This document shows positions 1-64,000 of a stretch of DNA of 64,000 nt, one piece after another. The DNA comes from a virus. The DNA is taken from positions 1-64,000 of the IMG/VR virus record IMGVR_UViG_3300032770_000012. One strand, 5' to 3'. Made by a program: the position numbers and the translations under genes. A model generated the notes under the pieces. It had not been told where the DNA came from and searched no databases. It saw nothing but the letters and a program-made list of their open reading frames with translations. Positions within the stretch are counted from its first letter, which is position 1. Each line of letters starts with the position of its first letter.

Positions 1-8
1 TAGCGTTT

Positions 9-21
9 GTCCAGACTGGAC
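9..21. promoter_or_regulatory. dispersed 13-bp palindrome, copy 1
   Basis: Exact GTCCAGACTGGAC (6-bp arms around a central A), just downstream of the stop of the leftmost minus-strand gene. It belongs to the family of near-identical palindromes scattered over the window. Likely a protein-binding site; the binder is unknown. Confidence 0.75.
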
Positions 22-28
22 TGGAGTG

Positions 29-406
29 TTATGACTTAGCGTAGTTAGGAAAGAGTCCCCGCATCGCAACACCAGCTTCTCTACGATACATAAAACCAAT
101 TACATCACGCTTCTGTTCGAAGGTGAAGGACGCCCACAGGAACGACGGCAGACCAACAAAGTCCGGGTAAACCCATCTCGGCTTACCTCCAAGCGTGTGA
201 AAGCCGATGCGGTCGATCACCCGGATCGTAAGCTCTATGGGGTCTCCGATCAACTTGGCGGTGTAATAGGTCTCCCCGCCTGACTGGAATGAATCTCCCT
301 GCGTGAATTCGGTTCCGGGGATCAGTTTCCCAAGCAGGGCCACGCTTTCCGTGAACGCGGTGGGGTTGTTGTGCTTGTCGGTCCTGTATTGGTCGGCTGG
401 AGTCAT
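29..406 (-). CDS. hypothetical protein, 125 aa
   Basis: I do not recognise this protein. It is soluble-looking, with aromatic residues in its C-terminal half (WVYPDFVGLPSFLWASF), and no signal peptide or membrane segment. Its start overlaps the stop of the holin-like gene upstream by four bases (ATGA), so it is probably translationally coupled to it. It is the last minus-strand gene before the left window edge. Position beside a holin candidate would suit a lysis or late function, but nothing in the sequence identifies an enzyme. Confidence 0.7.
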   Translation of the reverse strand: MTPADQYRTDKHNNPTAFTESVALLGKLIPGTEFTQGDSFQSGGETYYTAKLIGDPIELTIRVIDRIGFHTLGGKPRWVYPDFVGLPSFLWASFTFEQKRDVIGFMYRREAGVAMRGLFPNYAKS

Positions 407-657
407 GGCTTTATTGACGTGTCGGACACTATTCTGGTCGCAGCCTCCGGAGTCGCCGCTCTCGTCCCTCCGGATACGTCATGGTCTTTGCTCAGTACGC
501 CAATGGCGAACACTATGAGAGCGATCTGAACTTTGGGATCGTGTATCGCCGCAGAGAACGAGGAATCGCTGACGGCCTGCCAGGCCGCGACGAATGCCGA
601 TAGCAATCCGGCTACGGTGGTCTTCCAGGACGTAATGCTCGGCAGTTTAATGGTCAC
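403..657 (-). CDS. holin-like small membrane protein
   Basis: 84 aa with two hydrophobic stretches (about residues 13-31 and 44-57), the second followed by SKDHDVSGGT. This arrangement, a hydrophobic helix then a charged '(A/S)KDxxVTGG' tail, is common in small phage proteins annotated as holins. It lies at the end of the tail-fibre gene run, a usual place for lysis genes, and overlaps the next gene by ATGA. No endolysin was found next to it in the window. Holin function is inferred from size, topology and position. Confidence 0.55.
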   Translation of the reverse strand: MTIKLPSITSWKTTVAGLLSAFVAAWQAVSDSSFSAAIHDPKVQIALIVFAIGVLSKDHDVSGGTRAATPEAATRIVSDTSIKP

Positions 658-660
658 GGT

Positions 661-1368
661 TCATTCTATACCGCATCGCGCGCTTACGTCCATCCAGGCG
701 AGCCACTGAGGCCGGTTGGCAGCACTACCGCCGTCGGTCCCTCTCCGGATTGGCGCGGCAGGCGGAGATGGTGGCAAACAGGCAACCACATCGATCACCT
801 GGAATGCCTTGATCCTTTGCCCGCTGATGTTCTTCAATACGTCCACCCCCTGCGGGACAAAGGTAACAAGCAATCCGCCGACATTGATCGGCCCTACCCT
901 TGCGGCTTGCACGCCTTGCTTCCGCAGTTTCTTGGCCGCTTTCCACGATCCTCCGGCCCAGACAGCATACATGGAGTTTTCCGTGCAGGCATTGGTGCTC
1001 GGGGCGACCGTTCCGTTCAACGGCAGGACCGGTGGTACGCTCCCAGGATTCGGAGCGCCTTTGGCAATGATTGGAGCCACGGTGTGATCGTAAAACGTAT
1101 GTCCGGTAGCAAGCCCAACCTCAATCGCCGTACTCATGGCGACCGCTCCCGAGAGTCCTCCGATCAGAACTCCGATCGATCCGTCCGAGAGGATTTCTCC
1201 AGCAATGTTGTGCCAGTTCAAGCCGCTCCTGGTGTCGATGATGGCCTGACCAGCGGAGGGAGAAATATACTGGATGCCATTTTCTGACGCGGCCTGGTAG
1301 AGTAACCCGGCAGGAACAGATTGTGCGGCGAGTACCGGAGCAAGCCCAACGATCAACGCCAGCTTCAT
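661..1368 (-). CDS. exported hypothetical protein
   Basis: 235 aa. The N-terminus MKLALIVGLAPVLAAQS is a short Sec-type signal peptide with cleavage predicted after Ala-Gln or Ala-Ala. A second hydrophobic, glycine-rich segment (about residues 63-88) could insert in a membrane or form a fusion-peptide-like helix. The rest contains scattered Cys (ACTENS, VVACL, ARCG) that could form disulfides outside the cytoplasm. No family recognised. It belongs to a run of genes whose products all begin with signal peptides, unusual for phage structural genes. Confidence 0.65.
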   Translation of the reverse strand: MKLALIVGLAPVLAAQSVPAGLLYQAASENGIQYISPSAGQAIIDTRSGLNWHNIAGEILSDGSIGVLIGGLSGAVAMSTAIEVGLATGHTFYDHTVAPIIAKGAPNPGSVPPVLPLNGTVAPSTNACTENSMYAVWAGGSWKAAKKLRKQGVQAARVGPINVGGLLVTFVPQGVDVLKNISGQRIKAFQVIDVVACLPPSPPAAPIRRGTDGGSAANRPQWLAWMDVSARCGIE

Positions 1369-1371
1369 GGC

Positions 1372-1980
1372 TTATTGTTTCTGCCAATATGTGCTGCGTC
1401 CCATTCCGTTCGACACGACATCGAGCACATAGGTTCCGGTCGAATCCTTGTATGGCTCTCCGTACTTGGCTCCGCCAGCTTCATACTCAAGCGTTGCTGG
1501 ATAATTCGGAAGATAGATGTCTCCCACCGCGAGCGGGCCGATTGGGCTCTGGTTTGGCGGAACAGGGATCGGGGCGGGTGGCGGATTGAAGGGCGGATAG
1601 TCAGCCAGGTTGATCGAGACCTTGATGCTTCCAGGTGGTGGAATAGTGGGGTACGGTCCTAGTGTTCCAGGAGTGTCTAGCCCTGGCTCGGAGTACTGCC
1701 CCGGCATCCCGAGACCGGGCTGTAAGGCCGAGGGCACCCAGATCAGTCCAGCCGCAAGGCGCTGTTCCATGCAAAGAAATGGGTCCCAACCAAATGCCAT
1801 GATCGGAGCGTCGATCAGGAATCCTCTACGTGCGAGTATTGCAGCGCGCCCGGCGCGCGCCGCGATGTTCTGCTCGCTGTCGTCGGGAAGCGCCAATAGC
1901 GCGGCTATCTCCGGAGGCTGCGAGGCGAGATAGGCCGCATTGAACGTTTGTTGCTGCGTAGGAGTCGGGGAGTTGGGCAT
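1372..1980 (-). CDS. proline-rich hypothetical protein
   Basis: 202 aa from the ATG at 1980 (MPNSPTPTQQQ). A longer reading frame extends upstream to 2184 but overlaps the collagen-like gene in another frame, so the 1980 start is preferred; GAGG lies about 12 bases upstream. The N-terminal third is helical (AAYLASQPPEIAALLALP); the middle is a proline-rich linker (PPFNPPPAPIPVPPNQ). No signal peptide, unlike its neighbours. Likely a tail-associated or linker protein, function unknown. Confidence 0.65.
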   Translation of the reverse strand: MPNSPTPTQQQTFNAAYLASQPPEIAALLALPDDSEQNIAARAGRAAILARRGFLIDAPIMAFGWDPFLCMEQRLAAGLIWVPSALQPGLGMPGQYSEPGLDTPGTLGPYPTIPPPGSIKVSINLADYPPFNPPPAPIPVPPNQSPIGPLAVGDIYLPNYPATLEYEAGGAKYGEPYKDSTGTYVLDVVSNGMGRSTYWQKQ

Positions 1981-1993
1981 TATCTTGTGATCC

Positions 1994-2608
1994 TCATTGC
2001 ATTCTGAAAACGGTTCGGTCAAAGAACAGCCAGTAGAACTTTCCCGCCGCAAGCGCGCCCGGCTTCGGGTCGGTCGTTCCGTCATTCTGCTTGATTGCTC
2101 GCGGTCCAAGGCTGCTAATGTTGAGCGTCGCCGGGCCAGCGCTGGAAACGTCCGGTCGGAATACGACGAACTGCCCTTCCACATAGGCCGTCGCCTGCGT
2201 CAGATTGCAGCTATAGGCGGCTGTCCCTGCCTTCGAGGCGCAATACCACGGTTGTCCACTCTGGGCGTTGAGGATGCTAAGAGCGACAGCGGTATCCAAA
2301 GATGCGGTGCATACGGTCTGGCTCGCAGCGCTTGTTTTGCAAGTGACTACGATTCCCACGCCAGAACCGAGAGTGATGTTAGAGCCGGAACCGCTTCCGG
2401 GCGGTCCCTGCGGCCCTGCTGGACCAGTTGCTCCAGTTGCTCCAGTTGCTCCAGTTGCTCCGGTTGCTCCAGCGGGGCCAGCGGGGCCAGCGGGGCCGGT
2501 GCATTGCAATGTTGGAGGATTGGTTGCGGAGACCGTGCATGGCAGCATGATCTGGATTCCCTGCGCAGAGGCGATTGATCCGAACAGCAGAAGAACTCCT
2601 AGTTTCAT
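1994..2608 (-). CDS. exported collagen-like (Gly-X-Y) protein
   Basis: 204 aa. Signal peptide MKLGVLLLFGSIASAQG, a short globular start, then an uninterrupted Gly-X-Y tract at about residues 38-70 (GPAGPAGPAGATGATGATG), then a C-terminal domain of about 130 residues. Collagen-like tracts trimerise and are frequent in phage fibres, where they join a shaft to a receptor-binding head. The export signal is odd for a virion protein. The start overlaps the stop of the 1285-aa protein (ATGA), so both are likely co-translated. Confidence 0.75.
   Translation of the reverse strand: MKLGVLLLFGSIASAQGIQIMLPCTVSATNPPTLQCTGPAGPAGPAGATGATGATGATGATGPAGPQGPPGSGSGSNITLGSGVGIVVTCKTSAASQTVCTASLDTAVALSILNAQSGQPWYCASKAGTAAYSCNLTQATAYVEGQFVVFRPDVSSAGPATLNISSLGPRAIKQNDGTTDPKPGALAAGKFYWLFFDRTVFRMQ
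2424..2495. repeat. 9-bp tandem repeat encoding the Gly-X-Y tract
   Basis: Eight 9-base units: four CCAGTTGCT, one CCGGTTGCT and three CCAGCGGGG, read on the minus strand as Gly-Ala-Thr and Gly-Pro-Ala triplets. Perfect units at the DNA level favour slippage, so the length of the collagen-like shaft could vary between isolates in steps of three residues without a frameshift. Confidence 0.85.
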
Positions 2609-5600
2609 AGCGACAAATCATTGGCGGTTGCTATCACAGCGCCAGAGGAATCCAAGAACAGAATTTGATAGTAGAGTTTTCCGATCGCCGGGTCCCAAGG
2701 GATTGTGACCGATCCGGTGGAACTATTTATCGTTTGCGCTGCGCTGTTCGCGAGAGCGTATGGCGTGTGAGCGTAGCGAATCTGGATTGAGGCTGCATTG
2801 CCCAAGTTCACATTGAGCGTTGGAGGATTGTATTCTGCCGCTCCATTGTTGGCGCATAAATAGATGACCGTTCCGCCCGTTGGGAACGTGGGGGTATCTG
2901 ACGTTGCTCCTACTGCTAGTTGCGTGACCGTAATCCCGTTGACGCTGTGCAGAACGTACCGAATCGGCGCTTGACCCGCGACCGTGCAACCGGAGATGTC
3001 AATCGTCCGGCTGATTGGTGCGCCGAATGCGGATTGAATCAGCAGTAAATTGCCTTTGCTGGACGACCGCAGATCGCAGTCGAACCAAAACCCAAGACCA
3101 GGACAACCGTTGGCGGCTGGGGTGCCGTACAGATAGCCGGTTTGCGCGAAGCGCTGCGAAGCCAGTTGCGGAGTAGCATGAGCCCAATATCCCGCCATCA
3201 TCGAGCTGTCGCCGTTGTCATAGAACGGATGAATAGACGGCTGTAGTTCGTGAGCTGTGCTGTTGACTGCGAGAGTTGCTGCACTGTAATAACTGAAACT
3301 GTTGTACGGGCCGATATTGTCATAGAGCCGGGTGCCGGTACCGCGTGCTACGGCGGCTTGCATGTCAATCCATGCACCTTGGTAAGGTCCAGTCAGGGTC
3401 TCTTCGCTGCCACCCTCCGAGGACTGATACGCCGAGTAGAGCCCTTTGTGGTACTCGGCGTCCGGGTAAAGCTGTACACTTATCGTTCCGGAGGCGTCAC
3501 CAGACGGCAGGTATTCCATGACTTTGCTGGTGGTGTTGCAGTTCGGGTCTGGCAACGGGACCATTGTACTTGGAGAATAAAACGTGGTGGAGTTATAGTA
3601 ACTCGCACCGGCTCCTATGACACCTGTGAGAGTAAAATCCTGACCATTGTGGATGCAATGGTCCGTGGCGGGCAAGTTAAAATTATCGACGTGCCCGCCG
3701 CCCTGCGTTGTCAAGGTAATATTTGTCAGGGACAAAACACTGCCGTCAGACCAGTGCATTGTCCCGCCACTACCTTCGTCAGTCTTGACCTGCCCGCCAC
3801 TCGACGTGGCTCCGTTGCCGTTGGTGGCAAGAGTGAACTCTGTTGGGCTCACAATCGATGCCACCGTATAGGTCCCGCTGTTCAGAGACGTCATCCCGGT
3901 GACGCCAGTAAAGCTCACCAGGCTATTGACAGTAAGGTTATTGGCTGTGCTGGTCACAACATCGACCGGCACGCCAGATCCAGTGGTGATAGTCGTGATC
4001 GATCTGGGACCTCCACCCGGCACCAAATGCGCGCCCTCGCGGGCCACCCGAAGTGTGGTAGAGGTAGGCGCTGCGGTTACGCAAAACGTAGCGTTCCAAT
4101 CTGAGTTACTCGAACCACTGATAACTAACTGGGTCCCGCAGTGGCCGATGACATTACGGATGCCGTGATCGGACGGAAAAGTGCATGTGTCTCCACTGCA
4201 ACTCGTGCCGCTCAGAGAGTTTGGTTCGGCAAGGTAATAGTCGGACAGAATCCCGCCCACTTGACCTAGAAATGCTCGCTGACTTCCGGCGTTACCGATG
4301 ACGGCGCGGAATTCATAGGCTGGATTCCCTGTGATTGCGTTCCCGCCTGGTCGTAGGTTAATGAGGTCTACCAGTTGCGCGAGTTGCGGAGTGTTGGTAC
4401 GCCCGATACCAATGTAAACTTCACAAAAATCTGAAAAGCTGGAATTGCCGCAGTACATAGGGGAAGGTAGAATATTTCCACCATTCTGATTTGACGCCAT
4501 CGGATGCCCAATAGTCGGATGCGGATTAGCGGCCCTCAATTGAGAAATCAGGGTGTTATAAATTGAATTCGGCATGAAGTCTTTCGCGGCGTCTTCCTGA
4601 TGCCAAGCGAAAGTGTTGATAGTACCAGAAGCAATGTCAAGGTTAGTGGCACCGCTGGGCGCGGTAAACGTGTTCCCGGACCCAAGGCTATACGCGCCTG
4701 GATTGGAGTCAAGCGCTGTGCCTGTTCCTGAGATACTGAACTTGCGGTTGCAGTTCGCATAGTCCATGCCGAAGCTTGTGTATGGTCCGCCCGCAAAGGT
4801 CAGAGAAGGCCATGTGATTGTGCCTATCGGAGGGGTTGCGTTGTTGGTAGTGATCCTTGTAGGGCCACTGGTTGCCCCAATAGTTCCTACCGGACCTGGA
4901 TAGGTGAGTTGCTGGTAATTTCCTTCGTCATGACCGCTGAAACCGATGGCATTGTGAGGGAGCCAATAGCCTGCCACCCAAGACATAGGGGCCTTGGTCC
5001 ACCCTGCGTTGTTGTTGTAGCCGATTGTATAAGCCCAGAAATAATCGGCTGTGCTGCCCAAACCGTCAGGATAACCGTTTCCGGCGCTATTGCAAGACAA
5101 CTCGCCACTCAAGACCGGATGAAAATACAACGGTGCCCCATTCGTGTAGTTCGCGTAGTTGGTCCATTTTGCAATGTAATTTTGAACGTCGGTTTTGAAA
5201 GTGTTTTCCGAGGTCGCCATTGCAGTTTCGCCTGTCGCACCTGGTTCAACCGAATTAAACCCTGCTACTGTATAGGCAACTCCGAAAAGGGAGAGGCGAT
5301 TCTGGATGAGAGGATCGGCAAAACCAGACAGGGTTGATGAAGTGTTAAAGGAGTCCGCCAGCCACATGCAATCGGAAGCGCTCGTGCAGGTGGTGTGAAT
5401 CTGCCCATCGGTTCCGAAATGCGGAATGGGGCCGGGTGAATTATTCACCATTCCGTAGATAGACACCGTAGGTCCGGTCGATGGTGTCATGATGCCGCTG
5501 ACTGTCGCCGTGACGATACAGAGTCCGAAGTTGACTCCAGATGTTGCACTGACCAGTCCTGAACTGTTGACCGAACAGATGCGAGTGCTCGCAGGGTTCG

Positions 5601-6462
5601 ACTGGTTAACTGTAGTAATATCCGTGGTTCCCCACGTTACAGAGGAGCATGCGCCGCCGTCCGAGCCATCCGCGTTGCGTTTCTTGCACGTAAGCTGAAT
5701 CGTTCCGTTTGCCGGAATGGTCCAGTTTATCGGGCTGATAATCGCCTCACTCGCTGTGGTTGAGTTGGAGAACGTGATTTGCTTGCACCACTCACCCAAT
5801 GGCGCATGAAGTGTATTGTCCTTTGTGAACATACACACTAGGTGCGATCCGTTGGGCCATGCCGAGGAATCGAGTATCGCACTCGTGGGTGATCCTTGGC
5901 CCGAGTTACGATAATCTCCGTCCACTGAGGTATTGAGCGACTTGCTGTCGGTACCGGAGTTCGTTCCCGTGAAACTCGCCGAGAAATTGCACTTGCCGGT
6001 CCAGGTCGTGGTCGTACACCCCGAACCTCCTGTACCGTTGGTCACCGTCAAAGCCGAGAAGTAAATCTGCGATGGCGTGTACCGAAAGGCGTTATTGATC
6101 GTGATGCCGGTATTTGTCGCGGTGCAGAGCAAGCTGTTCGCGGCATCGTACACGTTGACTGTGATCCAGCCATAACCCGGCGTATCGAATCGTAGGTTGG
6201 TGTTCCATGTCATTGACCACTGCGGTTGGCCGGAAGTGAGCCAGATGCGACTACCCGGAGATGGTTGCGTGTCGCCATCGAAAATCACTTCGACGGAATG
6301 GGCTGATGGAGCGCCGCTGATGCTTCCCGTGATGTTGTACGCTAGGCCGTTTATAGTTGCATTGCTGGCCGGGGTAGTGACGGGGCAGGTCGGAACTGCG
6401 TACAGTTCCGTGGCACAAAGAACAAGGAAGGAAACGATAATTTTATTGAACATAAGCCGCAT
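2605..6462 (-). CDS. large exported adhesin/tail-fibre-like protein
   Basis: 1285 aa, the largest protein in the window. An N-terminal signal peptide (FNKIIVSFLVLCATELYAVP) precedes an Ig-like region (about 25-130), a bacterial Ig-2-like region (about 245-340, SVNSSGLVSATSGVNFGLC), a long region with Cys pairs and aromatic residues that resembles carbohydrate-active or adhesin folds, and a Thr/Ser/Gly-rich stretch (about 830-910) like those in tail-fibre and FCCH-type modules. It ends with a beta-rich domain. Probably a surface-binding fibre or secreted adhesin; no catalytic motif was identified. It overlaps its neighbours at both ends. Confidence 0.65.
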   Translation of the reverse strand: MRLMFNKIIVSFLVLCATELYAVPTCPVTTPASNATINGLAYNITGSISGAPSAHSVEVIFDGDTQPSPGSRIWLTSGQPQWSMTWNTNLRFDTPGYGWITVNVYDAANSLLCTATNTGITINNAFRYTPSQIYFSALTVTNGTGGSGCTTTTWTGKCNFSASFTGTNSGTDSKSLNTSVDGDYRNSGQGSPTSAILDSSAWPNGSHLVCMFTKDNTLHAPLGEWCKQITFSNSTTASEAIISPINWTIPANGTIQLTCKKRNADGSDGGACSSVTWGTTDITTVNQSNPASTRICSVNSSGLVSATSGVNFGLCIVTATVSGIMTPSTGPTVSIYGMVNNSPGPIPHFGTDGQIHTTCTSASDCMWLADSFNTSSTLSGFADPLIQNRLSLFGVAYTVAGFNSVEPGATGETAMATSENTFKTDVQNYIAKWTNYANYTNGAPLYFHPVLSGELSCNSAGNGYPDGLGSTADYFWAYTIGYNNNAGWTKAPMSWVAGYWLPHNAIGFSGHDEGNYQQLTYPGPVGTIGATSGPTRITTNNATPPIGTITWPSLTFAGGPYTSFGMDYANCNRKFSISGTGTALDSNPGAYSLGSGNTFTAPSGATNLDIASGTINTFAWHQEDAAKDFMPNSIYNTLISQLRAANPHPTIGHPMASNQNGGNILPSPMYCGNSSFSDFCEVYIGIGRTNTPQLAQLVDLINLRPGGNAITGNPAYEFRAVIGNAGSQRAFLGQVGGILSDYYLAEPNSLSGTSCSGDTCTFPSDHGIRNVIGHCGTQLVISGSSNSDWNATFCVTAAPTSTTLRVAREGAHLVPGGGPRSITTITTGSGVPVDVVTSTANNLTVNSLVSFTGVTGMTSLNSGTYTVASIVSPTEFTLATNGNGATSSGGQVKTDEGSGGTMHWSDGSVLSLTNITLTTQGGGHVDNFNLPATDHCIHNGQDFTLTGVIGAGASYYNSTTFYSPSTMVPLPDPNCNTTSKVMEYLPSGDASGTISVQLYPDAEYHKGLYSAYQSSEGGSEETLTGPYQGAWIDMQAAVARGTGTRLYDNIGPYNSFSYYSAATLAVNSTAHELQPSIHPFYDNGDSSMMAGYWAHATPQLASQRFAQTGYLYGTPAANGCPGLGFWFDCDLRSSSKGNLLLIQSAFGAPISRTIDISGCTVAGQAPIRYVLHSVNGITVTQLAVGATSDTPTFPTGGTVIYLCANNGAAEYNPPTLNVNLGNAASIQIRYAHTPYALANSAAQTINSSTGSVTIPWDPAIGKLYYQILFLDSSGAVIATANDLSL

Positions 6463-7630
6463 TCATCTGGCCCCCGCCCGCGCTAGCTGTCCACGGGGCC
6501 GCGCCATCGAGGATCAGGACAAACGGCAGGATCGCCGTCGCAGTGTCGGTGAATGTGATGCCGTCCGAAGTGGCCGTCTGAACCGTTGCACCGAACGGTG
6601 TCAATGCTTCTGAGGCTGCGGCGCTATCGATGGTATAGGTTACCGTGTCCCATCTATTGGACGACGTGTCGGACTGCGTACTCTCGCACATTGTCACCCG
6701 CACGGTCGTCCCGCCAGCAATCGTCTGTGTTGAAGTGAATGATTGCCGCAACCATCCCTGGTTAGTGGTCGTGAGTCCAGCGAATTGGGCGTGAGCCACA
6801 CCGTTGGTGTGCGCCAACAGAGTTGGGGTTGTTGTCCCGCCCGTATAAATGCAGTACTGAAGGTTTCCGGTCGGAGTGCCTACCTCGCGGTTTATCCACA
6901 TCGATACGCCGGTCACTTGCAGTGTGACGTTCGCGGGAAGCGTAAACTTTACGCCGATCTGATTGGCTGCGAACACACCGTTGGTCGTGCCGGTTTGCGC
7001 ATAGTTGGTCGCAAGGAATCCGTCGTGGGTCGAATCACTCCAATCCAACCTTAATCCCCAAATGTTGTAGTTTACGCTCGCACCGGTCCATGTACTTCCT
7101 GAATCTGTTGATACCTCGCTGGCCCAAGTGAGCGCTGCAACGCTTGTAAGCCCGGTCTGTGCGGAGGCATTGGCCCCTCCGTATACGCTCAGGTAGTTGC
7201 TCGCGGGCGTTCCGTTTGCGTTCTTGATGACGACCCAGTACTGCGTCCCGGCTGTGTAACTCCCCGTGAACCCGTTGAAGACCACTGTGCCGGTTACTAC
7301 GGTGGCCGGGGTTGTCGATGTCGAGGTTTCAAGAACCGTGCCTGATGGCGTGCTGGTACCGCCCGCTACCGGGGTAGTCGATTCAATGCTGGCCGTGATG
7401 TCACCGGAGCCCAATGTGCCGGTAACGATACCTGATACTGCGAGAGTGCTCAGCGTCTTCGTTGCCTGAGGCACGAAGGAAAAGGCGCACCATCTGCCTG
7501 CTGCGCTGGTTGCACATGAGACTCGATTGGGCCCGCTGTTTGGAATGAACCCCACAAACTGCGGGAAGCGGCTGCCTTGCGCGAGTAGCGAATTGCAGGA
7601 AATTGCGAGGAGTAGAAACAAGCGTTTCAT
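6443..7630 (-). CDS. exported beta-rich structural-region protein
   Basis: 395 aa from the ATG at 7630 (MKRLFLLLAISCNSLLAQG, a clear signal peptide). An ATG at 7645 is possible but overlaps the upstream gene and weakens the signal. The body is Thr/Ser/Gly-rich and beta-predicted, with two similar lectin- or jelly-roll-like halves (each has an AGTQYWVVI- or AGGTTVRVTM-like strand). Adjacent to the tail-fibre-like 854-aa gene. Likely part of a receptor-binding or surface-decorating assembly; function inferred from context. Confidence 0.6.
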   Translation of the reverse strand: MKRLFLLLAISCNSLLAQGSRFPQFVGFIPNSGPNRVSCATSAAGRWCAFSFVPQATKTLSTLAVSGIVTGTLGSGDITASIESTTPVAGGTSTPSGTVLETSTSTTPATVVTGTVVFNGFTGSYTAGTQYWVVIKNANGTPASNYLSVYGGANASAQTGLTSVAALTWASEVSTDSGSTWTGASVNYNIWGLRLDWSDSTHDGFLATNYAQTGTTNGVFAANQIGVKFTLPANVTLQVTGVSMWINREVGTPTGNLQYCIYTGGTTTPTLLAHTNGVAHAQFAGLTTTNQGWLRQSFTSTQTIAGGTTVRVTMCESTQSDTSSNRWDTVTYTIDSAAASEALTPFGATVQTATSDGITFTDTATAILPFVLILDGAAPWTASAGGGQMNAAYVQ

Positions 7631-7631
7631 A

Positions 7632-10196
7632 TTAGTTAGCAGCAATCGATACGTTGGCGTTCACCGAATTGATGCTGGCGAATCCTGATGCCACGAAACA
7701 GAATTCCGTCACGCCGGTCACGCTGGTGCTCCACGACGTAAGCGTCGTGTCGCGCTTTTCCGCCACCGTCGTCATGGTTTCGCCACCATTGGAAATATCC
7801 GACGTTGAACCAACGCCCGTGTAAGAGCTAAGCGCGACGGTCTGAACTTTGACCGTTACAGTGCCTGCGGTGCCCCCGTCTCCGGTGGACATTTGGAAGG
7901 AATTTATTGTGCCCGTGAAATCGACCGGAACACAAGCCGTCGTCGCTCCTGGGGTCAACGTGGCTCCTACATGCCGTAAGACTTGGTTGGCGGGCAGTTG
8001 CGATGCGGTCGCTGAGCCGCTGAGATTGCTGAAGGCTAACTGAGCGCAGTTGTTTGAACCGCTGGTCCAACCTTGCGACCAATTGTTGCCTGTGCAGGCC
8101 GACGCGGTGTTCGCCGCCGCCGCCGTTCCGAGCGCGCCGCCATCAGTAAGGGTGACTTTTCCGCTGACCACGGCAACTGTGACATTGTGACCATTGGTCG
8201 GAGCGGAAGCGAATGGCGCGACGATTCCATCCGCTCCATCCCAGATATGCACGTTGGTATTGGTGGTGTCGTAACCGATGTTGTTCGCTGAAGTGGCCGC
8301 GAAATTAGAAGCGGCGGGGAGCTTGGTATTGGCAGCCGAAAAATCTTGTAGCCCGGTAGAGTAAGTATTGGCCTGCCCGGTGCCCACTAGGTTTCCGGTC
8401 GGTGCGGTAAGCGATGTTCCCCAGGCTGAGCCAGTGGACACCGCGATGCCCGCTGGTGGATACACCATGCCGCCGCCGCCACTCGAACTACCCATCAGTT
8501 CAAAGACGCAATGCGTCAGTGTTGGAGGGCTACAACCGCCACCGGAGGACTGCAAGGTGATCCACTGAGGTTGATTGGCGATCAGTGCGCCCCCAGGATC
8601 GGTCGATCCATCAGGATTCTTAATGTTTACTTGACCTAGGGTATCGATGTTGACATTGCAACTCGAACTGCAAGTCGTGTCCACGTTTAGCACGAACACT
8701 TGACCTATCGTGTAGGTACTGAGCGTCCTCGCCGCACTCAGGGAACACGTATAATTCGTGTTGCCAGTAATCGAGTTGCAGTAAAGCGGCGCTCCGCTCT
8801 GAGCCGCCGCAATTGTTAATGCGAAGCCGGTGTCTAAGCTGGGAAGCGCAACCCCACCTCCAGAGTTGGTCAACGTGAATCCTGTACCGAAATTTAGCGT
8901 CGAACAAGTGAATCCGCCTGCCCCACTCAGTTCGCAAGTGAGAGATCCGCCTCCGCCGCCTGTGTACTGCGGAATGTTTAGCGTGTTGCCGACAAGTGTG
9001 GCCGGGCCGCTACTGCCCGTGGTGGTCAGTGTCAAGGCTCCTTGGTACACCGGAATATTCAGGGTGTTGGTCGCCTGCGTATAGGTCGCAGCGTTGGATG
9101 TCCCCGTCGTCGTCAAGGTAATCGGCAAATTCGTTAAGTTGGCAGCGCTGCCGTTGTTGACCAGCAGAGTTCCTCCTGCGGTCGGAAACGTCCACGTGCT
9201 AGAAGACGGGATCGCGAAGACCGCGCTGAATGCTCCGGTTGTGCTGAAATTTCCGGAGAGCGACACGGTCTTGCCGCCGATCGAAGCGACGGTGCAATTC
9301 GGCATTGTTCCGGATAGATCCCCGCCGCAAGCCGTCGATGTCGTCACCGTCCCTAACATGGTATTGACCTGTGATGCGCTCAGCGCGGTCACTGGTCCGG
9401 ACGCGCCCGTGTTGTTTCCGGGTATTGAGTGGGCCGCAATATTAGCCATCCCGCTCAATGGCAAACTCGTGGCATGAGTCAGTACCAAGGTCGTCGGCGT
9501 ACCGAGATCGGCACTTACCGAGGTACCACAGGAGAAGGCGTCGGTGCTTTGCGTGTAATTCAGATGATTGCCAGCAGAATCTACGCAGTCCGATATTACC
9601 GAGGCCCCGAACACGGCTGGTGTCGCCCCATTGCTGATAAGCGTCGCGTGAGCAGGGGCCGCGTTCAAGGCCGCACCGAGCCCACCGTAGGTAGTCCCGA
9701 TAACCGTACCGTGCCATACCCCGGTCGTGATTGTGCCGATGCTGGAGAGCGCCGAGAGCGTCGTTACGGAGGCGTCCACTTTGCCGTTGAATGTGGCCCA
9801 ATCGGCAGCGGTCAGAAGTCCTCGATTACTGGCGGAGGCCGAAGGAAGATTGAAGGTATGGGTTGTGGCGGCGCTGGAGATGCTGAAGTCGGTACCGGAC
9901 GTGCCTATTGCAAAACTTTGCGTTGCGTCAGTCAGGCCATTCAATGACGCGATCCCGACTCCTCCAGCCGTTCCCTGCGCTTCCCAAGTGTTCGTAGCAA
10001 TGCAGTAGTAGATGCGATTGCCGGATACGCAACCATTGCCCGTGCAAAGATAAACGGATCGATGGGCGACGCACGTTGCCGGACGACTTGCCAGCGGTCC
10101 AGCACCTACCGTTCGCCAGTTAGGATCAGGCGGGAAACTGCTCCCCTGGCCAAATAATACCGCCGTGGCGAATACAAAAGCTGCGAATGTTCTCAT
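7632..10196 (-). CDS. exported phage tail-fibre-like protein
   Basis: 854 aa. Signal peptide MRTFAAFVFATAVLFGQG, then a Cys-rich stretch (CVAHRSVYLCTGNGC), then long repetitive regions typical of phage side-tail fibres: ASNRGLLTAADWATFNGK at about residue 125, repeated 'TLTTTGTSGPATLVGNTLNIP'-type strands around 365-420, and 'TGNLVGTGQANTYSTG' further on. These modules are common in fibres and in prophage-encoded surface proteins. First gene of a leftward group; a dispersed palindrome lies 36 bases upstream of its start. Confidence 0.75.
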   Translation of the reverse strand: MRTFAAFVFATAVLFGQGSSFPPDPNWRTVGAGPLASRPATCVAHRSVYLCTGNGCVSGNRIYYCIATNTWEAQGTAGGVGIASLNGLTDATQSFAIGTSGTDFSISSAATTHTFNLPSASASNRGLLTAADWATFNGKVDASVTTLSALSSIGTITTGVWHGTVIGTTYGGLGAALNAAPAHATLISNGATPAVFGASVISDCVDSAGNHLNYTQSTDAFSCGTSVSADLGTPTTLVLTHATSLPLSGMANIAAHSIPGNNTGASGPVTALSASQVNTMLGTVTTSTACGGDLSGTMPNCTVASIGGKTVSLSGNFSTTGAFSAVFAIPSSSTWTFPTAGGTLLVNNGSAANLTNLPITLTTTGTSNAATYTQATNTLNIPVYQGALTLTTTGSSGPATLVGNTLNIPQYTGGGGGSLTCELSGAGGFTCSTLNFGTGFTLTNSGGGVALPSLDTGFALTIAAAQSGAPLYCNSITGNTNYTCSLSAARTLSTYTIGQVFVLNVDTTCSSSCNVNIDTLGQVNIKNPDGSTDPGGALIANQPQWITLQSSGGGCSPPTLTHCVFELMGSSSGGGGMVYPPAGIAVSTGSAWGTSLTAPTGNLVGTGQANTYSTGLQDFSAANTKLPAASNFAATSANNIGYDTTNTNVHIWDGADGIVAPFASAPTNGHNVTVAVVSGKVTLTDGGALGTAAAANTASACTGNNWSQGWTSGSNNCAQLAFSNLSGSATASQLPANQVLRHVGATLTPGATTACVPVDFTGTINSFQMSTGDGGTAGTVTVKVQTVALSSYTGVGSTSDISNGGETMTTVAEKRDTTLTSWSTSVTGVTEFCFVASGFASINSVNANVSIAAN

Positions 10197-10231
10197 GAAC
10201 TCTCCGCCGCCTGTCCCGCGTTTTACGGAAA

Positions 10232-10244
10232 GTCCAGACTGGAC
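10232..10244. promoter_or_regulatory. dispersed 13-bp palindrome, copy 2
   Basis: Exact GTCCAGACTGGAC in the short gap between the stop of the gene at 10251 and the tail-fibre start at 10196. In this position a bound protein could block read-through or initiation of the tail-fibre group. Confidence 0.75.
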
Positions 10245-10250
10245 AATTGC

Positions 10251-10568
10251 TTACTTGCCAGCAGGTTGAGCCGCGCTCGGAACCTCGGCGCAGACGAGTT
10301 GTCCATTCTGCGGAATGCGCTGGATCGTCATCTTGGTATGCTTTAACTGCCCGCGAGCCTCGCATTTCTTTTCGTCCCGGTCGGCCCAGGTGTTCAACTC
10401 CGCTTGGTCGCGCGAAATCTTGTCGAGAAATTTATTGTACGTTGCCGTTCGCTCGGAGATTTCATTCACCAGATCCATGGCCGGATCACTGTGCCTGAAA
10501 TACACAAACCCGCTCACGGCTAAGCCGCACAGAATCACTGCCCCGGTGAGTGTCAGGAAGATTTTCAT
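10251..10568 (-). CDS. membrane-anchored coiled-coil protein
   Basis: 105 aa. An N-terminal membrane segment (residues 4-24, FLTLTGAVILCGLAVSGFVYF) precedes a charged helical region (MDLVNEISERTATYNKFLDK) and a Lys/Arg-rich tail with two Cys. The topology (short inside, one helix, coiled coil outside) is that of inner-membrane spanins, but no outer-membrane partner is visible next to it. Function not established. Confidence 0.6.
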   Translation of the reverse strand: MKIFLTLTGAVILCGLAVSGFVYFRHSDPAMDLVNEISERTATYNKFLDKISRDQAELNTWADRDEKKCEARGQLKHTKMTIQRIPQNGQLVCAEVPSAAQPAGK

Positions 10569-10601
10569 TGGATCTCAGTCTACGCCAGAATCGCTTTCAA
10601 A

Positions 10602-11252
10602 TCAACGCATAGCAGCCAGGGACTGCTGGACTTCCTCAAGCAAAGCCTCCGTCATGATGCACTTGCCGATCTCCACTCCTATGTCGTAGATAAACTGGCA
10701 CATCCTCGCTCGTCCAAGATCCTTGTTCTCCCCGTCCATGGAGAAGATTCGCGCTAGGATGCCGTACTTTATGAACGCTGTAAAAGTATCCGGGATCACT
10801 TCGACCGTGCTCGATAGCGTGGGGCTCATGTTAGAAAGTCCGGAAGTTCCAATGATCGTCAGGGTCCCGTTAAAGTTCGGGGTCGGGTAGATCACGAATT
10901 GCTTCATCTGGACCCGATCCTTCCACCATTGACGCGGCGCATCGCGCTGCGCTCTCCAGTTGGGCGTAGCAAACGATACGTCTTCCTGCTCGGACGGCCA
11001 GAGCCAATTGTTATTGCAAAAGACATGATGCAGATCGAGGATGCTGTCCGGGAACGTATAGGTATTATTATTGGCCGTGAATCCGCCGCTGATGCTGACC
11101 GCTGTTTTGATAAGACCGGTCTTTTGCAAGAAGTCCTGCATTGTCTCCACGTAGAAACCCAGAAAATCACCCTGCGTTGTGATGCCAAGTTGCAGCCCGC
11201 CTGGTTCAAGGAGCGTGTTGCAGACTTGCAGATAGATCGTGTTTACGATCAT
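10602..11252 (-). CDS. phage adaptor/neck-type structural protein
   Basis: 216 aa, soluble. The sequence resembles small head-tail adaptor or 'virion structural' proteins of podovirus-like phages: helical N-terminus, a middle with DSILDLHHVFCNNN, and a C-terminal helix. It overlaps by four bases the next upstream gene, which has a similar size and organisation, so the two may be related subunits of a neck ring. Assigned from context between tail and capsid genes. Confidence 0.5.
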   Translation of the reverse strand: MIVNTIYLQVCNTLLEPGGLQLGITTQGDFLGFYVETMQDFLQKTGLIKTAVSISGGFTANNNTYTFPDSILDLHHVFCNNNWLWPSEQEDVSFATPNWRAQRDAPRQWWKDRVQMKQFVIYPTPNFNGTLTIIGTSGLSNMSPTLSSTVEVIPDTFTAFIKYGILARIFSMDGENKDLGRARMCQFIYDIGVEIGKCIMTEALLEEVQQSLAAMR

Positions 11253-11887
11253 TTTCGCTCCAGAACGTTGAAGCCGTAGCGCGGCATCCCGGCCATAATC
11301 CAGTCGCCAAGTTCCTTCAGCTTTGCCGCGAGCACCTTATAGCGCTGAGTGGCATCTGCGAATACCTTGCCGCCCTCGGCTAATTGCAGGGCGATTACGG
11401 CGTGCTCGACAACCACGTCGGCGAACTGGTCGGGTAGTACGGCGGTATCCCCAGAATTGACCAACTGGGCTTGTTCTGCCACGCCAGCTACTTCGAGGAG
11501 ATTCCCCCCGTTCGGGTCAGCCGGTACGATCGCGAACAACTTGATTCCGAGCGGAACCCAGTAAGCTGGCGGGCCATTACCCGGAAGACCGCCGAGCCAC
11601 GCCGCGAACTGCTGTGCTGTGGCGTTGGCTGGGCTCTTGAATAGTTCCGTACCGGCCCAGAACACATCAGTCGGATACAGGATCGGACTCGGGACAGAGT
11701 AGAGAACTTGGTTTGCTACGGTGTTGCCAGCCGATTGCCGCGTCTGTGCGAATCCCTTGAATGCCGCCGCGATACGGAGGGCCTCATTCGTCGCGTCGTC
11801 AACCTCGCCGGACGGATAGAACGCGGTATCGTTTTCCAGTCTGGACCAGATGAGGGATTCGAACGTCGCTAGGGTGATGGCGGGCAT
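11249..11887 (-). CDS. putative structural (neck/adaptor) protein
   Basis: 212 aa, mostly helical (ATNEALRIAAAFKGFAQ; FADVVVEHAVIALQLAEGGK) with a proline- and tryptophan-containing middle. Similar in size and arrangement to the protein encoded immediately downstream, with an ATGA overlap. A 12-of-13 match to the dispersed palindrome (11834-11846) lies within codons 14-18. No firm family assignment. Confidence 0.5.
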   Translation of the reverse strand: MPAITLATFESLIWSRLENDTAFYPSGEVDDATNEALRIAAAFKGFAQTRQSAGNTVANQVLYSVPSPILYPTDVFWAGTELFKSPANATAQQFAAWLGGLPGNGPPAYWVPLGIKLFAIVPADPNGGNLLEVAGVAEQAQLVNSGDTAVLPDQFADVVVEHAVIALQLAEGGKVFADATQRYKVLAAKLKELGDWIMAGMPRYGFNVLERK

Positions 11888-11890
11888 TCA

Positions 11891-12133
11891 TTACTTGACG
11901 ATTGCGTCGTCCGGTCCGGAAGTATGTCCTCCCCGGCCAAGGAGTTTTCGCGCTCGGCGCTGAATCTCATACCGCCTGTCATCAATCGAGCGCGGAAGTG
12001 GCGTCTGCCCCTTGTCCCACATTCTGGCCTCGTCCTGTTCGTTCAGGTTGGCCCTGGTCGCTTCTCCCAGCACCGTCTTACCGGCATGGTCCAAGGGCCA
12101 GCCCGCGCCATCAACAACGTATCTGCGTGCCAT
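11891..12133 (-). CDS. small hypothetical protein, 80 aa
   Basis: Basic, hydrophilic protein with no signal or membrane segment (DDRRYEIQRRARKLLG). It sits three bases upstream of the next structural gene in the leftward run and is likely co-transcribed. No family recognised; small proteins here are often assembly or connector cofactors. Confidence 0.55.
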   Translation of the reverse strand: MARRYVVDGAGWPLDHAGKTVLGEATRANLNEQDEARMWDKGQTPLPRSIDDRRYEIQRRARKLLGRGGHTSGPDDAIVK

Positions 12134-12181
12134 TTACGATTCCTTTCTCATACGTGGTTTTGTCCTGACCAGCTTGCGCTA

Positions 12182-13342
12182 TTATCCCCATCCCACGCCA
12201 GCCACATCTACGTGACTTTGCCAATAATCGTAGCTGAACGACTGGAACAGCGAGTCGTATTCGCGTTCATAGTCATGCGTGGCCTTGGCTTCGTCCTGGT
12301 TGATTGCAAGCGTCCAGCCGTCCTTGTACTTCGCGTCAAAGTCTTTGGCGAGTACCGGATTGAACCAGGGATCTTTCTCCGCGATCCGGCTTCTGAGCGC
12401 CGTTGCGATCGCGCCATCGGTGAACAGAACCGGGTTTATGAACGGCGGCGGCTGGTCGTTCATGCTCACCAGATCCGGCCAGCCCTTGGCGTACAGATAG
12501 CGCAGGGCGTATTGGCTGGTAGGCGGGGGCCACACTTCGTACTGCATGTTGCCGCTCTCGTCTGGGCCAAGATCCACCACCATTTGAGGGGAATTGTACG
12601 AAGTCCGCTGCGGGTCCATCGTTTCAAGAAAGGTGTACTTGATGTCAAAGAACAGTGGAATTCCCTGAGTCGGGTCCACTACGGCAAGTATTCGTTTCAG
12701 ATCCGGACCAGGCGTCACGTATCGCTGGATAATCTGATAGGACTGCTTCGCGGACGAGGCTACCGCCGCTCCGGCCCATGGCTGGTCAACTTCGAGCGAT
12801 GTCGCACTGCGCACGCTCCGAATCGTCATGACGGGCGTATTGTTCATGGCCTGGAACTGCTGACCGGCTAGCGATGAGCACTGAACGGTCTCCGCAGCGC
12901 TATGCGTGTTCTGGAACTTGGCTGTGAACGTGGAGCCGGTCACTAGCCGCACGGCCACGGCTTCCTGGTTTCCGCCGCCCGCGTTCAACAGCAGGAACAT
13001 GCCCGGCTTGATCCCTGTCATGGAGGCTGGCGTGGCGTCAAATATTCCGGTCTGCGAAACGGCGGCGCTCAGCGTGGTATTGATTACGTCATTGATCGGC
13101 CAGGCCGTGCTGACGCCGGTAATCAGGCTCGATCCGGTCGTGGTCCAGATGGTTCCGGTGCTGTATTGGTTGGGGAAATTCCAAACTCCCCGCTGCATGA
13201 GGTCGGTCCAAAATGGACGCGAATCGATCACTTCCCGAATACGGTCATTGATCCAACGGGCAATCTGGCCGGGCTGCGCGTTCTGCTTTACATCGCGAAC
13301 GCGACCGATCATAGTCGCCAAGTTGTCTCGATAGAATGCCAT
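12182..13342 (-). CDS. phage structural protein (connector/tail-tube type)
   Basis: 386 aa. Helical N-terminus with WINDRIREVIDSRPFW (about residues 29-44), a beta-rich middle (about 55-200) and a helical C-terminus (ATALRSRIAEKDPWFNPVL). This helical-beta-helical plan, with 'KGWPDLVSMNDQPPPFINPVLFTDGAI', is typical of long adaptor or stopper proteins found next to podovirus-like portals and capsids. It stands in the head-to-tail part of the late operon. The precise role is inferred. Confidence 0.55.
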   Translation of the reverse strand: MAFYRDNLATMIGRVRDVKQNAQPGQIARWINDRIREVIDSRPFWTDLMQRGVWNFPNQYSTGTIWTTTGSSLITGVSTAWPINDVINTTLSAAVSQTGIFDATPASMTGIKPGMFLLLNAGGGNQEAVAVRLVTGSTFTAKFQNTHSAAETVQCSSLAGQQFQAMNNTPVMTIRSVRSATSLEVDQPWAGAAVASSAKQSYQIIQRYVTPGPDLKRILAVVDPTQGIPLFFDIKYTFLETMDPQRTSYNSPQMVVDLGPDESGNMQYEVWPPPTSQYALRYLYAKGWPDLVSMNDQPPPFINPVLFTDGAIATALRSRIAEKDPWFNPVLAKDFDAKYKDGWTLAINQDEAKATHDYEREYDSLFQSFSYDYWQSHVDVAGVGWG

Positions 13343-13348
13343 GGGGCC

Positions 13349-14173
13349 TCATACGGAAACGGCAATTGATTCAAGCCACTGTGCGTGGTCGTTCTCGTGG
13401 ACCTCGGGGATGTCGATTTGCCACGTCCTCAGGGCATTCTTGAGCCGAGTGATTTTTCCGATCCGCCAGGTCTTGCCGTCTCTCTCAAAGTAATTCCCCT
13501 GATCGTTCGGGGCAGCGCATTCCACAACCTGATCCTCGATCGGATCGGTATAGCAGTGGTGAACGTAGACATCCGGGAACAGATTGACCTTGGTCGAAAT
13601 CTCTCTGATCGTGGTGAACTTGAGCCCGTACTTCGCGATATTCCTGGAAGCAATGTAGTCGTCAATCAGGTGCTCTGCCCCGATCCTGGGAGGAGAGATC
13701 CGTTCATGGTTGCTCGGAATGATGTTTGAAAGCGCTTCCTCGACCGACAAATCGTCCAGTGGTCGCCACAGATCCACACACCATTCCGAGCCTATAGTGA
13801 ACCAGTTGCAACTTGAAATGTGCCGACCATCGCGATGAAAAAACCGGTCGTACCGCCAGCGCAGACCGGCCATGTCGCTGCCGTTGTGCGCTACTGTGTC
13901 CTTCGGCAGGTGGTTGGTGACATCGAACATGTCCGGGTGAACGAGAGCATCCGAGTCCAGGAAAATCGACCACTCGTCGCCGCGTGTTTGAGCGAGCGCA
14001 TAGATCTGAAATTTTTCTACGGTCAAGGGCCATTCCGGGAAGGCGCGGCGGGTTATGACGCAGAACTCGGCACCGATCTTATCGGCGTAATGCTTCAGAA
14101 GTGGATAGGTTAACCGGCAGATCTCAGGCGAATAGTTGCCGCCAACATTTAGCGTGTAGAGCGTTTTGCGCAT
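13349..14173 (-). CDS. glycosyltransferase-like protein
   Basis: 274 aa. The N-terminal half has a nucleotide-sugar transferase plan: KTLYTLNVGGNYSPE at the first strand and IFLDSDALVHPD at about residues 69-80, a DxD-type metal/nucleotide-sugar motif. A second acidic motif, EHLIDDYI, follows at about 167. Enzymes of this fold transfer sugars to protein or glycan acceptors. It lies among capsid and connector genes rather than in a host-modifying cluster, so glycosylation of a virion protein is one possibility; the acceptor is unknown. Confidence 0.6.
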   Translation of the reverse strand: MRKTLYTLNVGGNYSPEICRLTYPLLKHYADKIGAEFCVITRRAFPEWPLTVEKFQIYALAQTRGDEWSIFLDSDALVHPDMFDVTNHLPKDTVAHNGSDMAGLRWRYDRFFHRDGRHISSCNWFTIGSEWCVDLWRPLDDLSVEEALSNIIPSNHERISPPRIGAEHLIDDYIASRNIAKYGLKFTTIREISTKVNLFPDVYVHHCYTDPIEDQVVECAAPNDQGNYFERDGKTWRIGKITRLKNALRTWQIDIPEVHENDHAQWLESIAVSV

Positions 14174-14198
14174 TCCTCATCTTAAGCCAAGTGCGGCC

Positions 14199-14714
14199 CT
14201 ACGTGACCGAAACCGTACCCATGGTGGCTACCAACCAGTACTGCGTGCCATCACTCTGAACGATACATCCTGCTTTGTCGGTGGCGAGTACCGCGTTGTT
14301 GCCAGCGTCGAGTGCGGCAGCGCCCCCGAGCAACGTCGCGTTGTTTCCGCCAACACGCTTGAAGCGGAATGACTTTGCCCCAATCGTCCCTGGGGATGGA
14401 AGCCGGACGCTTACGGCACCTCCGGTCGTATCGATTTCCACAAAGCTATCCGACTGGATAATCGCGGAATTGTTCGAAGAGGTCGAGCGTGTCATGTCGC
14501 CGCCGCTAATTCCAGCAAAGACGGCGGTCCCGGTCGCGCCAGCGGTGACACATCGCCATAGGGCCGGTCCGGTAGAACCGGTGTTTATGATGATGTCTCC
14601 GACCTTCCAGCCGCCAGCCGGTGCGGGATCGGTGCCCGATGGAGCGGCTGTGCCGAAAGCATAGAAGTTTCCGGCGTTGCTCGCGAGCCTTCCAACGAAC
14701 TGTTCTAGGGCCAC
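14199..14714 (-). CDS. putative capsid decoration/structural protein
   Basis: 171 aa, beta-rich and glycine-rich (GGWKVGDIIINTGSTGPALWRCV; then VSVRLPSPGTIGAKSFRFKR). The second half resembles short fibre or decoration domains that end many virion proteins. One of two adjacent small beta proteins between the connector genes and the HNH-interrupted capsid gene. No family identified. Confidence 0.55.
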   Translation of the reverse strand: MALEQFVGRLASNAGNFYAFGTAAPSGTDPAPAGGWKVGDIIINTGSTGPALWRCVTAGATGTAVFAGISGGDMTRSTSSNNSAIIQSDSFVEIDTTGGAVSVRLPSPGTIGAKSFRFKRVGGNNATLLGGAAALDAGNNAVLATDKAGCIVQSDGTQYWLVATMGTVSVT

Positions 14715-14722
14715 GTTTCCTC

Positions 14723-15208
14723 CTACACTCCGCTCTGCGTCAGAGATCCTGGGGTCGAACTCGGCTGGAAGTAGCAGATCAGAATATCGACCTGCCCAGC
14801 GGTCGCGTTGTTGTTGGTATCCGAGGTTGGCGTGAAGACCGCCACGACGTTCTTTCCGGTGGTCCGCACGCCGAGCTTCATCGGGGCGGTTTCCTGTGGA
14901 GTCGTGTTGTTGGCGAACACGTTGGCGGCGGTCGTCCAGAACGTAGCATTGCTGCCGTCCCCTAACGACATCGTCATCGCGCCAAGCGATCCGCCCGTAA
15001 GCCCGATAGGTGAATTCACCGAGATGTACATGATGAATCCGCCCGGCAAAATCAGCAGGGACTTCCCGTTGCCGTCCTGAAGCGTCAGGTTACCTGCCAC
15101 TCCGGACGCGGTCGTCAAGGTTTGGAGATCCTTGTAGGTAATCGAATACTTCTTGTAGGAGGGTGCGCCTCCTAGACTCGATGCGATTTCTGTTGCTGGA
15201 GTAAGCAT
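14723..15208 (-). CDS. putative head decoration protein
   Basis: 161 aa, beta-rich (LLILPGGFIMYISVNSPIGL; MKLGVRTTGKNVVAVFTPTS), neither exported nor membrane-bound. Small beta proteins encoded next to the major capsid gene are often decoration proteins that cap HK97-type capsomers, and this one would be the capsid gene's next neighbour without the HNH insertion. Assignment rests on position and composition. Confidence 0.5.
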   Translation of the reverse strand: MLTPATEIASSLGGAPSYKKYSITYKDLQTLTTASGVAGNLTLQDGNGKSLLILPGGFIMYISVNSPIGLTGGSLGAMTMSLGDGSNATFWTTAANVFANNTTPQETAPMKLGVRTTGKNVVAVFTPTSDTNNNATAGQVDILICYFQPSSTPGSLTQSGV

Positions 15209-15220
15209 AAATTGTTCCCT

Positions 15221-16201
15221 CTAGTTGATCGTTACCGGCAACTCCCTTTCTTCTGGTGATTCGATCTCCACGGACCCTGCAATACCCGTTACCGAACGGC
15301 TCCGCGCTTCCTCAATCAGGTCGATGGTCTTCAGGTAACGACCACCCCAAAATACTTCACAACAAAAATCCAGCGCCTCAGGCCGAACCGTAGTCAGACC
15401 GCAGAGGTAAGCGGCGACGCGCCCCATGTAATGGTGGACGCGGGAGTGGGCGGATACGCCCGGCAGGACCGCGAGGTTGCTCACGGCGTTTTCCCGCTTG
15501 TTGAGGTTGATGTGGTGGACCTTCTCTCCGGGCCTGAGAGAGCGTCCTAGCGCTTTCTCGGCTACCAAGCGGTGCTCCTGGACATAGCCGTCAGATGTCG
15601 CGGCTGGATGATCCGGCTTCCTGATGCGGATATATCCGCCAGCCTCTGTCTTCCATGCGTATCGCTCGCGATTAGTGGTGAGCCTGCGGTGATGACATTC
15701 AGTCCTGTCGATCTGCAATCCAAAGCGGATCAGGTTTTGACGAACAGTCGATTCTCCGCAGCCAAATTCCTTCGCCACCTTCTCCATGGTCCATTTCTTT
15801 ACGATGTAGAGATCTCGCAGCTTTTCCTCTGGCAGATGGACCGAAATCCTTCCACCAAGCGGGCGGGCTTTAATGCTGTAATGGCGCAACCAATTCGAGA
15901 TCGTCATCTGAATCACACCGTGCATCTTGGCAATCTGCTTTTGAGACAAACCTTGCTCGACATACAACTTATGCAATTCGGCCTTTGTCAAAAAAACTTT
16001 TCGCCTGGGATTTGGGGGCGCAGTCGATGCTCTCGCTTGTCTGTGGGAGTAGGGATTAGCGAGCCCGTATTTTTGTCTCCAGTGCATCACGGTAACTGGA
16101 CAGACGCCATACTCGGCAGCGAGAGCGGTGTCTGTTTTCTTTTCCTCACACACAGCTTTTCTGAGAATTTCAACAGTCGGGATTTTGGAGGTTTTATTCA
16201 T
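15221..16201 (-). CDS. HNH homing endonuclease with HTH repeats
   Basis: 326 aa from the ATG at 16201 (MNKTSKIPTVEIL), AGAGGA just upstream. The N-terminal part carries two or three helix-turn-helix-like segments (about residues 20-45, 75-95, 120-145: DTALAAEYGVCPVTVMHW; QKQIAKMHGVIQMTISNWL; MEKVAKEFGCGESTVRQNL), then an HNH core (about 205-245: EHRLVAEKALGR, then EKVHHINLNKREN). Such free-standing nucleases spread by cutting alleles that lack them. It sits directly downstream of the major capsid gene, a typical insertion point. Confidence 0.85.
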   Translation of the reverse strand: MNKTSKIPTVEILRKAVCEEKKTDTALAAEYGVCPVTVMHWRQKYGLANPYSHRQARASTAPPNPRRKVFLTKAELHKLYVEQGLSQKQIAKMHGVIQMTISNWLRHYSIKARPLGGRISVHLPEEKLRDLYIVKKWTMEKVAKEFGCGESTVRQNLIRFGLQIDRTECHHRRLTTNRERYAWKTEAGGYIRIRKPDHPAATSDGYVQEHRLVAEKALGRSLRPGEKVHHINLNKRENAVSNLAVLPGVSAHSRVHHYMGRVAAYLCGLTTVRPEALDFCCEVFWGGRYLKTIDLIEEARSRSVTGIAGSVEIESPEERELPVTIN

Positions 16202-16224
16202 TCCTCTATTGTAATCTATTATTC

Positions 16225-17193
16225 TCAAAAGAGCGCGGACGAAATTTTGAAAGATGAGCGCGGATCTGGGCAGACCAAATTGCAAGCGACAACATACTGG
16301 CCTGCCAAGTCGAGTGACCGCTGGTCGCCCTTAAATCCGGTGAACCCAAAACTGAACAACTCATCATCGGAGAAGTACCACTCGATGTACTTCGTGTTCA
16401 GGCCGTACATGAAACCGGACGGCATGTAGCGGTCAACCACCACATCGGCCCCGGCGTTGAACCGGAAGTTGGCAAAGCCGACTTGTCCAAGATCAGTTGA
16501 GTTGTTGTCGTTGAAGCGCTGCAACGGCTGAAGCGCCTGCCAGATCAACTGGAAGCCGTTGATGGTGGACGGTATCAGGTCCACATGATCCGGCCCGAAC
16601 CATGCGTTGGTGTACGCCGTGTTGAGCGCGGTCAGGTTGAATCCGCTGAGGCTCGCCACGTAGGAGTTGAGCCCGCCGACCGTGCCGACCGGCGTGATAT
16701 CGTTTCTGGTCTGCCCGCCGACGGATGGGTAGGTGTTGCCGTCATCAAACCACTCGGCGAAGCCGTTTAGCGCCAAGCTGCGGCCAGGATCTTGCGCCGA
16801 CAGGTACATGTCGGTCGCCAGCATTTCCACCATGCGCTGAGCGGCGTTCTCGAACTTGAGCGAGACTTGATTGAACACCGAGGCCGCGCCACGGTTCTTC
16901 ATGCCATCCCACCGGTAGATGGTGATGTTGAGCCCATAGCCCTTCATGTCAACCAGCAACGCCGATTCAGTCGTCACAAAGTCCAGCGGGAAGGCCGCGC
17001 CGCGACCGAACGCACCGCCAAGGAGCTTGCCGACAATGATGGTGCGCTGAATCTGCAAGCCGCCAGTGAAGCGCTCCATCTGATTGGTGTGCAACCGCAC
17101 GAAGACCGGCGAGTTTTTGTAGATGATGTCCGTCGCGCGGGGCACCACCATGTTCGTTACGTACGCTTGCAAATCAGGTAATTGGAGTGACAT
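16225..17193 (-). CDS. major capsid protein
   Basis: 322 aa. Assigned as the HK97-fold capsid subunit from its position (scaffold gene upstream, connector genes downstream), size and composition: mixed alpha/beta, few Cys, with RTIIVGKLLGGAFGRGAAFP near residue 50 and a conserved-looking C-terminus (DLAGQYVVACNLVCPDPRSS). No prohead-protease gene is visible nearby; an N-terminal delta domain is not obvious because the separate scaffold gene may take its place. Confidence 0.8.
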   Translation of the reverse strand: MSLQLPDLQAYVTNMVVPRATDIIYKNSPVFVRLHTNQMERFTGGLQIQRTIIVGKLLGGAFGRGAAFPLDFVTTESALLVDMKGYGLNITIYRWDGMKNRGAASVFNQVSLKFENAAQRMVEMLATDMYLSAQDPGRSLALNGFAEWFDDGNTYPSVGGQTRNDITPVGTVGGLNSYVASLSGFNLTALNTAYTNAWFGPDHVDLIPSTINGFQLIWQALQPLQRFNDNNSTDLGQVGFANFRFNAGADVVVDRYMPSGFMYGLNTKYIEWYFSDDELFSFGFTGFKGDQRSLDLAGQYVVACNLVCPDPRSSFKISSALF

Positions 17194-17234
17194 ACGTTAT
17201 TGATTCAGGCCACTTATTTGTGGCGCTCCTCTCC

Positions 17235-18197
17235 TCAAATCTTTCCTACCAGCGTCCCCTCTTTTTCCAGAATGTCCGCCGCCACTTGAGCGTCGAACCC
17301 TGATCCGAGCGGGGTCTTCATTGCCGCTTCGACTGTTGAGTCTTCGGGCTTATTGGCCCGGTCCCGCAGTAATCTCTCGGCGAACTTGGACATCGGCTGA
17401 GCATTGCCGCCCTGCCCTTGATCGGTCGGTGAGCGATGGGTGGCCGCTGCTTCTGCCGCCTTCCTGTCGTCCTCCAGCTTCTTCCGATCGGCTTCCAGCT
17501 TGGCCTTTTCGACCGCGAGGCGCTTGGGCGCTACCCACTCTTCATAGGCTTTGCCCGTAATATCCTTCAAGCGGTCGTCGTTCTCCTGGGCGAACCGCAG
17601 AAACTCCTGCATGTTCGGGATCTCGCCCTCAAATTCCTTTTGGTACTTCGCCAGCACTTCCGCGCCTTTGCCGAACATGTACTCAAAGGCCAATCCTTGC
17701 TTGTTCACGCGATCTTCGAGCGCCTTCACGAACTTTGGCGTCTTGCCATCCGCTTCCATGCCGAACACCGAATCCGGCAGTACGGCCTTCAGGTCGTCCC
17801 GCGAAATATAGCCCTTCTTCTTCAGTTGTTCTTCGACTTGTTCAAACGTCATGTCAGCCCCTTGTCCCGCTTCCAGTTCCCTGATTCGTGCATCCCGCTG
17901 AGAAATGCTCGCAATGGCCTGTGCTTCGCGCTTGGTCATCCCCGCCTCCGGGTCCCAACCGCCAGCCGCGTTGAAGTAGTTCTCCCACGTCTTCAGCCTC
18001 GCGTCCCAGTCCGTTATCTTCTCGTCACGTTCCGCGATCTGACGCCGATGAGACTCCATTTGGCGTGAAAACTCATCTTGCCTCAAGACCGCCTCGTCCA
18101 GCTTCGGGTACTTTTCCAAGGTTTGCTGAATCGTCAGCGTCCCAAATTCCTCGGACGGTACCTTCAACTCACTCAAAACTTCTGCAAATCTGCCCAT
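17235..18197 (-). CDS. capsid scaffold protein
   Basis: 320 aa from the ATG at 18197 (MGRFAEVLSELKVPSEEF), with AAGGG a few bases upstream; a longer frame to 18392 would overlap the neighbouring gene and is rejected. Highly charged and almost wholly helical, with long coiled-coil runs (about 40-110 and 215-250, EKAKLEADRKKLEDDRKAAE). This composition and its place immediately before the capsid gene are the hallmarks of scaffolding proteins that guide procapsid assembly and then leave. Confidence 0.8.
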   Translation of the reverse strand: MGRFAEVLSELKVPSEEFGTLTIQQTLEKYPKLDEAVLRQDEFSRQMESHRRQIAERDEKITDWDARLKTWENYFNAAGGWDPEAGMTKREAQAIASISQRDARIRELEAGQGADMTFEQVEEQLKKKGYISRDDLKAVLPDSVFGMEADGKTPKFVKALEDRVNKQGLAFEYMFGKGAEVLAKYQKEFEGEIPNMQEFLRFAQENDDRLKDITGKAYEEWVAPKRLAVEKAKLEADRKKLEDDRKAAEAAATHRSPTDQGQGGNAQPMSKFAERLLRDRANKPEDSTVEAAMKTPLGSGFDAQVAADILEKEGTLVGKI

Positions 18198-18213
18198 GTC
18201 CCTTGTCCCCTTG

Positions 18214-18570
18214 TTAAGCTGCGGCGGCTCCGATTCCAGGCGGCGGGGCCTCTGCCGGATTCGGGGCTCCGGGATTCGGCGCTGCCGAAGCCCTTCCCTT
18301 TTGTAGTGAATCCAACTCTTTGTCGAGTCCCTTGCCTGCGTTGAAAATTGACTCAATGAACGGGATTGTGCTCGGAGCCACTTGACGCGCAATCCGCATT
18401 GCTTGTCCCGCTGTTTCTGCTAACTGCCCTACAATCTGCCGCAACACCTGCATGCCTTCCCCGGATTGCCCGCCACTCGGCATCTGCGCGTAACGCGACA
18501 TGGCCGACTCAGCCGTTTGAGGCTCTGGCCTTAGCTCGGGAGGTAGTGGCGGTGTGGCGGCAGCGGCCAT
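18214..18570 (-). CDS. small Ala/Pro-rich hypothetical protein
   Basis: 118 aa, with low-complexity Ala/Pro ends (GIGAAAA at the C-terminus) around a helical centre (MQVLRQIVGQLAETAGQAMRI). Encoded just upstream of the scaffold gene and probably part of the same assembly group. No known family seen. Confidence 0.55.
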   Translation of the reverse strand: MAAAATPPLPPELRPEPQTAESAMSRYAQMPSGGQSGEGMQVLRQIVGQLAETAGQAMRIARQVAPSTIPFIESIFNAGKGLDKELDSLQKGRASAAPNPGAPNPAEAPPPGIGAAAA

Positions 18571-18571
18571 C

Positions 18572-18862
18572 TTACTTTCGCTCTGCCTTCTTGCTGTACG
18601 GGAAAACCTTGGTCTTCAGGTACAACGGGGACATCGGAGTGACACTGCCTTCCGCTAGATTTGCCTGCTTCGGAGGGAGTGCATCGCCAACTCGTTGAAT
18701 TGTCCCGGTCTTGCTGTCCCATGGACCGCCCTTTGGGGCTTTGTCCACCGGGATAGCGTCTCCAACGCGCTGGTACGTACCGCTCTTTCCACCGGACTGA
18801 ACCGGCTCGCCTTTGCGCGGCACCGAAGGCATAGCGTCGCCGACTCTTTCGTAGGTCGCCAT
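18572..18862 (-). CDS. triple-repeat small protein (YxRVGDAxP)
   Basis: 96 aa from the ATG at 18862; a longer frame upstream to 18985 runs through another small gene and is rejected. Three copies of a short motif are visible: TYERVGDAMP near the start, TYQRVGDAIP at about residue 29 and TIQRVGDALP at about 52, each followed by a basic stretch. The tail is Lys/Arg-rich. The start lies two bases after the stop of the basic peptide gene, so coupling is likely. Function unknown; a short repeat-based binding protein is possible. Confidence 0.6.
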   Translation of the reverse strand: MATYERVGDAMPSVPRKGEPVQSGGKSGTYQRVGDAIPVDKAPKGGPWDSKTGTIQRVGDALPPKQANLAEGSVTPMSPLYLKTKVFPYSKKAERK

Positions 18863-18864
18863 GA

Positions 18865-18936
18865 CTACATCCGGGTGTAGGACGGCCCGCTCACGCGGGT
18901 CTTCTTGCCCCGGCCCTTGCCCTTTCTCTTTGCCAT
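18865..18936 (-). CDS. very small basic peptide, 23 aa
   Basis: MAKRKGKGRGKKTRVSGPSY then TRM. Twelve of 23 residues are Lys, Arg or Gly. A good ribosome site (CCAGGAGCACAAACA) precedes the ATG at 18936, and its stop is followed two bases later by the next ATG, so translation is likely. The peptide is a candidate nucleic-acid-binding or virion-packaged basic peptide, or a leader that couples translation of the next gene. Confidence 0.6.
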   Translation of the reverse strand: MAKRKGKGRGKKTRVSGPSYTRM

Positions 18937-19045
18937 TGTTTGTGCTCCTGGAGAGAAAATGTGGCGGCGAACTTCCTTTGTTCAACCCGGCATCGTGCCC
19001 TAATCGCCGCCGCTTAGGACAGGATCATCGCCGAAGCGCGACGGG

Positions 19046-19087
19046 TTACTTCCGGCTCTTTTTGCGGCCCTTTTTATGACGTGCCAT
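19046..19087 (-). CDS. very small basic peptide, 13 aa
   Basis: MARHKKGRKKSRK, ten of 13 residues basic, preceded by an almost ideal ribosome site (AAAGGAGGGATTTCATC before the ATG at 19087). It is the first translatable frame after the late promoter at about 19141-19169. Too short for homology; the strong ribosome site and similar composition to the 23-aa peptide just downstream argue that it is not chance. Confidence 0.5.
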   Translation of the reverse strand: MARHKKGRKKSRK

Positions 19088-19140
19088 GATGAAATCCCTC
19101 CTTTCGCTAGAAATCAACAAGTTACCCTGTTCGATGTTTA

Positions 19141-19169
19141 GTTAAAACCAGGAGCGGGGGTAATGTCAA
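19141..19169 (-). promoter_or_regulatory. putative sigma-70-type late promoter
   Basis: On the minus strand TTGACA (19169-19164), 17-base spacer, TTTAAC (19146-19141). It would transcribe leftward into the basic peptides, scaffold and capsid genes. The -10 box is weak, so a phage activator may be needed. Confidence 0.5.
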
Positions 19170-19198
19170 TAGCTAATGGACAAAAAAGTCGTTTAGGC

Positions 19199-19978
19199 TT
19201 AATTGTTTACAACAATAGATTGGGGCTGGTCGGGTTTCTTCGGACGGCCTCGCTTAATTGCAATCCCGAACTCGATACACAAAAGGGACACGTATTGCCG
19301 CGTGACTCCTAGCAATTGCGCTATGGCGGCACACTTCTCCCCTTTTCGAAGATGCACTTTGATGAATTCAATACGCCGAAGCTTATCGTGCGGCGCATCC
19401 TTCAGCGGCTTAAGCGGCTGTATAACTTCCCGTTGGCATGAAGGTCCTGGGGCCACGCCCAAAGCCTGATCTACGCTCCAGCCGCGTTTGATTCTACCAA
19501 TGACAACGTCGCTGGATAGGCCGTGCAGTTCGGCCAGTTCGCAGAGCAATCTTTCCTCCTCGCCAAATTTTACCCTCAGGGTATTCTCTCGATTTCTGAC
19601 CTGTTGTTTTTGGGTTGCCCACCGAACATTGCCGGGTTCGTAGTTGCCCTTGTTGTCAGGGTAGCGGTCCAGGGTGTGCCGAGCGGATGGGCGCTCTCCA
19701 ATGTCTCCTACAAACGTGCTGAAGCTGTCTATCCACCTCTGGAATACTCCGATTCCCTTTCCTCCGTAATACTTGTATGCGGTGTGGCGCGGATTATAAC
19801 AACGAGCCATCATTGCCGCATAACTTTTGTAGGTCAGCGTGTTGCGCTTGCCGTGCGCTTCCGGGTACTTTCTCGGCAGCGGTGATCTTCGGTGATAATT
19901 TGGGTTTGGAATCCGCTTACTGGACGCCGCGCGTCGAGAGCGCATTTCAGCGGCATGGAATTCAAGTTCTGAATTCAC
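19199..19978 (-). CDS. HNH/AP2-type homing endonuclease
   Basis: 259 aa. About residues 48-130 match the phage HNH family with the pattern YKSYAAMMARCYNPRHTAY, YYGGKGIGVFQRW, and DRYPDNKGNYEPGNVRWAT followed by QVRNRENT; the C-terminus carries an HTH-like segment (KGEKCAAIAQLLGVTRQYVS). The same family occurs at 56887-57468, so two paralogues live in this genome. Probably a mobile intron- or intergenic-homing nuclease; it sits between the late promoter and a plus-strand membrane protein gene. Confidence 0.8.
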   Translation of the reverse strand: MNSELEFHAAEMRSRRAASSKRIPNPNYHRRSPLPRKYPEAHGKRNTLTYKSYAAMMARCYNPRHTAYKYYGGKGIGVFQRWIDSFSTFVGDIGERPSARHTLDRYPDNKGNYEPGNVRWATQKQQVRNRENTLRVKFGEEERLLCELAELHGLSSDVVIGRIKRGWSVDQALGVAPGPSCQREVIQPLKPLKDAPHDKLRRIEFIKVHLRKGEKCAAIAQLLGVTRQYVSLLCIEFGIAIKRGRPKKPDQPQSIVVNN

Positions 19979-20041
19979 CGTGAGGTAATGACTCAGTTTA
20001 CCGCCCCACCAATTTCAGTTGCAATGTTATTCTGTCTCTAA

Positions 20042-20857
20042 ATGTTGCTCGCCCTGGCGCTGTCCGAAATGTTACTGGCGCTAGCGCTATTCCAAAAAAG
20101 ACCGCTCGCCGCGCTCTACATGGCAGTCGCGGTATATTCGGCACTTCACTACGATCCGACCGGTCTGTATTGGTTCGTCCTGATTGCTTTCATGAGCGAT
20201 TGCGCCCGCGCTCTCATGGTCGCGGAAGCGGCGTTTGATTCCATGCGTGGGGTTGATCGGCCCTATGGCCGTACTCTGCTATCGTCCTTTGCGCTACTGA
20301 TGGGCTTCCTCGCCTGGAAAATAACAGTGGACCTGGACGACTGGTTCGGTCCTTGGATCGCCCCGTTCGGAACTTTTCACCGGTACGGTTGGTTTGTCAC
20401 CCTGCATGTGCGCTGGATCATATCGGTCGCCTTCTTTTGCGGAGCATTGGGCTTGGCGATGTGGTGGCTCATGGAGCCCGGAAAGGCTAAGCAGGCGCAT
20501 GGCATGCGGGTCCTCGGCTATGTTTGGATAGCGATTCCTGGAGCACTATCGCGGTGGTCAATCCCGAACGAACAGCCGTGGGGCCCCATCAAACAGCAGA
20601 TAGGGCAAGCCTCGACGCTCGCCCTGTTGCTTTACACGCTAGGCTGGCTGTGGACTTACAGAATTCCGGCCCTCACCATGATCCATGCGGCAAGGAAGAT
20701 CGCCGCTCCCGCAATCAGGGCTATGGATACATCCTTGATGAATTGGCTCTTAGTCATGGAACCGCCGAGAATCCCCAAGCGACTCCTCAATGACTTCAAG
20801 CCTTCGGTCGAGGGACCTGACGGTATCAGCAATCGTTGGTCCGTTCGGTCGCGGTGA
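20042..20857 (+). CDS. polytopic membrane protein
   Basis: 271 aa with about six hydrophobic helices between residues 1 and 215 (LYMAVAVYSAL; GLYWFVLIAFMSD; FALLMGFLAWKITV; and more), then a basic tail. The only long plus-strand gene in the minus-strand late block. The start has no clear ribosome site and may be leaderless. The last 200 bases overlap, in opposite orientation, two small minus-strand membrane protein genes, so one reading may be longer than real. No family recognised. Confidence 0.6.
   Translation: MLLALALSEMLLALALFQKRPLAALYMAVAVYSALHYDPTGLYWFVLIAFMSDCARALMVAEAAFDSMRGVDRPYGRTLLSSFALLMGFLAWKITVDLDDWFGPWIAPFGTFHRYGWFVTLHVRWIISVAFFCGALGLAMWWLMEPGKAKQAHGMRVLGYVWIAIPGALSRWSIPNEQPWGPIKQQIGQASTLALLLYTLGWLWTYRIPALTMIHAARKIAAPAIRAMDTSLMNWLLVMEPPRIPKRLLNDFKPSVEGPDGISNRWSVRSR
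20656..20757 (-). CDS. small membrane peptide, 33 aa
   Basis: MTKSQFIKDVSIALIAG then a hydrophobic run (AAIFLAAWIMVRAGIL), a single membrane segment. The ATG at 20757 overlaps the stop of the upstream small gene by eight bases. Opposite the 3' end of the plus-strand membrane protein gene. A holin- or anchor-like role is possible, but nothing identifies one. Confidence 0.5.
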   Translation of the reverse strand: MTKSQFIKDVSIALIAGAAIFLAAWIMVRAGIL

Positions 20858-20995
20858 GAAGCAGATAGATTCAAGGTCTTTAACACGGCTTTCTATTTCC
20901 TTCGGCCCGAATACTCTTGCTAGCAAGCGGGACACCAGAACGATCGCCGAAGCAAAAGCGCCGAAGGTCGTCGGCTTGCTGAATTCGTCCATCAT
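20750..20995 (-). CDS. membrane-anchored coiled-coil small protein
   Basis: 81 aa, with an N-terminal hydrophobic segment (about residues 11-28, FGAFASAIVLVSRLLARVF) followed by charged heptads (VRSLDRRLEVIEESLGD). Similar in plan to spanin-like or connector-like phage proteins. Third of a leftward chain of small genes after the portal. Confidence 0.5.
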   Translation of the reverse strand: MMDEFSKPTTFGAFASAIVLVSRLLARVFGPKEIESRVKDLESICFSPRPNGPTIADTVRSLDRRLEVIEESLGDSRRFHD

Positions 20996-21022
20996 TGAGA
21001 TTCACGGCGCTCGCTCTGCGCT

Positions 21023-21232
21023 TTATTTTGGAGGTCCCTGCGGGGGCGTGCCAGCGCCGGGCCGCGCAACGAAGTAACGCACAAGAAATTCTCCGAGACT
21101 TTGCGCCCCTTGACCGCTGATTCCGGGGATGTCCTTTTGGAGTTCTTCGGTAATTTCTACCGCATTGTAGGCATCAATTTTCTGCTGGGATTTTGTTACG
21201 TCGTTATAGTCATTATCGCCTTTGGCTTGCAT
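21023..21232 (-). CDS. small hypothetical protein, 69 aa
   Basis: Hydrophilic N-terminus (MQAKGDNDYNDVTKSQQK) and a helical C-terminus ending in a Gly/Pro tail. Its start is preceded by AGGAGG, which lies within an imperfect copy of the dispersed palindrome (21238-21250), so a bound protein could compete with the ribosome here or with transcription. Function unknown. Confidence 0.55.
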   Translation of the reverse strand: MQAKGDNDYNDVTKSQQKIDAYNAVEITEELQKDIPGISGQGAQSLGEFLVRYFVARPGAGTPPQGPPK

Positions 21233-21237
21233 CCGGC

Positions 21238-21250
21238 CTCCTGTCTGGAC
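21238..21250. promoter_or_regulatory. imperfect dispersed palindrome over a ribosome site
   Basis: CTCCTGTCTGGAC, ten of 13 positions matching GTCCAGACTGGAC, with its right half intact. On the minus strand it includes the AGGAGG ribosome site of the gene that starts at 21232. Confidence 0.4.
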
Positions 21251-21264
21251 AGTTTACACGGATG

Positions 21265-21483
21265 TCACTTCGAATGCACACTATATTTCGCGGTAGGGTA
21301 TCGGGCGAAATATCGATGCCAAAATCGATCTGTGCATCGACCGAGCGGCAGAGGACCTGGATACGCTCCCTGCGATGGCCTGGATGGGGCGCTCGCCAGA
21401 GACCAGACCGCTTGCCGTGGCAGAAATGTCCAGAACTGGACATCTTCGGGATGACCAACGCGGACCAGAAAGATATCGATCAT
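21265..21483 (-). CDS. possible small protein in the portal-adjacent gap
   Basis: A 72-aa frame whose ATG at 21483 overlaps the TGA of the upstream 59-aa gene (ATGA), the linkage seen throughout this operon. The sequence is Arg/Pro/Trp-rich and unremarkable; a second minus-strand frame (start near 21442, with Cys/His residues) is about equally likely. The palindrome 21428-21441 lies inside both. At most one is real. Confidence 0.3.
   Translation of the reverse strand: MIDIFLVRVGHPEDVQFWTFLPRQAVWSLASAPSRPSQGAYPGPLPLGRCTDRFWHRYFARYPTAKYSVHSK
21428..21441. promoter_or_regulatory. dispersed palindrome, 14-bp form
   Basis: GTCCAGAACTGGAC within ATGTCCAGAACTGGACAT, a perfect inverted repeat of eight-base arms around AA. 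It lies between the small genes downstream of the portal gene. Confidence 0.7.
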
Positions 21484-21659
21484 GCGCGATGCTTTAGTGC
21501 TTTCAGAATCCGATTTACTTCTTCGGTCCGTTTGTCGTCATCCTCATCGGAACGCTCTATTCTTGGGGGATTGTCTCGCTTCAGATAGGAGTCCGAGAGT
21601 GTTCGCCGCGCTGCGGAGCTAGCACGATCCGGTCCGCTCGCCATATCGTCAAGGCGCAT
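21480..21659 (-). CDS. small charged protein linked to the portal gene, 59 aa
   Basis: MRLDDMASGPDRASSAARRT then a charged helical part (PPRIERSDEDDDKRTEEVNR). The ATG at 21659 shares a base with the TAA stop of the portal gene (TAATG), so translation is coupled to portal synthesis. Acidic C-terminal helix; a portal- or scaffold-associated cofactor is possible. Not recognised. Confidence 0.6.
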   Translation of the reverse strand: MRLDDMASGPDRASSAARRTLSDSYLKRDNPPRIERSDEDDDKRTEEVNRILKALKHRA

Positions 21660-23548
21660 TAGATCGGGCTCCCTGTACGTTGGCTCCGTGTCATGCGGGG
21701 TGTTCTGCCCGGCGCTTGAGGCATTGCGGAATGTTCGGCTTTCAGGCGCGCTAAGATTTGTTCCGTTTCCTGGCGACCAAAACCAGCTTTTCTCAACAGC
21801 GTCTCCGTATCTAATTTACCCAAACGGGCCAATACCAGCGCAATCTGTTGCTCCCGATCTTTAGAAGATCCCAGCAAAGATCCGGCCACGATCTCTATGG
21901 AGAAGTTTCGCCAAAATACCTCCTTTGCCATACCTGCCGGGATCATCGTGTCCGGGTCCCAGTCGCAGTCCTCGATTACCTGACCATCGGTGCCTAGGAT
22001 CTCGATACGGGATTTGAGATTAAAATATTGCAAACAATTTGAAACGGCCTGGATTCCGCTCTCGCCCAAGAACGCCTCAATGAACCGGCCTTCCAGCCTG
22101 AAGTGACTGCCTTGCGAGTCGCGCATCTGCTCGACCGTGTCCGCTCCTGGGACCTGTTTCTTTTTGGCAAGCTGCGTCATGTCCAGGTTTCCGGCGTGGC
22201 CCTGGAAGGCGGGCAGTAAGTATTGCAGGAGGAATTGCATTACGTAGGCCGGGATTTCCGGGGCCTGCAAGGTGCGGATATCCTTGGTCGGATCGGCGTT
22301 CGGCATCATGCGCAGCTTGGCCCCCGGTATGTCCGGGAAAAAGCGGTCCCAATCGGCGTCGGCAATCGCGCCTTTGCGGCCTGCTATCGTTGGCCGGATG
22401 GCCCTGCGGATCATCTCGATCACGCCTGCCGGGATTTCATTGAGTGCGTCCTGGAGTGGCATGAGATTCCGGTACTTTGACAACCCGCGCGGTGCCCACA
22501 CTACCGGATCGAGCATCAACATGGCGAAGGGATACAGCCCATGGAAGTATGGGTTTGGTCCGTCGTATAGCGGTCGGTCGCCGCCGAATACCAGGAGCCG
22601 TTTGCGCGGAAACAGCTTTTGTCCGGGCTTCACCAAGTACCAGTAGTTGTGCTCGAACGGAGAAAGATTGGGGTCTCGCACCAGTTTTGTTTCGCGGCTG
22701 TCGTTGGTGCTGTCGTCCTCAATCCAATACTCCTCAAGCGGAATGATCGGATAGAGCGCCGTGTCGGATTGCTCCCCCGGACCTTCCACCCTGCGGACTC
22801 TCATCCAGCGCTTCATGGAGGGCGATAATGAAGACCATTGGTACTGCGGCAAGTGCGCTGGCCGCTCGTAAGGCGTGGCGCTTCGCTGTTCGTTGTAGGA
22901 AACGGAGTAGCGCTCCAGGCCATCGGCTTTGTTGCCGAATAACTTCCTGAAGTACTGAATGGTCTTGTGGAGCCGGTAGAGCACTCCGCTTGCAAGCTGA
23001 ATGTTGTTCCCGCAGTGCAGCGGCAACACCGTATCCATGCCGCACGGCGTCACGATCAGACGCGCAGCGCTCACCCCGTCAATGCCGGATACGGCTCCTA
23101 GTTTCCAGAACCCGCAGCCGAACATTGCGTGATCGATCACCTCTGCGAGCGACAGATCGATGCGGCTGCGGTTCCACTCGTGCAGAATGATGTTGGTCAG
23201 GACATCGGCGGTCTTCTTGAATCCTTCGTGCGATGAGCGCACCGTCATCGTAGGACGGATGTCGGTGTATTGCGCTCGGGCGTCCTTGCGGGCTTTTGAA
23301 AGTTGGTTGTCAACGAATCGATTCAGATGCCGGGGCAGGTTCGGGCGGCGTTTCCACTGGTCCCCTTCGAGCGCATCGATATAGTCGCGGACCTTCTCGA
23401 ACTCGCGCGACATCCGAAGTTCCTCAAGGGCTTCTTCCTTGAAGGCTTCCTTCCACTGGATCATCTTGCGGTCGTACTGATCGGGGTAGTCGAGCGTCCC
23501 GGACTTAGACCGCTCCAGCGGAGATCTCGGCATTAGGACAGCGGCCAT
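21659..23548 (-). CDS. portal protein
   Basis: 629 aa. Identified from size, position between terminase-side genes and capsid genes, and features of podovirus-type portals: a helical charged N-terminus (KMIQWKEAFKEEALEELR), a region with IDHAMFGCGFWKL (about residue 142), LQDALNEIPAGVIEMIRRAI (about 363) and a C-terminal helical/wing part (EQQIALVLARLGKLD). Twelve copies would form the ring through which DNA is packaged and released. A TATACT box lies upstream. Confidence 0.8.
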   Translation of the reverse strand: MAAVLMPRSPLERSKSGTLDYPDQYDRKMIQWKEAFKEEALEELRMSREFEKVRDYIDALEGDQWKRRPNLPRHLNRFVDNQLSKARKDARAQYTDIRPTMTVRSSHEGFKKTADVLTNIILHEWNRSRIDLSLAEVIDHAMFGCGFWKLGAVSGIDGVSAARLIVTPCGMDTVLPLHCGNNIQLASGVLYRLHKTIQYFRKLFGNKADGLERYSVSYNEQRSATPYERPAHLPQYQWSSLSPSMKRWMRVRRVEGPGEQSDTALYPIIPLEEYWIEDDSTNDSRETKLVRDPNLSPFEHNYWYLVKPGQKLFPRKRLLVFGGDRPLYDGPNPYFHGLYPFAMLMLDPVVWAPRGLSKYRNLMPLQDALNEIPAGVIEMIRRAIRPTIAGRKGAIADADWDRFFPDIPGAKLRMMPNADPTKDIRTLQAPEIPAYVMQFLLQYLLPAFQGHAGNLDMTQLAKKKQVPGADTVEQMRDSQGSHFRLEGRFIEAFLGESGIQAVSNCLQYFNLKSRIEILGTDGQVIEDCDWDPDTMIPAGMAKEVFWRNFSIEIVAGSLLGSSKDREQQIALVLARLGKLDTETLLRKAGFGRQETEQILARLKAEHSAMPQAPGRTPRMTRSQRTGSPI

Positions 23549-23579
23549 GGCTCAAAGTATACGGCAATCTTCAGCGTTT

Positions 23580-23592
23580 ATCCAGGCTGGAC
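23580..23592. promoter_or_regulatory. dispersed palindrome, imperfect, upstream of portal
   Basis: ATCCAGGCTGGAC, 11 of 13 matches, in the 67-bp gap before the portal gene. On the minus strand it lies about 18 bases upstream of TATACT, a possible -10 box, so it could overlap the promoter that drives the portal gene. Confidence 0.5.
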
Positions 23593-23615
23593 AATATGCT
23601 TCAGACCACCGCGCC

Positions 23616-24341
23616 TCAGCATGGCCCGGCTCCGAGCAGCTTCATGGTGCAGGCTGGAGTTGCGCCAGCGCTGGCCGCTTTGAAACTAACTACGGCTCCG
23701 ACATAGTAATTGTTGTTTCCGCCCATACTGGCAGTCACACTACTTTGCGTGGAAGAGACTATTTTGTCTTCGGTTGCTCCATAGCCGTTGCCGTCCACGG
23801 CTTCCAGGCCATAACCTGTGCCTGCCGTAAACGTCTGCGAACCGTTGCCACCAAGGCCGTACAGTATGACTTCATTTGCCACCGTCGTAGAAAACGACGG
23901 AGATGTCACCGTGCCGCTCGTGTTACCGCCCTGGCCGACATCTGCGTCTTGCGGGGCGGACGTATCCAAACCGGAGTATTGCAGAACATATATGCAGGGG
24001 TAAGAAAAGGAACCGCCTGTCGGGGTGAGTTTTACAACATTGCTGGAATTCCCGCTGATGTTTTTGGCGTAGAACCACTGCCCCTTGGCACCCGAATCGC
24101 CGCGTGTGTAGGCGGTCACGCCGCTATAGCTGTTTCCAGCCGTATCGCTCACTGACACGGTGGTACTGGTTGTGGACCAAAAAGCGTAAACCGCGATGAG
24201 ATTGCCGCCCGTATGATTCTGCGCGGTGGCCGAAATGTTGGCTTGTGAGCCATTAAGACATGCCGCGGTCTTGTTGACCAGCGTGATCGCCATCAACATT
24301 GGGCTCAACGATATGAGCAACAGTAATTTACTGAACCACAT
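23616..24341 (-). CDS. exported beta-rich protein
   Basis: 241 aa from the ATG at 24341 (MWFSKLLLLISLSPMLMAI, signal peptide). The body is Gly/Ser/Thr-rich and beta-predicted with repeated strands (NLIAVYAFWSTTSTTVSVSD; YYVGAVVSFKAASAG) similar to pseudopilin- or fibre-like surface proteins. First of several exported proteins encoded upstream of the portal. Overlaps the next gene by 14 bases. Function unknown. Confidence 0.6.
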   Translation of the reverse strand: MWFSKLLLLISLSPMLMAITLVNKTAACLNGSQANISATAQNHTGGNLIAVYAFWSTTSTTVSVSDTAGNSYSGVTAYTRGDSGAKGQWFYAKNISGNSSNVVKLTPTGGSFSYPCIYVLQYSGLDTSAPQDADVGQGGNTSGTVTSPSFSTTVANEVILYGLGGNGSQTFTAGTGYGLEAVDGNGYGATEDKIVSSTQSSVTASMGGNNNYYVGAVVSFKAASAGATPACTMKLLGAGPC

Positions 24342-24795
24342 AACTAAAGCCACCACTCAACTGCGTCGATCCGCTGATGAAGATGCAGACGTCATCGGCG
24401 TTCGTCGCCTCCTGCGCGAAGGCATGCCCGCCCTCAGCAATCACACGCCCGCCATTGGCCGCTACGTTCCAGCCGCCCGCTGCGGTCGTGCCACCGCTCA
24501 AGCCAGGGAACGCAGCCGTCGAAGTGCCGCACGTCGAGCCTGTGCCTTCCACCACCGCATAATTCTGAGCCGTGCCGCCGTTCTGGTCGTTCCAGGAGCA
24601 GAAGTACACCTTCTTGGCGCTCGTGCCGGTGATGATCTTGGTGTTTCCAGTAAGCGAGAATGTGCCCCACGTGGGCGTGTTGGTCAGGCATGGGTCCGCG
24701 TAGACGGCGGCACCGCCAAGCTGAGACTGATTGATGGGCTGCTGGGCGAACACGAGCAGCGCGAAACCAATTAGGATTGGTGCGATCCAGCGCAT
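24328..24795 (-). CDS. exported hypothetical protein
   Basis: 155 aa with signal peptide MRWIAPILIGFALLVFAQQ. Contains four Cys (PCLTNT, YFCSWN, STCGTS, DVCIF) consistent with two disulfides outside the cytoplasm, and a Gly-rich linker. The organisation, signal plus beta domain, matches its neighbours on both sides. No family recognised. Confidence 0.6.
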   Translation of the reverse strand: MRWIAPILIGFALLVFAQQPINQSQLGGAAVYADPCLTNTPTWGTFSLTGNTKIITGTSAKKVYFCSWNDQNGGTAQNYAVVEGTGSTCGTSTAAFPGLSGGTTAAGGWNVAANGGRVIAEGGHAFAQEATNADDVCIFISGSTQLSGGFSYVVQ

Positions 24796-24800
24796 CTCAT

Positions 24801-24890
24801 CTACCCTTTTTCAGCTATGAACTGGCACACGATCAGAGCAGCTATAGCGATCACGCAAACTGCTATCACGGCTGGTCCAAACCATTTCAT
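24801..24890 (-). CDS. single-span membrane peptide, 29 aa
   Basis: MKWFGPAVIAVCVIAIAALI followed by VCQFIAEKG. Almost all of it is one hydrophobic helix with a short charged tail. The ATG at 24890 follows the upstream stop by one base, and the frame would be missed by length-based gene calling. Probably a small membrane protein (holin-like or a regulator of one); no assignment. Confidence 0.55.
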   Translation of the reverse strand: MKWFGPAVIAVCVIAIAALIVCQFIAEKG

Positions 24891-24891
24891 G

Positions 24892-25536
24892 CTAGTTGTA
24901 GTAGGCGGACACAGAGAATGTCGTGGTGCAGCCGGTCGTCGTCGCGCCAGAGTCGCTTGTTGCTCCGGCGTATGCGATGCCAGTGGCAAAATTCTCGTAT
25001 GCGAGGCCCGAAGCCGGAACAACGACGGTCAGCCCGGCCTGCACAAGTATTGAGTCAACTACTGAGGTTCCCGCTGTTGGCGTGCCCGCGTTGTTGAATA
25101 GCTGGAGCCAGCACGGAACAGTGCCGCTGTTCCCTAAGACAAGAGCGTACAGATTGCCGCCGCTGGCCTTGATGTTTCCTGCGGCCGCGCTCGCATTGTG
25201 AAACTTCGTGAAAGCATAGGTCGAAGACGACTGCGGCGTAGGCGTGCCGATGCTGGCGGCGTTCGTAACGAATGCGTTGACGCCCGGTACGAGTACTGCG
25301 CCAGGCGACGTGCCGTAGTTCGCCATTGCGCCCAATGTTCCGCCCGCCCAGGTCGTCACTCCCACAACCCCGGTGCCATCTGTCGGAAGCTCGACACGGA
25401 GAGCGCCAGCCGCCGTGCCGTGGCCGAGCAGCACGGCTCCGCCACCGTTCACGGTCTGGAGTTGGATCGGCTGTTGCGCAAACACTGCCGTTCCAGCGAG
25501 AACTAGAATGGCAAGAACGTTTCTTAGGACTTTCAT
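24892..25536 (-). CDS. exported beta-rich protein
   Basis: 214 aa with signal peptide MKVLRNVLAILVLAGTAVFA then QQPIQLQTVNGGG. The middle is Ala/Gly/Thr-rich with alternating hydrophobics, typical of surface or fibre domains. Two Cys are near the C-terminus. Overlaps by four bases the gene upstream. Function unknown; same class as its neighbours. Confidence 0.6.
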   Translation of the reverse strand: MKVLRNVLAILVLAGTAVFAQQPIQLQTVNGGGAVLLGHGTAAGALRVELPTDGTGVVGVTTWAGGTLGAMANYGTSPGAVLVPGVNAFVTNAASIGTPTPQSSSTYAFTKFHNASAAAGNIKASGGNLYALVLGNSGTVPCWLQLFNNAGTPTAGTSVVDSILVQAGLTVVVPASGLAYENFATGIAYAGATSDSGATTTGCTTTFSVSAYYN

Positions 25537-25841
25537 TTCTTTGCTCCTTCATCTGCCTTCGGTGCGGCCTTTTTCCTGTTGACCGTTAGGCTATTCACGT
25601 CCACTTCGCACGCGCCATCCGGTACTATCCCGGCATAGGCGCAGGCCATGTAGAATCCCAACTGCTCATCTTTTTGCGCGATCTGCATTCTCAAAATGAC
25701 GGCTCGCATGTTCAATTCGTCAACCTGCCTGGTCAGTTCTCCGATGCGCTTCAGTAGCATCGCCGAGTCTGGATCTTGCGGGCAGTTGTCCTGCGCTACG
25801 AGGAGCACGGACGCCAAAAACATCACGATCAGAAGTTTCAT
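25533..25841 (-). CDS. exported coiled-coil protein
   Basis: 102 aa from the ATG at 25841 (MKLLIVMFLASVLLVAQDN, signal peptide). The mature part is a charged helix with heptads (MLLKRIGELTRQVDELNM), then a Lys-rich tail. It could be a periplasmic rod or an o-spanin-type partner for the membrane protein encoded just upstream (ATGA overlap), but no lipobox is seen. Confidence 0.6.
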   Translation of the reverse strand: MKLLIVMFLASVLLVAQDNCPQDPDSAMLLKRIGELTRQVDELNMRAVILRMQIAQKDEQLGFYMACAYAGIVPDGACEVDVNSLTVNRKKAAPKADEGAKK

Positions 25842-25975
25842 TGCTGCTTCGATGCCCGATGCCGCGCCATGCGGTCGAGCCAGTTCCTGATACTTTTTAC
25901 AGCCGTCATTATTGGCGCGGCGGCCAAAATCAAAACACAAATCGTGATTACGTCCAGTTCGATTCCAGCCATCAT
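25838..25975 (-). CDS. small membrane protein, 45 aa
   Basis: MMAGIELDVITICVLILAAA then a short basic tail (RNWLDRMARHRASKQQ). One membrane segment (about residues 5-25), cytoplasmic basic end. The ATG overlaps the stop of the upstream 253-aa gene (ATGA), so the longer upstream frame is not needed. With the coiled-coil protein downstream it makes a plausible membrane pair; function unassigned. Confidence 0.55.
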   Translation of the reverse strand: MMAGIELDVITICVLILAAAPIMTAVKSIRNWLDRMARHRASKQQ

Positions 25976-26733
25976 GCTGTAAACTCCGATACGCTCAGAG
26001 ATCCGCCAGCAGCACTTGAGGCCACCTGGATCGGACCAGTCCAAAGCGTATCTTCGATAGGAGGGCTCGATCCGTCCGCTGGCGTCCCACATGCGGGCAG
26101 AACGCGATGAAAGTTGGCTGGACCTGCCGTACCAGTCCCATAAAGAACGAAGAATTTGGTCGTGCCAGCGTTCTGTAGCGTAAAGCGCTTCCGGTTAGCG
26201 TTGGTTGCTAGAACCTGAACGGACCCTGTTCCGATGGTCGTCGGCCCAGCCGCGCTGACAGTCGAACTCGTGGGCGGGGCGACGGTCAGGGAGCCAGCCA
26301 CATTGAGCGCACCGGCTGTACTACTGATCGGATTGCCCTGTCCATCGAGCAACTCTACTGGCTGCGGAGTGGTTCCGGTCGGATCGACTCTGATCGGAGC
26401 CGCAAGAACTCCGATTTCAGAGCCGGATGAATTTCTCAAGTTGCCGTGCAGCGCTCTGTAAGCGGTGATTCTTGCGGCTGCGCGTTGTCCGGAACTCAGG
26501 ACGGAAAGACCGTCATTGAACACCCCCGCCGCTGTCGTGATGCTTGAGATCCCGGCGCTGAATACACTCTCGTCGGTCGATGACTCTCCGCCACCGCCAC
26601 CGCCGCCACCGCTGATCCGAAGGTTGCCGTTCAGGTCGCAGGTGAAATTGACAATCTCGCCTTCACTGAAAGTTGGGGGCGCAGCCGTAGCGATAGCCCC
26701 ACGAATGAGTTGACCTTGTTGGATTGTGCTCAT
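25972..26733 (-). CDS. glycine-rich structural-region protein
   Basis: 253 aa, no signal peptide. A poly-Gly run (eight Gly, about residues 42-49) follows a beta-rich start; the rest is Ser/Thr/Ala-rich and beta-predicted (KRFTLQNAGTTKFFVLYGTG). It looks like a short virion or fibre-base protein. Chain position: between a membrane-anchored upstream protein and the membrane pair. No family identified. Confidence 0.6.
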   Translation of the reverse strand: MSTIQQGQLIRGAIATAAPPTFSEGEIVNFTCDLNGNLRISGGGGGGGGESSTDESVFSAGISSITTAAGVFNDGLSVLSSGQRAAARITAYRALHGNLRNSSGSEIGVLAAPIRVDPTGTTPQPVELLDGQGNPISSTAGALNVAGSLTVAPPTSSTVSAAGPTTIGTGSVQVLATNANRKRFTLQNAGTTKFFVLYGTGTAGPANFHRVLPACGTPADGSSPPIEDTLWTGPIQVASSAAGGSLSVSEFTA

Positions 26734-27035
26734 TCAGCGCTTTCCTGATTGCCTAGGTCTAGATCTCCCGACGGCCAGCGTACAGCGAGCCCAGGAGTTC
26801 TTAGCGCCTCATCGATGTCAGGGTGTCCAGGCGTCCTTATGCCCACTCGTTCGCCATTCGTTCTTAATATTTCAACTCTTCCGGTAGGATCGACAGGAAC
26901 CGCAGTAACATGAGTCTCTACGGTATTTCGAGTTGCGATCAAACTCTTGCGGCTGCAAAGCATGATCCATAGCGGAATCGCGTTCACGATCAGAAGTAGT
27001 AAAACGGCAACCTCGAAGGCACCCAAAGATTCCAT
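26730..27035 (-). CDS. membrane-anchored hypothetical protein
   Basis: 101 aa, N-terminal membrane helix (about residues 7-27, FEVAVLLLLIVNAIPLWIML) followed by a soluble basic-acidic part (VPVDPTGRVEILRTNGERVG). Overlaps the next gene by four bases. A dispersed palindrome sits 50 bases upstream. Confidence 0.55.
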   Translation of the reverse strand: MESLGAFEVAVLLLLIVNAIPLWIMLCSRKSLIATRNTVETHVTAVPVDPTGRVEILRTNGERVGIRTPGHPDIDEALRTPGLAVRWPSGDLDLGNQESAE

Positions 27036-27084
27036 GGTTCGCCTTAAAGTTTACGTCCGACGCTACCAGTAAATCAATGGCTTT

Positions 27085-27097
27085 GTACGGTCTGGAC
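27085..27097. promoter_or_regulatory. imperfect dispersed palindrome
   Basis: GTACGGTCTGGAC, about 11 of 13 matches, flanked by TT and AA like the perfect copies. It lies in the gap between the zinc-ribbon gene (27103) and the membrane gene starting at 27035, where a promoter for the latter would be. Confidence 0.4.
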
Positions 27098-27102
27098 AAA
27101 CG

Positions 27103-27600
27103 CTACGGGGCGTCGATGAAGGCAGCGGGCCGCGACGGAGTCGGGGGCGGGTCCGGTTCTTTGTCGGGCATCAGTTCGGCGGGAACGCTGGTCCAGGAAC
27201 CCGGCATGCCCTGAGTTGACCAGCCTTTGCCGTCCGGTTTGATCTCCATGTGCTGCGGCAGATCGGTTGGATTGTGGACCCCCTCGGATTTGCAGAAGGC
27301 ATTTAGTTCCTGGAACGTATTGATTCGGACCCGCTCAGGTTTTCCGCTCAGAGTGTTCCGCCGTTTCCAGGCCCAGAATCCGCCATCGATACTCTTCTGC
27401 TCGGCGGTCTTGGAAGCGTAACGCTGACTAATCGATCCAGAAAATGGCATGTTGAACGAAGAATAGACGCGCTTCAATTGCGTGCCGCAGGCTTGGCAAT
27501 TCGGCGGATCGATGCCGGTCGGATGCTCCAGCCATTCGACGGCTAGGCCGTAGTAGCGGCAGGAGTCCTTCGGGCAGGCGCTTTCTAGGAGTTTAGCCAT
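27103..27600 (-). CDS. zinc-ribbon protein
   Basis: 165 aa from the ATG at 27600 (MAKLLESACPKDSCRYYGLA). CPKDSC and CQACG (about 23 residues apart) make a C4 zinc ribbon in the first 50 residues, similar to FmdB-type putative regulatory proteins; the C-terminal half is helical then proline-rich (PDPPPTPSRPAAF). A longer start at 27651 would overlap the gene upstream. Its role beside terminase-side genes is unknown. Confidence 0.6.
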   Translation of the reverse strand: MAKLLESACPKDSCRYYGLAVEWLEHPTGIDPPNCQACGTQLKRVYSSFNMPFSGSISQRYASKTAEQKSIDGGFWAWKRRNTLSGKPERVRINTFQELNAFCKSEGVHNPTDLPQHMEIKPDGKGWSTQGMPGSWTSVPAELMPDKEPDPPPTPSRPAAFIDAP

Positions 27601-27892
27601 GGACGCCTTCCACGCCAACCCGATCGCAATCCGTGTCATATCGGAAGACACATCTGCTGACGAAAGTCTTGCCTTCTGGCGCGTTGAGAGCGGTATTCAG
27701 AAATTCGCATCCGCTAATCGTGCAGCACCTTCCAAGCACGAGACGCTGAGGATTTGACTTATCCGACGAGAACACGCAGTCGATAATTGTGCTGTAGTCG
27801 GCCAACACAACCTGGCGCGATAGCTTTATCTCACTTCCCGCTGGTATGGGAAGCCCCATCTCGCAACGCATGATGAGTTCTCTTTCGTCCAC
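27593..27892 (-). CDS. small Cys-containing beta protein
   Basis: 99 aa with four Cys in a beta-rich stretch (IIDCVFSSDK; LGRCCTISGCEFL; VSRCVFRYD), a pattern like parallel beta-helix fragments. No signal peptide. Overlaps its downstream neighbour by eight bases. Not recognised. Confidence 0.55.
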   Translation of the reverse strand: MDERELIMRCEMGLPIPAGSEIKLSRQVVLADYSTIIDCVFSSDKSNPQRLVLGRCCTISGCEFLNTALNAPEGKTFVSRCVFRYDTDCDRVGVEGVHG

Positions 27893-27895
27893 GGT

Positions 27896-28213
27896 CTACG
27901 CCTTTGTTCCGGAGATAGTGACGGACCACACTTTGAATGGCACATCCGGGCCCATTGCCGACAGAGAGACGATGGTTGTTTCTGCGGGAACATCCATCTT
28001 TACAACGCCCCTATCCGGGGAAGGAAAGATGTAAGTCTCATCGATCGTAAGGCCGCAAGAATTTATCATCTTGATTACGAGACCGGCCTTTGAAACACAG
28101 TCGATCAGCGCAACTCTGCCGTTTCTCTGAGCGGGGGCGGCTTCGCCTTTCGGGGCTATGAAAAGCCCGAGCGTCACTGCCCAAATTCGGGAAAGCAGGT
28201 CACGGCGATTCAC
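27896..28213 (-). CDS. exported protein with twin-arginine-like signal
   Basis: 105 aa from a GTG at 28213 whose GTGA overlaps the stop of the upstream gene. The N-terminus (M)NRRDLLSRIWAVTLGLFIAP resembles a Tat signal (RRDLL then a hydrophobic stretch) ending near GEAAPAQ; the mature part is beta-rich. It extends the exported-protein series into the terminase side of the operon. Confidence 0.55.
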   Translation of the reverse strand: MNRRDLLSRIWAVTLGLFIAPKGEAAPAQRNGRVALIDCVSKAGLVIKMINSCGLTIDETYIFPSPDRGVVKMDVPAETTIVSLSAMGPDVPFKVWSVTISGTKA

Positions 28214-28776
28214 GCCTTTGCTCCAATCGGTTCCTCGAATGGCATGGCCTCGGTCAGCCCGGCTTTGTCTCTGATCCAGTTTGCAAGATCGCTTCCGTGC
28301 ATGACCTCCATACCCAAGACACCCTGAAGCATCAGCCAATCTCCTTCAGAAAAAGCAACGCTCGGCTCCGGAGCGGGGATCGAGTAGAACGTTCCGTTGT
28401 TCAACATCTGCTCGATATCCCGCTGGACAAGATCGTTCAGCGAGATGCCTTTGAAGTCGGCTATGGCCTGGATGGGTCCTACCCGGCATGGGTCCAGCGA
28501 GAACCGCAGGATGACATTACCTCGGTCGCGGTCCCGTGCGTATTCGACATCGCGGATCAGATCGTCTGCATTCAGCAATGCGCAACCGGCATCCCGAATA
28601 CGCTTGACGGCGCTCGCCGTCAGCATGACTCCTCCGTTCGCCAACTGGCGCACTAGATCGGCTGTCACCATGCGGACTTTGTCTTCGGTTGAGGATGGCC
28701 CTTCGATCGAGTTAGCGACGGTATCGGCTTGTTTGTCGGTGAGTTCGATTGCGACCGGAACTACTAGTTTCGCCAT
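28210..28776 (-). CDS. hypothetical protein, 188 aa
   Basis: Helical acidic protein (ELTDKQADTVANSIEG) without signal or membrane segment. A central part, RVGPIQAIADFKGISLNDL, resembles short DNA-binding or ligand-binding helices but no known domain is clear. Immediately downstream of the large terminase gene and upstream of the exported protein; co-transcribed. Confidence 0.5.
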   Translation of the reverse strand: MAKLVVPVAIELTDKQADTVANSIEGPSSTEDKVRMVTADLVRQLANGGVMLTASAVKRIRDAGCALLNADDLIRDVEYARDRDRGNVILRFSLDPCRVGPIQAIADFKGISLNDLVQRDIEQMLNNGTFYSIPAPEPSVAFSEGDWLMLQGVLGMEVMHGSDLANWIRDKAGLTEAMPFEEPIGAKA

Positions 28777-28791
28777 TGTTCGTTTGTCCCT

Positions 28792-31068
28792 TCAGACTCG
28801 ATTCTGCTCCCATTGATTGTACTCCTCATCAATTTTGTTTCCAAGCAGGATCTGGTCTAGGTCCAGGATCACTTCTCGCTTTTCGCTCATGCCAACGCGC
28901 TTACCGAGCAGGAGAATGAAGCCGCATTTCAGGCAGCGCTCGCCTTCGGGGTCTTCCGATCCCCACTCGTTACCGCACCGCTGGCAGATCATGAGCCACG
29001 GGAGATTCTCGGCTTTGCCGGTGTCCGTCCGGATCGGAATATAGCCCAGATTCGGATCGTACTCGTTTTCGTGCGCCGTATAGTCGGCGATCATGGTGGC
29101 TAAAATCTCGTCATCGTGCATTCCCTCGGCAGCGCCCGCCGATTTACTCGCGAATTCTTCCTTTTGGAATGTCTTTAGTTCCTCAACGCAGTTGTCGCTG
29201 CGAATTTCGATCAGGCGCGCCTTGAGCCGCATTGCCATGTTTTCATAGAGTCGCGGCTTGGAATTGGCCTGCGTGATCCAGTGGTACTTGTTCGATTGCA
29301 CGCTACTCACGGAATCCAGGTGCTTCCAACGGTAGAGATTCGGGTAAGACAATTGCAGGCGGACTGTGTCTCCACAGGTCTGGTAGGTGTTGTACTCGAT
29401 CGACATCAACGCTTCGTTGTACCAGAGTCCTAGATAGTTCGCGATGTAGGCGAGTTCAATGGAAGTCACCAGATTCGAACGAAACGTTGCGACTTGGACG
29501 TCCGGACCATGCGCTCCTCCGAGCCTGATAACGGCCACCACCGAGTAGTCGGCTTCCGATGAAGTCTCGCCCATGCCGCCAGCGACGTCAACGCCGCAAG
29601 CGTATTCCGAACCTGGATTCGGCCATTCCCAGATTCTCAAGTTGCTCGTTTCGAATCGGTGATCCAGATCGCAGCCAGCGGCCCAACACTTTGATCCGAT
29701 CTCTTGGCCGCTGTCCTGATGCCGGATGATTTCCTTCACGCCGTGGAACTTGCCCTGCCGGTCAAGAAAGCCTTCAGCGGTCGGGGGACGCACGCAGCTA
29801 TCGGCGTACTGCTGCATTTCGAGCGTAAAGACGTTCAGGCCGTGAAGCTGGAAACTCTCTTCCGCCGTTGAAGTCAACTCTTCCCGAAGTGTCTTGAGTG
29901 ACTCTATATCCTTCTCGGCATTCACGCGCTCGTTCCACATCCAGCACAACTGCGGATTGGAAAGCATGTACGGCTTGAGAATCCCTGTGTTGCATGTTCG
30001 GCACTTCGCCCCAATGGTCGATGCCCCCATGTAAACCGAGGCATGCCACATCCCGCAAGGCTCGAAGTCGCATTTGACCCATTCGGAAGCGACGCGGTTT
30101 CGCATGTCGATTTCGGGCTGATCCGGCCTCCATCCTCCAGGCGGGGCCATTACGCGAGTCTTCTCCATGAAGTAAGGCAGGAACAAGGCTTTCCACTTTG
30201 ATCGCTCCCCGAGTTCTACGCACTTCCTCCACCACTTATGACTCCAGCTTCCAGCGTTCTTTCCGGTCGATTCGGCGACGGCGATTGTGTCGGGACTTTC
30301 AATCAATGCCTTGCCGATATCGCCCTCGATGGCGTCCCTAACTTTTTCTTGCTGCCAATCGCAGAACTCCGAGCAATGTACGCCAGATAACGGTAGCCCT
30401 TGCCCGATTCCGGAATACTGGGTAGCGGCTTGGACCGTGATACGTGAGTTCAATCCAGGCTCCTTGCGGCGGGCCTCCAGGTCTGGATTTTCAAACACGA
30501 TCCCGCCGTCGAACGTGCGATTGGATGTCATGGGCTTCATCCACCAAGGCACGTGATCGTAAATGTGCAGCATGATCGAGAACAGATACTCGGCGTGCGG
30601 AGCATCGCGCGAAACCACTAGCGAAATGGTGTTCGGCCAGAACATCGTGCGCCACGCGATCAGAGCCTCGATCAATGTGGAACTTCCCAATTGGCGACCT
30701 TTGATGATGAGCAGGCGCTGTGCTTTGCCTTGAGCCTTCAGCCGTAGCAGTTCTTCCAGGATCAACTCTTGTGATTCCCAAAGCTGAAACGGCATCTCCT
30801 GCCGGGTATGCTTGTGCGCGATGCGGAAGTAGTTGCGGGCGGCGTAGCGAAAGTCCAGGGCGCACATCCGCATCTGCTCGTGGATGGCCTGTAGTTCTTT
30901 GTTTGTCAGGTTCTCCCAGTTGTGGATCTTGTTGTCCTGGTCGAAGTGCCGGATTAGCTCCCCGATGCCGGGATCGCGCCTCCAGATCGCGGTGTGTTTT
31001 GGTATGTAGGCCGGAGCCTTGGTGATCTCTGAATATTGCTCGACCGCTTCGGGGCCGCTGACAACCAT
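28792..31068 (-). CDS. terL: terminase large subunit
   Basis: 758 aa. ATPase half: variant Walker A GRQLGSST (about residues 124-131), Walker B-like VHCSEFCDW (about 230) and following motor region. Nuclease half: CGVDVAGGMGE (about 490), SIEYNTYQT (about 560) and DDEILATMIADY near 665 supply candidate acidic metal ligands. A C4 zinc ribbon (CQRCG, CLKCG) lies near the C-terminus, which is not in every terminase. It packages DNA into the procapsid through the portal and cuts the concatemer. Small subunit gene immediately upstream. Confidence 0.85.
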   Translation of the reverse strand: MVVSGPEAVEQYSEITKAPAYIPKHTAIWRRDPGIGELIRHFDQDNKIHNWENLTNKELQAIHEQMRMCALDFRYAARNYFRIAHKHTRQEMPFQLWESQELILEELLRLKAQGKAQRLLIIKGRQLGSSTLIEALIAWRTMFWPNTISLVVSRDAPHAEYLFSIMLHIYDHVPWWMKPMTSNRTFDGGIVFENPDLEARRKEPGLNSRITVQAATQYSGIGQGLPLSGVHCSEFCDWQQEKVRDAIEGDIGKALIESPDTIAVAESTGKNAGSWSHKWWRKCVELGERSKWKALFLPYFMEKTRVMAPPGGWRPDQPEIDMRNRVASEWVKCDFEPCGMWHASVYMGASTIGAKCRTCNTGILKPYMLSNPQLCWMWNERVNAEKDIESLKTLREELTSTAEESFQLHGLNVFTLEMQQYADSCVRPPTAEGFLDRQGKFHGVKEIIRHQDSGQEIGSKCWAAGCDLDHRFETSNLRIWEWPNPGSEYACGVDVAGGMGETSSEADYSVVAVIRLGGAHGPDVQVATFRSNLVTSIELAYIANYLGLWYNEALMSIEYNTYQTCGDTVRLQLSYPNLYRWKHLDSVSSVQSNKYHWITQANSKPRLYENMAMRLKARLIEIRSDNCVEELKTFQKEEFASKSAGAAEGMHDDEILATMIADYTAHENEYDPNLGYIPIRTDTGKAENLPWLMICQRCGNEWGSEDPEGERCLKCGFILLLGKRVGMSEKREVILDLDQILLGNKIDEEYNQWEQNRV

Positions 31069-31073
31069 CGGCC

Positions 31074-31481
31074 TTACTCTTCTACGGCGGATTCCTGGGA
31101 TACGTTGCGCATCTGCCGAATGATGGCGTCGAAACCTCGCGAGTAGGTATTGGCCTGTGAGATGTTGGCGTTGTTATTGTTGATGACCACTCCGCCACCG
31201 GTTTTCAAGATCCCGTAGGACTCCAGCATCTTCTCGGCAGCGCGGATGTCGCCCATCGCCATGGCCTTGCGCAAGCACTCCATGGCCTCAGGGATTACGA
31301 CCGGCCCATACAAGGCCAGCACTTTCTCGATGTACTTCACGATCCGCTTAGGAGTGACATTCCTCGGCCTGATCGATGGGTCGCTGAGCGGGACAACCTC
31401 CTGCGAGTGATTGCCGTTGCCGTTTACGGACATGGCCGCGCCGTTGACCGGCGTGAGTTGCGGAGCCTTGCGTCTCGCCAT
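31074..31481 (-). CDS. terminase small subunit-like protein
   Basis: 135 aa, helical (RIVKYIEKVLALYGPVVIP; RKAMAMGDIRAAEKMLESYG) with an Asn-rich linker (INNNNANISQAN). Position directly upstream of the large terminase, separated by five bases, supports a small-subunit (DNA-recognition) role, although the helix-turn-helix is not distinct. Inferred from context. Confidence 0.5.
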   Translation of the reverse strand: MARRKAPQLTPVNGAAMSVNGNGNHSQEVVPLSDPSIRPRNVTPKRIVKYIEKVLALYGPVVIPEAMECLRKAMAMGDIRAAEKMLESYGILKTGGGVVINNNNANISQANTYSRGFDAIIRQMRNVSQESAVEE

Positions 31482-31485
31482 GGCG

Positions 31486-31857
31486 CTATGGCGCTAATCG
31501 CGCCCAACCGTGGATGAAATCGTTGGCGACATCTTGGTCCATGAAGTAGTCTCCGACGTGATAGGTGGCTCCGCCGATATTGTTCTCCAGCACCCACGAT
31601 TCTCCGGGACGGATGACTCGGATCACACCGACCAGCGTCGCCTTGTTCATGGTCTGCGTCCCGATGTAGATGTTTCCCTGATTCGACAAGTCCGCAATGA
31701 GTTCCATGGAATTCGCCCACAGGTCCCGAGATATCCCCCCATCGATGGTCCAGTTTCCATAAAGCGAAGGGTAATTGGCTGTTAGCCTGATCGGGGTGTT
31801 CGGAGCGGTGGTTAGTTTACCGAGCGGGAATGGGCTAATCGTCGGCGGCGTTGCCAT
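31486..31857 (-). CDS. small beta-rich protein
   Basis: 123 aa from the ATG at 31857 (MATPPTISPFPLGKL). Beta-rich with a central NWTIDGGISRDLWANSMEL and a C-terminal NDFIHGWARL. A structural or decoration-like small protein, located upstream of the terminase genes. The frame upstream to 31947 has no support. Confidence 0.5.
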   Translation of the reverse strand: MATPPTISPFPLGKLTTAPNTPIRLTANYPSLYGNWTIDGGISRDLWANSMELIADLSNQGNIYIGTQTMNKATLVGVIRVIRPGESWVLENNIGGATYHVGDYFMDQDVANDFIHGWARLAP

Positions 31858-31897
31858 CGGCCTTAGTCTACAGCGGAATCCAGGCCGTTTGCAAGAA

Positions 31898-32260
31898 CTA
31901 CGGTTGCGATAGGAGCGCCGTCTCCATCCATTGGGCCAGCATATCAAGCGGACTGCTCGCCATGGGGATGCCCTTGCTACGCGTCAAACCGAATGGCTCA
32001 AAGTGTAGATTCTTAAGTTTTTCCACGATCTTTGAGAGCGGCACTCCATGCTGAAGCGAGATGCTGATCATAATGCCGAGTGCGTCCAGCAGTCCACGCT
32101 CCAGCGAACCAACCTGACCGGCCTTAAGAAATACCTCTCCGACCGAACCGTCTTCCATGAATCCAATAATGGCGTACATGGTGAGCGTGCTGATCTCCAG
32201 CTTAACGGTCCTGGATTCTCGTTCGAGCGGCATCCTTCGATGGATGAGTGCGGGCATCAT
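31898..32260 (-). CDS. TSCPD-like domain protein
   Basis: 120 aa. The stretch from about residue 38 to 112 (GSVGEVFLKAGQVGSLERGL, LDALGIMISISLQHGVPLSK, MASSPLDMLAQWM) follows the TSCPD domain found as a C-terminal module of coenzyme-B12-dependent ribonucleotide reductases. Here it stands alone, with no reductase gene next to it in the window. Could regulate nucleotide metabolism or be a domain captured from the host. Overlaps by ATGA the small gene upstream. Confidence 0.6.
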   Translation of the reverse strand: MMPALIHRRMPLERESRTVKLEISTLTMYAIIGFMEDGSVGEVFLKAGQVGSLERGLLDALGIMISISLQHGVPLSKIVEKLKNLHFEPFGLTRSKGIPMASSPLDMLAQWMETALLSQP

Positions 32261-32475
32261 GGGTACGCTATTTCGTGGAATCGGATCTCCCTGACTTCAG
32301 ACATTGGCCGCGAGTAATTTACTTGCCCAAAGTCGTTTAAGGTTTGAAGTTTTAACCCATCCGACCTGAGGCGCTTGCAATTTGAAAAGTATGTCACATC
32401 TTCTCGGATGACTCCCGGCACTACGCTCTCACGTTTCGTTACTACAGCGACTCCCTCTCTGTAACATTGCTTCAT
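32257..32475 (-). CDS. small hypothetical protein, 72 aa
   Basis: MKQCYREGVAVVTKRESVVP then a beta-rich end. The ATG at 32475 overlaps the TGA of the upstream gene, and its stop overlaps the start of the TSCPD gene, so it lies in an unbroken coupled chain. Not recognised. Confidence 0.55.
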   Translation of the reverse strand: MKQCYREGVAVVTKRESVVPGVIREDVTYFSNCKRLRSDGLKLQTLNDFGQVNYSRPMSEVREIRFHEIAYP

Positions 32476-33290
32476 CGGTCGATCGATACCTCTCCCCTGA
32501 TGATGTCGTCGGTCCTCATGCTGAAGGCCGAAGTGTTCAGCGGAACCTTGGACGGCATGTTCTTTGGTCTGGGCTTGAAAACCACTACGGCTTGCCGCTT
32601 GATATCCTCGATTGCTTTGTCCAGATCTGGACAAATCGGAGTAAGGGCGGTCTGAAACAGGTGCGAGCATCCAAGACCAATCACGGCAGCGCCGGGGCTC
32701 CTGAGCGCCGTACGCGGCAATTCCTTGGTATTGGTGATGATTCCTGACTCGCGGCCCGCCTCGTTCGAAGAGTTATTTTCAACCCCGGACAGCCGGTAAA
32801 CCAGCTTCACGGCAGAGTAGTCCCTGGATTCGGTCCATCCTGGAATGAATTCGGTGCTCATGGCGAGTTCGATTTCGTGCTCGGAACCTTCCGGCACGAC
32901 CCTGATAAGTGGCGGGGCGTTCCCTTTGAGCCATTCGATCAGGTCCTCGGGTTTCCAGTAGTTGTATTCGACGGCTTCCGGGGTAGAACGCCGCTTGTTG
33001 ATGTGGTGGTCAACCTCCGGCGCTTCTCCCGCCGCAATGATGGCGGCTCCGGAGTACTCGCGCTTCTCGGGCCTGGAATCGCGCTCGTCCACTACCGCTG
33101 CCGATGCGGGAAGTTGCATGAGTTTTGGCGCTGGAGTTTCGGTGCGACCCGGATCTCCTTCGTCCACCGAATCCATTTCCTGAAGGAACTTGATGCTGTC
33201 CACAATCGCCTGTGCACGATCCGGGTCGCCCAGTCCCTTGGAGCGCTTCAGACCGACGAGAACGGCTTGCTTGACTTGTTGTTCGGTCAC
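32472..33290 (-). CDS. hypothetical protein, 272 aa
   Basis: Helical N-terminus (KQAVLVGLKRSKGLGDPDRA), a Pro/Asp-rich linker, a middle with YNYWKPEDLIEWLKG and EFIPGWTESRDYSA, and a C-terminal Arg/Lys-rich region. A perfect 20-bp palindrome (32616-32635) lies inside the gene, where it is read as C-P-D-L-D-K. The product is not recognised. Confidence 0.55.
   Translation of the reverse strand: MTEQQVKQAVLVGLKRSKGLGDPDRAQAIVDSIKFLQEMDSVDEGDPGRTETPAPKLMQLPASAAVVDERDSRPEKREYSGAAIIAAGEAPEVDHHINKRRSTPEAVEYNYWKPEDLIEWLKGNAPPLIRVVPEGSEHEIELAMSTEFIPGWTESRDYSAVKLVYRLSGVENNSSNEAGRESGIITNTKELPRTALRSPGAAVIGLGCSHLFQTALTPICPDLDKAIEDIKRQAVVVFKPRPKNMPSKVPLNTSAFSMRTDDIIRGEVSIDR
32616..32635. promoter_or_regulatory. 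dispersed palindrome, perfect 20-bp form
   Basis: TTTGTCCAGATCTGGACAAA is a perfect 20-base palindrome inside the 272-aa gene, the best copy of the family. It is the 14-base type, GTCCAGATCTGGAC. Confidence 0.75.
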
Positions 33291-33294
33291 GATT

Positions 33295-33723
33295 TTACCC
33301 TGTCATCTTGAAATTCCAGGCATCGCCATGAACTTGGCGCTCGGCGCGCTCCCTTGGAATTCCGTTTGCCACCATCTCGGTTATCGCGGCTTCCCGGTCA
33401 ACGTCGGCGGCGTCGGGCTCTGCAGAACCGGGGGCCTCTCCGCCGATCAAGGCCCGCTGGAAAGATCCCACGCTCTTTTCGAGCGACGTAGTCGCCTCCA
33501 CCTGGGTCCTTCCGATTTCAATGAATCCCTTCACTAAAGCCGGTATCGCGCTGAAGGACTCGTTTTCGCGGAGTGAGGCAAGTTCCTTGGTGAGTTGCTC
33601 TCCGGTTTCGATCAGAGATCGGATTGCTCGCATGAACTTTAAGAAGCCCATGACGAGGAGCGCCAGAACCACGATCAAGACCACAAAACCGAGTGTTCCT
33701 AGAACCGCCGCGACAACCGCCAT
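33295..33723 (-). CDS. membrane-anchored coiled-coil protein
   Basis: 142 aa, N-terminal membrane helix (about residues 4-30, VAAVLGTLGFVVLIVVLALL) then a long helical charged region (MRAIRSLIETGEQLTKELAS) and an acidic C-terminal part. It starts at the left promoter of a divergent pair; the right promoter drives the RHH-like gene. First gene of the leftward terminase-side operon. Function unknown. Confidence 0.6.
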   Translation of the reverse strand: MAVVAAVLGTLGFVVLIVVLALLVMGFLKFMRAIRSLIETGEQLTKELASLRENESFSAIPALVKGFIEIGRTQVEATTSLEKSVGSFQRALIGGEAPGSAEPDAADVDREAAITEMVANGIPRERAERQVHGDAWNFKMTG

Positions 33724-33729
33724 GAGTCT

Positions 33730-33765
33730 ACTGTATTGACGATTTATGTAAACGTCAAGTAGTAT
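33730..33765. promoter_or_regulatory. divergent overlapping promoters with inverted repeat
   Basis: Minus strand: TTGACG (33758-33753), 17-base spacer, TACAGT (33735-33730). Plus strand: TTGACG (33736-33741), 18-base spacer, TAGTAT (33760-33765). The two -35 boxes are the arms of a perfect inverted repeat, TTGACG and CGTCAA, 11 bases apart. A protein binding here would affect both directions at once. Confidence 0.6.
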
Positions 33766-33771
33766 AAGGCG

Positions 33772-33948
33772 ATGGCGCGAAAGAAACTTCCCGAAGGTCA
33801 GGGCCGGGTCCCGTTACAGGTGAGAGTCAAAGAGACCACCAAACGCTTCTTGCAAAGCCTGGGCCAGAAGAACGAAGGCCATGCGGTCGATCTGCTGGTG
33901 GACATGGTCCCTAAACAGCCGGGTAAACAAGCTGGCGCGACGAAATAA
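33772..33948 (+). CDS. ribbon-helix-helix-like small protein
   Basis: 58 aa: basic start (MARKKLPEGQGRV), then VPLQVRVKETTKRFLQSLGQ, NEGHAVDLLVDM and a basic tail. The beta-strand/helix/helix plan and size are those of Arc/MetJ-type dimeric repressors. The only plus-strand gene in this part of the minus block, and its promoter overlaps the divergent operon promoter, an arrangement typical of autoregulated switches. Assignment by pattern, not by a clear family match. It has almost no leader. Confidence 0.5.
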   Translation: MARKKLPEGQGRVPLQVRVKETTKRFLQSLGQKNEGHAVDLLVDMVPKQPGKQAGATK

Positions 33949-34055
33949 GATCGGGAACTTCGGCGAGGCTCCGGAACTTTCGCCCCTTCCTCACCTTATT
34001 CCCTTTGTCGCGGGACAAACGACGTAATCATAGTGGCCCAGATGCGGACCGGAAG

Positions 34056-34379
34056 TCAAGACTCCAGGAACACCATTGCGGCGGCGCAAATCTCCGAGCA
34101 CATGGCGAGTACCTCAAAGTCAACTCGGTCGAGACTTTCATCCAGTTCCATGGATCGTTTGTGGTTCAAGAAATTCTGCGGCAGGAGGGCCAGTTCACCG
34201 TATGCCTCGATCAGCCTGGGGTGGAATTCCTGGTAGAATCCGTCGCATTGCTCGATCAGCCTCTTCAAGTCTTCCTGGGACCAGTTGCGCAACGGGCCTA
34301 GAGTGGCCCCGTTTACTCCTGCATCGATAGCGCGCTTGAGTTCTGGATAGTCGTCCAGTCTGAACTTGGTTGTTTTCAT
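34056..34379 (-). CDS. hypothetical protein, 107 aa
   Basis: Helical soluble protein (QEDLKRLIEQCDGFYQEF) without recognisable motifs. Overlaps its upstream neighbour by ATGA in the leftward chain from the ParB-like gene. Function unknown. Confidence 0.55.
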   Translation of the reverse strand: MKTTKFRLDDYPELKRAIDAGVNGATLGPLRNWSQEDLKRLIEQCDGFYQEFHPRLIEAYGELALLPQNFLNHKRSMELDESLDRVDFEVLAMCSEICAAAMVFLES

Positions 34380-34585
34380 AACCTTCGTTTCAGGGGAAGA
34401 TATACGCTCATTTTTGGATCTTCCAGGAGCGCTTTGACTTCTGGGTCTTGGAGCAATCCCTGGATTGCGCTTTTGTCGGCCTCCCTGCCATCGACCGAGA
34501 ATAGTTCTTCAGCATGGGCCGCAATCGAGGCCAATTTGATGAAGAGACTGTCTAGTCTGGACTTTTTCATAGACCGATCAATCAT
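34376..34585 (-). CDS. small helical protein, 69 aa
   Basis: MIDRSMKKSRLDSLFIKLAS followed by a helical C-terminus. The ATG at 34585 is preferred because the coding frame above it belongs to a different gene (34578-34757); a single 121-aa reading through both is rejected. A near-perfect copy of the palindrome (34550-34562) overlaps codons 9-12. Confidence 0.55.
   Translation of the reverse strand: MIDRSMKKSRLDSLFIKLASIAAHAEELFSVDGREADKSAIQGLLQDPEVKALLEDPKMSVYLPLKRRL
34550..34562. promoter_or_regulatory. dispersed palindrome, 12 of 13, within a gene
   Basis: GTCTAGTCTGGAC differs from GTCCAGTCTGGAC at one base. It lies in the 69-aa gene, read on the minus strand as S-R-L-D. Confidence 0.45.
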
Positions 34586-34757
34586 TCCAGGGACACCAGC
34601 CCCGTTCGGGTTGATACCGAGCGCAGATCCTACGCTCCCATTGCTCCATTGCGGGACATTCCTCATCAAGATCGAGGCAGCGGAATTGTGCCCCTGCGAG
34701 CGGCCCTGGTATTCGGGGTACATACTCCTCAATGTGAACACAGTCAGGCTCGCTCAC
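34578..34757 (-). CDS. small Cys/Trp-rich protein, 59 aa
   Basis: GTG start at 34757 overlaps the upstream TGA (GTGA). MSEPDCVHIEEYVPRIPGPL then CLDLDEECPAMEQWERRICA and GWCPWND: five Cys and four Trp in 59 residues. Probably a zinc- or disulfide-stabilised small protein. Not recognised; this frame is distinct from the helical frame that follows. Confidence 0.6.
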   Translation of the reverse strand: MSEPDCVHIEEYVPRIPGPLAGAQFRCLDLDEECPAMEQWERRICARYQPERGWCPWND

Positions 34758-35035
34758 GATGCCTTTTCCCGTGTGTATACGATATGGCCCAATTCCTCAA
34801 GGCGCTTGATTCCCTCGGAGATCACGAACGAGGTGTACTGATGATTGTTGGCCCGGATCATCTTCTGCACTTGCCAAATGGTCTTGCCGCGCCGCAGGAA
34901 TGCGAGCGCCGCTTTCATATCGCGAGTCCATTTATTGCGCTTGAACTCCGTCAAAGAATCCGGGATTGGAGGAAATCCCGGTTTTATCGAGGCGTACCCC
35001 TTCGCTATGAGATTTCGGAGTTCACGCCCGGTCAT
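34754..35035 (-). CDS. hypothetical protein, possibly winged-helix
   Basis: 93 aa, helical and basic (LRNLIAKGYASIKPGFPP; MKAALAFLRRGKTIWQVQKM), with a C-terminal IKRLEELGHIVYTRE that resembles the end of a winged helix. Encoded between the ParB-like gene and a small Cys-rich gene. A DNA-binding role is a guess. Confidence 0.5.
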   Translation of the reverse strand: MTGRELRNLIAKGYASIKPGFPPIPDSLTEFKRNKWTRDMKAALAFLRRGKTIWQVQKMIRANNHQYTSFVISEGIKRLEELGHIVYTREKAS

Positions 35036-35036
35036 T

Positions 35037-35711
35037 TTAGATCGCTACCGACCGTATCCGCGAGCCCATGGTGAACTCGAATTCTTTGAATCGCTCCATG
35101 CTATTCAACAGATTCAGGATGTCGTCGGGCGTGATGAATTCCTGGTCCAACCACTGCCGGAGAGTTTCGATCTCGGTCGGCTTTTCTTCCTTGGCCTGAC
35201 CCGGCTTCCGGCGCTTGTGGCCGGAGACCTTTACTTCGTCTTCTCCGGAGCGAATGCTTTTGACCAAGCCTGCCGAGACATTCAGCAGTTGGGCCAGCGT
35301 CGCGTCGCCCTTGCGCCGCAGTTCCGTGATCGACAGCGCGTGCTTTACAATCTTGCGCTTGTCCGCATTATTCAGCTTTGAGCCGTGCTTGGCGTTCTTG
35401 CTGACTCCCAGAAGGAACGCCTTCAGGTCGCTCTCGGACGGGTCCCTGAGGATGTGGATATTGGCCGGTATGACTTCTCGGCCCTCCCGCTCGTGAGCCA
35501 ATTTGCGATGCTCCCCATCGGCCAGCTTAAGTTGGTCGTCCGTGTCGGCAAAGACCTCGATAGGGTCCAGGTCCCTGCCGTCCCGAAGAATGGCTTGGTA
35601 TTCCTCTACCAGCGACTCACTGATGCGCACGCGCTGCCGGATCTCTGGCACGATCACGATATCAGCGATGGGGATTTTCTTTGTCTGAATTTCTTCCTCG
35701 GGCTTAGCCAT
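35037..35711 (-). CDS. ParB-like nuclease/DNA-binding protein
   Basis: 224 aa. N-terminal ParB/Spo0J-type domain (about residues 10-105): KKIPIADIVIVPEIRQRVRI, then LADGEHRKLAHERE with the GEHR nucleotide-binding/catalytic box, then helices resembling the DNA-binding half (ADATLAQLLNVSAGLVKSIR region). No ParA is visible in the window, so it is either a partition protein acting alone or, as in many phages, a ParB-fold regulator next to DNA methylases. It is the best-known type of protein for binding scattered palindromes. Confidence 0.7.
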   Translation of the reverse strand: MAKPEEEIQTKKIPIADIVIVPEIRQRVRISESLVEEYQAILRDGRDLDPIEVFADTDDQLKLADGEHRKLAHEREGREVIPANIHILRDPSESDLKAFLLGVSKNAKHGSKLNNADKRKIVKHALSITELRRKGDATLAQLLNVSAGLVKSIRSGEDEVKVSGHKRRKPGQAKEEKPTEIETLRQWLDQEFITPDDILNLLNSMERFKEFEFTMGSRIRSVAI

Positions 35712-35718
35712 GATTCAA

Positions 35719-35727
35719 GGATGCAAG
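35719..35727 (+). repeat. GGATGCAAG box, copy 1
   Basis: GGATGCAAG upstream of the ParB-like gene start. Five copies occur in the window, four of them just before a gene start (35719, 46383, 57860-57871 on the minus strand, 57919; a one-base variant at 49612). They may be a recurrent regulatory sequence. Confidence 0.4.
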
Positions 35728-35752
35728 AGAAAGGCGTTTTTGTCAACAAGAA

Positions 35753-36769
35753 TCAGGACAGGAAGTCGGGGACTGGTTCCTCGTCCATTGATAGTTCGGC
35801 GATCGCTGGATCGGCCAACAGGCTAAGCTGGTCGTCGTCAGGATCTTGTTCGGCCTTCTCTACATTCCTGACGGCCTGACGATAGTAGCTGGCCTTCAAT
35901 TCCGCTCCGATCCCACGTCTACCTTGACGCACGGCGCAATATACTTCGGAACCAACCCCAAGGAACGGTGTGAACACGGTCTCGCCTGGGTTTGATCTGA
36001 GCACTAGGCATCGATCAATCACGTCAAGCTGTAATGGATGGATGTGCTTTTCGTCCTCTTGGTCGCGGGCTTCCTTGTAGGGGAGCACGCGATCTATCCG
36101 AATGTCATCCCAGAATGCCGAGGCGTATTGCCTCCAAATCCAATGGGAATAGCGGTTCTCGGTCTGCTTTCCGGTCCATCCGCGATAGCGCAGAAATTCT
36201 TGCGGTACTTTCCGAGATCCGTAGTACTTCAGCAATCCGTTGGGGTGCTCTATCGGAATTGGGTTCCTGCCGTGCCTGCGGAAGACCAGCAGATAATCGG
36301 CGCTCGCCACACTACAAAGAGACGAGTCTTCCACGATGGTCTTGTGCGCGAGCCCTTTGGTGAGGGTTCTGTTTCGGACCAGCAGCGGCTCTTTCCAGAC
36401 ATGATAGCGGGCGATGTAGTTGAATCCGTGGCGTCCATGTAGCCGAATGATGTCTCCTGGGAAATCGACCAAGTGATCCCGCCCGGTATTTCCTGAAGGA
36501 ACGTCCATGCAGTGAACCGCTGTCATGCGACCGGGCATCGTGATCCGTTCGATTTGCTGGACCACAAATTCGTAGTGCTTGAAAAATTGCTGATAGTCCA
36601 TGGAATTGGACAGGTCCCGTTCGTCAGAGGAATATTGGAACAATCCTCCGAATGGTGGGGAGTATATCGACAGATGGATCTTGGCATCCGGTAGATCCTT
36701 CATCACCGCGATGCAGTCTCCCGAATACAAGGCGTACTTGTCGGTAACGCTCTGGTCGCTCACAGCCAT
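35753..36769 (-). CDS. DNA methyltransferase, SPPF type
   Basis: 338 aa. Motif IV SPPF (about residues 37-40) comes before motif I, VFTPFLGVGSEVYCAV (about 265-282), the permuted beta order typical of N4-cytosine or N6-adenine methylases that recognise DNA. It transfers a methyl group from S-adenosylmethionine. No cognate restriction gene is adjacent, so it is likely an orphan used for anti-restriction or regulation. ParB-like gene downstream. Confidence 0.75.
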   Translation of the reverse strand: MAVSDQSVTDKYALYSGDCIAVMKDLPDAKIHLSIYSPPFGGLFQYSSDERDLSNSMDYQQFFKHYEFVVQQIERITMPGRMTAVHCMDVPSGNTGRDHLVDFPGDIIRLHGRHGFNYIARYHVWKEPLLVRNRTLTKGLAHKTIVEDSSLCSVASADYLLVFRRHGRNPIPIEHPNGLLKYYGSRKVPQEFLRYRGWTGKQTENRYSHWIWRQYASAFWDDIRIDRVLPYKEARDQEDEKHIHPLQLDVIDRCLVLRSNPGETVFTPFLGVGSEVYCAVRQGRRGIGAELKASYYRQAVRNVEKAEQDPDDDQLSLLADPAIAELSMDEEPVPDFLS

Positions 36770-36828
36770 TTTGGAATCTCCATATCACGCTCGTTTCTGA
36801 CCTTCTTGAAGCCCATTGCATCGTTCAT
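36760..36828 (-). CDS. very small protein, 22 aa
   Basis: MNDAMGFKKVRNERDMEIPK then WL. Its stop overlaps the methyltransferase start by about ten bases and it fills the gap after the 56-aa gene. No good ribosome site. Included because all its neighbours are linked by overlaps; may be an accidental frame. Confidence 0.3.
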   Translation of the reverse strand: MNDAMGFKKVRNERDMEIPKWL

Positions 36829-36836
36829 GTGGGCAA

Positions 36837-37007
36837 TCAATTCACGGAACATTTGTTCGGCCTGTCCGCGCGCTCTCGGGCGGTGCGTTCGTCGGCCAGC
36901 GCTTGCTCCAGCGTCATAATTTTATCGATCAACTTGGCATATCCTTCCGCTTCAAGCGGGGTCATACCTACAGAGGTAATGCGCTCGCTCAACGTCTTCT
37001 CAGCCAC
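36837..37007 (-). CDS. small coiled-coil protein, 56 aa
   Basis: GTG at 37007 chosen because AAAGGAG lies eight bases upstream; the sequence begins (M)AEKTLSERITSVGMTPLE and has a charged coiled-coil centre (KIMTLEQALADERTARERAD). The ATG at 37061 lacks a ribosome site. Function unknown. Confidence 0.6.
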   Translation of the reverse strand: MAEKTLSERITSVGMTPLEAEGYAKLIDKIMTLEQALADERTARERADRPNKCSVN

Positions 37008-37131
37008 GGGATTTCTCCTTTCGGCTTGGCCAACGAGGCAACCCAACCGCCTCACGCGCATTATTCATTAGCACCCAGTCTTCGTGGATGTCAGAGTCTT
37101 CATCCACAGCGCGTACGTCCACGCAGTCCAT
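37000..37131 (-). CDS. small protein, 43 aa
   Basis: MDCVDVRAVDEDSDIHEDWV then a basic C-terminus (LPRWPSRKEKSRG). ACAAGGG lies five bases before the ATG, and its TGA overlaps the GTG of the next gene. Acidic head and basic tail. Not recognised. Confidence 0.55.
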   Translation of the reverse strand: MDCVDVRAVDEDSDIHEDWVLMNNAREAVGLPRWPSRKEKSRG

Positions 37132-37141
37132 CAGGCCCTTG

Positions 37142-37978
37142 TCATGCTTTCGCCCTCAATATGATCGACATCGAATTACAAATCTTTCGCCTCACGCCAA
37201 AGCTTAGCCGCTGGCAGGCGCATTCCAGTCGGTAGAACGGCAGCGGCCAGCGAGCCAGTCTCCTGAACCGGGCCTCGCCCGATACAAACGGCGTTCCCCA
37301 CAAGACGAGCCTCTCTACTTCAAGCCCCGCCCGATCGGCGATCCGCGTCATCTCCTCGGGTGTTATCAGGTATAAGTGCCCATCGGCGTCAGGTTTAAAC
37401 TGTATCGCTTTGAGTGCCTCGACGTCTTTCACCTGGGAGTAGGTCGGGAGCCTGGACCTAAAGTACGCCCCATTGGGAGTCGTTAGCAAGATGCGGCCTT
37501 CTGGGGTCAGCAAGCGCCGCAAGTGCTGTGCGAAAGCCACCGCATCTGCGACGTGCTCGATGATTTCGCACGCGGTCACTAGATCGAACTTTCCGATGGT
37601 CTTCGGTTCCAAATCGAAGACGTTGCCGGGCAGAACCTCAACGAACTTTCCGTTATGGTAGTTGGCAATCGCGGCCCGCAGTGGTTCCGGTCTGAGATCA
37701 TTTGCTGCGACCCGACTGCCGCTCAACTGAAGGCACGCGCTCAAGGCACCGTCCCCGGCTGCAACCTCCAGCACTCGCTTGGGATTCAACTCCCGTGCCA
37801 TGTTCAGCGCAAGCAGCGCACGCAGCCGACCATAAGCTGCGTGAGACGGGAGATGACACGTACCGTAGTTCCAGCCGTCTACGTCTCCGGCCTTGAACGA
37901 TAACGGACGGATTGTCGATAGCCCGGACCGGCACACGTTTTCAAAGAGTTCTCCGGGCGGGAATGGTTTGGCTGTCAT
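37142..37978 (-). CDS. class I SAM-dependent methyltransferase
   Basis: 278 aa. SAM-binding motif I VLEVAAGDGALS (about residues 68-79), motif II VAANDLRP (about 92), FDLVTACEIIEHV (about 130) and ILLTTPNGAYF (about 163) follow the UbiG/type-11 order. The acceptor is not obvious; such phage enzymes can modify small molecules, tRNA or proteins. It stands in the early-type small gene chain next to the DNA methylase. Overlaps the neighbour by ATGA. Confidence 0.75.
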   Translation of the reverse strand: MTAKPFPPGELFENVCRSGLSTIRPLSFKAGDVDGWNYGTCHLPSHAAYGRLRALLALNMARELNPKRVLEVAAGDGALSACLQLSGSRVAANDLRPEPLRAAIANYHNGKFVEVLPGNVFDLEPKTIGKFDLVTACEIIEHVADAVAFAQHLRRLLTPEGRILLTTPNGAYFRSRLPTYSQVKDVEALKAIQFKPDADGHLYLITPEEMTRIADRAGLEVERLVLWGTPFVSGEARFRRLARWPLPFYRLECACQRLSFGVRRKICNSMSIILRAKA

Positions 37979-38265
37979 TCTGCAAGACCTTTATCGGGGA
38001 CCCAGATCGGCCTGATGGGTTCCTCAGTGATACTGGACCAGCGGGAGAACCTTCCCGATTTACCGTCGATAACTCCGAAGATATCGATTTTGTGATCCTG
38101 GCAGATCATGATGTGGTCGAATACCTGCCAGCCTTCCGGAAAACTCGGGGACGGGAGAGACATCCCGGCGTAGTAATAACCGAGCGGGATGTCCCTGGCG
38201 GCTCCGCAGACCGAGCAGGTGACCCTACAGATGACATCGCAGGGGAAGTTGATCACGGTGCTCAT
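37975..38265 (-). CDS. small CxxC protein
   Basis: 96 aa with C-x5-C-x-x-C (VTCSVCGAARDIPLGYYYAG) in the N-terminal part, possibly a zinc site. The C-terminal half has FDHIMICQDHKIDIF. No membrane segments. ATGA overlaps on both sides. Not recognised. Confidence 0.55.
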   Translation of the reverse strand: MSTVINFPCDVICRVTCSVCGAARDIPLGYYYAGMSLPSPSFPEGWQVFDHIMICQDHKIDIFGVIDGKSGRFSRWSSITEEPIRPIWVPDKGLAE

Positions 38266-38495
38266 TGGGTTTTGTCCAGATCTGGACGTAATTCACAGGC
38301 GATTTCCTCGCGCTTTTCTATGGACCGGATAGCGCGCTGCACGGCGTTCAGGAATTCGTCGTAGGGGGCGTAGTATCTTGGCCGTTCAGACTCTTCGCGC
38401 CGGAGGATCTCGCGCCACTGCGCGATGGTGAACTCGGCAGTAACCTTCAGCCGGATGTCGTCGGGATTGGAGCAGGCCACGGTGACGTTAATCAT
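38262..38495 (-). CDS. small helical protein, 77 aa
   Basis: Helical charged protein (FTIAQWREILRREESERPR; EFLNAVQRAIRSIEKREEIA). Its C-terminal residues LRPDLDKTQ are encoded by the dispersed palindrome at 38274-38287. Overlaps the next gene by ATGA. Function unknown. Confidence 0.55.
   Translation of the reverse strand: MINVTVACSNPDDIRLKVTAEFTIAQWREILRREESERPRYYAPYDEFLNAVQRAIRSIEKREEIACELRPDLDKTQ
38274..38287. promoter_or_regulatory. dispersed palindrome, 14-bp exact, within a gene end
   Basis: GTCCAGATCTGGAC, exact 14-base form, flanked by TTT on one side. It lies in the last codons of the 77-aa gene, read R-P-D-L-D-K. Confidence 0.7.
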
Positions 38496-38556
38496 GGTGA
38501 GTAGCCTTGGATTCGGGCGCGTCCCAGGCGAGTTTCAGAGCGGCGGGGTCGGTCAT
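38488..38556 (-). CDS. very small protein, 22 aa
   Basis: MTDPAALKLAWDAPESKATH then HD. The ATG at 38556 overlaps the TGA of the 51-aa membrane protein and its own end overlaps the start of the next gene, so it forms an unbroken link in the coupled chain. Too short for family assignment. Confidence 0.5.
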   Translation of the reverse strand: MTDPAALKLAWDAPESKATHHD

Positions 38557-38708
38557 AAATGCTTTCCCCAGATCATCCAGCCGATCTCAATTCCGACGAC
38601 GATCCAAGCCAATGACGCGAACCACCAACTGCTAAGGATGCGCTTCCAGGGGATTCTATGCCGTTGCTTAGACCAGCCTTCAATGTAATCTGGATCGTCG
38701 CTTTTCAC
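38553..38708 (-). CDS. single-span membrane protein, 51 aa
   Basis: GTG at 38708 overlaps the upstream TGA (GTGA). (M)KSDDPDYIEGWSKQRHRIPW then a hydrophobic helix (about residues 27-45, SWWFASLAWIVVGIEIGWMI). Cytoplasmic basic N-terminus and one membrane segment. Function unknown. Confidence 0.55.
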   Translation of the reverse strand: MKSDDPDYIEGWSKQRHRIPWKRILSSWWFASLAWIVVGIEIGWMIWGKHL

Positions 38709-38902
38709 TTCGCTCTCCCCTCTCTCCGCGCCTCACGCCTGCGCTTCTTGCCCCACAGGCGCTCCCGGCGCTTCTCCATCTCCTCGGCGGTCGGCACGCG
38801 CTCGGGTCCGCGACGGGTCCGCCAATCGGCAGGAAGGCGATTCTGCGGCGTGTCGCCCCAACCGAGTCTGATCATCTCGTCCAGTTCGTCAGTATGGGTC
38901 AT
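38705..38902 (-). CDS. small basic protein, 65 aa
   Basis: MTHTDELDEMIRLGWGDTPQ then a strongly basic C-terminus (ERLWGKKRRREARREGRA). ATG at 38902 lies 14 bases within the previous gene. Nucleic-acid binding is likely from composition alone. Confidence 0.55.
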   Translation of the reverse strand: MTHTDELDEMIRLGWGDTPQNRLPADWRTRRGPERVPTAEEMEKRRERLWGKKRRREARREGRAK

Positions 38903-39101
38903 CAACGTTCTTTCTGAGGCCCGAAGTTTTAATCAACTGATCGTCGATCAGCTGCTGGATTCGTCTCTCGATGTACCACATCGGAACTGCGCCATCACGC
39001 ATTTCGACGAACTCCCCGCGCTTCTCTCCTGGTATCCAGACCCGCTTTTGCATGCCGCGCAGACCGATCAATGTTTCTAATTCTGTGCGCATAGCCGTCA
39101 T
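38889..39101 (-). CDS. small hypothetical protein, 70 aa
   Basis: MTAMRTELETLIGLRGMQKR. A leader AAAGGCGGGGGAATG identical to that of the gene at 42189 precedes it, and before the IS insertion its ATG overlapped the stop of that gene. Now it is cut off from its former upstream partner by the 2.8-kb element. Confidence 0.6.
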   Translation of the reverse strand: MTAMRTELETLIGLRGMQKRVWIPGEKRGEFVEMRDGAVPMWYIERRIQQLIDDQLIKTSGLRKNVDDPY

Positions 39102-39128
39102 TCCCCCGCCTTTCCCGGCCCGCCACGC

Positions 39129-39134
39129 AAATTA
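39129..39134. repeat. target-site repeat, left copy
   Basis: AAATTA directly outside the left inverted repeat of the IS1595-type element; the right copy is 41945-41950. Six bases, where IS1595-family elements usually give eight. Confidence 0.5.
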
Positions 39135-39160
39135 GGGCAATAATTAACTTGACAAATCCA
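39135..39160 (+). repeat. left terminal inverted repeat
   Basis: Begins GGGCAATAATTAACTTGACA and continues to AAATCCA; 23 of 26 positions match the reverse complement of the right end. The -35 box of the transposase promoter lies inside it. Confidence 0.7.
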
Positions 39161-39177
39161 CGGTTTCGGCATACACT
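39149..39177 (+). promoter_or_regulatory. transposase promoter
   Basis: TTGACA (39149-39154), 17 bases, TACACT (39172-39177). Transcription would begin at or just before the transposase ATG at 39183, so the message may be leaderless. Confidence 0.6.
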
Positions 39178-39182
39178 GAATC

Positions 39183-40160
39183 ATGGCCAGCGAACCGAAA
39201 ACTCTCCAAGAAGCGCTGATCTACTTCGCCGACCCGAAGAACTGCCGTGAGTACCTTGTCGCGCGGCGCTGGCCGAATGGCGTCACCTGCCCGCGCTGTG
39301 GTAGCGACAAGGTTGCATTCCTTGAAAAGTACAATCGCTGGCAGTGCAGTGCGAAAACTCATAAGGATCGGCAGTTCACTTCCAAAACCGGAACGATCTT
39401 TGAAGACTCTCCGCTTGGCTTAGACAAATGGCTTGCAGCAATGTGGCTGCTGGTGAACTGCAAGAACGGCATCTCCAGTTACGAAGTGTCGCGCGATCTG
39501 AAAGTCTCGCAGAAATCCGCTTGGCACATGCTGCACAGAATCAGGCTCGCCACGCAGGATAAAGCGACTGGCGGGAAGCTGTCCGGGGAAGTCGAGATCG
39601 ATGAGACCTTCATTGGTGGCAAAGCACGGAACATGCATAAGGGGAAACGCGAAGAGAACATCACCGGCACGGGCGGCAAAGACAAGACCGCCGTCATGGG
39701 CATGGTGGAACGCGGCGGCAAGGTTCGTTTGCAGGTAGTGGACAACCGGCGCAAGAAGGAATTGCAGAAGCAAGTTCGCGAACACGTCGAAGCTGGCGCG
39801 GCGATCTTCACTGACGAACTGAAATCCTACGACGGTCTGGAATCCGATTATCAGCACGCCGTCATCAATCACGCCGTTGAATACGCGGACGGCAACGTCC
39901 ACACCAACACAATGGAGAACTTTTGGAGTCTCCTGAAGCGCGGATTGCACGGAACCTATATCAGCGTGGAACCGTTCCATCTTTTTCGTTACCTGGATGA
40001 GCAGGCATTCCGCTACAACAACCGCAAGGATAATGAGGGCGAAACGTTGACCGACAGTGACCGCTTTGATTTGGTCGTCCGACAGATCGTAGGAAAGCGC
40101 TTGACTTGGGCCGAAGTCACCGGCAAGGTGAAGGAAATTCCGCCGTCATCCGCTAACTAA
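39183..40160 (+). CDS. IS1595-family transposase
   Basis: 325 aa. N-terminal C4 zinc ribbon (CPRCGSDK about residue 38; WQCSAKTHKDRQF about 57), an HTH (SSYEVSRDLKVSQKSAWHML about 100-120), then the ISXO2-like DDE/N domain: GEVEIDETFIGG (D about 139), FTDELKSY (D about 200), and HTNTMENFWSLLKRGLHGTY (N/E about 240). Fits the usual family length. It lies inside a bounded element. The frame is intact, so recent mobility is possible. Confidence 0.9.
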   Translation: MASEPKTLQEALIYFADPKNCREYLVARRWPNGVTCPRCGSDKVAFLEKYNRWQCSAKTHKDRQFTSKTGTIFEDSPLGLDKWLAAMWLLVNCKNGISSYEVSRDLKVSQKSAWHMLHRIRLATQDKATGGKLSGEVEIDETFIGGKARNMHKGKREENITGTGGKDKTAVMGMVERGGKVRLQVVDNRRKKELQKQVREHVEAGAAIFTDELKSYDGLESDYQHAVINHAVEYADGNVHTNTMENFWSLLKRGLHGTYISVEPFHLFRYLDEQAFRYNNRKDNEGETLTDSDRFDLVVRQIVGKRLTWAEVTGKVKEIPPSSAN

Positions 40161-40204
40161 GAAGGAATCAAAGCGCCAACAGCGCGGGAAACGCAAAAGG
40201 GTCT

Positions 40205-40235
40205 AGCACTCTCCAAAACGGAGTGCTGTTTTCTT
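40205..40235 (+). terminator. Rho-independent terminator after the transposase
   Basis: AGCACTC (40205-40211) and GAGTGCT (40221-40227) form a stem, followed by TTTTCTT. It should stop the transposase transcript 45 bases after the stop codon and separate it from the passenger genes. Confidence 0.75.
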
Positions 40236-40237
40236 GT

Positions 40238-40265
40238 TTGACACGATCCATCTCGGTAGTAGAAT
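40238..40265 (+). promoter_or_regulatory. passenger-gene promoter
   Basis: TTGACA (40238-40243), 16 bases, TAGAAT (40260-40265). It would give a leader of about 150 nt before the first passenger gene at 40422, with two inverted repeats in it. Confidence 0.5.
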
Positions 40266-40288
40266 GGAGGATAGTCCTTGACTGATTG

Positions 40289-40354
40289 GGGACGCCGTAG
40301 AAATTGGCGTCCCGCGCGGTAGGTAAGAAGGGCCTGAACAACCCAATCCTACCG
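40289..40354 (+). other. leader inverted repeats before the first passenger gene
   Basis: GGGACGCC (40289-40296) pairs perfectly with GGCGTCCC (40306-40313), nine-base loop; CGGTAGG (40317-40323) pairs with CCTACCG (40348-40354). No U-run follows, so these are not plain terminators. Could be RNA structure controlling the passenger gene. Confidence 0.4.
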
Positions 40355-40421
40355 TCCTCCCCCGCAAAAAGTCAAGCAATAAAATGGACGAGAGAACTGT
40401 GTCTGAATCGAAGGAGAGCAT

Positions 40422-40829
40422 ATGGCGATCACCCACAAATATACGTTGATCTGCGATGACGTGCGGCAAGAGAACAACGGCAAGCTTATTGTTATTGGAC
40501 TTTATCTACCGGACATCGCAGCTTTTCAAATCCCGGTATTGCTTCCTTCGCTAACGTTCATCCAGGCACTGGAGTCAGACCGTCCAGGCCAATGGACGTT
40601 CCGTATGAAGTTGACACATCTAGAGTCGGGTCATCAGGTTGCTGAAGCAATGGGAGCAATCAATGTTGCGCAGCCCGGTCTTGCCGTCAGCGTGGTTAAG
40701 TTCGGCAATGTGACGTTTGATCGCCTAGGTACCTACAATATGACGCTGACAATTGAGGAGCACCGAGAGCCGATACTGGTATCGTTCAACGTTATCCTCG
40801 CCCCTCAGCCACAGCAGCCAAAGCCCTAG
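40422..40829 (+). CDS. DUF6941-like protein, passenger gene
   Basis: 135 aa. KYTLICDDVRQENNGKLIVI at the N-terminus and IPVLLPSLTFIQALE in the first half follow the pattern of the DUF6941-type bacterial proteins; the remainder is beta-rich. A clear ribosome site (AAGGAG, seven bases before the ATG) is present. The function of the family is not known to me. First of the passenger genes and host-like rather than phage-like. Confidence 0.65.
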   Translation: MAITHKYTLICDDVRQENNGKLIVIGLYLPDIAAFQIPVLLPSLTFIQALESDRPGQWTFRMKLTHLESGHQVAEAMGAINVAQPGLAVSVVKFGNVTFDRLGTYNMTLTIEEHREPILVSFNVILAPQPQQPKP

Positions 40830-41179
40830 CTAAAACATGGAACTTTTGGATTGGCCCCAACAGAGGTTGTACCCGATGATGTATAGCTGTGGCCGCCGTT
40901 GGACGCCACAAGATCCAGGATCTGCACTGGGTTGGGTTCTGCGTGTTTCTTGCTCAGAAAGGACAGATTCGTTTTTAAAACATCGCATGAGATCTTGCCC
41001 TGCTCTGCATATAGAAACTGCCACTCGATTTGGTGAGCTAGAGTCTCTGCCTCTTCATCGTTCGATTGGTGGACATCGCGGAGGATCAAGGCGAACCAGT
41101 GGCGGAACGCTTCTGGTGTATCGTCTCCAGCAACGTACCGCGTCAACCGTTCCCTTATTTCATTCGTGAGCATCGCCAT
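40826..41179 (-). CDS. hypothetical protein, passenger gene
   Basis: 117 aa from the ATG at 41179 with GGAGG seven bases upstream. Helical with RERLTRYVAGDDTPEAFRHW and VHQSNDEEAETLAHQIEW; resembles small bacterial proteins of unknown function. It overlaps by four bases the end of the DUF6941-like gene and its start codon is shared, on the opposite strand, with the next plus-strand gene (CCATGG). Confidence 0.55.
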   Translation of the reverse strand: MAMLTNEIRERLTRYVAGDDTPEAFRHWFALILRDVHQSNDEEAETLAHQIEWQFLYAEQGKISCDVLKTNLSFLSKKHAEPNPVQILDLVASNGGHSYTSSGTTSVGANPKVPCFS

Positions 41180-41483
41180 GGCTAGACCTCCAGACAAGGT
41201 TCAAAGTTTATCAAAGACGGAGATGGAGCACAAGTTCTCAGAAGCGAACGCCTTCCTGGGAAACTGCAAACCACTACCAATCAGGTTCTCTCCTAATCGT
41301 ATTGTAGTGCATAAGCGGGAACGAGGATTTAGGTACGTTCGCCTAGATGATCCTAGTGAAACCACTGTCGCTATTGTTTACTTTTACGTAGGCCCTGACG
41401 GAGAAGAGCAAAGAAGCGTCCGCTTGCTCGTGATCGATGATATTACGTACACGCTCGAAGCCATAGAACTGCCGCGCGAATAG
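41178..41483 (+). CDS. hypothetical protein, passenger gene
   Basis: 101 aa beginning MARPPDKVQSLSKTEMEHKF at 41178, within CCATGG. Beta-rich C-terminal half (RSVRLLVIDDITYTLEAIEL). Ribosome site weak. The start codon pairs head-to-head with that of the minus-strand neighbour, so transcription of both from one small region is unlikely without interference. Confidence 0.5.
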   Translation: MARPPDKVQSLSKTEMEHKFSEANAFLGNCKPLPIRFSPNRIVVHKRERGFRYVRLDDPSETTVAIVYFYVGPDGEEQRSVRLLVIDDITYTLEAIELPRE

Positions 41484-41501
41484 CGTTACCATGGAAATCG
41501 G

Positions 41502-41666
41502 ATGAAACCAGCCCTTCCGCCTATTCAAGTCCCCGGCTCCACGCCCTTCCAGAAGATGGACAACTTATTCCGTGCCGTGATCTCGGTTCCTAAGACCGAG
41601 ATCGACCGGCGCGAAAAGGAGTGGAAGCGACGGCGCAGCAAGAAACGGAAGGCAGCGAAACTATAG
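41502..41666 (+). CDS. small basic protein, passenger gene
   Basis: 54 aa, MKPALPPIQVPGSTPFQKMD then a Lys/Arg-rich C-terminus (REKEWKRRRSKKRKAAK). The 'PGSTPxxxMDNxFR' start and basic tail recur in small bacterial proteins of unknown function. Frame too short for usual gene calling. No strong ribosome site. Confidence 0.55.
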   Translation: MKPALPPIQVPGSTPFQKMDNLFRAVISVPKTEIDRREKEWKRRRSKKRKAAKL

Positions 41667-41673
41667 CAGCCTT

Positions 41674-41850
41674 ATGGACGAGCACCAGAGGACAATGTGG
41701 AAGCGGCGTAGCATATTATCCGAGCTTACCTCGTTCGTACTCTACTGTTGCGCCCTGGTCCTGTTTTTCATGCTCATCGCAGGGGCTGCAAAGGATTGGC
41801 GCGCTGGTCTGCAAAAACTCCATAACGGGGCCGCCTTTGGCTCCAAATAA
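41674..41850 (+). CDS. small membrane protein, passenger gene
   Basis: 58 aa with basic start (MDEHQRTMWKRRSILSEL) and one membrane helix (SFVLYCCALVLFFMLIAGAA, about residues 20-39). No ribosome site seen. Last passenger gene before the right inverted repeat. Confidence 0.4.
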   Translation: MDEHQRTMWKRRSILSELTSFVLYCCALVLFFMLIAGAAKDWRAGLQKLHNGAAFGSK

Positions 41851-41880
41851 CTAGCCACAACCAAATAGCTAGCCACAACC
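41851..41880. repeat. two 12-bp direct repeats
   Basis: CTAGCCACAACC at 41851-41862 and 41869-41880, 18-base period, in the tail of the element after its last passenger gene. Meaning unknown. Confidence 0.4.
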
Positions 41881-41913
41881 CGGCCTGTCACGCCGATCCC
41901 AGAGTAAGGCCGG

Positions 41914-42189
41914 TCACATGGATTTGTCAACGTAGTTATTGCCCAAATTAGAACAAATCGCGGCTGATAATTTCCAGAGGCCCCACACGATAAGAACCGC
42001 GCCGCAAGCCAGCCCCGCTGGGGTCATGACATTTCCGAAAAGCCACATGATTATAGCGGTCTTGTCGCTATAAGAAAACCTGGCGCTCCACCATACTCTA
42101 TCGGGGACCTTGATCACAACCAGCGACGCCAATCCTGCCATGAGCACGACGAACACTGTTGCCGTGCAAACCGTTTTACGCAGACTCAT
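41914..42189 (-). CDS. membrane protein with IS-altered C-terminus
   Basis: 91 aa, two membrane helices (about residues 8-27 and 57-75: VFVVLMAGLASLVVIKV; LACGAVLIVWGLWKLSA). Its final nine codons (GNNYVDKSM) lie within the right inverted repeat of the IS element. Without the insertion the frame would continue CSNLRGGPGKAGE and overlap the next gene. The neighbour at 42186 ends with the same GKAGE. Truncated or modified rather than lost. Confidence 0.7.
   Translation of the reverse strand: MSLRKTVCTATVFVVLMAGLASLVVIKVPDRVWWSARFSYSDKTAIIMWLFGNVMTPAGLACGAVLIVWGLWKLSAAICSNLGNNYVDKSM
41919..41944 (-). repeat. right terminal inverted repeat
   Basis: On the minus strand GGGCAATAACTACGTTGACA then AAATCCA. 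It supplies the last codons of the interrupted minus-strand gene. Confidence 0.7.
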
Positions 42190-42440
42190 TCCCCCGCCTT
42201 TCCCGGCTCAGCCATTGGTAATTTCTTTTGCCCCGCTGCTTCGCGTTCTTTCCGCTGATGACGCGCTAGTCTCCGGTTCATTTCCTCGCGGTAGGGACAC
42301 TCGAAATCGCAATCCTCAGAACCGGCCATCGAGCATGCCCCGGTCTGATCGGCTCCGCAGTCGAAGTCCCATTCCTCTTCCCAATCGCCCTCATCGTACT
42401 CGTCGTCATCAAAATACTCTTCCGGCATCGGCTCAGCCAT
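42186..42440 (-). CDS. acidic Cys-containing protein, 84 aa
   Basis: MAEPMPEEYFDDDEYDEGDW then Cys residues (FDCGADQTGACSMAGSEDCD) and a basic-to-polar end (GKAGE). Six or so Cys among many Asp/Glu suggest a metal-binding small protein. Ends in the same GKAGE/ATGA linkage as its downstream neighbour. Function unknown. Confidence 0.6.
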   Translation of the reverse strand: MAEPMPEEYFDDDEYDEGDWEEEWDFDCGADQTGACSMAGSEDCDFECPYREEMNRRLARHQRKEREAAGQKKLPMAEPGKAGE

Positions 42441-43197
42441 TGGAGACCTCCAGTTGGGGCGTCTTGGGTATGGCGCCGAGCCTTACTAACTTTGCTCGCT
42501 CCCATTTGTGTCGTGGGCATCTAGTGCCACTCCAGCGACCGTTCGCTTTGTTTAGAACTTTTATAGCCAACTCCGTGCATCCAGGCTCGCAACAAATAAT
42601 CGCGTTAGTACGTTTTCGTAATGGCTCATTGTTCTCGATCAAAATCTCTCTTACGCGGGAGAGATTGCATCCCAAGGCTGCGGCCACTTTTTGTAGTGAT
42701 AAATTTCTTCGGTAGAGTTCAATAACGAGATCTTGATCGATAGTCCTGATTGATTCAGCGAAACAGTCCTTTGAACAAAATCGAACCCGTTTTGATCTGA
42801 CACTATTAGCCAACACGAATTGTCGTCCGCACTGTTGGCAAATTTTGGTCCACGCATCTGTCCCGCTAAGAGCCTTTTGCATGGCCGTGTCCACCCTGGC
42901 GAGAGCGCGGTTATAATCTTCAAGCGAGAGACCCAATTTACTTTGAATCTTCGCATCGGCACGAAACTCGACAAGTTTCATTCTGGCGATGGCGCGCTCG
43001 TTACCGTGTAGGTGGGCTTTTGAGAATAATGCGAACAATCGCTGCCTGCGTGGCGCATCGGCGTTTCGTTTTACAGCATGTCGCTTTGTGTCGAGCGCCC
43101 TTTTAGACCTATAGAGGTCAGGGTTTTGAGCCCGTCTTCGCCGGGCCCCTTCAGCCGCCTTTTGTCTGGCAATGACAGGATCTTTATAGGGCACCAC
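42433..43197 (-). CDS. zinc-finger/HTH DNA-binding protein
   Basis: 254 aa; start at GTG 43197 (or 43194), as the longer frame overlaps the neighbour. Contains CQQCGRQF and FCSKDCF zinc-finger Cys pairs, an HTH-like stretch (QDLVIELYRRNLSLQKVAAA), and CCEPGCTEL at the C-terminus. It resembles phage HNH-type or homing-associated proteins without a clear HNH core. DNA binding is inferred. Confidence 0.55.
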   Translation of the reverse strand: MVPYKDPVIARQKAAEGARRRRAQNPDLYRSKRALDTKRHAVKRNADAPRRQRLFALFSKAHLHGNERAIARMKLVEFRADAKIQSKLGLSLEDYNRALARVDTAMQKALSGTDAWTKICQQCGRQFVLANSVRSKRVRFCSKDCFAESIRTIDQDLVIELYRRNLSLQKVAAALGCNLSRVREILIENNEPLRKRTNAIICCEPGCTELAIKVLNKANGRWSGTRCPRHKWERAKLVRLGAIPKTPQLEVSNG

Positions 43198-44074
43198 GCG
43201 CCTCCATGGCAGCCACTTCTTGTGCATACAGCGCCCGTAACAAAGCGCCCCCAAAATCTGTGGTGTCGGCGATAGATTCGCGGAGCAACTCCCCGTCCTC
43301 AAATTTTGGTTTGTCAATAGAGATCGGGCCCCATTTAGATTTGAATAAGCGGTAGAAACTGCGAATCCCGGCACCGCGCGCTCTCTCAAGGTCTTCGGTC
43401 GTTATGATTCCTCCAACTAACGCAAGGCACAGATCTTGGCACACATCGCAGCGCACGTCGTAAGGAAGTGACTTAGGCACGAAGTCATTTACCGCCTTGA
43501 TAATCGGGTCGTCCGTGTTTCCGAACGGCCAGACTTCTGATAGCGGCTTCCACTCCCATTTCGATCTACCCCGTGGAATATATACGGATCTCCGCTGTCC
43601 GGCAAGCACTCCAGAGAAATGGGATCTTACAAAGGCTTGGCGAGCAGGGCTGTTTTTATATCGTTCCGCGCACCATCCTTTGTGGCCAGAAGGTTGGCCG
43701 CATCCACACAGCGGATTCATGCCAGCAGCTCTGAGTTCGCGCATATATTTCTGCGCCGTTCCTTTTGCTACACCCGCCATCTCAGATGCTTTTCGTATAC
43801 TGTGCCCGTCGGTCAGAGCCTGAATCAAGGTTCTTTGTTTTTCGCTTTCAATGACCCGTCCAGTGCGCCCATCGGCGCGCGGTTCAGTCAGGATGCGGCG
43901 ATGGGCAGCGCATCTATATCTCTGCCTGCCGTCGCGACTAAAGCCGAAGCGGAGTGCCTCTATTTTGCAGATCGGACAGATCACTTGCGCTCTCGAACCT
44001 CCATCGAAACCTATAATCAAATTTTCTCGAACAACTCCCGCGAAACCCCATTGCTTTGGATCTCGATCCCCCAA
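43184..44074 (-). CDS. zinc-ribbon/HTH protein
   Basis: 296 aa with a C4 zinc ribbon (VICPICKIEALRFGFSRDGR and RYRCAAH), an HTH (IRKASEMAGVAKGTAQKYM about 92-110) and a second Cys/His cluster (CGCGQPSGHKGWC). The N-terminus resembles InsA-type transposase or recombinase DNA-binding modules but no catalytic domain is seen. The start is uncertain: 44074 is TTG; an ATG at 44097 with AAAGGGG upstream reads another frame. Confidence 0.5.
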   Translation of the reverse strand: MGDRDPKQWGFAGVVRENLIIGFDGGSRAQVICPICKIEALRFGFSRDGRQRYRCAAHRRILTEPRADGRTGRVIESEKQRTLIQALTDGHSIRKASEMAGVAKGTAQKYMRELRAAGMNPLCGCGQPSGHKGWCAERYKNSPARQAFVRSHFSGVLAGQRRSVYIPRGRSKWEWKPLSEVWPFGNTDDPIIKAVNDFVPKSLPYDVRCDVCQDLCLALVGGIITTEDLERARGAGIRSFYRLFKSKWGPISIDKPKFEDGELLRESIADTTDFGGALLRALYAQEVAAMEARGAL

Positions 44075-44234
44075 CTTTCTCGAACTTCCAAATTCATAAC
44101 CCCTTTGTTTCCGTCTCCGATCCTTGTAAGTGGTAGACTACAATTGATCCGACAGTCAATTGATTATCCGCCTATCCTGTTGATATAACATCACTTCCTT
44201 CTGAAAATCCCCGAGGTTATTACGAGAAATCCGT

Positions 44235-44477
44235 TCATGCTGGATAGTTCCTTAGCTCTGCCGCATCTTCAGCAAGGTTCAACTTTCGAGCGCTCGCGAC
44301 CATAGCTCCGTCCCAGACGCCCTGTAGGTAAGCCGATGCAGACAGATTGGTCAAATCCACTGTCCCTAGCGATGCGAGATTTGCGGCAAACTTCACGAAG
44401 GGCTCCATGCGCCGCACAGCAAAAGCGTAGTGCTCGTGCGGAACTTCGATACGCTCAATGGGTAATCTCTGTTTCAT
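44235..44477 (-). CDS. hypothetical protein, 80 aa
   Basis: ATG at 44477 (MKQRLPIERIEVPHEHYAFA), mixed helical and polar. Overlaps the next upstream gene by 23 bases. Not recognised. Confidence 0.5.
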   Translation of the reverse strand: MKQRLPIERIEVPHEHYAFAVRRMEPFVKFAANLASLGTVDLTNLSASAYLQGVWDGAMVASARKLNLAEDAAELRNYPA

Positions 44478-44676
44478 TTTTTTCGATCCGCGAGGCGGCC
44501 TCATGCAATGTCGTGAACGTATGATCCTGTCCCGGTCTGTAGTGCCCGGCCCATCGCTCCGCCCGTAAACAGAACCTGCCGTCCTCGATGTAGAAGCATG
44601 GCGGTCCACCGTTTTGACGAACCTGCTCCCAATCGGCAACCGCGCACGCCTCTAGAAACTCCTCTCTCTTGCTCAC
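44455..44676 (-). CDS. small hypothetical protein, 73 aa
   Basis: GTG start at 44676 with GGAGGGG ten bases upstream; (M)SKREEFLEACAVADWEQVR. Contains CFYIEDGRFCLRAERW. Polar protein, not recognised. Its start overlaps the stop of the interrupted DUF551-like gene. Confidence 0.5.
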   Translation of the reverse strand: MSKREEFLEACAVADWEQVRQNGGPPCFYIEDGRFCLRAERWAGHYRPGQDHTFTTLHEAASRIEKNETEITH

Positions 44677-44864
44677 TGCTTCACCCCTCCCGGCTCGTCG
44701 GCCCAGTGCGTAGGCTCGTAATACACGTACATGCTCTTGTCTGGAAAGAACCAGAGCCGACCGAACCGCACGAGCGGCTGGACGTTTCGCTCTCCATGCT
44801 AATCGTGAATCTTGGTGAGCACCTCGACATTCTCGGGCGCGGTGGCAATTGGTTGCCAGTTCAT
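44673..44864 (-). pseudogene. DUF551-like gene with an in-frame amber codon
   Basis: MNWQPIATAPENVEVLTKIH D, then TAG (44801-44799), then HGERNVQPLVRFGRLWFF and a C-terminus ending HWADEPGGVKQ. Both halves are in one frame and together resemble DUF551 proteins (WQPIxTAP...HW...EPP). The two flanking overlaps (ATGA and GTGA) are intact. Other genes here end in TAG, so wholesale recoding is unlikely. Either a point-mutated pseudogene, or the codon is read through by a suppressor; sequence alone cannot decide. Confidence 0.6.
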
Positions 44865-45373
44865 TGGGCGTTTTGCTCCCTGAGCCATCGCTGCCAAGCT
44901 GCATCGCCCGGCTTTGCGCCTTCCGGTGGACCGCCAGGGCCCTTGGCCGGAGCGCGCTTCTTAACCGCAGGCGGATTCTCCACCGGGACCATGTTGCGCA
45001 CCCGTGGCGGACTCACGGAGCGCTCAATGTTCTCGGCTATACCGGCCTGAATGCGCTCGATCTCAGGAGTTGGATCGGGCGGAAGCGCCTCTGGATTCGG
45101 ATTCGCTTTCCTCGATCGCCTGTGCGGCGCTGGATCGTCATGACTACCCTCGGCAGCGCCCAAAAGAGCCCTGGGACTTCCCGTAGCCAACGCGAGAGGC
45201 TCTACAAACTCCGCCGTTAGAACCTCAGTCTTTGTAGCCAGCGAATCAAGCGCATCCTCCACTGCCACCCGGCACCAATCCGATATCGTCCGCCGCCCTC
45301 TACGCGCAGCCGCATTGATCCGCCCGTATACCTCAGGCTCTACCATGATCTTAATCTGGTTCGTTCTGGGCAT
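44861..45373 (-). CDS. ribbon-helix-helix-like DNA-binding protein
   Basis: 170 aa from the ATG at 45373. N-terminal MPRTNQIKIMVEPEVYGRIN followed by RRTISDWCRVAVEDALDS fits a ribbon-helix-helix (beta-strand, helix, helix). The rest is Pro/Ala-rich and charged. It is the first gene after its own promoter region, whose GTTAC-type repeats may be its operator. A candidate regulator of the leftward operon. Assignment by pattern. Confidence 0.55.
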   Translation of the reverse strand: MPRTNQIKIMVEPEVYGRINAAARRGRRTISDWCRVAVEDALDSLATKTEVLTAEFVEPLALATGSPRALLGAAEGSHDDPAPHRRSRKANPNPEALPPDPTPEIERIQAGIAENIERSVSPPRVRNMVPVENPPAVKKRAPAKGPGGPPEGAKPGDAAWQRWLREQNAQ

Positions 45374-45413
45374 GATTGTTACCTTTAGTACCGATTGGTT
45401 ACTAGCTGTGACT

Positions 45414-45442
45414 AGTATGGACCGATCGGGACAGAGTGTCAA
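45414..45442 (-). promoter_or_regulatory. promoter for the leftward operon
   Basis: Minus strand TTGACA (45442-45437), 17-base spacer, CATACT (45419-45414), about 40 bases upstream of the RHH-like gene. Confidence 0.6.
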
Positions 45443-45637
45443 TATTTGTTACTTATTTTTTGTTGGGGGTGGGAGGTTAGGCCGCGCCGGGCGCGGCCAT
45501 GGGTGGGCCCTAAACCTCTGTGCCTCTGTCTGGCTACCGGAGAATCGCCCGAGCGCTCGCGAAACGTAACAAAAAGGGTTCCAGATTGAGGATAAGTAAG
45601 TCACCTGTTATCAACGAAAGAATCGTGTCGATGGCTA

Positions 45638-45666
45638 TTAACAATATGGTCCCTTTGTGTTACACT
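45638..45666 (+). promoter_or_regulatory. serine recombinase promoter
   Basis: TTAACA (45638-45643), 17-base spacer, TACACT (45661-45666), then a 26-base leader with AAAGGGG before the ATG at 45692. Confidence 0.55.
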
Positions 45667-45691
45667 GGCGAGCGAAAGGGGACAAACGACT

Positions 45692-46315
45692 ATGAAAGTC
45701 GCCATATATGCCCGCGTGTCCAGGGACGATAAGGACAAGGACGGGAAACAAGTACAACATCTTGAGAATCAATTACTTGCACTGAGGGAGTTCTGTCTAA
45801 TGCGGGATTGGACCATCGTACACGAGTACACTGATATGGTCTCCGGAAAGTCCGGCGAGCGAGAGCAGCTAAAGGCAATGCTTACAGCGGCATCGCGGCA
45901 TAGGTTCAATGCTCTGCTGGTCTGGTCTCTTGATCGCCTGACACGCGAGGGAATTGGTCCAACGTTCGATTACATCAGGCGATTACAGGACTACGGTGTA
46001 GACTTTATCTCATACAAAGAAGAGCACTTCCGTACTACTGGCGCAACCGGAAAGCTAATGCTAGCCATCGCTGCGTGGATTGCAGAGCAGGAGCGTCAGC
46101 GTCTTTCCGAGCGTACTAAGGCGGGTCTTGAAAGGGTCCGGCGGGCAGGTACAGTCCTAGGTCGTCCGCGATCCGTGGATATCGTCAAGGATGGAGCGTT
46201 GATACGTTCTCGCCGGGCGGGTGGTGATAGTATCTCATCTATTGCCAATGAATTAGGGGTATCTGGAATGACTATCAGGCGATACTTGGGGGGTTCCAGG
46301 TCGGTCTCAGACTAG
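45692..46315 (+). CDS. small serine recombinase (resolvase/invertase family)
   Basis: 207 aa. Catalytic Ser about residue 10 in IYARVSRDD, LENQLLALREFC about 27, RLTREGIGPTFDYI about 82-95, the E-helix-containing KLMLAIAAWIAEQERQRLSE, and a C-terminal HTH (SISSIANELGVSGMTIRRYL). Length fits resolvases and DNA invertases. It recombines short crossover sites by a covalent Ser-DNA intermediate. Could resolve concatemers or invert a segment; no inverted sites were found around it. Confidence 0.85.
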   Translation: MKVAIYARVSRDDKDKDGKQVQHLENQLLALREFCLMRDWTIVHEYTDMVSGKSGEREQLKAMLTAASRHRFNALLVWSLDRLTREGIGPTFDYIRRLQDYGVDFISYKEEHFRTTGATGKLMLAIAAWIAEQERQRLSERTKAGLERVRRAGTVLGRPRSVDIVKDGALIRSRRAGGDSISSIANELGVSGMTIRRYLGGSRSVSD

Positions 46316-46382
46316 TTCTTCTCTCTGATCGTCTTAGTATGCTCTCTACGGTGTTGATTATAGGCGTAATATAGTCTTGCTA

Positions 46383-46427
46383 GGATGCAAGAAAAACCTT
46401 GCAAACATCGGGATACTTGTTTACACT
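46383..46427 (+). promoter_or_regulatory. early promoter with GGATGCAAG box
   Basis: GGATGCAAG (46383-46391), TTGCAA (46399-46404), 17 bases, TACACT (46422-46427). The same arrangement recurs at 49612-49656. Confidence 0.5.
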
Positions 46428-46448
46428 TATCTCTAGGAGACGGCTTCA

Positions 46449-46841
46449 ATGAGTTCAATCGATCTGGAAACCTTTGGGCAAGCTTACATCGGATGTGCTT
46501 TGTGGGCATCCACTACCGAAAACGGCGAACCGCTGGACAGTGAACATGATTCAGGCGATATCGCGCCAGAAACCAAAGCTCAAATGCTGGCTGACTGTGC
46601 CGACTTTCAAACCGCTAATACTGAACTACTTAGCCAGTGGTATGAGCAGTGCGGCGAATCAACAGAACGCGCTGGACATGACTTCTGGCTGACCCGCAAC
46701 CGCCATGGCGCTGGCTTCTGGGACCGATGGGCCAGCGGTACGCCCCAGGCTAAGATCGGCCAGCAATTGACCGATGCCGCACACGCCTACGGCTCCTATG
46801 ATCTCTACATCGGAGACGATGGACTGATATACGGCCAGTAG
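46449..46841 (+). CDS. conserved phage early protein
   Basis: 130 aa, polar, with AGHDFWLTRNRHGAGFWDRW (about residues 75-94) and TDAAHAYGSYDLY (about 107-119), a signature I associate with small phage proteins of unknown function. Ribosome site AGGAGACG upstream. First gene of the early plus-strand group. Confidence 0.65.
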   Translation: MSSIDLETFGQAYIGCALWASTTENGEPLDSEHDSGDIAPETKAQMLADCADFQTANTELLSQWYEQCGESTERAGHDFWLTRNRHGAGFWDRWASGTPQAKIGQQLTDAAHAYGSYDLYIGDDGLIYGQ

Positions 46842-46850
46842 CTCGCGTCC

Positions 46851-46874
46851 GCAGGGATTCTTACAAGTCCCTGC
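46851..46874 (+). other. intergenic stem-loop 1
   Basis: GCAGGGA (46851-46857) pairs with TCCCTGC (46868-46874), ten-base loop, between two early genes. One of a series that precedes GGAGACGA ribosome sites. Confidence 0.5.
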
Positions 46875-46909
46875 CATGAGAGCTATTTAGCCTCAATTAA
46901 GGAGACGAA

Positions 46910-47419
46910 ATGACACTTTCAGAACTTCCAGCCGGTTTGACCGCAAGCCATACCAGTATGGCGATTATCGCGCGTACTAAAGATGCCATATTTGTACGCC
47001 TTCCCGAGTTCTTGCAGCGCTCCTGCGATGGTTGCTCATGCGACTATTGCAAGGCCCATCCGGATAAAACGCCTGCGTGGGATACCTTAGTCGTTCCTAT
47101 TCGCTGCGATCCGCGCAAGGCCGACTTCACCTATACCGTGCATATGCCGGACCCGCAAACCTTTAAGGCTTACATGGCCAGCAAGAAGGCCGCTAAAACC
47201 GTTACCGATTCCGACGCTCCAACTGGGAAGGCCACTGCGTTCACCGCTCATGATGCCGATGGGAAAGCTTACCGCTGGACATTCTGGCGCGACGGTGATT
47301 ACTGGATGTTGCGCGATTACACCGGCTATCTTCGCACGTTGGAGCATACCTGGATCGACTCAGTACCGCGAATCAAGTCTATCCTTGAAGGCCACGGAAT
47401 GACCGCTGATATCAGCTAG
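46910..47419 (+). CDS. hypothetical early protein, 169 aa
   Basis: N-terminal half with CDGCSCDYCKAHPD, a Cys/His cluster that may bind metal, and a C-terminal half with YRWTFWRDGDYWMLRDYTGY. Preceded by AAGGAGACGA next to the ATG. Not recognised. Confidence 0.55.
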   Translation: MTLSELPAGLTASHTSMAIIARTKDAIFVRLPEFLQRSCDGCSCDYCKAHPDKTPAWDTLVVPIRCDPRKADFTYTVHMPDPQTFKAYMASKKAAKTVTDSDAPTGKATAFTAHDADGKAYRWTFWRDGDYWMLRDYTGYLRTLEHTWIDSVPRIKSILEGHGMTADIS

Positions 47420-47433
47420 GTGAGTGACGCGCG

Positions 47434-47460
47434 CTAACCCACGCTACAGCGCAGGGTTAG
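47434..47460 (+). other. intergenic stem-loop 2
   Basis: CTAACCC (47434-47440) pairs with GGGTTAG (47454-47460), 13-base loop, upstream of the gene at 47491. Confidence 0.5.
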
Positions 47461-47490
47461 TGGGATTCATTCCCAGAAAGAGGCAACACA

Positions 47491-48060
47491 ATGGCACGCT
47501 ACCAAAAACAGCGAATCAATTATCCCATCGGTTCAATTAGCTCTGGAACCATGAATCCAGACGACTTGATTCCAACGTTTTGCAGTGAGTTGGAGTCTTT
47601 AGCCAAACAATCGGGCATCGTTCCGGCGAGACAGCGCAAGGCGCATTTAAAACTGGTTCGCGATATTACAAGCCGGATGGATGGCGAGAGCTATCACGAC
47701 TCCAAGATGACTTTCGCCGGGCTTAGCGGTGAAGAGTCCTTTGCCGATGACGATCTGGACGCGCTATTCGACGCACTCGGCGAGTATGCCGGTCCTTACT
47801 TCTATTTCGGTGCGCATCCTGGAGATGGTGCGGACTACGGGTTCTGGCTTAGTGAATCGTGGGATGAGGACTTCTATGACGCACCATGTTGGGGGCTCGA
47901 AAAGTCGCGTAAACAGCAGCCGTCATCAATCAAGGTAGAAGACTTGCCCGACGTTCCTTCATGGTTCCGTGGTGAAGTGGCAGTCGTCAACGATCACGGC
48001 AACGTAACGCTTTACCGCAAGACTTCCCGTGCGCTCCATGAGATCTGGTCCATTGTCTAG
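47491..48060 (+). CDS. hypothetical early protein, 189 aa
   Basis: Polar protein with YFYFGAHPGDGADYGFW (about residues 106-122), EDLPDVPSWFRGEVAV (about 151), and a C-terminal helix. The first of these recurs in other phage-encoded proteins of unknown role. Preceded by AGAGGCAAC-type ribosome site. Function unknown. Confidence 0.6.
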   Translation: MARYQKQRINYPIGSISSGTMNPDDLIPTFCSELESLAKQSGIVPARQRKAHLKLVRDITSRMDGESYHDSKMTFAGLSGEESFADDDLDALFDALGEYAGPYFYFGAHPGDGADYGFWLSESWDEDFYDAPCWGLEKSRKQQPSSIKVEDLPDVPSWFRGEVAVVNDHGNVTLYRKTSRALHEIWSIV

Positions 48061-48072
48061 TGGCCTGCGTCC

Positions 48073-48093
48073 GAGCGCTCTTTAGGAGCGCTC
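48073..48093 (+). other. intergenic stem-loop 3
   Basis: GAGCGCTC (48073-48080) pairs with GAGCGCTC (48086-48093) across a TTTAG loop. Confidence 0.5.
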
Positions 48094-48141
48094 CATGAAG
48101 GCCATTAGCTTTCAATTCAACACTATCAGGAGAACTTTACT

Positions 48142-48246
48142 ATGCTCGAAAACCCGATGTACCTGTCCAATCCTTCAGAACCGGAACACTTTGACGAAGC
48201 ACAAGTCTGGAAAGCGCAACATGAGCGATCTGTCGATTTAAAATAG
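48142..48246 (+). CDS. small early protein, 34 aa
   Basis: MLENPMYLSNPSEPEHFDEA then QVWKAQHERSVDLK. CAGGAGAAC lies eight bases before the ATG. Its length is below usual calling limits. Function unknown. Confidence 0.5.
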   Translation: MLENPMYLSNPSEPEHFDEAQVWKAQHERSVDLK

Positions 48247-48322
48247 ACCGTGAGACTTGCCGGGCGCACACTTGAGGAAAAACCATGCAAACTAAAGGTT
48301 TAGAGCGCGAGTGATCTGTATC

Positions 48323-48348
48323 ATACGGCATTCTGAGGAGTGCCGTAT
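48323..48348 (+). other. intergenic stem-loop 4
   Basis: ATACGGCA (48323-48330) pairs with TGCCGTAT (48341-48348), ten-base loop. Confidence 0.5.
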
Positions 48349-48384
48349 CAGGAGATTCACTCCATAGGAGACGATTTAAAAACC

Positions 48385-48705
48385 ATGAAAACACAAGCTT
48401 TAGACTTGCATACTGAGATTCGATCCAACGGTAGCAAGTGGTACGGCGAAGAGCCGGACAACATCGAAACCCTGCTAGGAGTCCTCGCCGAGTGCAAGCT
48501 CGATGAGCGACACTTTGACGGGTTCATTCATCATGACGCGGGCTACCGTGAAGTGTATTTTTTCGGCAATTTTGAAGACGTTTCGCACGTCTTCAGTATC
48601 CATAGCAACGATCCGGCTGTAGTCGCTCCATTGACTAAGGCTATCGTGTCTAACATCTTGCGCCAGCATCCACGCATCAATGCGCGCATTCGGAGGGACT
48701 TCTAG
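48385..48705 (+). CDS. hypothetical early protein, 106 aa
   Basis: ATG at 48385 chosen for its AGGAGACGATTT leader; upstream frame to 48340 has no site. MKTQALDLHTEIRSNGSKWY, then HFDGFIHHDAGYREVYFFGN. Mixed alpha/beta. Not recognised. Confidence 0.6.
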   Translation: MKTQALDLHTEIRSNGSKWYGEEPDNIETLLGVLAECKLDERHFDGFIHHDAGYREVYFFGNFEDVSHVFSIHSNDPAVVAPLTKAIVSNILRQHPRINARIRRDF

Positions 48706-48707
48706 CC

Positions 48708-48902
48708 ATGATTACAACCGAATTGACCGCGCGCCAGCAGGCTATCATCGGCCTGCTGTGGGACTCCATGAAACGCGATCCAGAACACAAGGACCGCGTG
48801 CGTACCTCATGGGGGACTAAGACTAAGCTGGGACTCGCCTTATGCGTTGAGCGCATTTTCGAAGAACACCCAGCCGGGAAGGAGTCACAAGCCAATGGCT
48901 AA
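48708..48902 (+). CDS. small early protein, 64 aa
   Basis: MITTELTARQQAIIGLLWDS, a helical and basic protein two bases after the previous stop. Function unknown. Confidence 0.55.
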   Translation: MITTELTARQQAIIGLLWDSMKRDPEHKDRVRTSWGTKTKLGLALCVERIFEEHPAGKESQANG

Positions 48903-49236
48903 GACAATTACGCGTGACTTCGCGCCAGCAGACCGCTATCTCTACGACTTCAGGTATTGCACCGTGGCGAACGGCTGGGCGCAAGTGGACACTTCCCAAG
49001 ACGCGAGCTACTTCGGCCAATGGGTTAACCCTGTCAAACGTCAAGTCTTCGCTTATGTTGAGGGAGACTTGATTCTAACCCATGTAGACACGGATTCCGA
49101 GCTACAGGCCGAATTCGCTGAAATGAAACGCTGGAATGAACAGCAAGGCCATAGATTCCTCGGAATCGATCCGGGATTCAGCGAGTCCCTGAAGGCTTCG
49201 CTAATCTCCGCTGGCCTGCAAGAATACTTGCACTAA
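48895..49236 (+). CDS. hypothetical early protein, 113 aa
   Basis: ATG at 48895 (MAKTITRDFAPADRYLYDFR) with GGAAGGAG upstream; it overlaps the end of the previous gene by eight bases. Contains FGQWVNPVKRQVFAYVEGDL (about residues 41-60). Last gene before a terminator. Not recognised. Confidence 0.6.
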   Translation: MAKTITRDFAPADRYLYDFRYCTVANGWAQVDTSQDASYFGQWVNPVKRQVFAYVEGDLILTHVDTDSELQAEFAEMKRWNEQQGHRFLGIDPGFSESLKASLISAGLQEYLH

Positions 49237-49249
49237 CCGAGACTAGCGC

Positions 49250-49291
49250 GCCCGGTATCTCTTGCGCAAGAGGAATACCGGGCATTTTTTT
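49250..49291 (+). terminator. Rho-independent terminator
   Basis: GCCCGGTAT (49250-49258) pairs with ATACCGGGC (49275-49283), enclosing a second perfect palindrome CTCTTGCGCAAGAG, then TTTTTTT. A strong terminator that closes the first early block. Confidence 0.85.
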
Positions 49292-49611
49292 GTTCGGGCA
49301 CCTCCGACATGGCGCGCTCCTCTCCGCGCGTTCCTGGCCAGCGCCAGCGCGCGCAGTGAGCCTTTTAATCGCTGCGCGCGCCCGAGGTTCCACGTGACAC
49401 CTTGGCCGGTTTGTCCAGACTGGACGATTTTTTTTGCGCTCGCTCGGCGAGCTTGCCCAATTATCCGAAATCCCATGATGGTTCAAAAAAAATCAACGGA
49501 CTACGGAAGTTTAGAGCACTCCACCGCGCGGGGATTGCTTTCCAGAAAAATTGCCGCGACTAAGGTTTAGACTTCATACCGTTGAAAACATTAGATCCCA
49601 ATGATTAGAGC
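49292..49611. other. 320-bp gap without a convincing gene
   Basis: G+C-rich, with many short GCGCGC runs. It holds the exact palindrome 49413-49425 followed by eight Ts, and a 31-aa frame (ATG about 49477) without a ribosome site that I do not annotate. Confidence 0.5.
49413..49425. promoter_or_regulatory. dispersed palindrome, 13-bp exact
   Basis: GTCCAGACTGGAC in the gap between the two early blocks, about 250 bases upstream of the second early promoter and followed by a T-run. It cannot form a stable RNA hairpin with a one-base loop, so DNA binding is more likely than termination. Confidence 0.75.
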
Positions 49612-49656
49612 GATGCAAGAAAAACATTGACAAGTGCGCTGATAGTTGTTTACAGT
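49612..49656 (+). promoter_or_regulatory. second early promoter with GATGCAAG box
   Basis: GATGCAAG (49612-49619), AAAAACATTGACA giving TTGACA (49627-49632), 18 bases, TACAGT (49651-49656). It matches the promoter at 46383 in box, spacing and TTGTTTACA-like -10 surroundings. Confidence 0.6.
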
Positions 49657-49675
49657 TATTTTAAAGAGAGACGAC

Positions 49676-49954
49676 ATGGCCCATAACATCGACTACGTTG
49701 AGACTCATCGCGAGGAGTGGTTTGAAATCCAGGTATCGCGCGCCGGTACTCACGATTGGAACGCGACCGGCGAGCAAGCCGACACGTTGGCCGGGATCTT
49801 GGATAAACTCTCCAAACAGGACCCGCGCGGACAGAACGCTTTTGAATACCGGGCGGTTCTCAAGACATTGACGGAGCGAGTAGTTACGCTCACTCAGATA
49901 CCGCCCGCTGCACCACAGAAAGGAGGCCCTATAGAGAACAAATCAGTAGTCTAA
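49676..49954 (+). CDS. hypothetical early protein, 92 aa
   Basis: ATG at 49676 with GAGAGACGAC upstream. MAHNIDYVETHREEWFEIQV, then a helical C-terminus. First gene of the second early block. Function unknown. Confidence 0.6.
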   Translation: MAHNIDYVETHREEWFEIQVSRAGTHDWNATGEQADTLAGILDKLSKQDPRGQNAFEYRAVLKTLTERVVTLTQIPPAAPQKGGPIENKSVV

Positions 49955-49964
49955 GCGCGCGCCT

Positions 49965-49983
49965 AGAGCACTTGGGGTGCTCT
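49965..49983 (+). other. intergenic stem-loop 5
   Basis: AGAGCAC (49965-49971) pairs with GTGCTCT (49977-49983) over TTGGG. Confidence 0.5.
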
Positions 49984-50021
49984 GGCTCGCGGGCGTTTAG
50001 GCCCAACAAAGGAGACGACTT

Positions 50022-50231
50022 ATGCATAGAACGTTTTGCATTGAACGCATTCAAACCGGGGAGCGCGGTATTCAGTACTGGCTTTCCTACGATGACGAGA
50101 TTTACACGCTCGCCGAAGGCAATGAGCGTATGCGTTTTCTCATTCAGAATCAGCCGGATTGCGACTTTAGGCTGATTGAGATTTTGAGTCACAGCGTAGA
50201 CTTGCGGCAAGCGCACGGGGGTTCCCGATGA
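50022..50231 (+). CDS. small early protein, 69 aa
   Basis: MHRTFCIERIQTGERGIQYW, mixed. Preceded by AAGGAGACGACTT. Overlaps by four bases the ATPase gene, which suggests translational coupling to it. Function unknown. Confidence 0.6.
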   Translation: MHRTFCIERIQTGERGIQYWLSYDDEIYTLAEGNERMRFLIQNQPDCDFRLIEILSHSVDLRQAHGGSR

Positions 50232-51226
50232 CGCCAGCTTGCCCGGTTAAACCATCCGAACTCGTGCGCGCCTTAACGCTGCTCTATGAGGCCCGCCATC
50301 CGGCGCATGTCTGGGGAAGCCCAGGGACGGGGAAGTCCAGCGTTATGGCGCAAGTCGCTGACTCGCTTGGCATTCAGCTTATCGACGTGCGCGCCGTCCT
50401 GCTCGATCCGGTGGACTTGCGGGGACTGCCGCATATCAACGGCGGCGGGCGCTCGCATTGGGCCATCCCTGACTTTCTGCCGCGCGAGGGCGCTGGCATT
50501 CTGTTTTTCGATGAGGCCAACCGAAGCGCGCCATTGGTCCAGAACGGATTGCTTCAGATCACGCTCGACCGTCGCTTGGGCGAATACCGGCTACCTGACG
50601 GTTGGTGTTGCATGCTGGCCGGTAACCGCGAGTCGGACGGCGGCGGCGTCACAAAGCTCAATTCGGCGCTGTCTAGCAGGTTGACTCACCTAGACTTACA
50701 GGTCGATATGGACGATTGGTGCAAGTGGGCGCTGAGCGCCGATGTTGAGCCGCCCGTGGTAGCGTTCCTGCGATTCAGGCCGGAACTGCTGGACAAGTTC
50801 GACCGCACCGCTCGCGCCTATCCTAATCCGCGCTCCTGGAGCTTTGTTTCCCGGATCGTGGCGAGCCATCCGGACGCTACCGTCGAGCACGCGCTATTTG
50901 CGGGCACGGTCGGCGAAGGTGCTGCTACCGAGTTCTCAGCCTTCATGCGGCTTTATCGGACCTTGCCAGACATGGATGCCATCATCGCGAAACCGGACAA
51001 AGCGCCGGTACCGGATCGCCCGGAAACACTGTTTGCTGTAGCGTCCGCGCTGGCGCGCAAAGCTAACGTCCAAAACTGGGCGCGCATCCTGACCTATGCC
51101 GAACGACTGCCGGAGGAATTTTCCATCTACATGGTGAAAGATTCCGTCATGATCCACCGCGAATTGAACGAAACAAAGGAGTTGACTAAGTACCTGATCG
51201 CTCACAGCGACGTTGCCTTGGCGTGA
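50228..51226 (+). CDS. MoxR-type AAA+ ATPase
   Basis: 332 aa. Walker A WGSPGTGKSS (about residues 29-38), Walker B GILFFDEANR (about 90-99), and sensor-1-like CMLAGNRESDGG (about 135). MoxR ATPases remodel or chaperone partners together with VWA-domain proteins. The genes that follow are a DUF3150-like protein, a zinc-finger protein and a metallopeptidase-VWA protein, a set seen in some phages and plasmids. Its target is unknown. Confidence 0.8.
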   Translation: MTPACPVKPSELVRALTLLYEARHPAHVWGSPGTGKSSVMAQVADSLGIQLIDVRAVLLDPVDLRGLPHINGGGRSHWAIPDFLPREGAGILFFDEANRSAPLVQNGLLQITLDRRLGEYRLPDGWCCMLAGNRESDGGGVTKLNSALSSRLTHLDLQVDMDDWCKWALSADVEPPVVAFLRFRPELLDKFDRTARAYPNPRSWSFVSRIVASHPDATVEHALFAGTVGEGAATEFSAFMRLYRTLPDMDAIIAKPDKAPVPDRPETLFAVASALARKANVQNWARILTYAERLPEEFSIYMVKDSVMIHRELNETKELTKYLIAHSDVALA

Positions 51227-51236
51227 GTGCCCGCTT

Positions 51237-51262
51237 GCAGCGGATTCCACGGAGTCCGCTGC
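51237..51262 (+). other. intergenic stem-loop 6
   Basis: GCAGCGGA (51237-51244) pairs with TCCGCTGC (51255-51262), ten-base loop, upstream of the next GGAGACGA site. Confidence 0.5.
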
Positions 51263-51294
51263 CGGGGGACGCATTCCCCATACAGGAGACGAAC

Positions 51295-52142
51295 ATGGAC
51301 AGTATTACTTCGAAAGCAATGCTCACATCGCTGAGCATCCGCGCTTGGACGGCGGTGAGGCATGACCGCAAGGTCAGTGCCGAAGTAGCGGCGGCGCATA
51401 ACTCGGACGTTCACTTTGGACGTTACAATAAATCGCTGGTCGCGGCCAGCGCCCTGGAACAACTGAAAAAAATAGGCAGTGCCGCACGCTTAGAGCACTA
51501 CCATCGCACGCTCCCCTGGTCAGAGGACGGCTACCGGATTTTGTCGAGCGCCGGGTATTTCCCCGCACTCAGTACGAGGCGGCAGTCCAAGACTTTTGTT
51601 CGGCTTATCCGCAGTACGTGGCGGATGCCAAGCAATCCCTTAACGGTCTGTTCAACGAAGCCGAGTATCCCAAGGCCCACGAGATCGAGCGGAAATTCGG
51701 CTTTGAAATCACCGTGCGCCCGGTTCCCGATGCCGGGGACTTCCGCGTCGATCTGTCAGCGGATGAAACCAACCGCATTCGGCAAGAGATTGAGCTATCG
51801 GTCGAGAACACCGTGAAGGCCGCGATGCAAGACGCCTTTATCCGGCTCAGGGATGTGGTGGGCCATATGGCCGAAAGATTGACGCTCTATACCGAAGCGC
51901 CTAACGGCAAAGTGGTTAACCCATTCCGCGATACCGTTGTAACCAACATCACGGATTTGCTGGACGTCCTGCCGTCGCTCAACTTGACTGGCTCGCCAGA
52001 GCTTGACGCATTTGCCGATGAAGTGCGGTCCAAGCTGGCGAACTTCAGCCCCGACCAACTGCGCAATTCCGCCGTCATCCGCAATTCGACCAAAGAAGCC
52101 GCTGCCGAGATCCTCAAGAAAATGGAGGACTTCCTGAAATGA
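51295..52142 (+). CDS. DUF3150-like MoxR-VWA partner, probable -1 frameshift
   Basis: The first frame (start 51295, MDSITSKAMLTSLSIRAWTA) contains residues 1 to about 88, ending GYFPALSTRR; the homologous continuation (EAAVQDFCSAYPQYVADAKQ, SLNGLFNEAEYPK) is in the -1 frame and runs to 52142. The crossover falls at T TTC CCC (51558-51564), a perfect XXXYYYZ slippery heptamer in the 0-frame. Read together, about 281 aa, it resembles phage proteins annotated as DUF3150, which accompany MoxR-VWA genes. Programmed slippage, a sequencing error or a disrupted gene are all possible. Confidence 0.65.
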
Positions 52143-52396
52143 ACGAGGCTTTCACGCACGCTCGTAAGGGCGACAAATTCTTTAAGTTCGTCTGGCTTTC
52201 GAATCTTGGCACGGAATATTCCAGCGGTCGCGACGTGGCTGAGGCCTTCGGAAGCGCCGGTTACAGTGCTGGAGCGCTAGCGGCTTTGGATTATCACGCC
52301 GAAGTTTTCCCCTGTAAAGACTGCGATTTTATTGGGGATTCCAAGGCCGATCTGACAAAGCACAAGCGCTCTTGTGGAAAGAAGGTATCAGCATGA
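52139..52396 (+). CDS. zinc-finger small protein
   Basis: 85 aa. The C-terminus CKDCDFIGDSKADLTKHKRS followed by CGKK fits a C2HC-type zinc finger. Preceded by ATGA overlap with the gene before it and followed by an ATGA overlap with the metallopeptidase gene, so it belongs in the same translation chain. A DNA- or protein-binding partner; function unknown. Confidence 0.6.
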   Translation: MNEAFTHARKGDKFFKFVWLSNLGTEYSSGRDVAEAFGSAGYSAGALAALDYHAEVFPCKDCDFIGDSKADLTKHKRSCGKKVSA

Positions 52397-54372
52397 CCAA
52401 ATCACTCCCGATGGATGCTGCCAAGCTGATGAGCCGGGCGCGCACTAAGCTGATGCTCAACCATCCGTGGTTCGGTTCGCTCGCCATGCGCCTGAGAATG
52501 CAGGAGCGCTCCGACATCCCCACTATGGCGACCGACGGAACGTATCTGTTTTATAATCCTACGTTTACGGCGTCATTGAGTGAAGCGGAGCGCTTAGGCG
52601 TGGTTGCACATGAGGTAATGCACGCCTGTTTGGGTCATGTATTTCGTCGCCAAAACCGTGACCCGTATAGGTTTAACGTTTCCTGCGATCTGGCGATTAA
52701 CCCGATACTGATCGAGGCGGGCCTGACTTTGCCCAAGGGCGTGCTGATAGACGACAAGTTTAAAGGCATGTCTGCTGAGGCGATATACGCCCGCCTTCCT
52801 ATCAACCAGCAGGGGGGCGCTGGTAAGGGATCACCGCAATCCGGGGGCGCTCCTAGCGCCCCTAATGGCCGAAGATCGATGGGGAATTGTCCGACTGGCG
52901 AGTTTTGGGACTCACCTTCTATCGGATCTTGTCCAGATCCGGACGCCATGACGGAGCAAGACTGGCGCATTGCGGCTGAGCAGGCTTGCCAGATAGCCCG
53001 TAAAGCCGGTAAACTGCCAGCGAGTCTTGACAGGGCGGTCGAGCAGGGCCGAAAGAGTCGCACGGACTGGCGGGCGCTCTTGCGTGAGTTCATACAATCC
53101 ACCACGCCGAGCGATTATTGCGTCGGGCCGGAAACGATGGTCCTACGAGCAGATCTCACATGGGCACGCGCTGACGAGATCAAGATCGGCGATGAACTAA
53201 TCGGGGTCGATGAACACCCCGCTCGCTCCGTTGACACCAATGTGTATGGGCGGAGACGCGTCCGCGTTTCAGTGGTTGAGTCCGCCCATACCTTCAATTC
53301 CACTAGACTCGCGGTGACTACGGATCGGGGGACAACGATTGTCACCCCCGACCATCGCTTTCTCTGTTTCAAGTCTGGCGGCAAACTCCATTGGAAGTAC
53401 GCAAAGAATCTCCGCCAAAATGATCAAATCAAAATGCTTCTACAACCATGGACCGAGGATTTATCTGACTCATGGCTAGCCGGGATGCTTGATGGTGAAG
53501 GAACATTGACAGCCAATCCGGCGACATCGCCCCGTTCCGGCCTGAACCTCCGCATTAGCCAAGCAGAAGGCCCCGTGCTTGACCGCGCTGTCTCTGAGTT
53601 TGCTAACTTTTCATCAGTTGCGAAACGGATAAAGATATGCAAACCGCCTAGACATCTCGGCTCTCAAGTGATCGGAGAAGTGATAGTCTGTCGTGTGGCA
53701 GATGTTCTCCGTATTATCGGCCAGCACCGACCGACTCGATTGCTGCCAAAAATGCTCGATATGATACGGCGTGGTTATTTTTCTCTGCCTCGCTTGGACA
53801 GGGCCACTGTGCGTAGTGTCACTCTTTGTAAACCTGGATCAGTTGTTGCCATTCAGACCACTACACGCACGCTCATAACTGACGGCCTAATCAGCCACAA
53901 CTGTTGGTGCGCCCCCAGCAGGCGCTACATTTCGCAGGGTTTGTACCTTCCGGGGATCGTTAAGGAAGGCATGGGGCCTATTGTGGTGGCGATCGATACC
54001 AGCGGGTCAATCACGCGCCGGATGCTCAACGTGTTCGCCGCCGAGCTATCGGAGATCCTGACAGAGTGCCGCCCGGAATCGGTGGAGGTCATCTATTGCG
54101 ATGCGGCGGTCCAATCCACGGAGACATTCACGCCCGATGATGGCTTGGTAGAACTCAAGGCCAAGGGCGGCGGCGGCACGGCATTCCGGCCCGTTTTTGA
54201 ATGGGTTGCGGACCATAACTTAGAGCCCGTCGCGATGGTGTATGCTACGGACCTGGAGAGCTTTGACGCGCCCGACGATCCGGGAAGTTATCCGGTTCTG
54301 TGGCTGACGCCGGAGGACGTATCGCGGGGCGTCCCATTTGGCCGTCATGTGCCGGTGGACGTGGAGGATTGA
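52393..54372 (+). CDS. metallopeptidase-VWA protein with intein
   Basis: 659 aa from the ATG at 52393 (MTKSLPMDAAKLMSRARTKL); an ATG at 52372 lies in the preceding gene. HEVMHACLGH (about residues 73-82) is an HExxH-type zinc site; the MIDAS motif DTSGS (about 535-539) marks a VWA domain. These flank an intein of 261 residues (243-503), so the mature protein would have about 398 residues. The precursor belongs to the 'VWA-like, DUF2201 putative metallopeptidase' type paired with MoxR ATPases. Confidence 0.8.
   Translation: MTKSLPMDAAKLMSRARTKLMLNHPWFGSLAMRLRMQERSDIPTMATDGTYLFYNPTFTASLSEAERLGVVAHEVMHACLGHVFRRQNRDPYRFNVSCDLAINPILIEAGLTLPKGVLIDDKFKGMSAEAIYARLPINQQGGAGKGSPQSGGAPSAPNGRRSMGNCPTGEFWDSPSIGSCPDPDAMTEQDWRIAAEQACQIARKAGKLPASLDRAVEQGRKSRTDWRALLREFIQSTTPSDYCVGPETMVLRADLTWARADEIKIGDELIGVDEHPARSVDTNVYGRRRVRVSVVESAHTFNSTRLAVTTDRGTTIVTPDHRFLCFKSGGKLHWKYAKNLRQNDQIKMLLQPWTEDLSDSWLAGMLDGEGTLTANPATSPRSGLNLRISQAEGPVLDRAVSEFANFSSVAKRIKICKPPRHLGSQVIGEVIVCRVADVLRIIGQHRPTRLLPKMLDMIRRGYFSLPRLDRATVRSVTLCKPGSVVAIQTTTRTLITDGLISHNCWCAPSRRYISQGLYLPGIVKEGMGPIVVAIDTSGSITRRMLNVFAAELSEILTECRPESVEVIYCDAAVQSTETFTPDDGLVELKAKGGGGTAFRPVFEWVADHNLEPVAMVYATDLESFDAPDDPGSYPVLWLTPEDVSRGVPFGRHVPVDVED
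52931..52944. promoter_or_regulatory. dispersed palindrome, 13 of 14, within a gene
   Basis: GTCCAGATCCGGAC in the metallopeptidase gene, read C-P-D-P-D. One base away from the exact 14-base form. Confidence 0.5.
53119..53901 (+). other. intein with LAGLIDADG-type segment
   Basis: 261 residues from Cys (C1, CVGPETMVLRADLTW) to Asn (last four residues ISHN), followed by Cys +1. Block B has TPDHRFLC with its TxxH; block F has VVAIQTTTRTLITDGLISHN. WLAGMLDGEGTLTA (about residues 361-374 of the precursor) is a LAGLIDADG-like motif of a homing endonuclease. The splice would restore SDY followed by CWCAPSRRYISQG, a conserved part of this protein family. Confidence 0.85.
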
Positions 54373-54716
54373 TTGACGCGGTTCGTTGTGATCTCGGAAG
54401 GTGTTACGTTTCGCGTAGATCGTGTATGGACGCAGATTGGCGAGGTTTATATTTTGTCAAGCGCAAACTGGGGCGCGCCGAGCGGGAGGCGCTCCCGAAG
54501 GTCCGCAACATCTACGACGGCAAACAGGTAACGGTAGAGGACTTACGTGGAATCCCCGCCGATGACGCCAGGGAACTCGCTATGAGGATCATGGTGTTCG
54601 GAGCGGAGATCCATATCGGCATCGATCTCAGCGTCCTGAACAACTACACTCAGAGATACTCAAAGGCAATGGATACGATCTACAAGACCTCTCCGTTGTA
54701 CAAGCTGAAGTCATGA
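54373..54716 (+). CDS. small paralogue 1, possibly frameshifted
   Basis: The safest reading is ATG 54426 to 54716 (MDADWRGLYFVKRKLGRAER, about 96 aa) with the family motif QVTVEDLRGIPADDARELAM. A TTG at 54373, directly after the VWA stop and with GGAGG five bases before it, opens another frame (TRFVVISEGVTFRVDRVWTQ) that looks like the N-terminus of the family, so the gene may carry a -1 frameshift. The ATG at 54426 lacks a ribosome site. Confidence 0.55.
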
Positions 54717-55060
54717 TTATCGCGATGCAGAAGCGCGCCGGATTCGCTACCTACGGGGATAGCATTACAAACGCACTGTCCGATCAGACCTATACCGGCA
54801 GCAACTCTCGCGGGCCGTCCTGGGCGTACTTCGTTGTGACGGAGGAAAAGGACCCTGAGCGGATCTCGTGGCGCTGGCGCGCACATCAGCCGGAAGTTAT
54901 GGTTTTCGAGGGATTTATTCCGAAACTGGAGCAACTCTGGGACGGCAAGGCCGTTACCATCGAGGACTTGCGCGCCGTCGAGTCGGGAGACAAAGAGGCG
55001 GCGGCGTTGGCGCTCCGCATCATGCTGCTCGGAAACGGACGCGACTCGCCACCATTTTAA
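54713..55060 (+). CDS. small paralogue 2
   Basis: 115 aa, ATGA overlap with paralogue 1. The N-terminal half has AYFVVTEEKDPERISWRWRA and the C-terminal half has AVTIEDLRAVESGDKEAAAL then ALRIMLLG. Family members share E-[DHQ]-L and an AMRI-type end. Function unknown. Confidence 0.6.
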   Translation: MIIAMQKRAGFATYGDSITNALSDQTYTGSNSRGPSWAYFVVTEEKDPERISWRWRAHQPEVMVFEGFIPKLEQLWDGKAVTIEDLRAVESGDKEAAALALRIMLLGNGRDSPPF

Positions 55061-55096
55061 TCCGTTTTGACCTCCATTCTGATATACTGGTCGGAC

Positions 55097-55534
55097 ATGA
55101 AAATATGCTTTAAGTGTCATTCACTCAAACCTTTGGATGACTTCTATGAACATCCCAAGATGAAGGATGGTCATCTAGGAAAATGCAAGCAGTGCGCAAA
55201 GGATGATTCGAATGCAAGGCGCGCTGAAAAACTTGAATCTGTCAGAGCTTACGACAGAGAGCGCGCACAGAATCCTGCCAGAAAAGCGGCGGTACGTCGC
55301 TATGTGAGGGCGCGAAACTTGCGCTATCCGCAGAAACGAAAAGCTAGAATCGCTGTCGGCAACGCTATACGGGACGGATTATTGGTCAAGCTGCCATGCG
55401 TTCGGTGCGGCGACGAAAACGTGGAAGCCCATCACCATGATTACTCAAAGCCTCTGGAGGTGATTTGGCTGTGCTACCTACATCATAGAGAAATCCACGC
55501 AGAGATAAAACAACAGGCAATTTCAATGGTTTAG
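55097..55534 (+). CDS. HNH endonuclease, stand-alone
   Basis: 145 aa. Zinc-finger-like CFKCHSLKPLDDFYEHPKMK at the N-terminus; C-terminal CVRCGDENVEAHHHDYSKPL followed by WLCYLHHREIHAE makes an HNH with Cys pair and HH, HH dyads. It separates paralogues 2 and 3, which otherwise overlap, and is likely a homing endonuclease inserted into the array. Confidence 0.8.
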   Translation: MKICFKCHSLKPLDDFYEHPKMKDGHLGKCKQCAKDDSNARRAEKLESVRAYDRERAQNPARKAAVRRYVRARNLRYPQKRKARIAVGNAIRDGLLVKLPCVRCGDENVEAHHHDYSKPLEVIWLCYLHHREIHAEIKQQAISMV

Positions 55535-55537
55535 AGC

Positions 55538-55780
55538 ATGGGAATCTACGCAAAGAGCGGCAAGTACATGGATGTATATCGGGCTGAATTCTTCTCCGGT
55601 CACTGGCGCTGGCGCTGGCTGACAATCAGAAAACGCCAATCAACTTATTGCCTTAAAGCTAAAGTGGTTCATGGTGTCTATTCCGCCGCTTTTGTCACGG
55701 TCGAGCATCTCGCGCAATTCCCGCAAACTGATGAGGTTAAAGCGCTGTCCATGCGTATCCTGATGGGGATCGGACAATGA
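55538..55780 (+). CDS. small paralogue 3
   Basis: 80 aa, MGIYAKSGKYMDVYRAEFFS, then AFVTVEHLAQFPQTDEVKAL and SMRILMGIG. The shortest full copy, ATGA overlap with paralogue 4. N-terminal part aromatic and basic. Confidence 0.6.
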   Translation: MGIYAKSGKYMDVYRAEFFSGHWRWRWLTIRKRQSTYCLKAKVVHGVYSAAFVTVEHLAQFPQTDEVKALSMRILMGIGQ

Positions 55781-56175
55781 AACTGCCGAAATTATACTGC
55801 CGGTCCGATGCCGGTCGAGTCTTTATGCTGGATTTGCGATACACCTACAATTTACACATTGAGTGGCGGCGGCATGGGGGGATCTTATTCCAATCCGAGA
55901 GCCAACTACCATTTACTCCGGCTGCCGCCGTTTTAGTATGGTCTCCATTTTTGCTGCGCATTGAGGAAACCAAAACTATTGGAATCACACCGTTTATACG
56001 CATGCTTGAGGAAACCAAAACTATTGGAATCACACCGTTTATACGCATGCAAGACAGAGGAGAGCCGAATCCGGCAAATTCTGTTCTGTTCAGAATAGAG
56101 GACTTGAAGCACTTCCCGCAAACCGATGAACTGAAGGAATTTGCCATGCGGCTGACGTTGGGGTTGCCGGAATGA
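55777..56175 (+). CDS. small paralogue 4, with internal duplication
   Basis: 132 aa, MKLPKLYCRSDAGRVFMLDL, with ETKTIGITPFIRM occurring twice in tandem (45-base duplication) and LFRIEDLKHFPQTDELKEFA then MRLTLGL at its end. The duplication makes this copy longer than its neighbours; in-frame, so it is probably expressed. Confidence 0.65.
   Translation: MKLPKLYCRSDAGRVFMLDLRYTYNLHIEWRRHGGILFQSESQLPFTPAAAVLVWSPFLLRIEETKTIGITPFIRMLEETKTIGITPFIRMQDRGEPNPANSVLFRIEDLKHFPQTDELKEFAMRLTLGLPE
55961..56050. repeat. perfect 45-bp tandem duplication
   Basis: Units 55961-56005 and 56006-56050 are identical. Each encodes a 15-residue segment, E-E-T-K-T-I-G-I-T-P-F-I-R-M. No third copy. Confidence 0.85.
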
Positions 56176-56438
56176 TATTGTGCCGGGACGCAAGCGGGGT
56201 AATTGTGCGCTTGTTTTCGGAGGAGGGGTTCTATTGGTGGGAGGCAGCATGGCTGGCGGCGGTCTGGTGTTCTCCGGAGGAAGCAATCCCTATGGTAGAA
56301 CAGATCTCTGTTCCGGACGATTGGCGTGGTCTTATGCGGTTTCCTGTCAAACTAGAACACTTAGAAACTTTAGAGCAGACCGACGAACTCAGGGAGGTCG
56401 CCATGCGGATCATGCTCGGGATCGGAGCGCCGGAATGA
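56172..56438 (+). CDS. small paralogue 5
   Basis: 88 aa, MILCRDASGVIVRLFSEEGF, then PVKLEHLETLEQTDELREVA and MRIMLGIGAPE. ATGA overlaps on both sides. Function unknown. Confidence 0.6.
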   Translation: MILCRDASGVIVRLFSEEGFYWWEAAWLAAVWCSPEEAIPMVEQISVPDDWRGLMRFPVKLEHLETLEQTDELREVAMRIMLGIGAPE

Positions 56439-56734
56439 TGGATCTGCCGAAGTTATTCACGCGGGGCGGGGCGAACGGACCGTATTGGCAGCTTCAACGA
56501 CTGGTACTGGATGCTCCAGACCGGCCCGTCCGCTTCGTCTTTCAATGGGCCAATGTGCAGCACGAATACTTCCGAACTGAAATTCTCAAGGGGGCCGCTG
56601 TTTCCCAAATGCTGATGCAGCGGTTGCCCAATAGGATTCACAACCCGTTCCGGCTGGAAGATCTGAAGGGCTTCCCTCAGACCAACGAAATTCGGGAATT
56701 CGCCATGCGAATTGCGCTCGGTTTGGAACCGTAG
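56435..56734 (+). CDS. small paralogue 6
   Basis: 99 aa, MMDLPKLFTRGGANGPYWQL, then PFRLEDLKGFPQTNEIREFA and MRIALGLEP. The start at 56435 overlaps the previous stop; a longer frame upstream is not needed. MKLPKLY and MMDLPKLF starts are shared with paralogue 4. Confidence 0.6.
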   Translation: MMDLPKLFTRGGANGPYWQLQRLVLDAPDRPVRFVFQWANVQHEYFRTEILKGAAVSQMLMQRLPNRIHNPFRLEDLKGFPQTNEIREFAMRIALGLEP

Positions 56735-56859
56735 CATTCTCGCCCTTTGACGGCCAAAATTCACGCCGATTTGTTGGGCACTTTTGGTCAAAACTAGGGT
56801 TTCGATGCGTCCAAGGGGCCAGAAACGTGCCGAAAATTTGACTTCTTTGTTCTGGCGAT

Positions 56860-56876
56860 GCTAGGCTTTGCCTAGC
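56860..56876 (+). other. palindrome before the HNH gene
   Basis: GCTAGGC (56860-56866) and GCCTAGC (56870-56876) with TTT between, a tight stem-loop just before a run of A and the ATG at 56887. No U-run follows, so not a simple terminator. The gap between 56735 and 56886 has no gene. Confidence 0.4.
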
Positions 56877-56886
56877 ACCCAAAAAA

Positions 56887-57468
56887 ATGAATCTGGCAAA
56901 AAGAGAGCGGACGAAACTTGGACGACTTCTCCTCGAAATTCAAGTAAGACAATGGGAAGAGGAAAAGCGCCTGTTCAAAAAGCCCGTCGAATATCACGGT
57001 CTCAGCGGGACTCCAGAATATAGATCCTGGAGCGCAATGATTTCAAGATGTCTCAACCCTAGAAACGATTCGTTTGACAACTACGGCGGTCGCGGTATCA
57101 AGGTGTGTTATCGATGGAGAGAATCCTTCGTTGCTTTCTACAAGGATATGGGTCCGAAACCAAGGCGCGGCCTGTCAATCGATCGCATTGACAACAATGG
57201 TAACTACGAGCCCGGAAATTGTCGTTGGGCTGGTACTTTTGAACAATCTCGCAATATGAGGAAGAACATTCTTATTGAGCACGATGGTCGCACGCACATC
57301 ATCAGCGATTGGGCTGTTTTAAGCGGGATACCATTGAGTTTACTGAGCTACCGTCTCAAGCGTGGTTGGTCTTTTGATCGAGCTATTTCTACTCCGGTAG
57401 CCAAGTCTGTTCCGCGCCAGCGCCCTTCGCTTCAGTTGGACCCGGTGTGCGGTCCGATGACCGCTTAA
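56887..57468 (+). CDS. HNH/AP2-type homing endonuclease
   Basis: 193 aa; about residues 35-120 carry the same pattern as the nuclease at 19199: YRSWSAMISRCLNPRNDSFD, YGGRGIKVCYRW, SIDRIDNNGNYEPGNCRWAG and RNMRKN. The last part is HTH-like (SDWAVLSGIPLSLLSYRLKRG). The 3' end overlaps the minus-strand HTH gene. Second free-standing member of this family in the window. Confidence 0.8.
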   Translation: MNLAKRERTKLGRLLLEIQVRQWEEEKRLFKKPVEYHGLSGTPEYRSWSAMISRCLNPRNDSFDNYGGRGIKVCYRWRESFVAFYKDMGPKPRRGLSIDRIDNNGNYEPGNCRWAGTFEQSRNMRKNILIEHDGRTHIISDWAVLSGIPLSLLSYRLKRGWSFDRAISTPVAKSVPRQRPSLQLDPVCGPMTA

Positions 57469-57880
57469 CCGAGCCCTTCGTGTCCAGACTGGACGGATCG
57501 AAGTAATCGGCTAGTTTGGGGGCCTTCTTACGGACCTTCTTGGACAGCATTTCCTCGCGGACTTTCTGGGTTCGTGCGATCATCTGGTCGGGCGGCAACT
57601 CCATGAAGGCTTCCATCAGGTAGTTGACCCGCTCCATGACGTAGACTAGATACTCGACCGACTCGGACAGCCAGCGTAGGCTTTGTTCGGTGCGGTGGGG
57701 TACCAGCACATGGGCGGCGACCTGCTTAACGTATTGCGGATGGCAACCTACAGCCTTAGCGATCTCTTCGTTCTTGACGCCCTTGTCCAGCATATCCCTA
57801 ATCGCGGCGGCTCTGGACTCGTACTGACCCCATGGCTTCTTGCGGTTCCTGGGTGTTTTTTCTTGCATCCTAGCGGACAT
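57389..57880 (-). CDS. HTH protein, candidate regulator
   Basis: 163 aa from the ATG at 57880. KNEEIAKAVGCHPQYVKQVA (about residues 46-65) is an HTH; the remainder is helical and basic. It lies opposite to, and partly overlaps, the HNH gene and starts beside a palindromic operator candidate that also covers the plus-strand promoter. A palindrome copy (57482-57494) is inside its C-terminal codons. A switch-type repressor or a small-terminase-like protein are both possible. Confidence 0.55.
   Translation of the reverse strand: MSARMQEKTPRNRKKPWGQYESRAAAIRDMLDKGVKNEEIAKAVGCHPQYVKQVAAHVLVPHRTEQSLRWLSESVEYLVYVMERVNYLMEAFMELPPDQMIARTQKVREEMLSKKVRKKAPKLADYFDPSSLDTKGSVKRSSDRTPGPTEAKGAGAEQTWLPE
57482..57494. 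promoter_or_regulatory. dispersed palindrome, 13-bp exact, within a gene
   Basis: GTCCAGACTGGAC in the HTH gene, read on the minus strand S-S-L-D. Confidence 0.7.
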
Positions 57881-57900
57881 TCTACCACGGTTCACTATTC

Positions 57901-57933
57901 TTGTTGACAACAATTACAGGATGCAAGTAAAAT
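57901..57933. promoter_or_regulatory. divergent operator and promoter
   Basis: TTGTTGACAACAA (57901-57913) is a perfect 13-base palindrome covering TTGACA (57904-57909) of a plus promoter with TAAAAT (57928-57933) 18 bases later, and TTGTCA on the minus strand facing the HTH gene. GGATGCAAG lies at 57919-57927. A protein bound here could repress both directions. Confidence 0.55.
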
Positions 57934-57955
57934 GCAGATGGAGACGACGTAACGC

Positions 57956-58159
57956 ATGACCCCTACAAAGAGCGTAATGCTGCGAGCGTTACTGGCGCAA
58001 ATCTCTTACCGGCTGGCCGACACCTATCAGATCAGTTCCGGTTTAGGCGGGCGATCAGTGGACATCAACGAACTGGCGAGCACAATCCAGGAATCGGCGG
58101 AGACGTTCGAGAAAGATAATCGCGGACAGTTTGAATTCAAGGCGGCTCCCCGTGCTTGA
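57956..58159 (+). CDS. small early protein, 67 aa
   Basis: MTPTKSVMLRALLAQISYRL, helical, with VDINELASTIQESAETFEKD. GGAGACGACG precedes it. First gene of the recombination block. Not recognised. Confidence 0.55.
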   Translation: MTPTKSVMLRALLAQISYRLADTYQISSGLGGRSVDINELASTIQESAETFEKDNRGQFEFKAAPRA

Positions 58160-58298
58160 CGCGCTGGTCCCCATGCCGCCGTCACTCGCCGATCCCGATG
58201 CGCTTTGTAAGTGCGGCAATCGGGCCGGGGACCATGTTATATCCGGCCATTGCGCATGGTGCGGATGCACCGGATTTGTACCTGCGGAGGCCGCATGA
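58152..58298 (+). CDS. small Cys/His-rich protein, 48 aa
   Basis: GTG start at 58152 overlaps the previous stop. LCKCGNRAGDHVISGHCAWC then GCTGFVPAEAA: a compact Cys/His cluster that would bind zinc. The TGA overlaps the next ATG. Too short for usual gene calling. Confidence 0.55.
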   Translation: MLDALVPMPPSLADPDALCKCGNRAGDHVISGHCAWCGCTGFVPAEAA

Positions 58299-58474
58299 GC
58301 TTGGGCGATAAGATTGTCGATCATCCGAGTTTCGGAATGGTTGGAGCGAGTCATGTTAGCTCTACCGGCACAAAGGCCGAACAGGTCAAGACGATTTTCG
58401 TAGAGCCTTACATTGCGCATACACGCGCCCTGAAACTAATCGAAAACAAGGAAGCAAAGACATGCCAGATATAA
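58295..58474 (+). CDS. small early protein, 59 aa
   Basis: MSLGDKIVDHPSFGMVGASH, mixed, overlapping the RecT-like gene by 13 bases. Function unknown. Confidence 0.5.
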   Translation: MSLGDKIVDHPSFGMVGASHVSSTGTKAEQVKTIFVEPYIAHTRALKLIENKEAKTCQI

Positions 58475-60060
58475 CGGTGCGGCAACCGCAGCAACAGATT
58501 ACCGTGGAGCGGGGAAAAGATATGTTTCCCGACGACGCCGAGCTTTCCAAGATGTGGGACATGGCGCGCGCCTTTTCAACCACGAATCTTGTGAGGCGGC
58601 ATCTTCAGAACAATGCGCCTGCGATCTTTTACAGCCTGAACATCGGGAAAGAACTCGGTATCCACTGGAGCCATAGCCTGCGCAGTCTGTACATTACAGA
58701 CAAGGGTGAGGTCGGCGTAGAAGGTAACATCATCGGATCTTTGCTTTGGTCCAAAGGATTCAAGATCACAATCAACGAATCCACCGATAAGCGCGCCGAA
58801 GTAACGATCACGCGGCCCAATGACGGTGGCTCCCATACCGATTCATTCACCATCGAGGAAGCGGCCAAAGCTGGTCTTACACGCCGCTGGAACCGGGATA
58901 AGCAGGAATACGTTGACGACTTCTCTTGGAAAGCGTACCCCAAGGACAAGCTCTATTGGCGCGCCCTGATGCGAACCGCCCGGCGTGTCGCCGTCGATGT
59001 GATGTACGGACTTTATCTTGACGATGAACTTCGCGAGTCCGAGCGCGCCGAACGTGATGCGGCGCTAGCGTCTGGAAACGGAATGCCGTCCGATTCGCAG
59101 TCGGAACAACTCGAAGCAGCCAACCAGTATTACGTCGGGAAGAAACAGCCATCCGTGGAAGCCGAAGCCGAGGCCCATATTGTTTCAGCCGAGCCCGCGC
59201 CGCCCGCTGGTTCCAATGCCGAATTTTCGCAAGCCGCCAAGGAACGTGCGGCTGCTAACAAGAAACCGGAAGCGCCTGCTACAACTGCGTCGTCTCCTGA
59301 TAGTGGTTCGCAGGCCGCTCCGGTCGATCCGGGGAAGGGTCCTGGCGGGCTAACCGGGACGCAGTCACCTTCCCCGGAATCAGAACCTTCTAAGCCCGCC
59401 GCCGATCAGGGCATGGCTGCGGCTGTGAAGGCCAAGATTTTGGAGTTGACCGACAAATGGCCCACGCTATCGCCCGAAGTCGCTAAGCAGAAACTTCAGC
59501 AGGCCGTGAAGGGATGGCACGGAGTCAACCGGCTTCCTACCGACCCCAAGGCGTATCTGTCTCCGCTTGCCGCCATTGAGTGCGCCATGAAGTTCGAAGG
59601 CGGCGTGATCGATCAACTACTGAAGCGGGAACCTGCGCAGTTTGGCAAAGCAGCCAAGACCGCTTTCGATCAGGTCAATGCGAAGATGGCCGACTGGAAA
59701 TGGCCGGGTCCGGTGCGGGCGCTGGCACTGGAGGTTTGGTACCTCCGCATGAGCCCGCTGGAGAGCGATGAGTTTATTGATTGGATTCAGAATACCCTTG
59801 AGATCTCCGGTCTGCCCGAGAAGGATTTGGCACCGTTCTTTGAGTGCGCCCTGATTTCCCGCCAATGTTTCCGGCTGGTGTTGCTATCGCGCAAGCTGAA
59901 TCTGCCCGTCTCGGAGTTAGCAGGATCTTTCTTGCGGGATCAGCCGCATGAGGAGCGCGCTCTTACCAACTGGCTGGACGGTCTGGAAAAGCAGGACACC
60001 ATCAAGACCGAGGATGACGCTCCTACCGATTCCCCGCAAGAAGCGCTGCCCTGGGAGTGA
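58462..60060 (+). CDS. RecT-like ssDNA annealing protein
   Basis: 532 aa. Residues about 10-215 resemble RecT/Bet-type annealing proteins: LGIHWSHSLRSLYITDKGEV, then FTIEEAAKAGL, and KAYPKDKLYWRALMRTARRV followed by DVMYGLYLDDEL, close to the 'YWRALxRGARRLFPDVxxGLYTPEEL' block. A Pro/Ala/Ser-rich linker (about 245-335) leads to a helical C-terminal domain (about 335-532) not found in plain RecT. A PD-(D/E)XK nuclease follows downstream, a natural partner in phage recombination. Confidence 0.7.
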   Translation: MPDITVRQPQQQITVERGKDMFPDDAELSKMWDMARAFSTTNLVRRHLQNNAPAIFYSLNIGKELGIHWSHSLRSLYITDKGEVGVEGNIIGSLLWSKGFKITINESTDKRAEVTITRPNDGGSHTDSFTIEEAAKAGLTRRWNRDKQEYVDDFSWKAYPKDKLYWRALMRTARRVAVDVMYGLYLDDELRESERAERDAALASGNGMPSDSQSEQLEAANQYYVGKKQPSVEAEAEAHIVSAEPAPPAGSNAEFSQAAKERAAANKKPEAPATTASSPDSGSQAAPVDPGKGPGGLTGTQSPSPESEPSKPAADQGMAAAVKAKILELTDKWPTLSPEVAKQKLQQAVKGWHGVNRLPTDPKAYLSPLAAIECAMKFEGGVIDQLLKREPAQFGKAAKTAFDQVNAKMADWKWPGPVRALALEVWYLRMSPLESDEFIDWIQNTLEISGLPEKDLAPFFECALISRQCFRLVLLSRKLNLPVSELAGSFLRDQPHEERALTNWLDGLEKQDTIKTEDDAPTDSPQEALPWE

Positions 60061-60063
60061 TCG

Positions 60064-60474
60064 GTGCCAATCCTTTGCTCGTCCTTCATCAAGTACGCAT
60101 GGGACTCTCGCCCTGGGTCAGGTCATTATACTGCGTTCCAGCTTGAGGCCGTATTCGATCCCAAACGGAGCGTCTGGTTGTGGCAAGAGGTCCGGGAGCA
60201 CACACAGACTCAGATCAAAGACCCGGATAAGCTTTCTGCTGTCTGTTCGAGTTTGGGTCCGCTGATCTTGGATGTTCATCCCTTACAGCCGGTGAAACCC
60301 GAGCAGTTAGAGTTTCTTGGCAGCGATGAGGCCCGAGAACTCGCCATGCGTATCCTGATGGGGATCGGACCTAAAACCGAACCGGAGAAAGATTGGTGGG
60401 ATCGTCCAGATCTGGACAGCCGCACGCAGCGGCTGAAGCTGGCGAATCATCCTCGATTCAAGGTGAACGCATGA
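60064..60474 (+). CDS. small paralogue 7, distant copy
   Basis: 136 aa, GTG start at 60064. FQLEAVFDPKRSVWLWQEVR near residue 22 matches the aromatic N-terminus of the other copies, and PVKPEQLEFLGSDEARELAM then RILMGIGPKTE is the family end. A C-terminal extension contains the palindrome (60404-60417), read R-P-D-L-D. It lies 3.3 kb from the array, after the RecT-like gene. Confidence 0.6.
   Translation: MPILCSSFIKYAWDSRPGSGHYTAFQLEAVFDPKRSVWLWQEVREHTQTQIKDPDKLSAVCSSLGPLILDVHPLQPVKPEQLEFLGSDEARELAMRILMGIGPKTEPEKDWWDRPDLDSRTQRLKLANHPRFKVNA
60404..60417. promoter_or_regulatory. dispersed palindrome, 14-bp exact, within a gene
   Basis: GTCCAGATCTGGAC in the C-terminal part of paralogue 7. Confidence 0.7.
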
Positions 60475-60647
60475 AACCGCTGGTCCTTTTGGCGCTCCTT
60501 GCTTTCTCCGCCTGTCCCGGTTCGGTGCCATGTCCGATTGACGGCCTGAGTTCTACCTGGACCGGCAGGAGTCATTACGTCGATGGCGTCATGATCGGCG
60601 CTTACCGCTGCCCGCGAGGGCACACGTTTGAGGTTGCATGCCCGTGA
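60471..60647 (+). CDS. small lipoprotein
   Basis: 58 aa, MKPLVLLALLAFSACPGSVP. The lipobox-like LAFSAC gives a lipid-modified Cys at about residue 15; three further Cys are in the mature part (PCPIDG, YRCPRG, EVACP). ATGA overlap. Could act as outer-leaflet anchor or superinfection-exclusion protein; no evidence beyond the lipobox. Confidence 0.55.
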   Translation: MKPLVLLALLAFSACPGSVPCPIDGLSSTWTGRSHYVDGVMIGAYRCPRGHTFEVACP

Positions 60648-60811
60648 AGAGGATCATTCGGGACATAGCGCTCGTTATCGCTTCAGTAGAGATTTTGGTT
60701 TTGGTGTGCTTCAGCATCTTCCCGTCTCCTCTACCGGAATACGCAGTTTTGTCGGTTGGGTTTATCGGCGTGATAGCGGCTATTTTGGCTGGTAGCGGGA
60801 GGCACGAATGA
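60638..60811 (+). CDS. small two-span membrane protein
   Basis: 57 aa with basic start MPVKRIIRDI then two hydrophobic stretches (about 9-28 and 36-51: ALVIASVEILVLVCFSIF; AVLSVGFIGVIAAILAG). Overlaps the lipoprotein gene by ten bases. A membrane pair with it is possible. Confidence 0.5.
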   Translation: MPVKRIIRDIALVIASVEILVLVCFSIFPSPLPEYAVLSVGFIGVIAAILAGSGRHE

Positions 60812-60835
60812 CTTTTGAGCAGCGCAGGGGAGACA

Positions 60836-61075
60836 ATGGCTGACACTTTCCCGATGGTCAATGTGTCATCGAGCAACATCCAGGCGGTCGGCTGGCAGGC
60901 CGAACGCGAGGGCGATGATGTCGGCACTCTGCGAGTAGCCTTTCGCAATGGCGCGGTGTTCGATTACTCGGATGTGCCGGGCGTGATTTACCAACAACTG
61001 CTGGAATCCCCGAGCGTTGGCAGCTACTTTCACGGCAATATCAAATCGCATTACAACAGCACCAAGGTATCCTGA
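60836..61075 (+). CDS. KTSC-domain protein
   Basis: 79 aa; VSSSNIQAVGWQAEREGDDV, then FRNGAVFDYSDVPGVIYQQL and SVGSYFHGNIKSHY match the KTSC domain, named for its occurrence at the C-terminus of some lysyl-tRNA synthetases and common in phages and plasmids. GGGGAGACA precedes the ATG at 60836. A very short frame, MTFEQRRGDNG, lies in the leader. Molecular function unknown. Confidence 0.7.
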   Translation: MADTFPMVNVSSSNIQAVGWQAEREGDDVGTLRVAFRNGAVFDYSDVPGVIYQQLLESPSVGSYFHGNIKSHYNSTKVS

Positions 61076-61443
61076 TGGCCCGCGATCTACTGTGCCAGAA
61101 ATGCGCTCCGTTGGCTATCGAGAGGCGTTCGAAGATCCGCTTTCCGCTAGAAATGCGGTTGTCCTATAGCGCTATCCGAAGACATTCTGGATTCGGGAAA
61201 ACAGTTGACGTGTCCAGTGCTGGAATGCTCCTCGAACTGGATGGCTTTGTTCCTGCCGGTACGAAGTTGCACCTCCTGCTAGAATGGCCCTGCCTGTTGG
61301 ATTGGAGCGTCCCCATGAGCATGACGGTTGAGACGAGGGTCGTCCGCTGTATCGGGAACCGTGCGGCAGTACGGCTGCTTTCTTATGAGTTCAAGACTCG
61401 CAGGGGCCCGCTCCTCGCGCGAGAGAGAGCGATAGCCTCATGA
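61075..61443 (+). CDS. PilZ-domain protein
   Basis: 122 aa. ERRSKIRFPLEMRLSYSAIR gives the RxxxR of PilZ, and TVDVSSAGMLLELD the (D/N)xSxxG; both are needed to bind cyclic di-GMP. The N-terminus has CQKCAPLAIER, perhaps a zinc site. Shares its A with the previous TGA (TGATG). A phage-encoded c-di-GMP receptor could sense or divert host signalling linked to motility, biofilm or exopolysaccharide. Predicted from the two motifs. Confidence 0.65.
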   Translation: MARDLLCQKCAPLAIERRSKIRFPLEMRLSYSAIRRHSGFGKTVDVSSAGMLLELDGFVPAGTKLHLLLEWPCLLDWSVPMSMTVETRVVRCIGNRAAVRLLSYEFKTRRGPLLARERAIAS

Positions 61444-62060
61444 TCGAATTCGACCCGGTTCGTCACGAGTACTTCTTGGATGACCGCCAGCTTTCCTCAT
61501 TAAGCGAAGTGCGCCGGGCGGCTGGACTGGATGAATTCTTCAATATCGACCAGCAGTATCGGGATCGCGGCAATGCGGTTCACTACGCGACAACTCTAAT
61601 CGATCAGGGCGAGTATGATCCCGATACGACGCATCCCGAGGTCCATCGGTTTGCTTCCGGTTATCTGGCGTTCAAGCGCGAGCACCGGTTTGAGATTGAG
61701 GGTTCCGAGGAGATAGTGTGGTGCCCCTCCATGGGGGTTGCCGGGCGGTTGGACCGGCGCATCGTCATGACAGGGGAGCGGATCATCCTGGATTTCAAAA
61801 GCGGTTCTCTACCGGCGCTGGTCGGCATCCAACTTAACGGCTACAAGTACTTGCTGGCATCCTCGCATTCGATCAAGGCCGATAAAGTGCGCTGCCTGTT
61901 GCTGCCGGGGGATGGCTCTTACCGGCTCGTGAGCCATGTCACGCTGGGAGGAAAGTCCGTCTCGCTCGATGACCCAATGTGGCTCCAGGCTTTTTTTGCG
62001 GCAACCAAATTGTACGGCCTTCGTAAGCAGGCCGGTCTGATCGGGAACGGAGCGCGATGA
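61440..62060 (+). CDS. PD-(D/E)XK nuclease, RecB/Cas4-like
   Basis: 206 aa. AGRLDRR (D about residue 101), ILDFKSG (about 117-123) and QLNGYKYLL (about 131-139) are the classical order of PD-(D/E)XK exonucleases, with HYATTLIDQGEYD near residue 44 as a first helix. No Cys cluster as in Cas4. It follows a RecT-like gene, so resection of dsDNA ends followed by annealing is the likely job. ATGA overlap. Confidence 0.8.
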   Translation: MIEFDPVRHEYFLDDRQLSSLSEVRRAAGLDEFFNIDQQYRDRGNAVHYATTLIDQGEYDPDTTHPEVHRFASGYLAFKREHRFEIEGSEEIVWCPSMGVAGRLDRRIVMTGERIILDFKSGSLPALVGIQLNGYKYLLASSHSIKADKVRCLLLPGDGSYRLVSHVTLGGKSVSLDDPMWLQAFFAATKLYGLRKQAGLIGNGAR

Positions 62061-62233
62061 CCTGCCAGCGCTGTGGCTCGACCCGCGTATTGAACGTGAG
62101 GTTTGAGCATCGGATCGCAGGTAGCTCTCTTGCGCAGCATTGTCTTGACTGCGATACGGTTTACAACGAACGCACCTGGAAGGAAGGAAATCAGTGGCAT
62201 CCAGTAAAGAACTCATTGGAACTTTCACCATAG
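62057..62233 (+). CDS. small zinc-ribbon protein
   Basis: 58 aa, MTCQRCGSTRVLNVRFEHRI with CxxC, and HCLDCDTVYNERTW with another CxxC about 25 residues later: a C4 zinc ribbon. Overlaps the nuclease stop by ATGA and the next gene by about 40 bases. Role unknown. Confidence 0.6.
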   Translation: MTCQRCGSTRVLNVRFEHRIAGSSLAQHCLDCDTVYNERTWKEGNQWHPVKNSLELSP

Positions 62234-62940
62234 ACCTGACCAAATCCTCATCGTCCATTACGGTGGACTTGGCGAGCACAGAACTGGCTAGCCGGGAACT
62301 TCAGGTCAATAGCGAGCAGGCGTTTGAAAATGCGGCGGCGCTGGTCGCCGTCTGCGCGAAGCGGGCCGAACAGGTCGCATCATTCTGGGAACACGACAGA
62401 GATTTGGCGCACCAACTGCACCGCAGCATCACCGGAAAGATCTCCGCCCTACAGGCTCCTTGGATCAAGATTCGGGCCAGCCTTGAGGCCAAGATGAAGG
62501 CGTGGCGTACCGCCCAGGAGCGCGAGCGCCAGAAGCGCGAGCAGGAGGAGCGCCAGCGTGCCGACGAGGAGCGCCGCAAGGTCGAGGAGCAAGCCCGAGC
62601 GCTCAAGATGGCCGGTGAGTACGGATTGGCTAAACAGGTCGTCCAGGAGGCCGAGACCGCCATTGCGCCGAGTTCGGTCCAGCCGTTTGCGCCCAAGTCT
62701 GAATCGGTCACCGAAAAGTGGCCCTGGATCGGCGAAGTCAACGATCTCATGGCGCTCATCAAGGCGATTGCCGAGGGCACGGTTCCGTTAGAATATGAAA
62801 TCAAGGGCGAGATGCGACCCCTGCTCAACGTCGATCAGAATGTGTTGAACCATCTGGCGCGGACCAGACAGGGCGATTTCTCTATCCCTGGATGCAGCGC
62901 CAAGCAGGATCTTAGATTCTCCCGAAAGGCCGGAGTATGA
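62194..62940 (+). CDS. phage coiled-coil protein
   Basis: 248 aa, GTG start at 62194 with GGAAGGAAA upstream. A central charged coiled coil (about residues 105-145, KREQEERQRADEERRKVEEQ) links an N-terminal domain to a C-terminal PWIGEVNDLMALIKAIAEGT part. Found in recombination blocks of many phages and sometimes annotated only as hypothetical. Probably a partner of the recombination genes. Confidence 0.6.
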   Translation: MASSKELIGTFTIDLTKSSSSITVDLASTELASRELQVNSEQAFENAAALVAVCAKRAEQVASFWEHDRDLAHQLHRSITGKISALQAPWIKIRASLEAKMKAWRTAQERERQKREQEERQRADEERRKVEEQARALKMAGEYGLAKQVVQEAETAIAPSSVQPFAPKSESVTEKWPWIGEVNDLMALIKAIAEGTVPLEYEIKGEMRPLLNVDQNVLNHLARTRQGDFSIPGCSAKQDLRFSRKAGV

Positions 62941-63128
62941 GCGAGCCAACATACAGGGACCTCTTTGACAAATACGGCAGTGAAGCGGCCATGGTTGACG
63001 CGTACTTGGATCACAGGATGACCGACGAAGAAGAAACGAGTGTACGTTTGCGTATGGGCACAGCATTCAACACGGCGGTTCTTCGTGCCGTTTGTGATCG
63101 ATTGACCGCAAGCAAGGCCGATGCCTAG
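62937..63128 (+). CDS. small early protein, 63 aa
   Basis: MSEPTYRDLFDKYGSEAAMV, helical and acidic (DHRMTDEEETSVRLRMGTAF). ATGA overlap with the preceding gene. Not recognised. Confidence 0.55.
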   Translation: MSEPTYRDLFDKYGSEAAMVDAYLDHRMTDEEETSVRLRMGTAFNTAVLRAVCDRLTASKADA

Positions 63129-63171
63129 TCTTAGTCGGTCGAGTCCATTCCGTTTGTCTCCTCGGTAGACT

Positions 63172-64000
63172 ATGGCGGACTATCTTAGACCCTACCAGCG
63201 CCGCGAACTCATCAAGGCGTACCGATCCTGGAAAGCGGGCTGCACGCGGCAACTATGGTGTCTTCCAACGGGGGCGGGGAAAACTTTATGTGCCGCGATC
63301 ATCCCGCAGTGGAAGATTCTGGGAGAAAAGGGCCAATTGTGGTTCCTGGTCCACCTGGACGAACTTGTAGGCCAAGCGGAGCGCACCTTTAAACGGATCA
63401 ACCCAACGCTGCGCGTCGGAATCGAAAAAGCCGAGCAATACGCAAGTCCAGATCTGGATATTGTCATCGCGTCTATACCGAGCGTGGAGCGTAATGACTG
63501 CGAGCGCATCCGGCGCTTTGATCGCCGCCGCATCCGAGCCGTCGTATGCGACGAAGCTCATCACCTAGTCAGCAATCAGCACCGTGCCGTCGTGACGGCC
63601 TTAGGGGTCATGAAGGGCGATCCCGATGCCGATCCTTCCCGTTTGTTCGCGGGCATCACAGCGACGCCCCTGAGGAGTTCCGGGGAGGGCCTAGAGGCAT
63701 TCTTTGACGAGATCACGATCTCGGTCGGGATGCGCGAACTGATGACAACTGGCCCAGAGATCAACGGCTCGATCTATCCCTGGTTGGCGGACGCTGTTGC
63801 TTACCAGATCAACACGGACATCGATCTCGATCAGGTCAAGATTCGGGCGGGCGACTTCATGCCGAAGGATCTTGGCCGTCTCATCAATACGCCGGAGCGC
63901 AATGCTTTGGTTGTGCGCAAATACCAGGAATTCGGATTGGGTTTGCCGGGATTGGCTTTTACTTGCAGCATCGAGCATTCGCATGATCTGGCGAGTGCCT
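63172..64000 (+). CDS. SF2 DEAD/DEAH-box helicase, 5' part
   Basis: About 276 codons before the window ends. Motif I PTGAGKTLCAA (about residues 31-41), motif II VVCDEAHHLV (about 122-131), motif III GITATPLR (about 160-167), and a following helicase C domain that is cut off. Helicases of this type unwind DNA in phage replication and recombination (UvsW-like or restriction-helicase-like). The 14-base palindrome (63446-63459) is inside the gene. No ribosome site is obvious. Confidence 0.8.
   Translation, partial: MADYLRPYQRRELIKAYRSWKAGCTRQLWCLPTGAGKTLCAAIIPQWKILGEKGQLWFLVHLDELVGQAERTFKRINPTLRVGIEKAEQYASPDLDIVIASIPSVERNDCERIRRFDRRRIRAVVCDEAHHLVSNQHRAVVTALGVMKGDPDADPSRLFAGITATPLRSSGEGLEAFFDEITISVGMRELMTTGPEINGSIYPWLADAVAYQINTDIDLDQVKIRAGDFMPKDLGRLINTPERNALVVRKYQEFGLGLPGLAFTCSIEHSHDLASA
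63446..63459. promoter_or_regulatory. dispersed palindrome, 13 of 14, within a gene
   Basis: GTCCAGATCTGGAT in the helicase gene, read S-P-D-L-D. The last base departs from the exact form. Confidence 0.5.

Follow-up and report, generated by a model that had tools for sequence, protein, structure and literature searches.

Seven small orphan paralogous proteins with a shared tail segment in a tailed phage

Sequence comparisons argue strongly that seven small genes of a tailed phage, here called g1 to g7, form a real family of paralogues, and the homology of a tail segment across all seven can be taken as settled by the profile and shuffle statistics given below. Six of the genes (g1–g6) are clustered and the seventh lies 3.3 kb downstream, past a RecT-like gene. 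The window analysed covers bases 1–64,000 of a virus record 101,193 bases long. At the end of that record its opening 127 bases recur as a direct terminal repeat, so the record is probably a complete assembly of ~101.07 kb.

Results

Gene layout and phage setting

All seven ORFs of the original prediction were present on the plus strand with the expected positions and sizes (Table 1). Most of them had been said to overlap by ATGA, and four such junctions are real (g1–g2 at 54713, g3–g4 at 55777, g4–g5 at 56172 and g5–g6 at 56435), whereas a probable HNH gene parts g2 from g3, and g7 stands apart. This HNH gene, which had no Pfam match, interrupts the operon and is outside the paralogue family. 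Further GTGA/ATGA overlaps are found upstream at 51223, 52139 and 52393, and because start/stop overlaps run upstream to the MoxR ATPase gene, the stretch from 50228 to g6 reads as one translationally coupled operon. The DUF2201 protein of this operon probably starts at ATG 52393; its intein separates the metallopeptidase part from the VWA part and carries a LAGLIDADG-like motif (LAGMLDGEG) at 53476. Past RecT, g7 precedes KTSC, PilZ and exonuclease genes. In this recombination module the KTSC-domain gene (60815-61075) is followed by a PilZ-like gene of the c-di-GMP-binding type (61075-61443), whose PilZ match is just under the Pfam cut-off. Within g4 there is an exact two-copy, in-frame tandem duplication of 45 bp (55961-56050), which must be recent.

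Table 1. Location and support of the genes and elements discussed (positions within the window)
Feature	Position	Strand	Protein	Shared segment	Support or remark
Portal	21659-23548	−			Family search
Terminase large subunit	28792-31068	−			Family search
MoxR-like AAA ATPase	50228..51226	+			phrog_1297 E 5.7e-89; Pfam AAA E 2.8e-4
Putative metallopeptidase and VWA-like protein (DUF2201)	52372..54372	+			DUF2201_N E 5.1e-49; DUF2201 E 2.8e-30
Intein in DUF2201 protein	about 53119-53901	+			Intein splicing domain E 1.3e-4
g1	54373..54716	+	96 aa from ATG 54426	54528-54611	Tail profile E 5.3e-14
g2	54713..55060	+	115 aa	54953-55042	Tail profile E 8.5e-14; ATGA overlap with g1
Probable HNH-type nuclease, zinc-ribbon-like start	55097..55534	+			CxxC pairs and EAHHHDY...HHREIH, by eye
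g3	55538..55780	+	80 aa	55694-55777	Tail profile E 3.7e-18
g4	55777..56175	+	132 aa	56089-56172	Tail profile E 2.9e-17; ATGA overlap
g5	56172..56438	+	88 aa	56346-56429	Tail profile E 3.4e-17; ATGA overlap
g6	56435..56734	+	99 aa	56648-56731	Tail profile E 4.4e-17; ATGA overlap
Second HNH gene	56887-57468				phrog_3377 E 5.5e-57; downstream of g1–g6
RecT-like annealing protein	58462..60060	+			phrog_4171 E 5e-19
g7	60064..60474	+	136 aa, GTG start 3 nt past RecT	60292-60372	Tail profile E 8.4e-15

The source is a tailed phage, with the portal and terminase genes on the minus strand and those DNA-metabolism genes that were examined on the plus strand. Its closest annotated terminase, at 26% identity, belongs to Tunturiibacter soil phages. 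No close relatives of the phage were found in IMG/VR or INPHARED, where near records may be missing, by DNA search or with five of its proteins, and RecT, MoxR ATPase, terminase, VWA and g7 as queries found no phage relatives in IMG/VR. Elsewhere in the window, the HNH endonuclease-like proteins at 56887-57468 and 19202-20014 (minus strand) are related as paralogues, with 39% identity over 151 aa (E 7e-34), and a short ORF at 1997-2617 is a partial duplication of an 854-aa protein at 7635-10250 (minus strand; 43% identity over 95 aa, E 4e-16). Rfam gave no match across 50–64 kb, and scans for promoters and terminators gave counts not above chance.

The start of g1

The original prediction started g1 at ATG 54426, which is without a clear ribosome-binding site. 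TTG 54373 lies directly after the VWA stop codon and is preceded at 5 nt by GGAGG; its frame is open to 54531, and codon-usage scores favour this frame to about 54450 and the frame of the tail from about 54465. Given this TTG and the switch of frame in codon usage, the ATG start is doubtful; judged by these signals, g1 probably begins at TTG 54373, in a different frame, and then shifts frame near 54450-54490. The peptide of the first frame did not significantly resemble the other fronts (the N-terminal parts of the proteins). Between the ATPase and VWA genes, at 51223-52142, two overlapping ORFs resemble a single gene whose frame changes near 51540, and the switch has the same direction as that in g1. 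The alternatives are that the two genes are broken or recoded and that the assembly has single-base errors at both sites; g1 may be broken.

A segment common to all seven proteins

A segment of ~28 residues, h-x-h-E-[DHQ]-L...[DE]-x-x-x-h-[AS]-[ML]-R-[IL], is common to all seven proteins. It had been described as a conserved end; its presence in every protein stands, but its terminal position does not hold for g1 and g7, which run ~35 and 33 aa beyond it. A 28-column profile of the aligned tails, the search proposed along with the original prediction, was run against the six-frame translation of the 101,193-base record, with every ORF down to 25 aa taken in, and returned exactly g1–g7 (E 3.7e-18 to 8.5e-14), with the next best match in the whole record at 1.7. 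Because such a profile contains the sequences that it finds, each tail was also scored against the profile of the other six, and these leave-one-out scores were 20–50 bits, whereas the shuffles of each tail reached at most 7–13 bits. Pairwise tail alignments gave z of 3.3–20 over shuffles, and the DNA pattern of the tail occurred 4 times in the window and 0 times in 100 shuffles (expected 0.00). As a positive control, the alignment search on the record itself recovered all seven genes. The shortness of the segment is what speaks for a resemblance by chance or composition, without homology; set against the leave-one-out scores, the exactly seven profile matches in 101 kb and the pattern counts, this explanation is refuted, and we leave it next to no probability.

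Diverged N-terminal fronts

The N-terminal halves had been called variable. They are indeed more diverged than the tail, but not freely variable, as the fronts of g1 and g7, and marginally those of g2 and g6, are recognisably homologous. In leave-one-out scoring against profiles of the other fronts, g1 and g7 reached p = 0.001 and g2 and g6 p of about 0.04 (marginal), and no significant score was obtained for the fronts of g3, g4 and g5. The alignment of g6 and g7 extends along the entire front (global z 4.9), and g1–g2 (z 4.3), g3–g7 (z 3.0) and g4–g6 (z 2.9) also align above shuffles. From these comparisons, the proteins are probably one small diverged domain whose C-terminal part is more tightly constrained, less securely so for g3–g5. 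This appears to be the simplest reading, and a constant tail with arbitrary heads would be less simple.

Age and selection

Between pairs of genes, the tails are 43–67% identical in DNA, and summed over the 21 tail pairs there are 260, 169 and 345 differences at codon positions 1, 2 and 3. Third positions thus differ most and second positions least. Because the differences concentrate at third codon positions, the tails are under purifying selection at the protein level, and because third positions are near saturation, the duplications are judged to be old.

Search for relatives elsewhere

Searches of all seven proteins against Pfam, PHROGs, NCBIfam, PADLOC and PDB sequences gave nothing above noise; the best family scores were PHROG 22314 (E 0.052), Pfam LTM (E 0.19) and TIGR01577 (E 0.19), and PDB sequences gave zero matches up to E 10. 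The statement that no known family has this motif is therefore borne out across these collections, and family scans matched none of the seven to an enzyme or structural family. A match to a known family, or tails that are not homologous, had been named beforehand as contrary outcomes, and neither was observed.

INPHARED phages and PLSDB, searched by tblastn with g6 and with a consensus tail, yielded no relatives, and an alignment search through 398 genomes of one phylum found no family member. A hit in Variovorax phage VBv52 (E = 5) was rejected as noise: it spans 22 residues where nothing is annotated and a longer ORF lies opposite, and the tail profile finds nothing in that record. Degenerate tail patterns had 0 and 1 matches in IMG/VR and 12 in GTDB genomes, which are unrelated proteins and noise by the tail profile. 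There are seven paralogues here and zero elsewhere in the databases searched, a comparison set that holds no close relative of the phage. It is safe to call the family 'not found elsewhere' rather than 'unique', as pattern scans reach close relatives only. It is a real and old orphan family of phage paralogues, of a type often met in phages that lack sequenced relatives.

Predicted structures

AlphaFold2 models were made for g6 from the seven-sequence alignment and for g7 from five sequences. The g6 model (pLDDT 62.8) has predicted strands at 17-23 and 33-39 and helices at 54-63, 74-77 and 84-94, the last two within the tail, and its final 30 residues are the best part (73–83). The g7 model (pLDDT 50.9) has three strands, two short helices and a two-helix tail as in g6. 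These models weakly suggest a general plan of a beta hairpin or meander, a helix and a two-helix tail; we give some weight to the predicted two-helix tail alone, the models being too poor for a fold or a binding surface. As expected at such low confidence, Foldseek of both models against BFVD and PDB gave nothing at E ≤ 0.001.

Discussion

What the family does can be approached from its composition and surroundings. Our tentative reading, which we hold as possible rather than probable, is that a small binding protein, non-enzymatic and equipped with a common docking tail, expanded in tandem in this phage lineage and serves in host takeover or counter-defence. The copies would have arisen by tandem duplication within an operon that is translationally coupled and, judged by its neighbours (MoxR–VWA, RecT and exonuclease), non-structural, and the paralogues would be binders made together, a reading suggested by their small size, the lack of an enzyme signature, the tandem multiplication and the diverged fronts. 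Because the tail is uniform, its conserved helical segment may make an identical contact in each copy, either in self-association or with a single shared partner, and the aromatic fronts, which have diverged, may each bind a different or changing target. Host takeover or the neutralisation of host defences is the usual role of such phage gene sets, and this, early in infection, would be the most probable use; early expression of the array we infer from gene position alone. Of the first proposal, the paralogue family and its conserved tail are upheld; the step from a variable front and fixed back to diversifying recognition is supported in part only, as several fronts are diverged homologues and the duplications are old. 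The proposed division of labour between front and tail is likewise weakened by the partly homologous fronts.

A narrower form of this proposal, in which the proteins are specific inhibitors of host defence and each copy acts against a different system or variant, seems rather unlikely to us. It would suit the small size, phage origin, clustering, diverged fronts and lack of known homologues, and small orphan proteins grouped in a phage genome are what the array has in common with anti-CRISPR and other anti-defence clusters. Known anti-CRISPR clusters consist mostly of unrelated proteins, whereas all seven proteins here are one family with a common segment; NCBIfam and PADLOC models, inhibitor families included, gave no match, no marker gene linked to defence was seen next to the array, and none of the results obtained points specifically to anti-defence. 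Also improbable is a role as nucleic-acid-binding accessories of the phage recombination and replication module, with a three-strand-plus-helix front binding DNA or RNA. The position of g7 between RecT and the exonuclease, fronts that in several copies carry basic and aromatic residues (g3 HWRWRWLTIRKRQ) and the low-confidence three-strand plus helix topology of the g7 model are in keeping with such a role, but six of the seven genes are beside MoxR–VWA and away from RecT, several fronts (g5) are non-basic, DNA-binding families were unmatched, and fold searches had no significant result. Decay is a further explanation, under which the array would be decaying or nearly neutral and no more than one or two copies would still work. 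The probable frame change in g1, the recent duplication in g4, the strong divergence of the fronts and the HNH gene inserted between g2 and g3 fit with it; however, the codon-position pattern indicates protein-level constraint in all tails, all seven genes are open and four are still ATGA-coupled, and the second apparent frame change, near 51540 in an unrelated gene, suggests assembly error instead. We give decay little probability.

The neighbourhood raises another explanation, that the proteins are client-selecting adaptors of the phage MoxR ATPase/VWA-metallopeptidase, the tail docking and the front picking what is remodelled or cleaved. In MoxR AAA+ ATPase/VWA cochaperone pairs of the RavA–ViaA type, and in the phage MoxR–vWA pairs with a metallopeptidase-fused vWA described in jumbo phages, for which a role in virion assembly was proposed (PMC7824862), we find the counterpart of the pair directly upstream of the array and apparently in the same operon; g1 follows directly after the VWA stop codon and the overlaps run on upstream. 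The described pairs are unlike this one in having no such paralogues, and S-TIM61, inbricus and phage G (three phages, a small sample) carry a MoxR ATPase without a family member. Moreover, g7 is located elsewhere, and adjacency alone is no proof of interaction. On balance such adaptors are unlikely, and the more specific version, in which interchangeable recognition subunits with one docking tail would be made together with the MoxR–VWA-metallopeptidase and each would bring a different host or viral protein for remodelling or cleavage, is very unlikely.

For the tentatively preferred reading, an expanded family of small binders, one of the closest parallels is Bacillus phage G, where about 35 copies of one zinc ribbon form a lineage-specific expansion of small genes in a large phage (PMC7824862). 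Both are many copies of one small family in a single phage lineage with an unproven role; the array here differs in having no zinc ribbon or other known domain, and six of its seven copies form one coupled cluster. Should the tail be a docking element shared by all copies and each front be specific for a target, the seven proteins would make up a compact natural set of binders, and the partner of the tail, once found, would give access to all seven.

Follow-up and report, generated by a model that had tools for sequence, protein, structure and literature searches.

The virus record studied here encoded a 122-residue protein that was almost certainly a member of the PilZ family, and its closest ties were to a chromosomal, multi-copy family of single-domain PilZ proteins in the Bryobacterales. 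The novelty lay in finding a known domain family on a phage: the protein was ordinary for its family and unusual in its location; the annotation was well supported and the role was putative. The window (the whole stretch of 64,000 nucleotides that was analysed) was part of a 101,193-base virus record. The sequence-only reading had pointed to the open reading frame and to both of its putative c-di-GMP contact motifs, and all of these were present as it had described. The gene and its surroundings were organised in the window as follows.

57904..57933, plus strand: promoter-like TTGACA-18-TAAAAT upstream of the operon, 11/12 matches
58462..60060, plus strand: RecT-like ssDNA annealing protein, encoded by the operon's first gene (phrog_4171, E 5e-19)
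60064..60474, plus strand: ORF of 136 aa with a repeated AMRI-LG C-terminal motif, no Pfam or PHROG match
60638..60811, plus strand: possible small hydrophobic ORF of 57 aa, a mechanical ORF call only
60815..61075, plus strand: KTSC-domain protein of 86 aa (PF13619, E 1.6e-17)
61073..61077, plus strand: TGATG, KTSC stop and PilZ start, 1-nt overlap
61075..61443, plus strand: pilZ-like gene, ATG start, 122 aa, single-domain PilZ protein
61126..61140, plus strand: RxxxR motif, codons R18-R22 (R18-S-K-I-R22)
61207..61224, plus strand: (D/N)xSxxG motif, codons D45-G50 (D45-V-S-S-A-G50)
61440..61443, plus strand: ATGA, PilZ stop and exonuclease start, 4-nt overlap
61440..62060, plus strand: PD-(D/E)XK exonuclease of 206 aa (phrog_298, E 5.5e-18; PF12705, E 8.3e-4, below the cut-off)
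62194..62940, plus strand: 248-aa phrog_10477 protein, labelled exonuclease (E 6.8e-8)

One report describes RxxxR and (D/N)xSxxG as the regions through which PilZ proteins contact c-di-GMP (PMC3131395). By itself, this motif pair was at chance level and gave no proof of PilZ identity: with an allowed spacing of 15-35 residues, it was found in 3 of the 536 window frames (stop to stop, at least 60 aa), compared with a mean of 3.2 (range 0-8) over 50 rounds of frame shuffling, and shuffling of the phage PilZ protein itself produced the pair in 97 of 20,000 shuffles. A chance frame with accidental motifs would agree with these counts, but it was refuted by homology (profile E 4e-28, tblastn E down to 1.9e-20 per genome) and kept practically no probability. 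Thus, it was the homology and not the motif pair that identified the ORF at 61075-61443 as a real PilZ protein.

The Pfam profile PF07238 matched residues 16-103 of the phage protein (profile positions 1-87 of 102) with E 1.6e-4 and a score of 22.4 bits, which was 0.1 bit below the curated cut-off of 22.5; host relatives passed this cut-off clearly, for example with 33.6 bits. A profile built from 45 acidobacterial host relatives, with the phage protein excluded, scored it at 100 bits (E 4e-28, search space fixed at 100,000), and the phage PilZ protein was the sole match with E <= 10 among 5,505 frames from the window and the related phage stretches. In alignment A1, which consisted of 22 host sequences and the phage protein, a PilZ match with E <= 0.01 was obtained for 22 of the 23 members. 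The PilZ identity proposed earlier was borne out by both profiles.

The earlier reading had also required the contact residues to be placed as in PilZ folds, and at the level of sequence their register was the same as in the Pfam domain and in E. coli YcgR. Fragments starting at the D of the second motif entered the profile at position 29, whether taken from the phage protein (D45), the host locus L070 or YcgR (D145), and position 1 corresponded to E16 of the whole phage protein and to Q112 of YcgR. R18 and R22 then fell on positions 3 and 7, as did R114 and R118 of YcgR, which presumes a gap-free alignment of profile positions 1-7. Under this assumption, R18, R22 and D45 were equivalent to R114, R118 and D145 of YcgR, since they occupied the same Pfam positions. 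Apart from sharing the domain and the contact positions, YcgR differed in having a PilZN domain in front of its C-terminal PilZ domain and, according to its annotation, in acting on flagella, whereas the phage protein was one domain. No pairwise similarity between the phage protein and YcgR was detectable, and hhalign of A1 against the lone YcgR sequence gave nothing. A sequence search of the PDB returned no match at E <= 10, and the sole match of the A1 profile there, an aldolase with E 0.092, was taken as chance. The single-sequence AlphaFold2 model of the phage protein had a mean pLDDT of 45.7, too low for the model to be compared with the six-stranded beta-barrel of PilZ domains.

In Acidobacteriota genomes, tblastn found relatives that were 35-42% identical to the phage protein, and over all alignments the top identity to any host relative was about 43%. 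We searched the order of the Solibacteraceae bacterium SbA4 genome (G003, which carries locus L015; Solibacteraceae belong to Bryobacterales) and found a relative with E <= 0.001 in 125 of 150 genomes, one of which had 15 matches. A phylum-wide draw gave a relative in 15 of 396 genomes; three of these (G003, G193, G295) recurred in the order search, and the others had E values of 1.2e-6 or worse. The single-domain PilZ family was an expanded feature, largely of one order, the Bryobacterales.

Chromosomal members of this family (e.g., L067, L068, L070, L096, L098 and L099) could be aligned with the phage protein over the whole domain at 35-43% identity, and they had RRxxxR, (D/N)xSSxG, WPxxL, VVR and (E/Q)FRT in common with it. 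We took host rows from 60 loci (L035-L094; tblastn E <= 0.01 on local re-search), and removal of duplicates and of the divergent L045, L050, L058, L059, L060, L061 and L063 left 45. Among these rows R18 was conserved in 45, R22 in 43, D/N45 in 40, S47 in 41 and G50 in 40, counts that were biased high because the divergent rows had been dropped beforehand. Within the 45 rows, G50 was lost in the L047, L048 and L042 types, and D/N45 was also lost in some. W71-P72 was found in 45 of 45 host rows and the C-terminal EFRT in nearly all; the phage copy had both W71-P72 and E105-F106-x-T108. It retained 17 of the 19 positions that were at least 90% invariant in the host family, the two altered ones being L83 (to M) and G87 (to T). 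The phage copy further differed from close host relatives by a gap of about 3 residues before the DxSxxG motif and from the family as a whole by its location in a recT-exonuclease operon. Bryobacterales versions sometimes followed a receiver-like domain (L080, L084, L088; receiver recognised by eye). Ten neighbourhoods of close host copies, with genes called by codon score and read by eye, looked chromosomal and had no shared operon, except for a peptidase pair adjoining two of the copies. We found no function for this host family in the literature.

The phage origin of the gene, as proposed earlier, was confirmed by terminase, portal and major head protein genes identified in the virus record with PHROGs; Pfam assigned the portal to the P22 type. 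Its only relatives in 50,697 phage records were the portals of two phages of Tunturiibacter, a genus of Acidobacteriota (25.6% identity over 37%). Additionally, an IS1595-type transposase at window positions 39183-40160 was 53-69% identical to copies found mostly in Acidobacteriota records (31 loci compared, a few of them from other phyla). The portal relatives and the transposase copies suggested that the host was very probably an acidobacterium, and perhaps one within the Bryobacterales.

The major head protein found six viral contigs at 56-59% identity. These also shared the portal and the terminase at 45-47%, although the 8-kb piece L117 gave no terminase match. The exonuclease, ATPase, terminase and RecT proteins, used as queries for related phages, found none. 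None of the six related records matched the phage PilZ protein at E <= 1, three of them being short fragments, and the host PilZ profile had no match in stretches covering the three longest (G654, G655 and G656). In G655, two small ORFs separated an ORF matching the RecT C-terminus (L127 12089-13498) from the exonuclease gene downstream. In G654, a RecT-like ORF (L121 11129-12616) abutted the exonuclease gene; this ORF was called from its position and by reading, and it had no tblastn match to the RecT of the window. G656 gave no match to RecT or to the exonuclease. Since the layouts of G654 and G655 differed, the interval between recT and the exonuclease gene appeared to hold different cargo in each phage, PilZ being one load. 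G655 and G656 scored equally and possibly represent one phage, which leaves about two independent comparisons.

Several other features of these genomes were recorded. In G655 (L127:10980-11666), a repeated N-terminal part of RecT ran, as judged by eye, into a KTSC-like tail, so that KTSC and RecT were associated in two phages. A C-terminus of the type L-x-x-FPQTDELRE-x-AMRI-x-LG was common to the window ORFs at 55538-55780, 55777-56175 and 56172-56438, to one ending at 56734 and to the ORF at 60064-60474; the AMRI-LG ORFs (54713-56734 and 60064-60474, by eye) formed an unnamed phage paralogue family with one member in the PilZ operon. The ORF at 55777-56175 contained a perfect 45-base tandem duplication (55961-56050). 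At window positions 52372-54372, a DUF2201 metallopeptidase/VWA protein was interrupted by an insert that looked intein-like and HNH-like, and it was adjoined by an AAA ATPase (50228-51226). The helicase at record positions 63172-66015 (L002:673-3516) had an insert of about 350 residues that was absent from its L121 relative (tblastn 5-341, 690-914) and was probably a second intein. Finally, a glycosyltransferase-like part was fused to a sulfotransferase domain at record positions 72781-74178 (L002:10282-11679).

The earlier view that PilZ genes are rare in phages fitted our searches. The phage PilZ protein had no PHROG family; among the 50,697 phage records there was no match with E <= 1 to it or to one host relative, and plasmid records likewise gave no match to it at E <= 1. 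These results are to be read with the weakness of single-sequence and short-pattern searches for a fast-evolving PilZ domain in mind. Scanning viral contigs with the phage protein, the host alignment and a close alignment revealed no PilZ relatives, a weak negative because the host-alignment search patterns would miss the phage protein itself. Within the phage's own record we found no GGDEF protein or tyrosine integrase, and the same search also missed PilZ there, which makes this result weak as well. An unannotated 2,308-base "Salmonella phage" record contained a YcgR match, which we took as likely host DNA. No phage-encoded PilZ protein was found in the titles and abstract openings of the open-licence papers listed for PilZ in phages.

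Our favoured explanation is that the gene encodes a PilZ-domain adaptor of the multi-copy chromosomal Bryobacterales family, that gene transfer brought it into a phage infecting these bacteria, and that it occupies the variable recT-exonuclease slot as accessory cargo. The observations behind this part are the homology, the motif residues, the operon overlap and the absence from the related viral records. The gene was set among RecT, exonuclease and helicase genes, a content that fits the "early block" to which it had been assigned, and from this position we would expect it to be read together with the recombination genes soon after infection. Because it overlapped both neighbours, it was not a contig-end assembly artefact and was likely co-translated with them. 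The conservation of R18, R22 and D45-G50 makes it likely that the protein binds c-di-GMP. As a lone domain with the WPxxL and (E/Q)FRT features, it may dock on a partner of the kind that the host copies use and, by mimicking or competing with a host PilZ adaptor, shift a c-di-GMP-governed output during infection. Surface structures, matrix and motility would be candidate outputs, a guess, as we found no known function for the host family.

The step to a mimic or competitor was tentative, with a probability a little short of even. We preferred it because residues of the host family outside the ligand site were kept, and because PilZ proteins that stand alone are known to respond to c-di-GMP by acting on a partner. 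For instance, MotL of Shewanella putrefaciens is reported to be a stand-alone PilZ protein that binds c-di-GMP and slows lateral flagella (PMC8203827); it resembles the phage protein in its single domain, a likeness by description and not by sequence, and differs in being chromosomal. The PilZ/c-di-GMP pathway is also a known phage target, since Zip of Pseudomonas phage JBD26 is reported to bind a host PilZ protein and limit pili (PMC11656802). Both would be cases of phage interference with a PilZ-dependent surface function, with the difference that Zip targets PilZ, whereas the window protein is PilZ.

The alternative that survived best, although unlikely, was that the gene is a passenger, a caught host gene that is no longer useful. 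With a codon table trained on the long ORFs of the phage, it scored -0.033 per codon, while recT and the KTSC, exonuclease and phrog_10477 genes scored 0.096 to 0.173 and the ORF at 60064-60474 scored 0.037. This poor fit to phage codon usage would suit a passenger; it is consistent with gain from a host and also with a small gene of odd composition. The two changed invariant positions, the lack of a copy in related viruses and a long tree branch agree with a passenger as well. In the tree, whose 59 rows (with L045, L050, L058, L059, L060 and L063 restored) and 102 columns were too few to resolve more, the phage row was weakly nested among host rows near L073, L099, L067 and L096-L098 (SH-aLRT 82, fork drawn open), its end branch was 1.69 and no starred set contained it. 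Identity stopped near 43%, so none of the genomes searched was a recent source of the gene. On the other hand, with identity to every host relative found at about 40%, an open frame and 17 of 19 kept invariant positions would need selection, and the tight overlap with both neighbouring genes also argues against a passenger.

Two further alternatives were judged improbable and about equally so. An abundant phage PilZ protein could act as a sponge that soaks up c-di-GMP and lowers its free pool, which would suit a single domain with intact motif residues and has parallels in the phage sponges reported for other cyclic nucleotides, namely Acb2, Tad1 and Tad2 (PMC12657218). However, a mere sink would need no WPxxL and EFKT surface features outside the ligand site, and these were kept; host genomes already had many PilZ copies; and the sole expression cue examined was the promoter-like match upstream of the operon, which came from a scan giving 4 sites against 2.6 expected and so was no evidence of function. 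The sequence-only reading had suggested that the protein may sense host lifestyle or sequester the messenger; its close link with a single host PilZ family speaks more for imitation of a host effector than for a pure sink. Alternatively, PilZ could tune the RecT/exonuclease recombination or replication genes of the phage by c-di-GMP, as its place inside the recT-exonuclease set and the coupled translation suggested by the overlaps on both sides might imply. Against such a regulator, related phages had recT-like and exonuclease genes without PilZ, the two abutting in G654, and the host copies checked had no recombination genes visible nearby (by eye).

A more specific proposal, counter-signalling, seemed to us a long shot: the early-made PilZ would titrate c-di-GMP or a host PilZ partner and block a c-di-GMP-dependent response to infection. 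That response could be a defence signalled by nucleotides or a change of the cell surface that excludes the phage. If counter-signalling were true, a PilZ protein would for the first time be shown to work for a phage in such a way.

The tie to a host family and the slot in the operon went beyond what had been recognised in the sequence-only reading. Surface structures that serve phages as receptors are under c-di-GMP control. Most of the reported phage interference with c-di-GMP/PilZ wiring that we encountered acts on host proteins, as is described for Zip (PMC11656802). A host c-di-GMP receptor carried by the phage itself would give it direct entry into the pathway, and would also offer a genetic handle on the expanded PilZ family of soil Acidobacteria. 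Judging from the sequence, the phage may tap into or interfere with the c-di-GMP signalling of its host.
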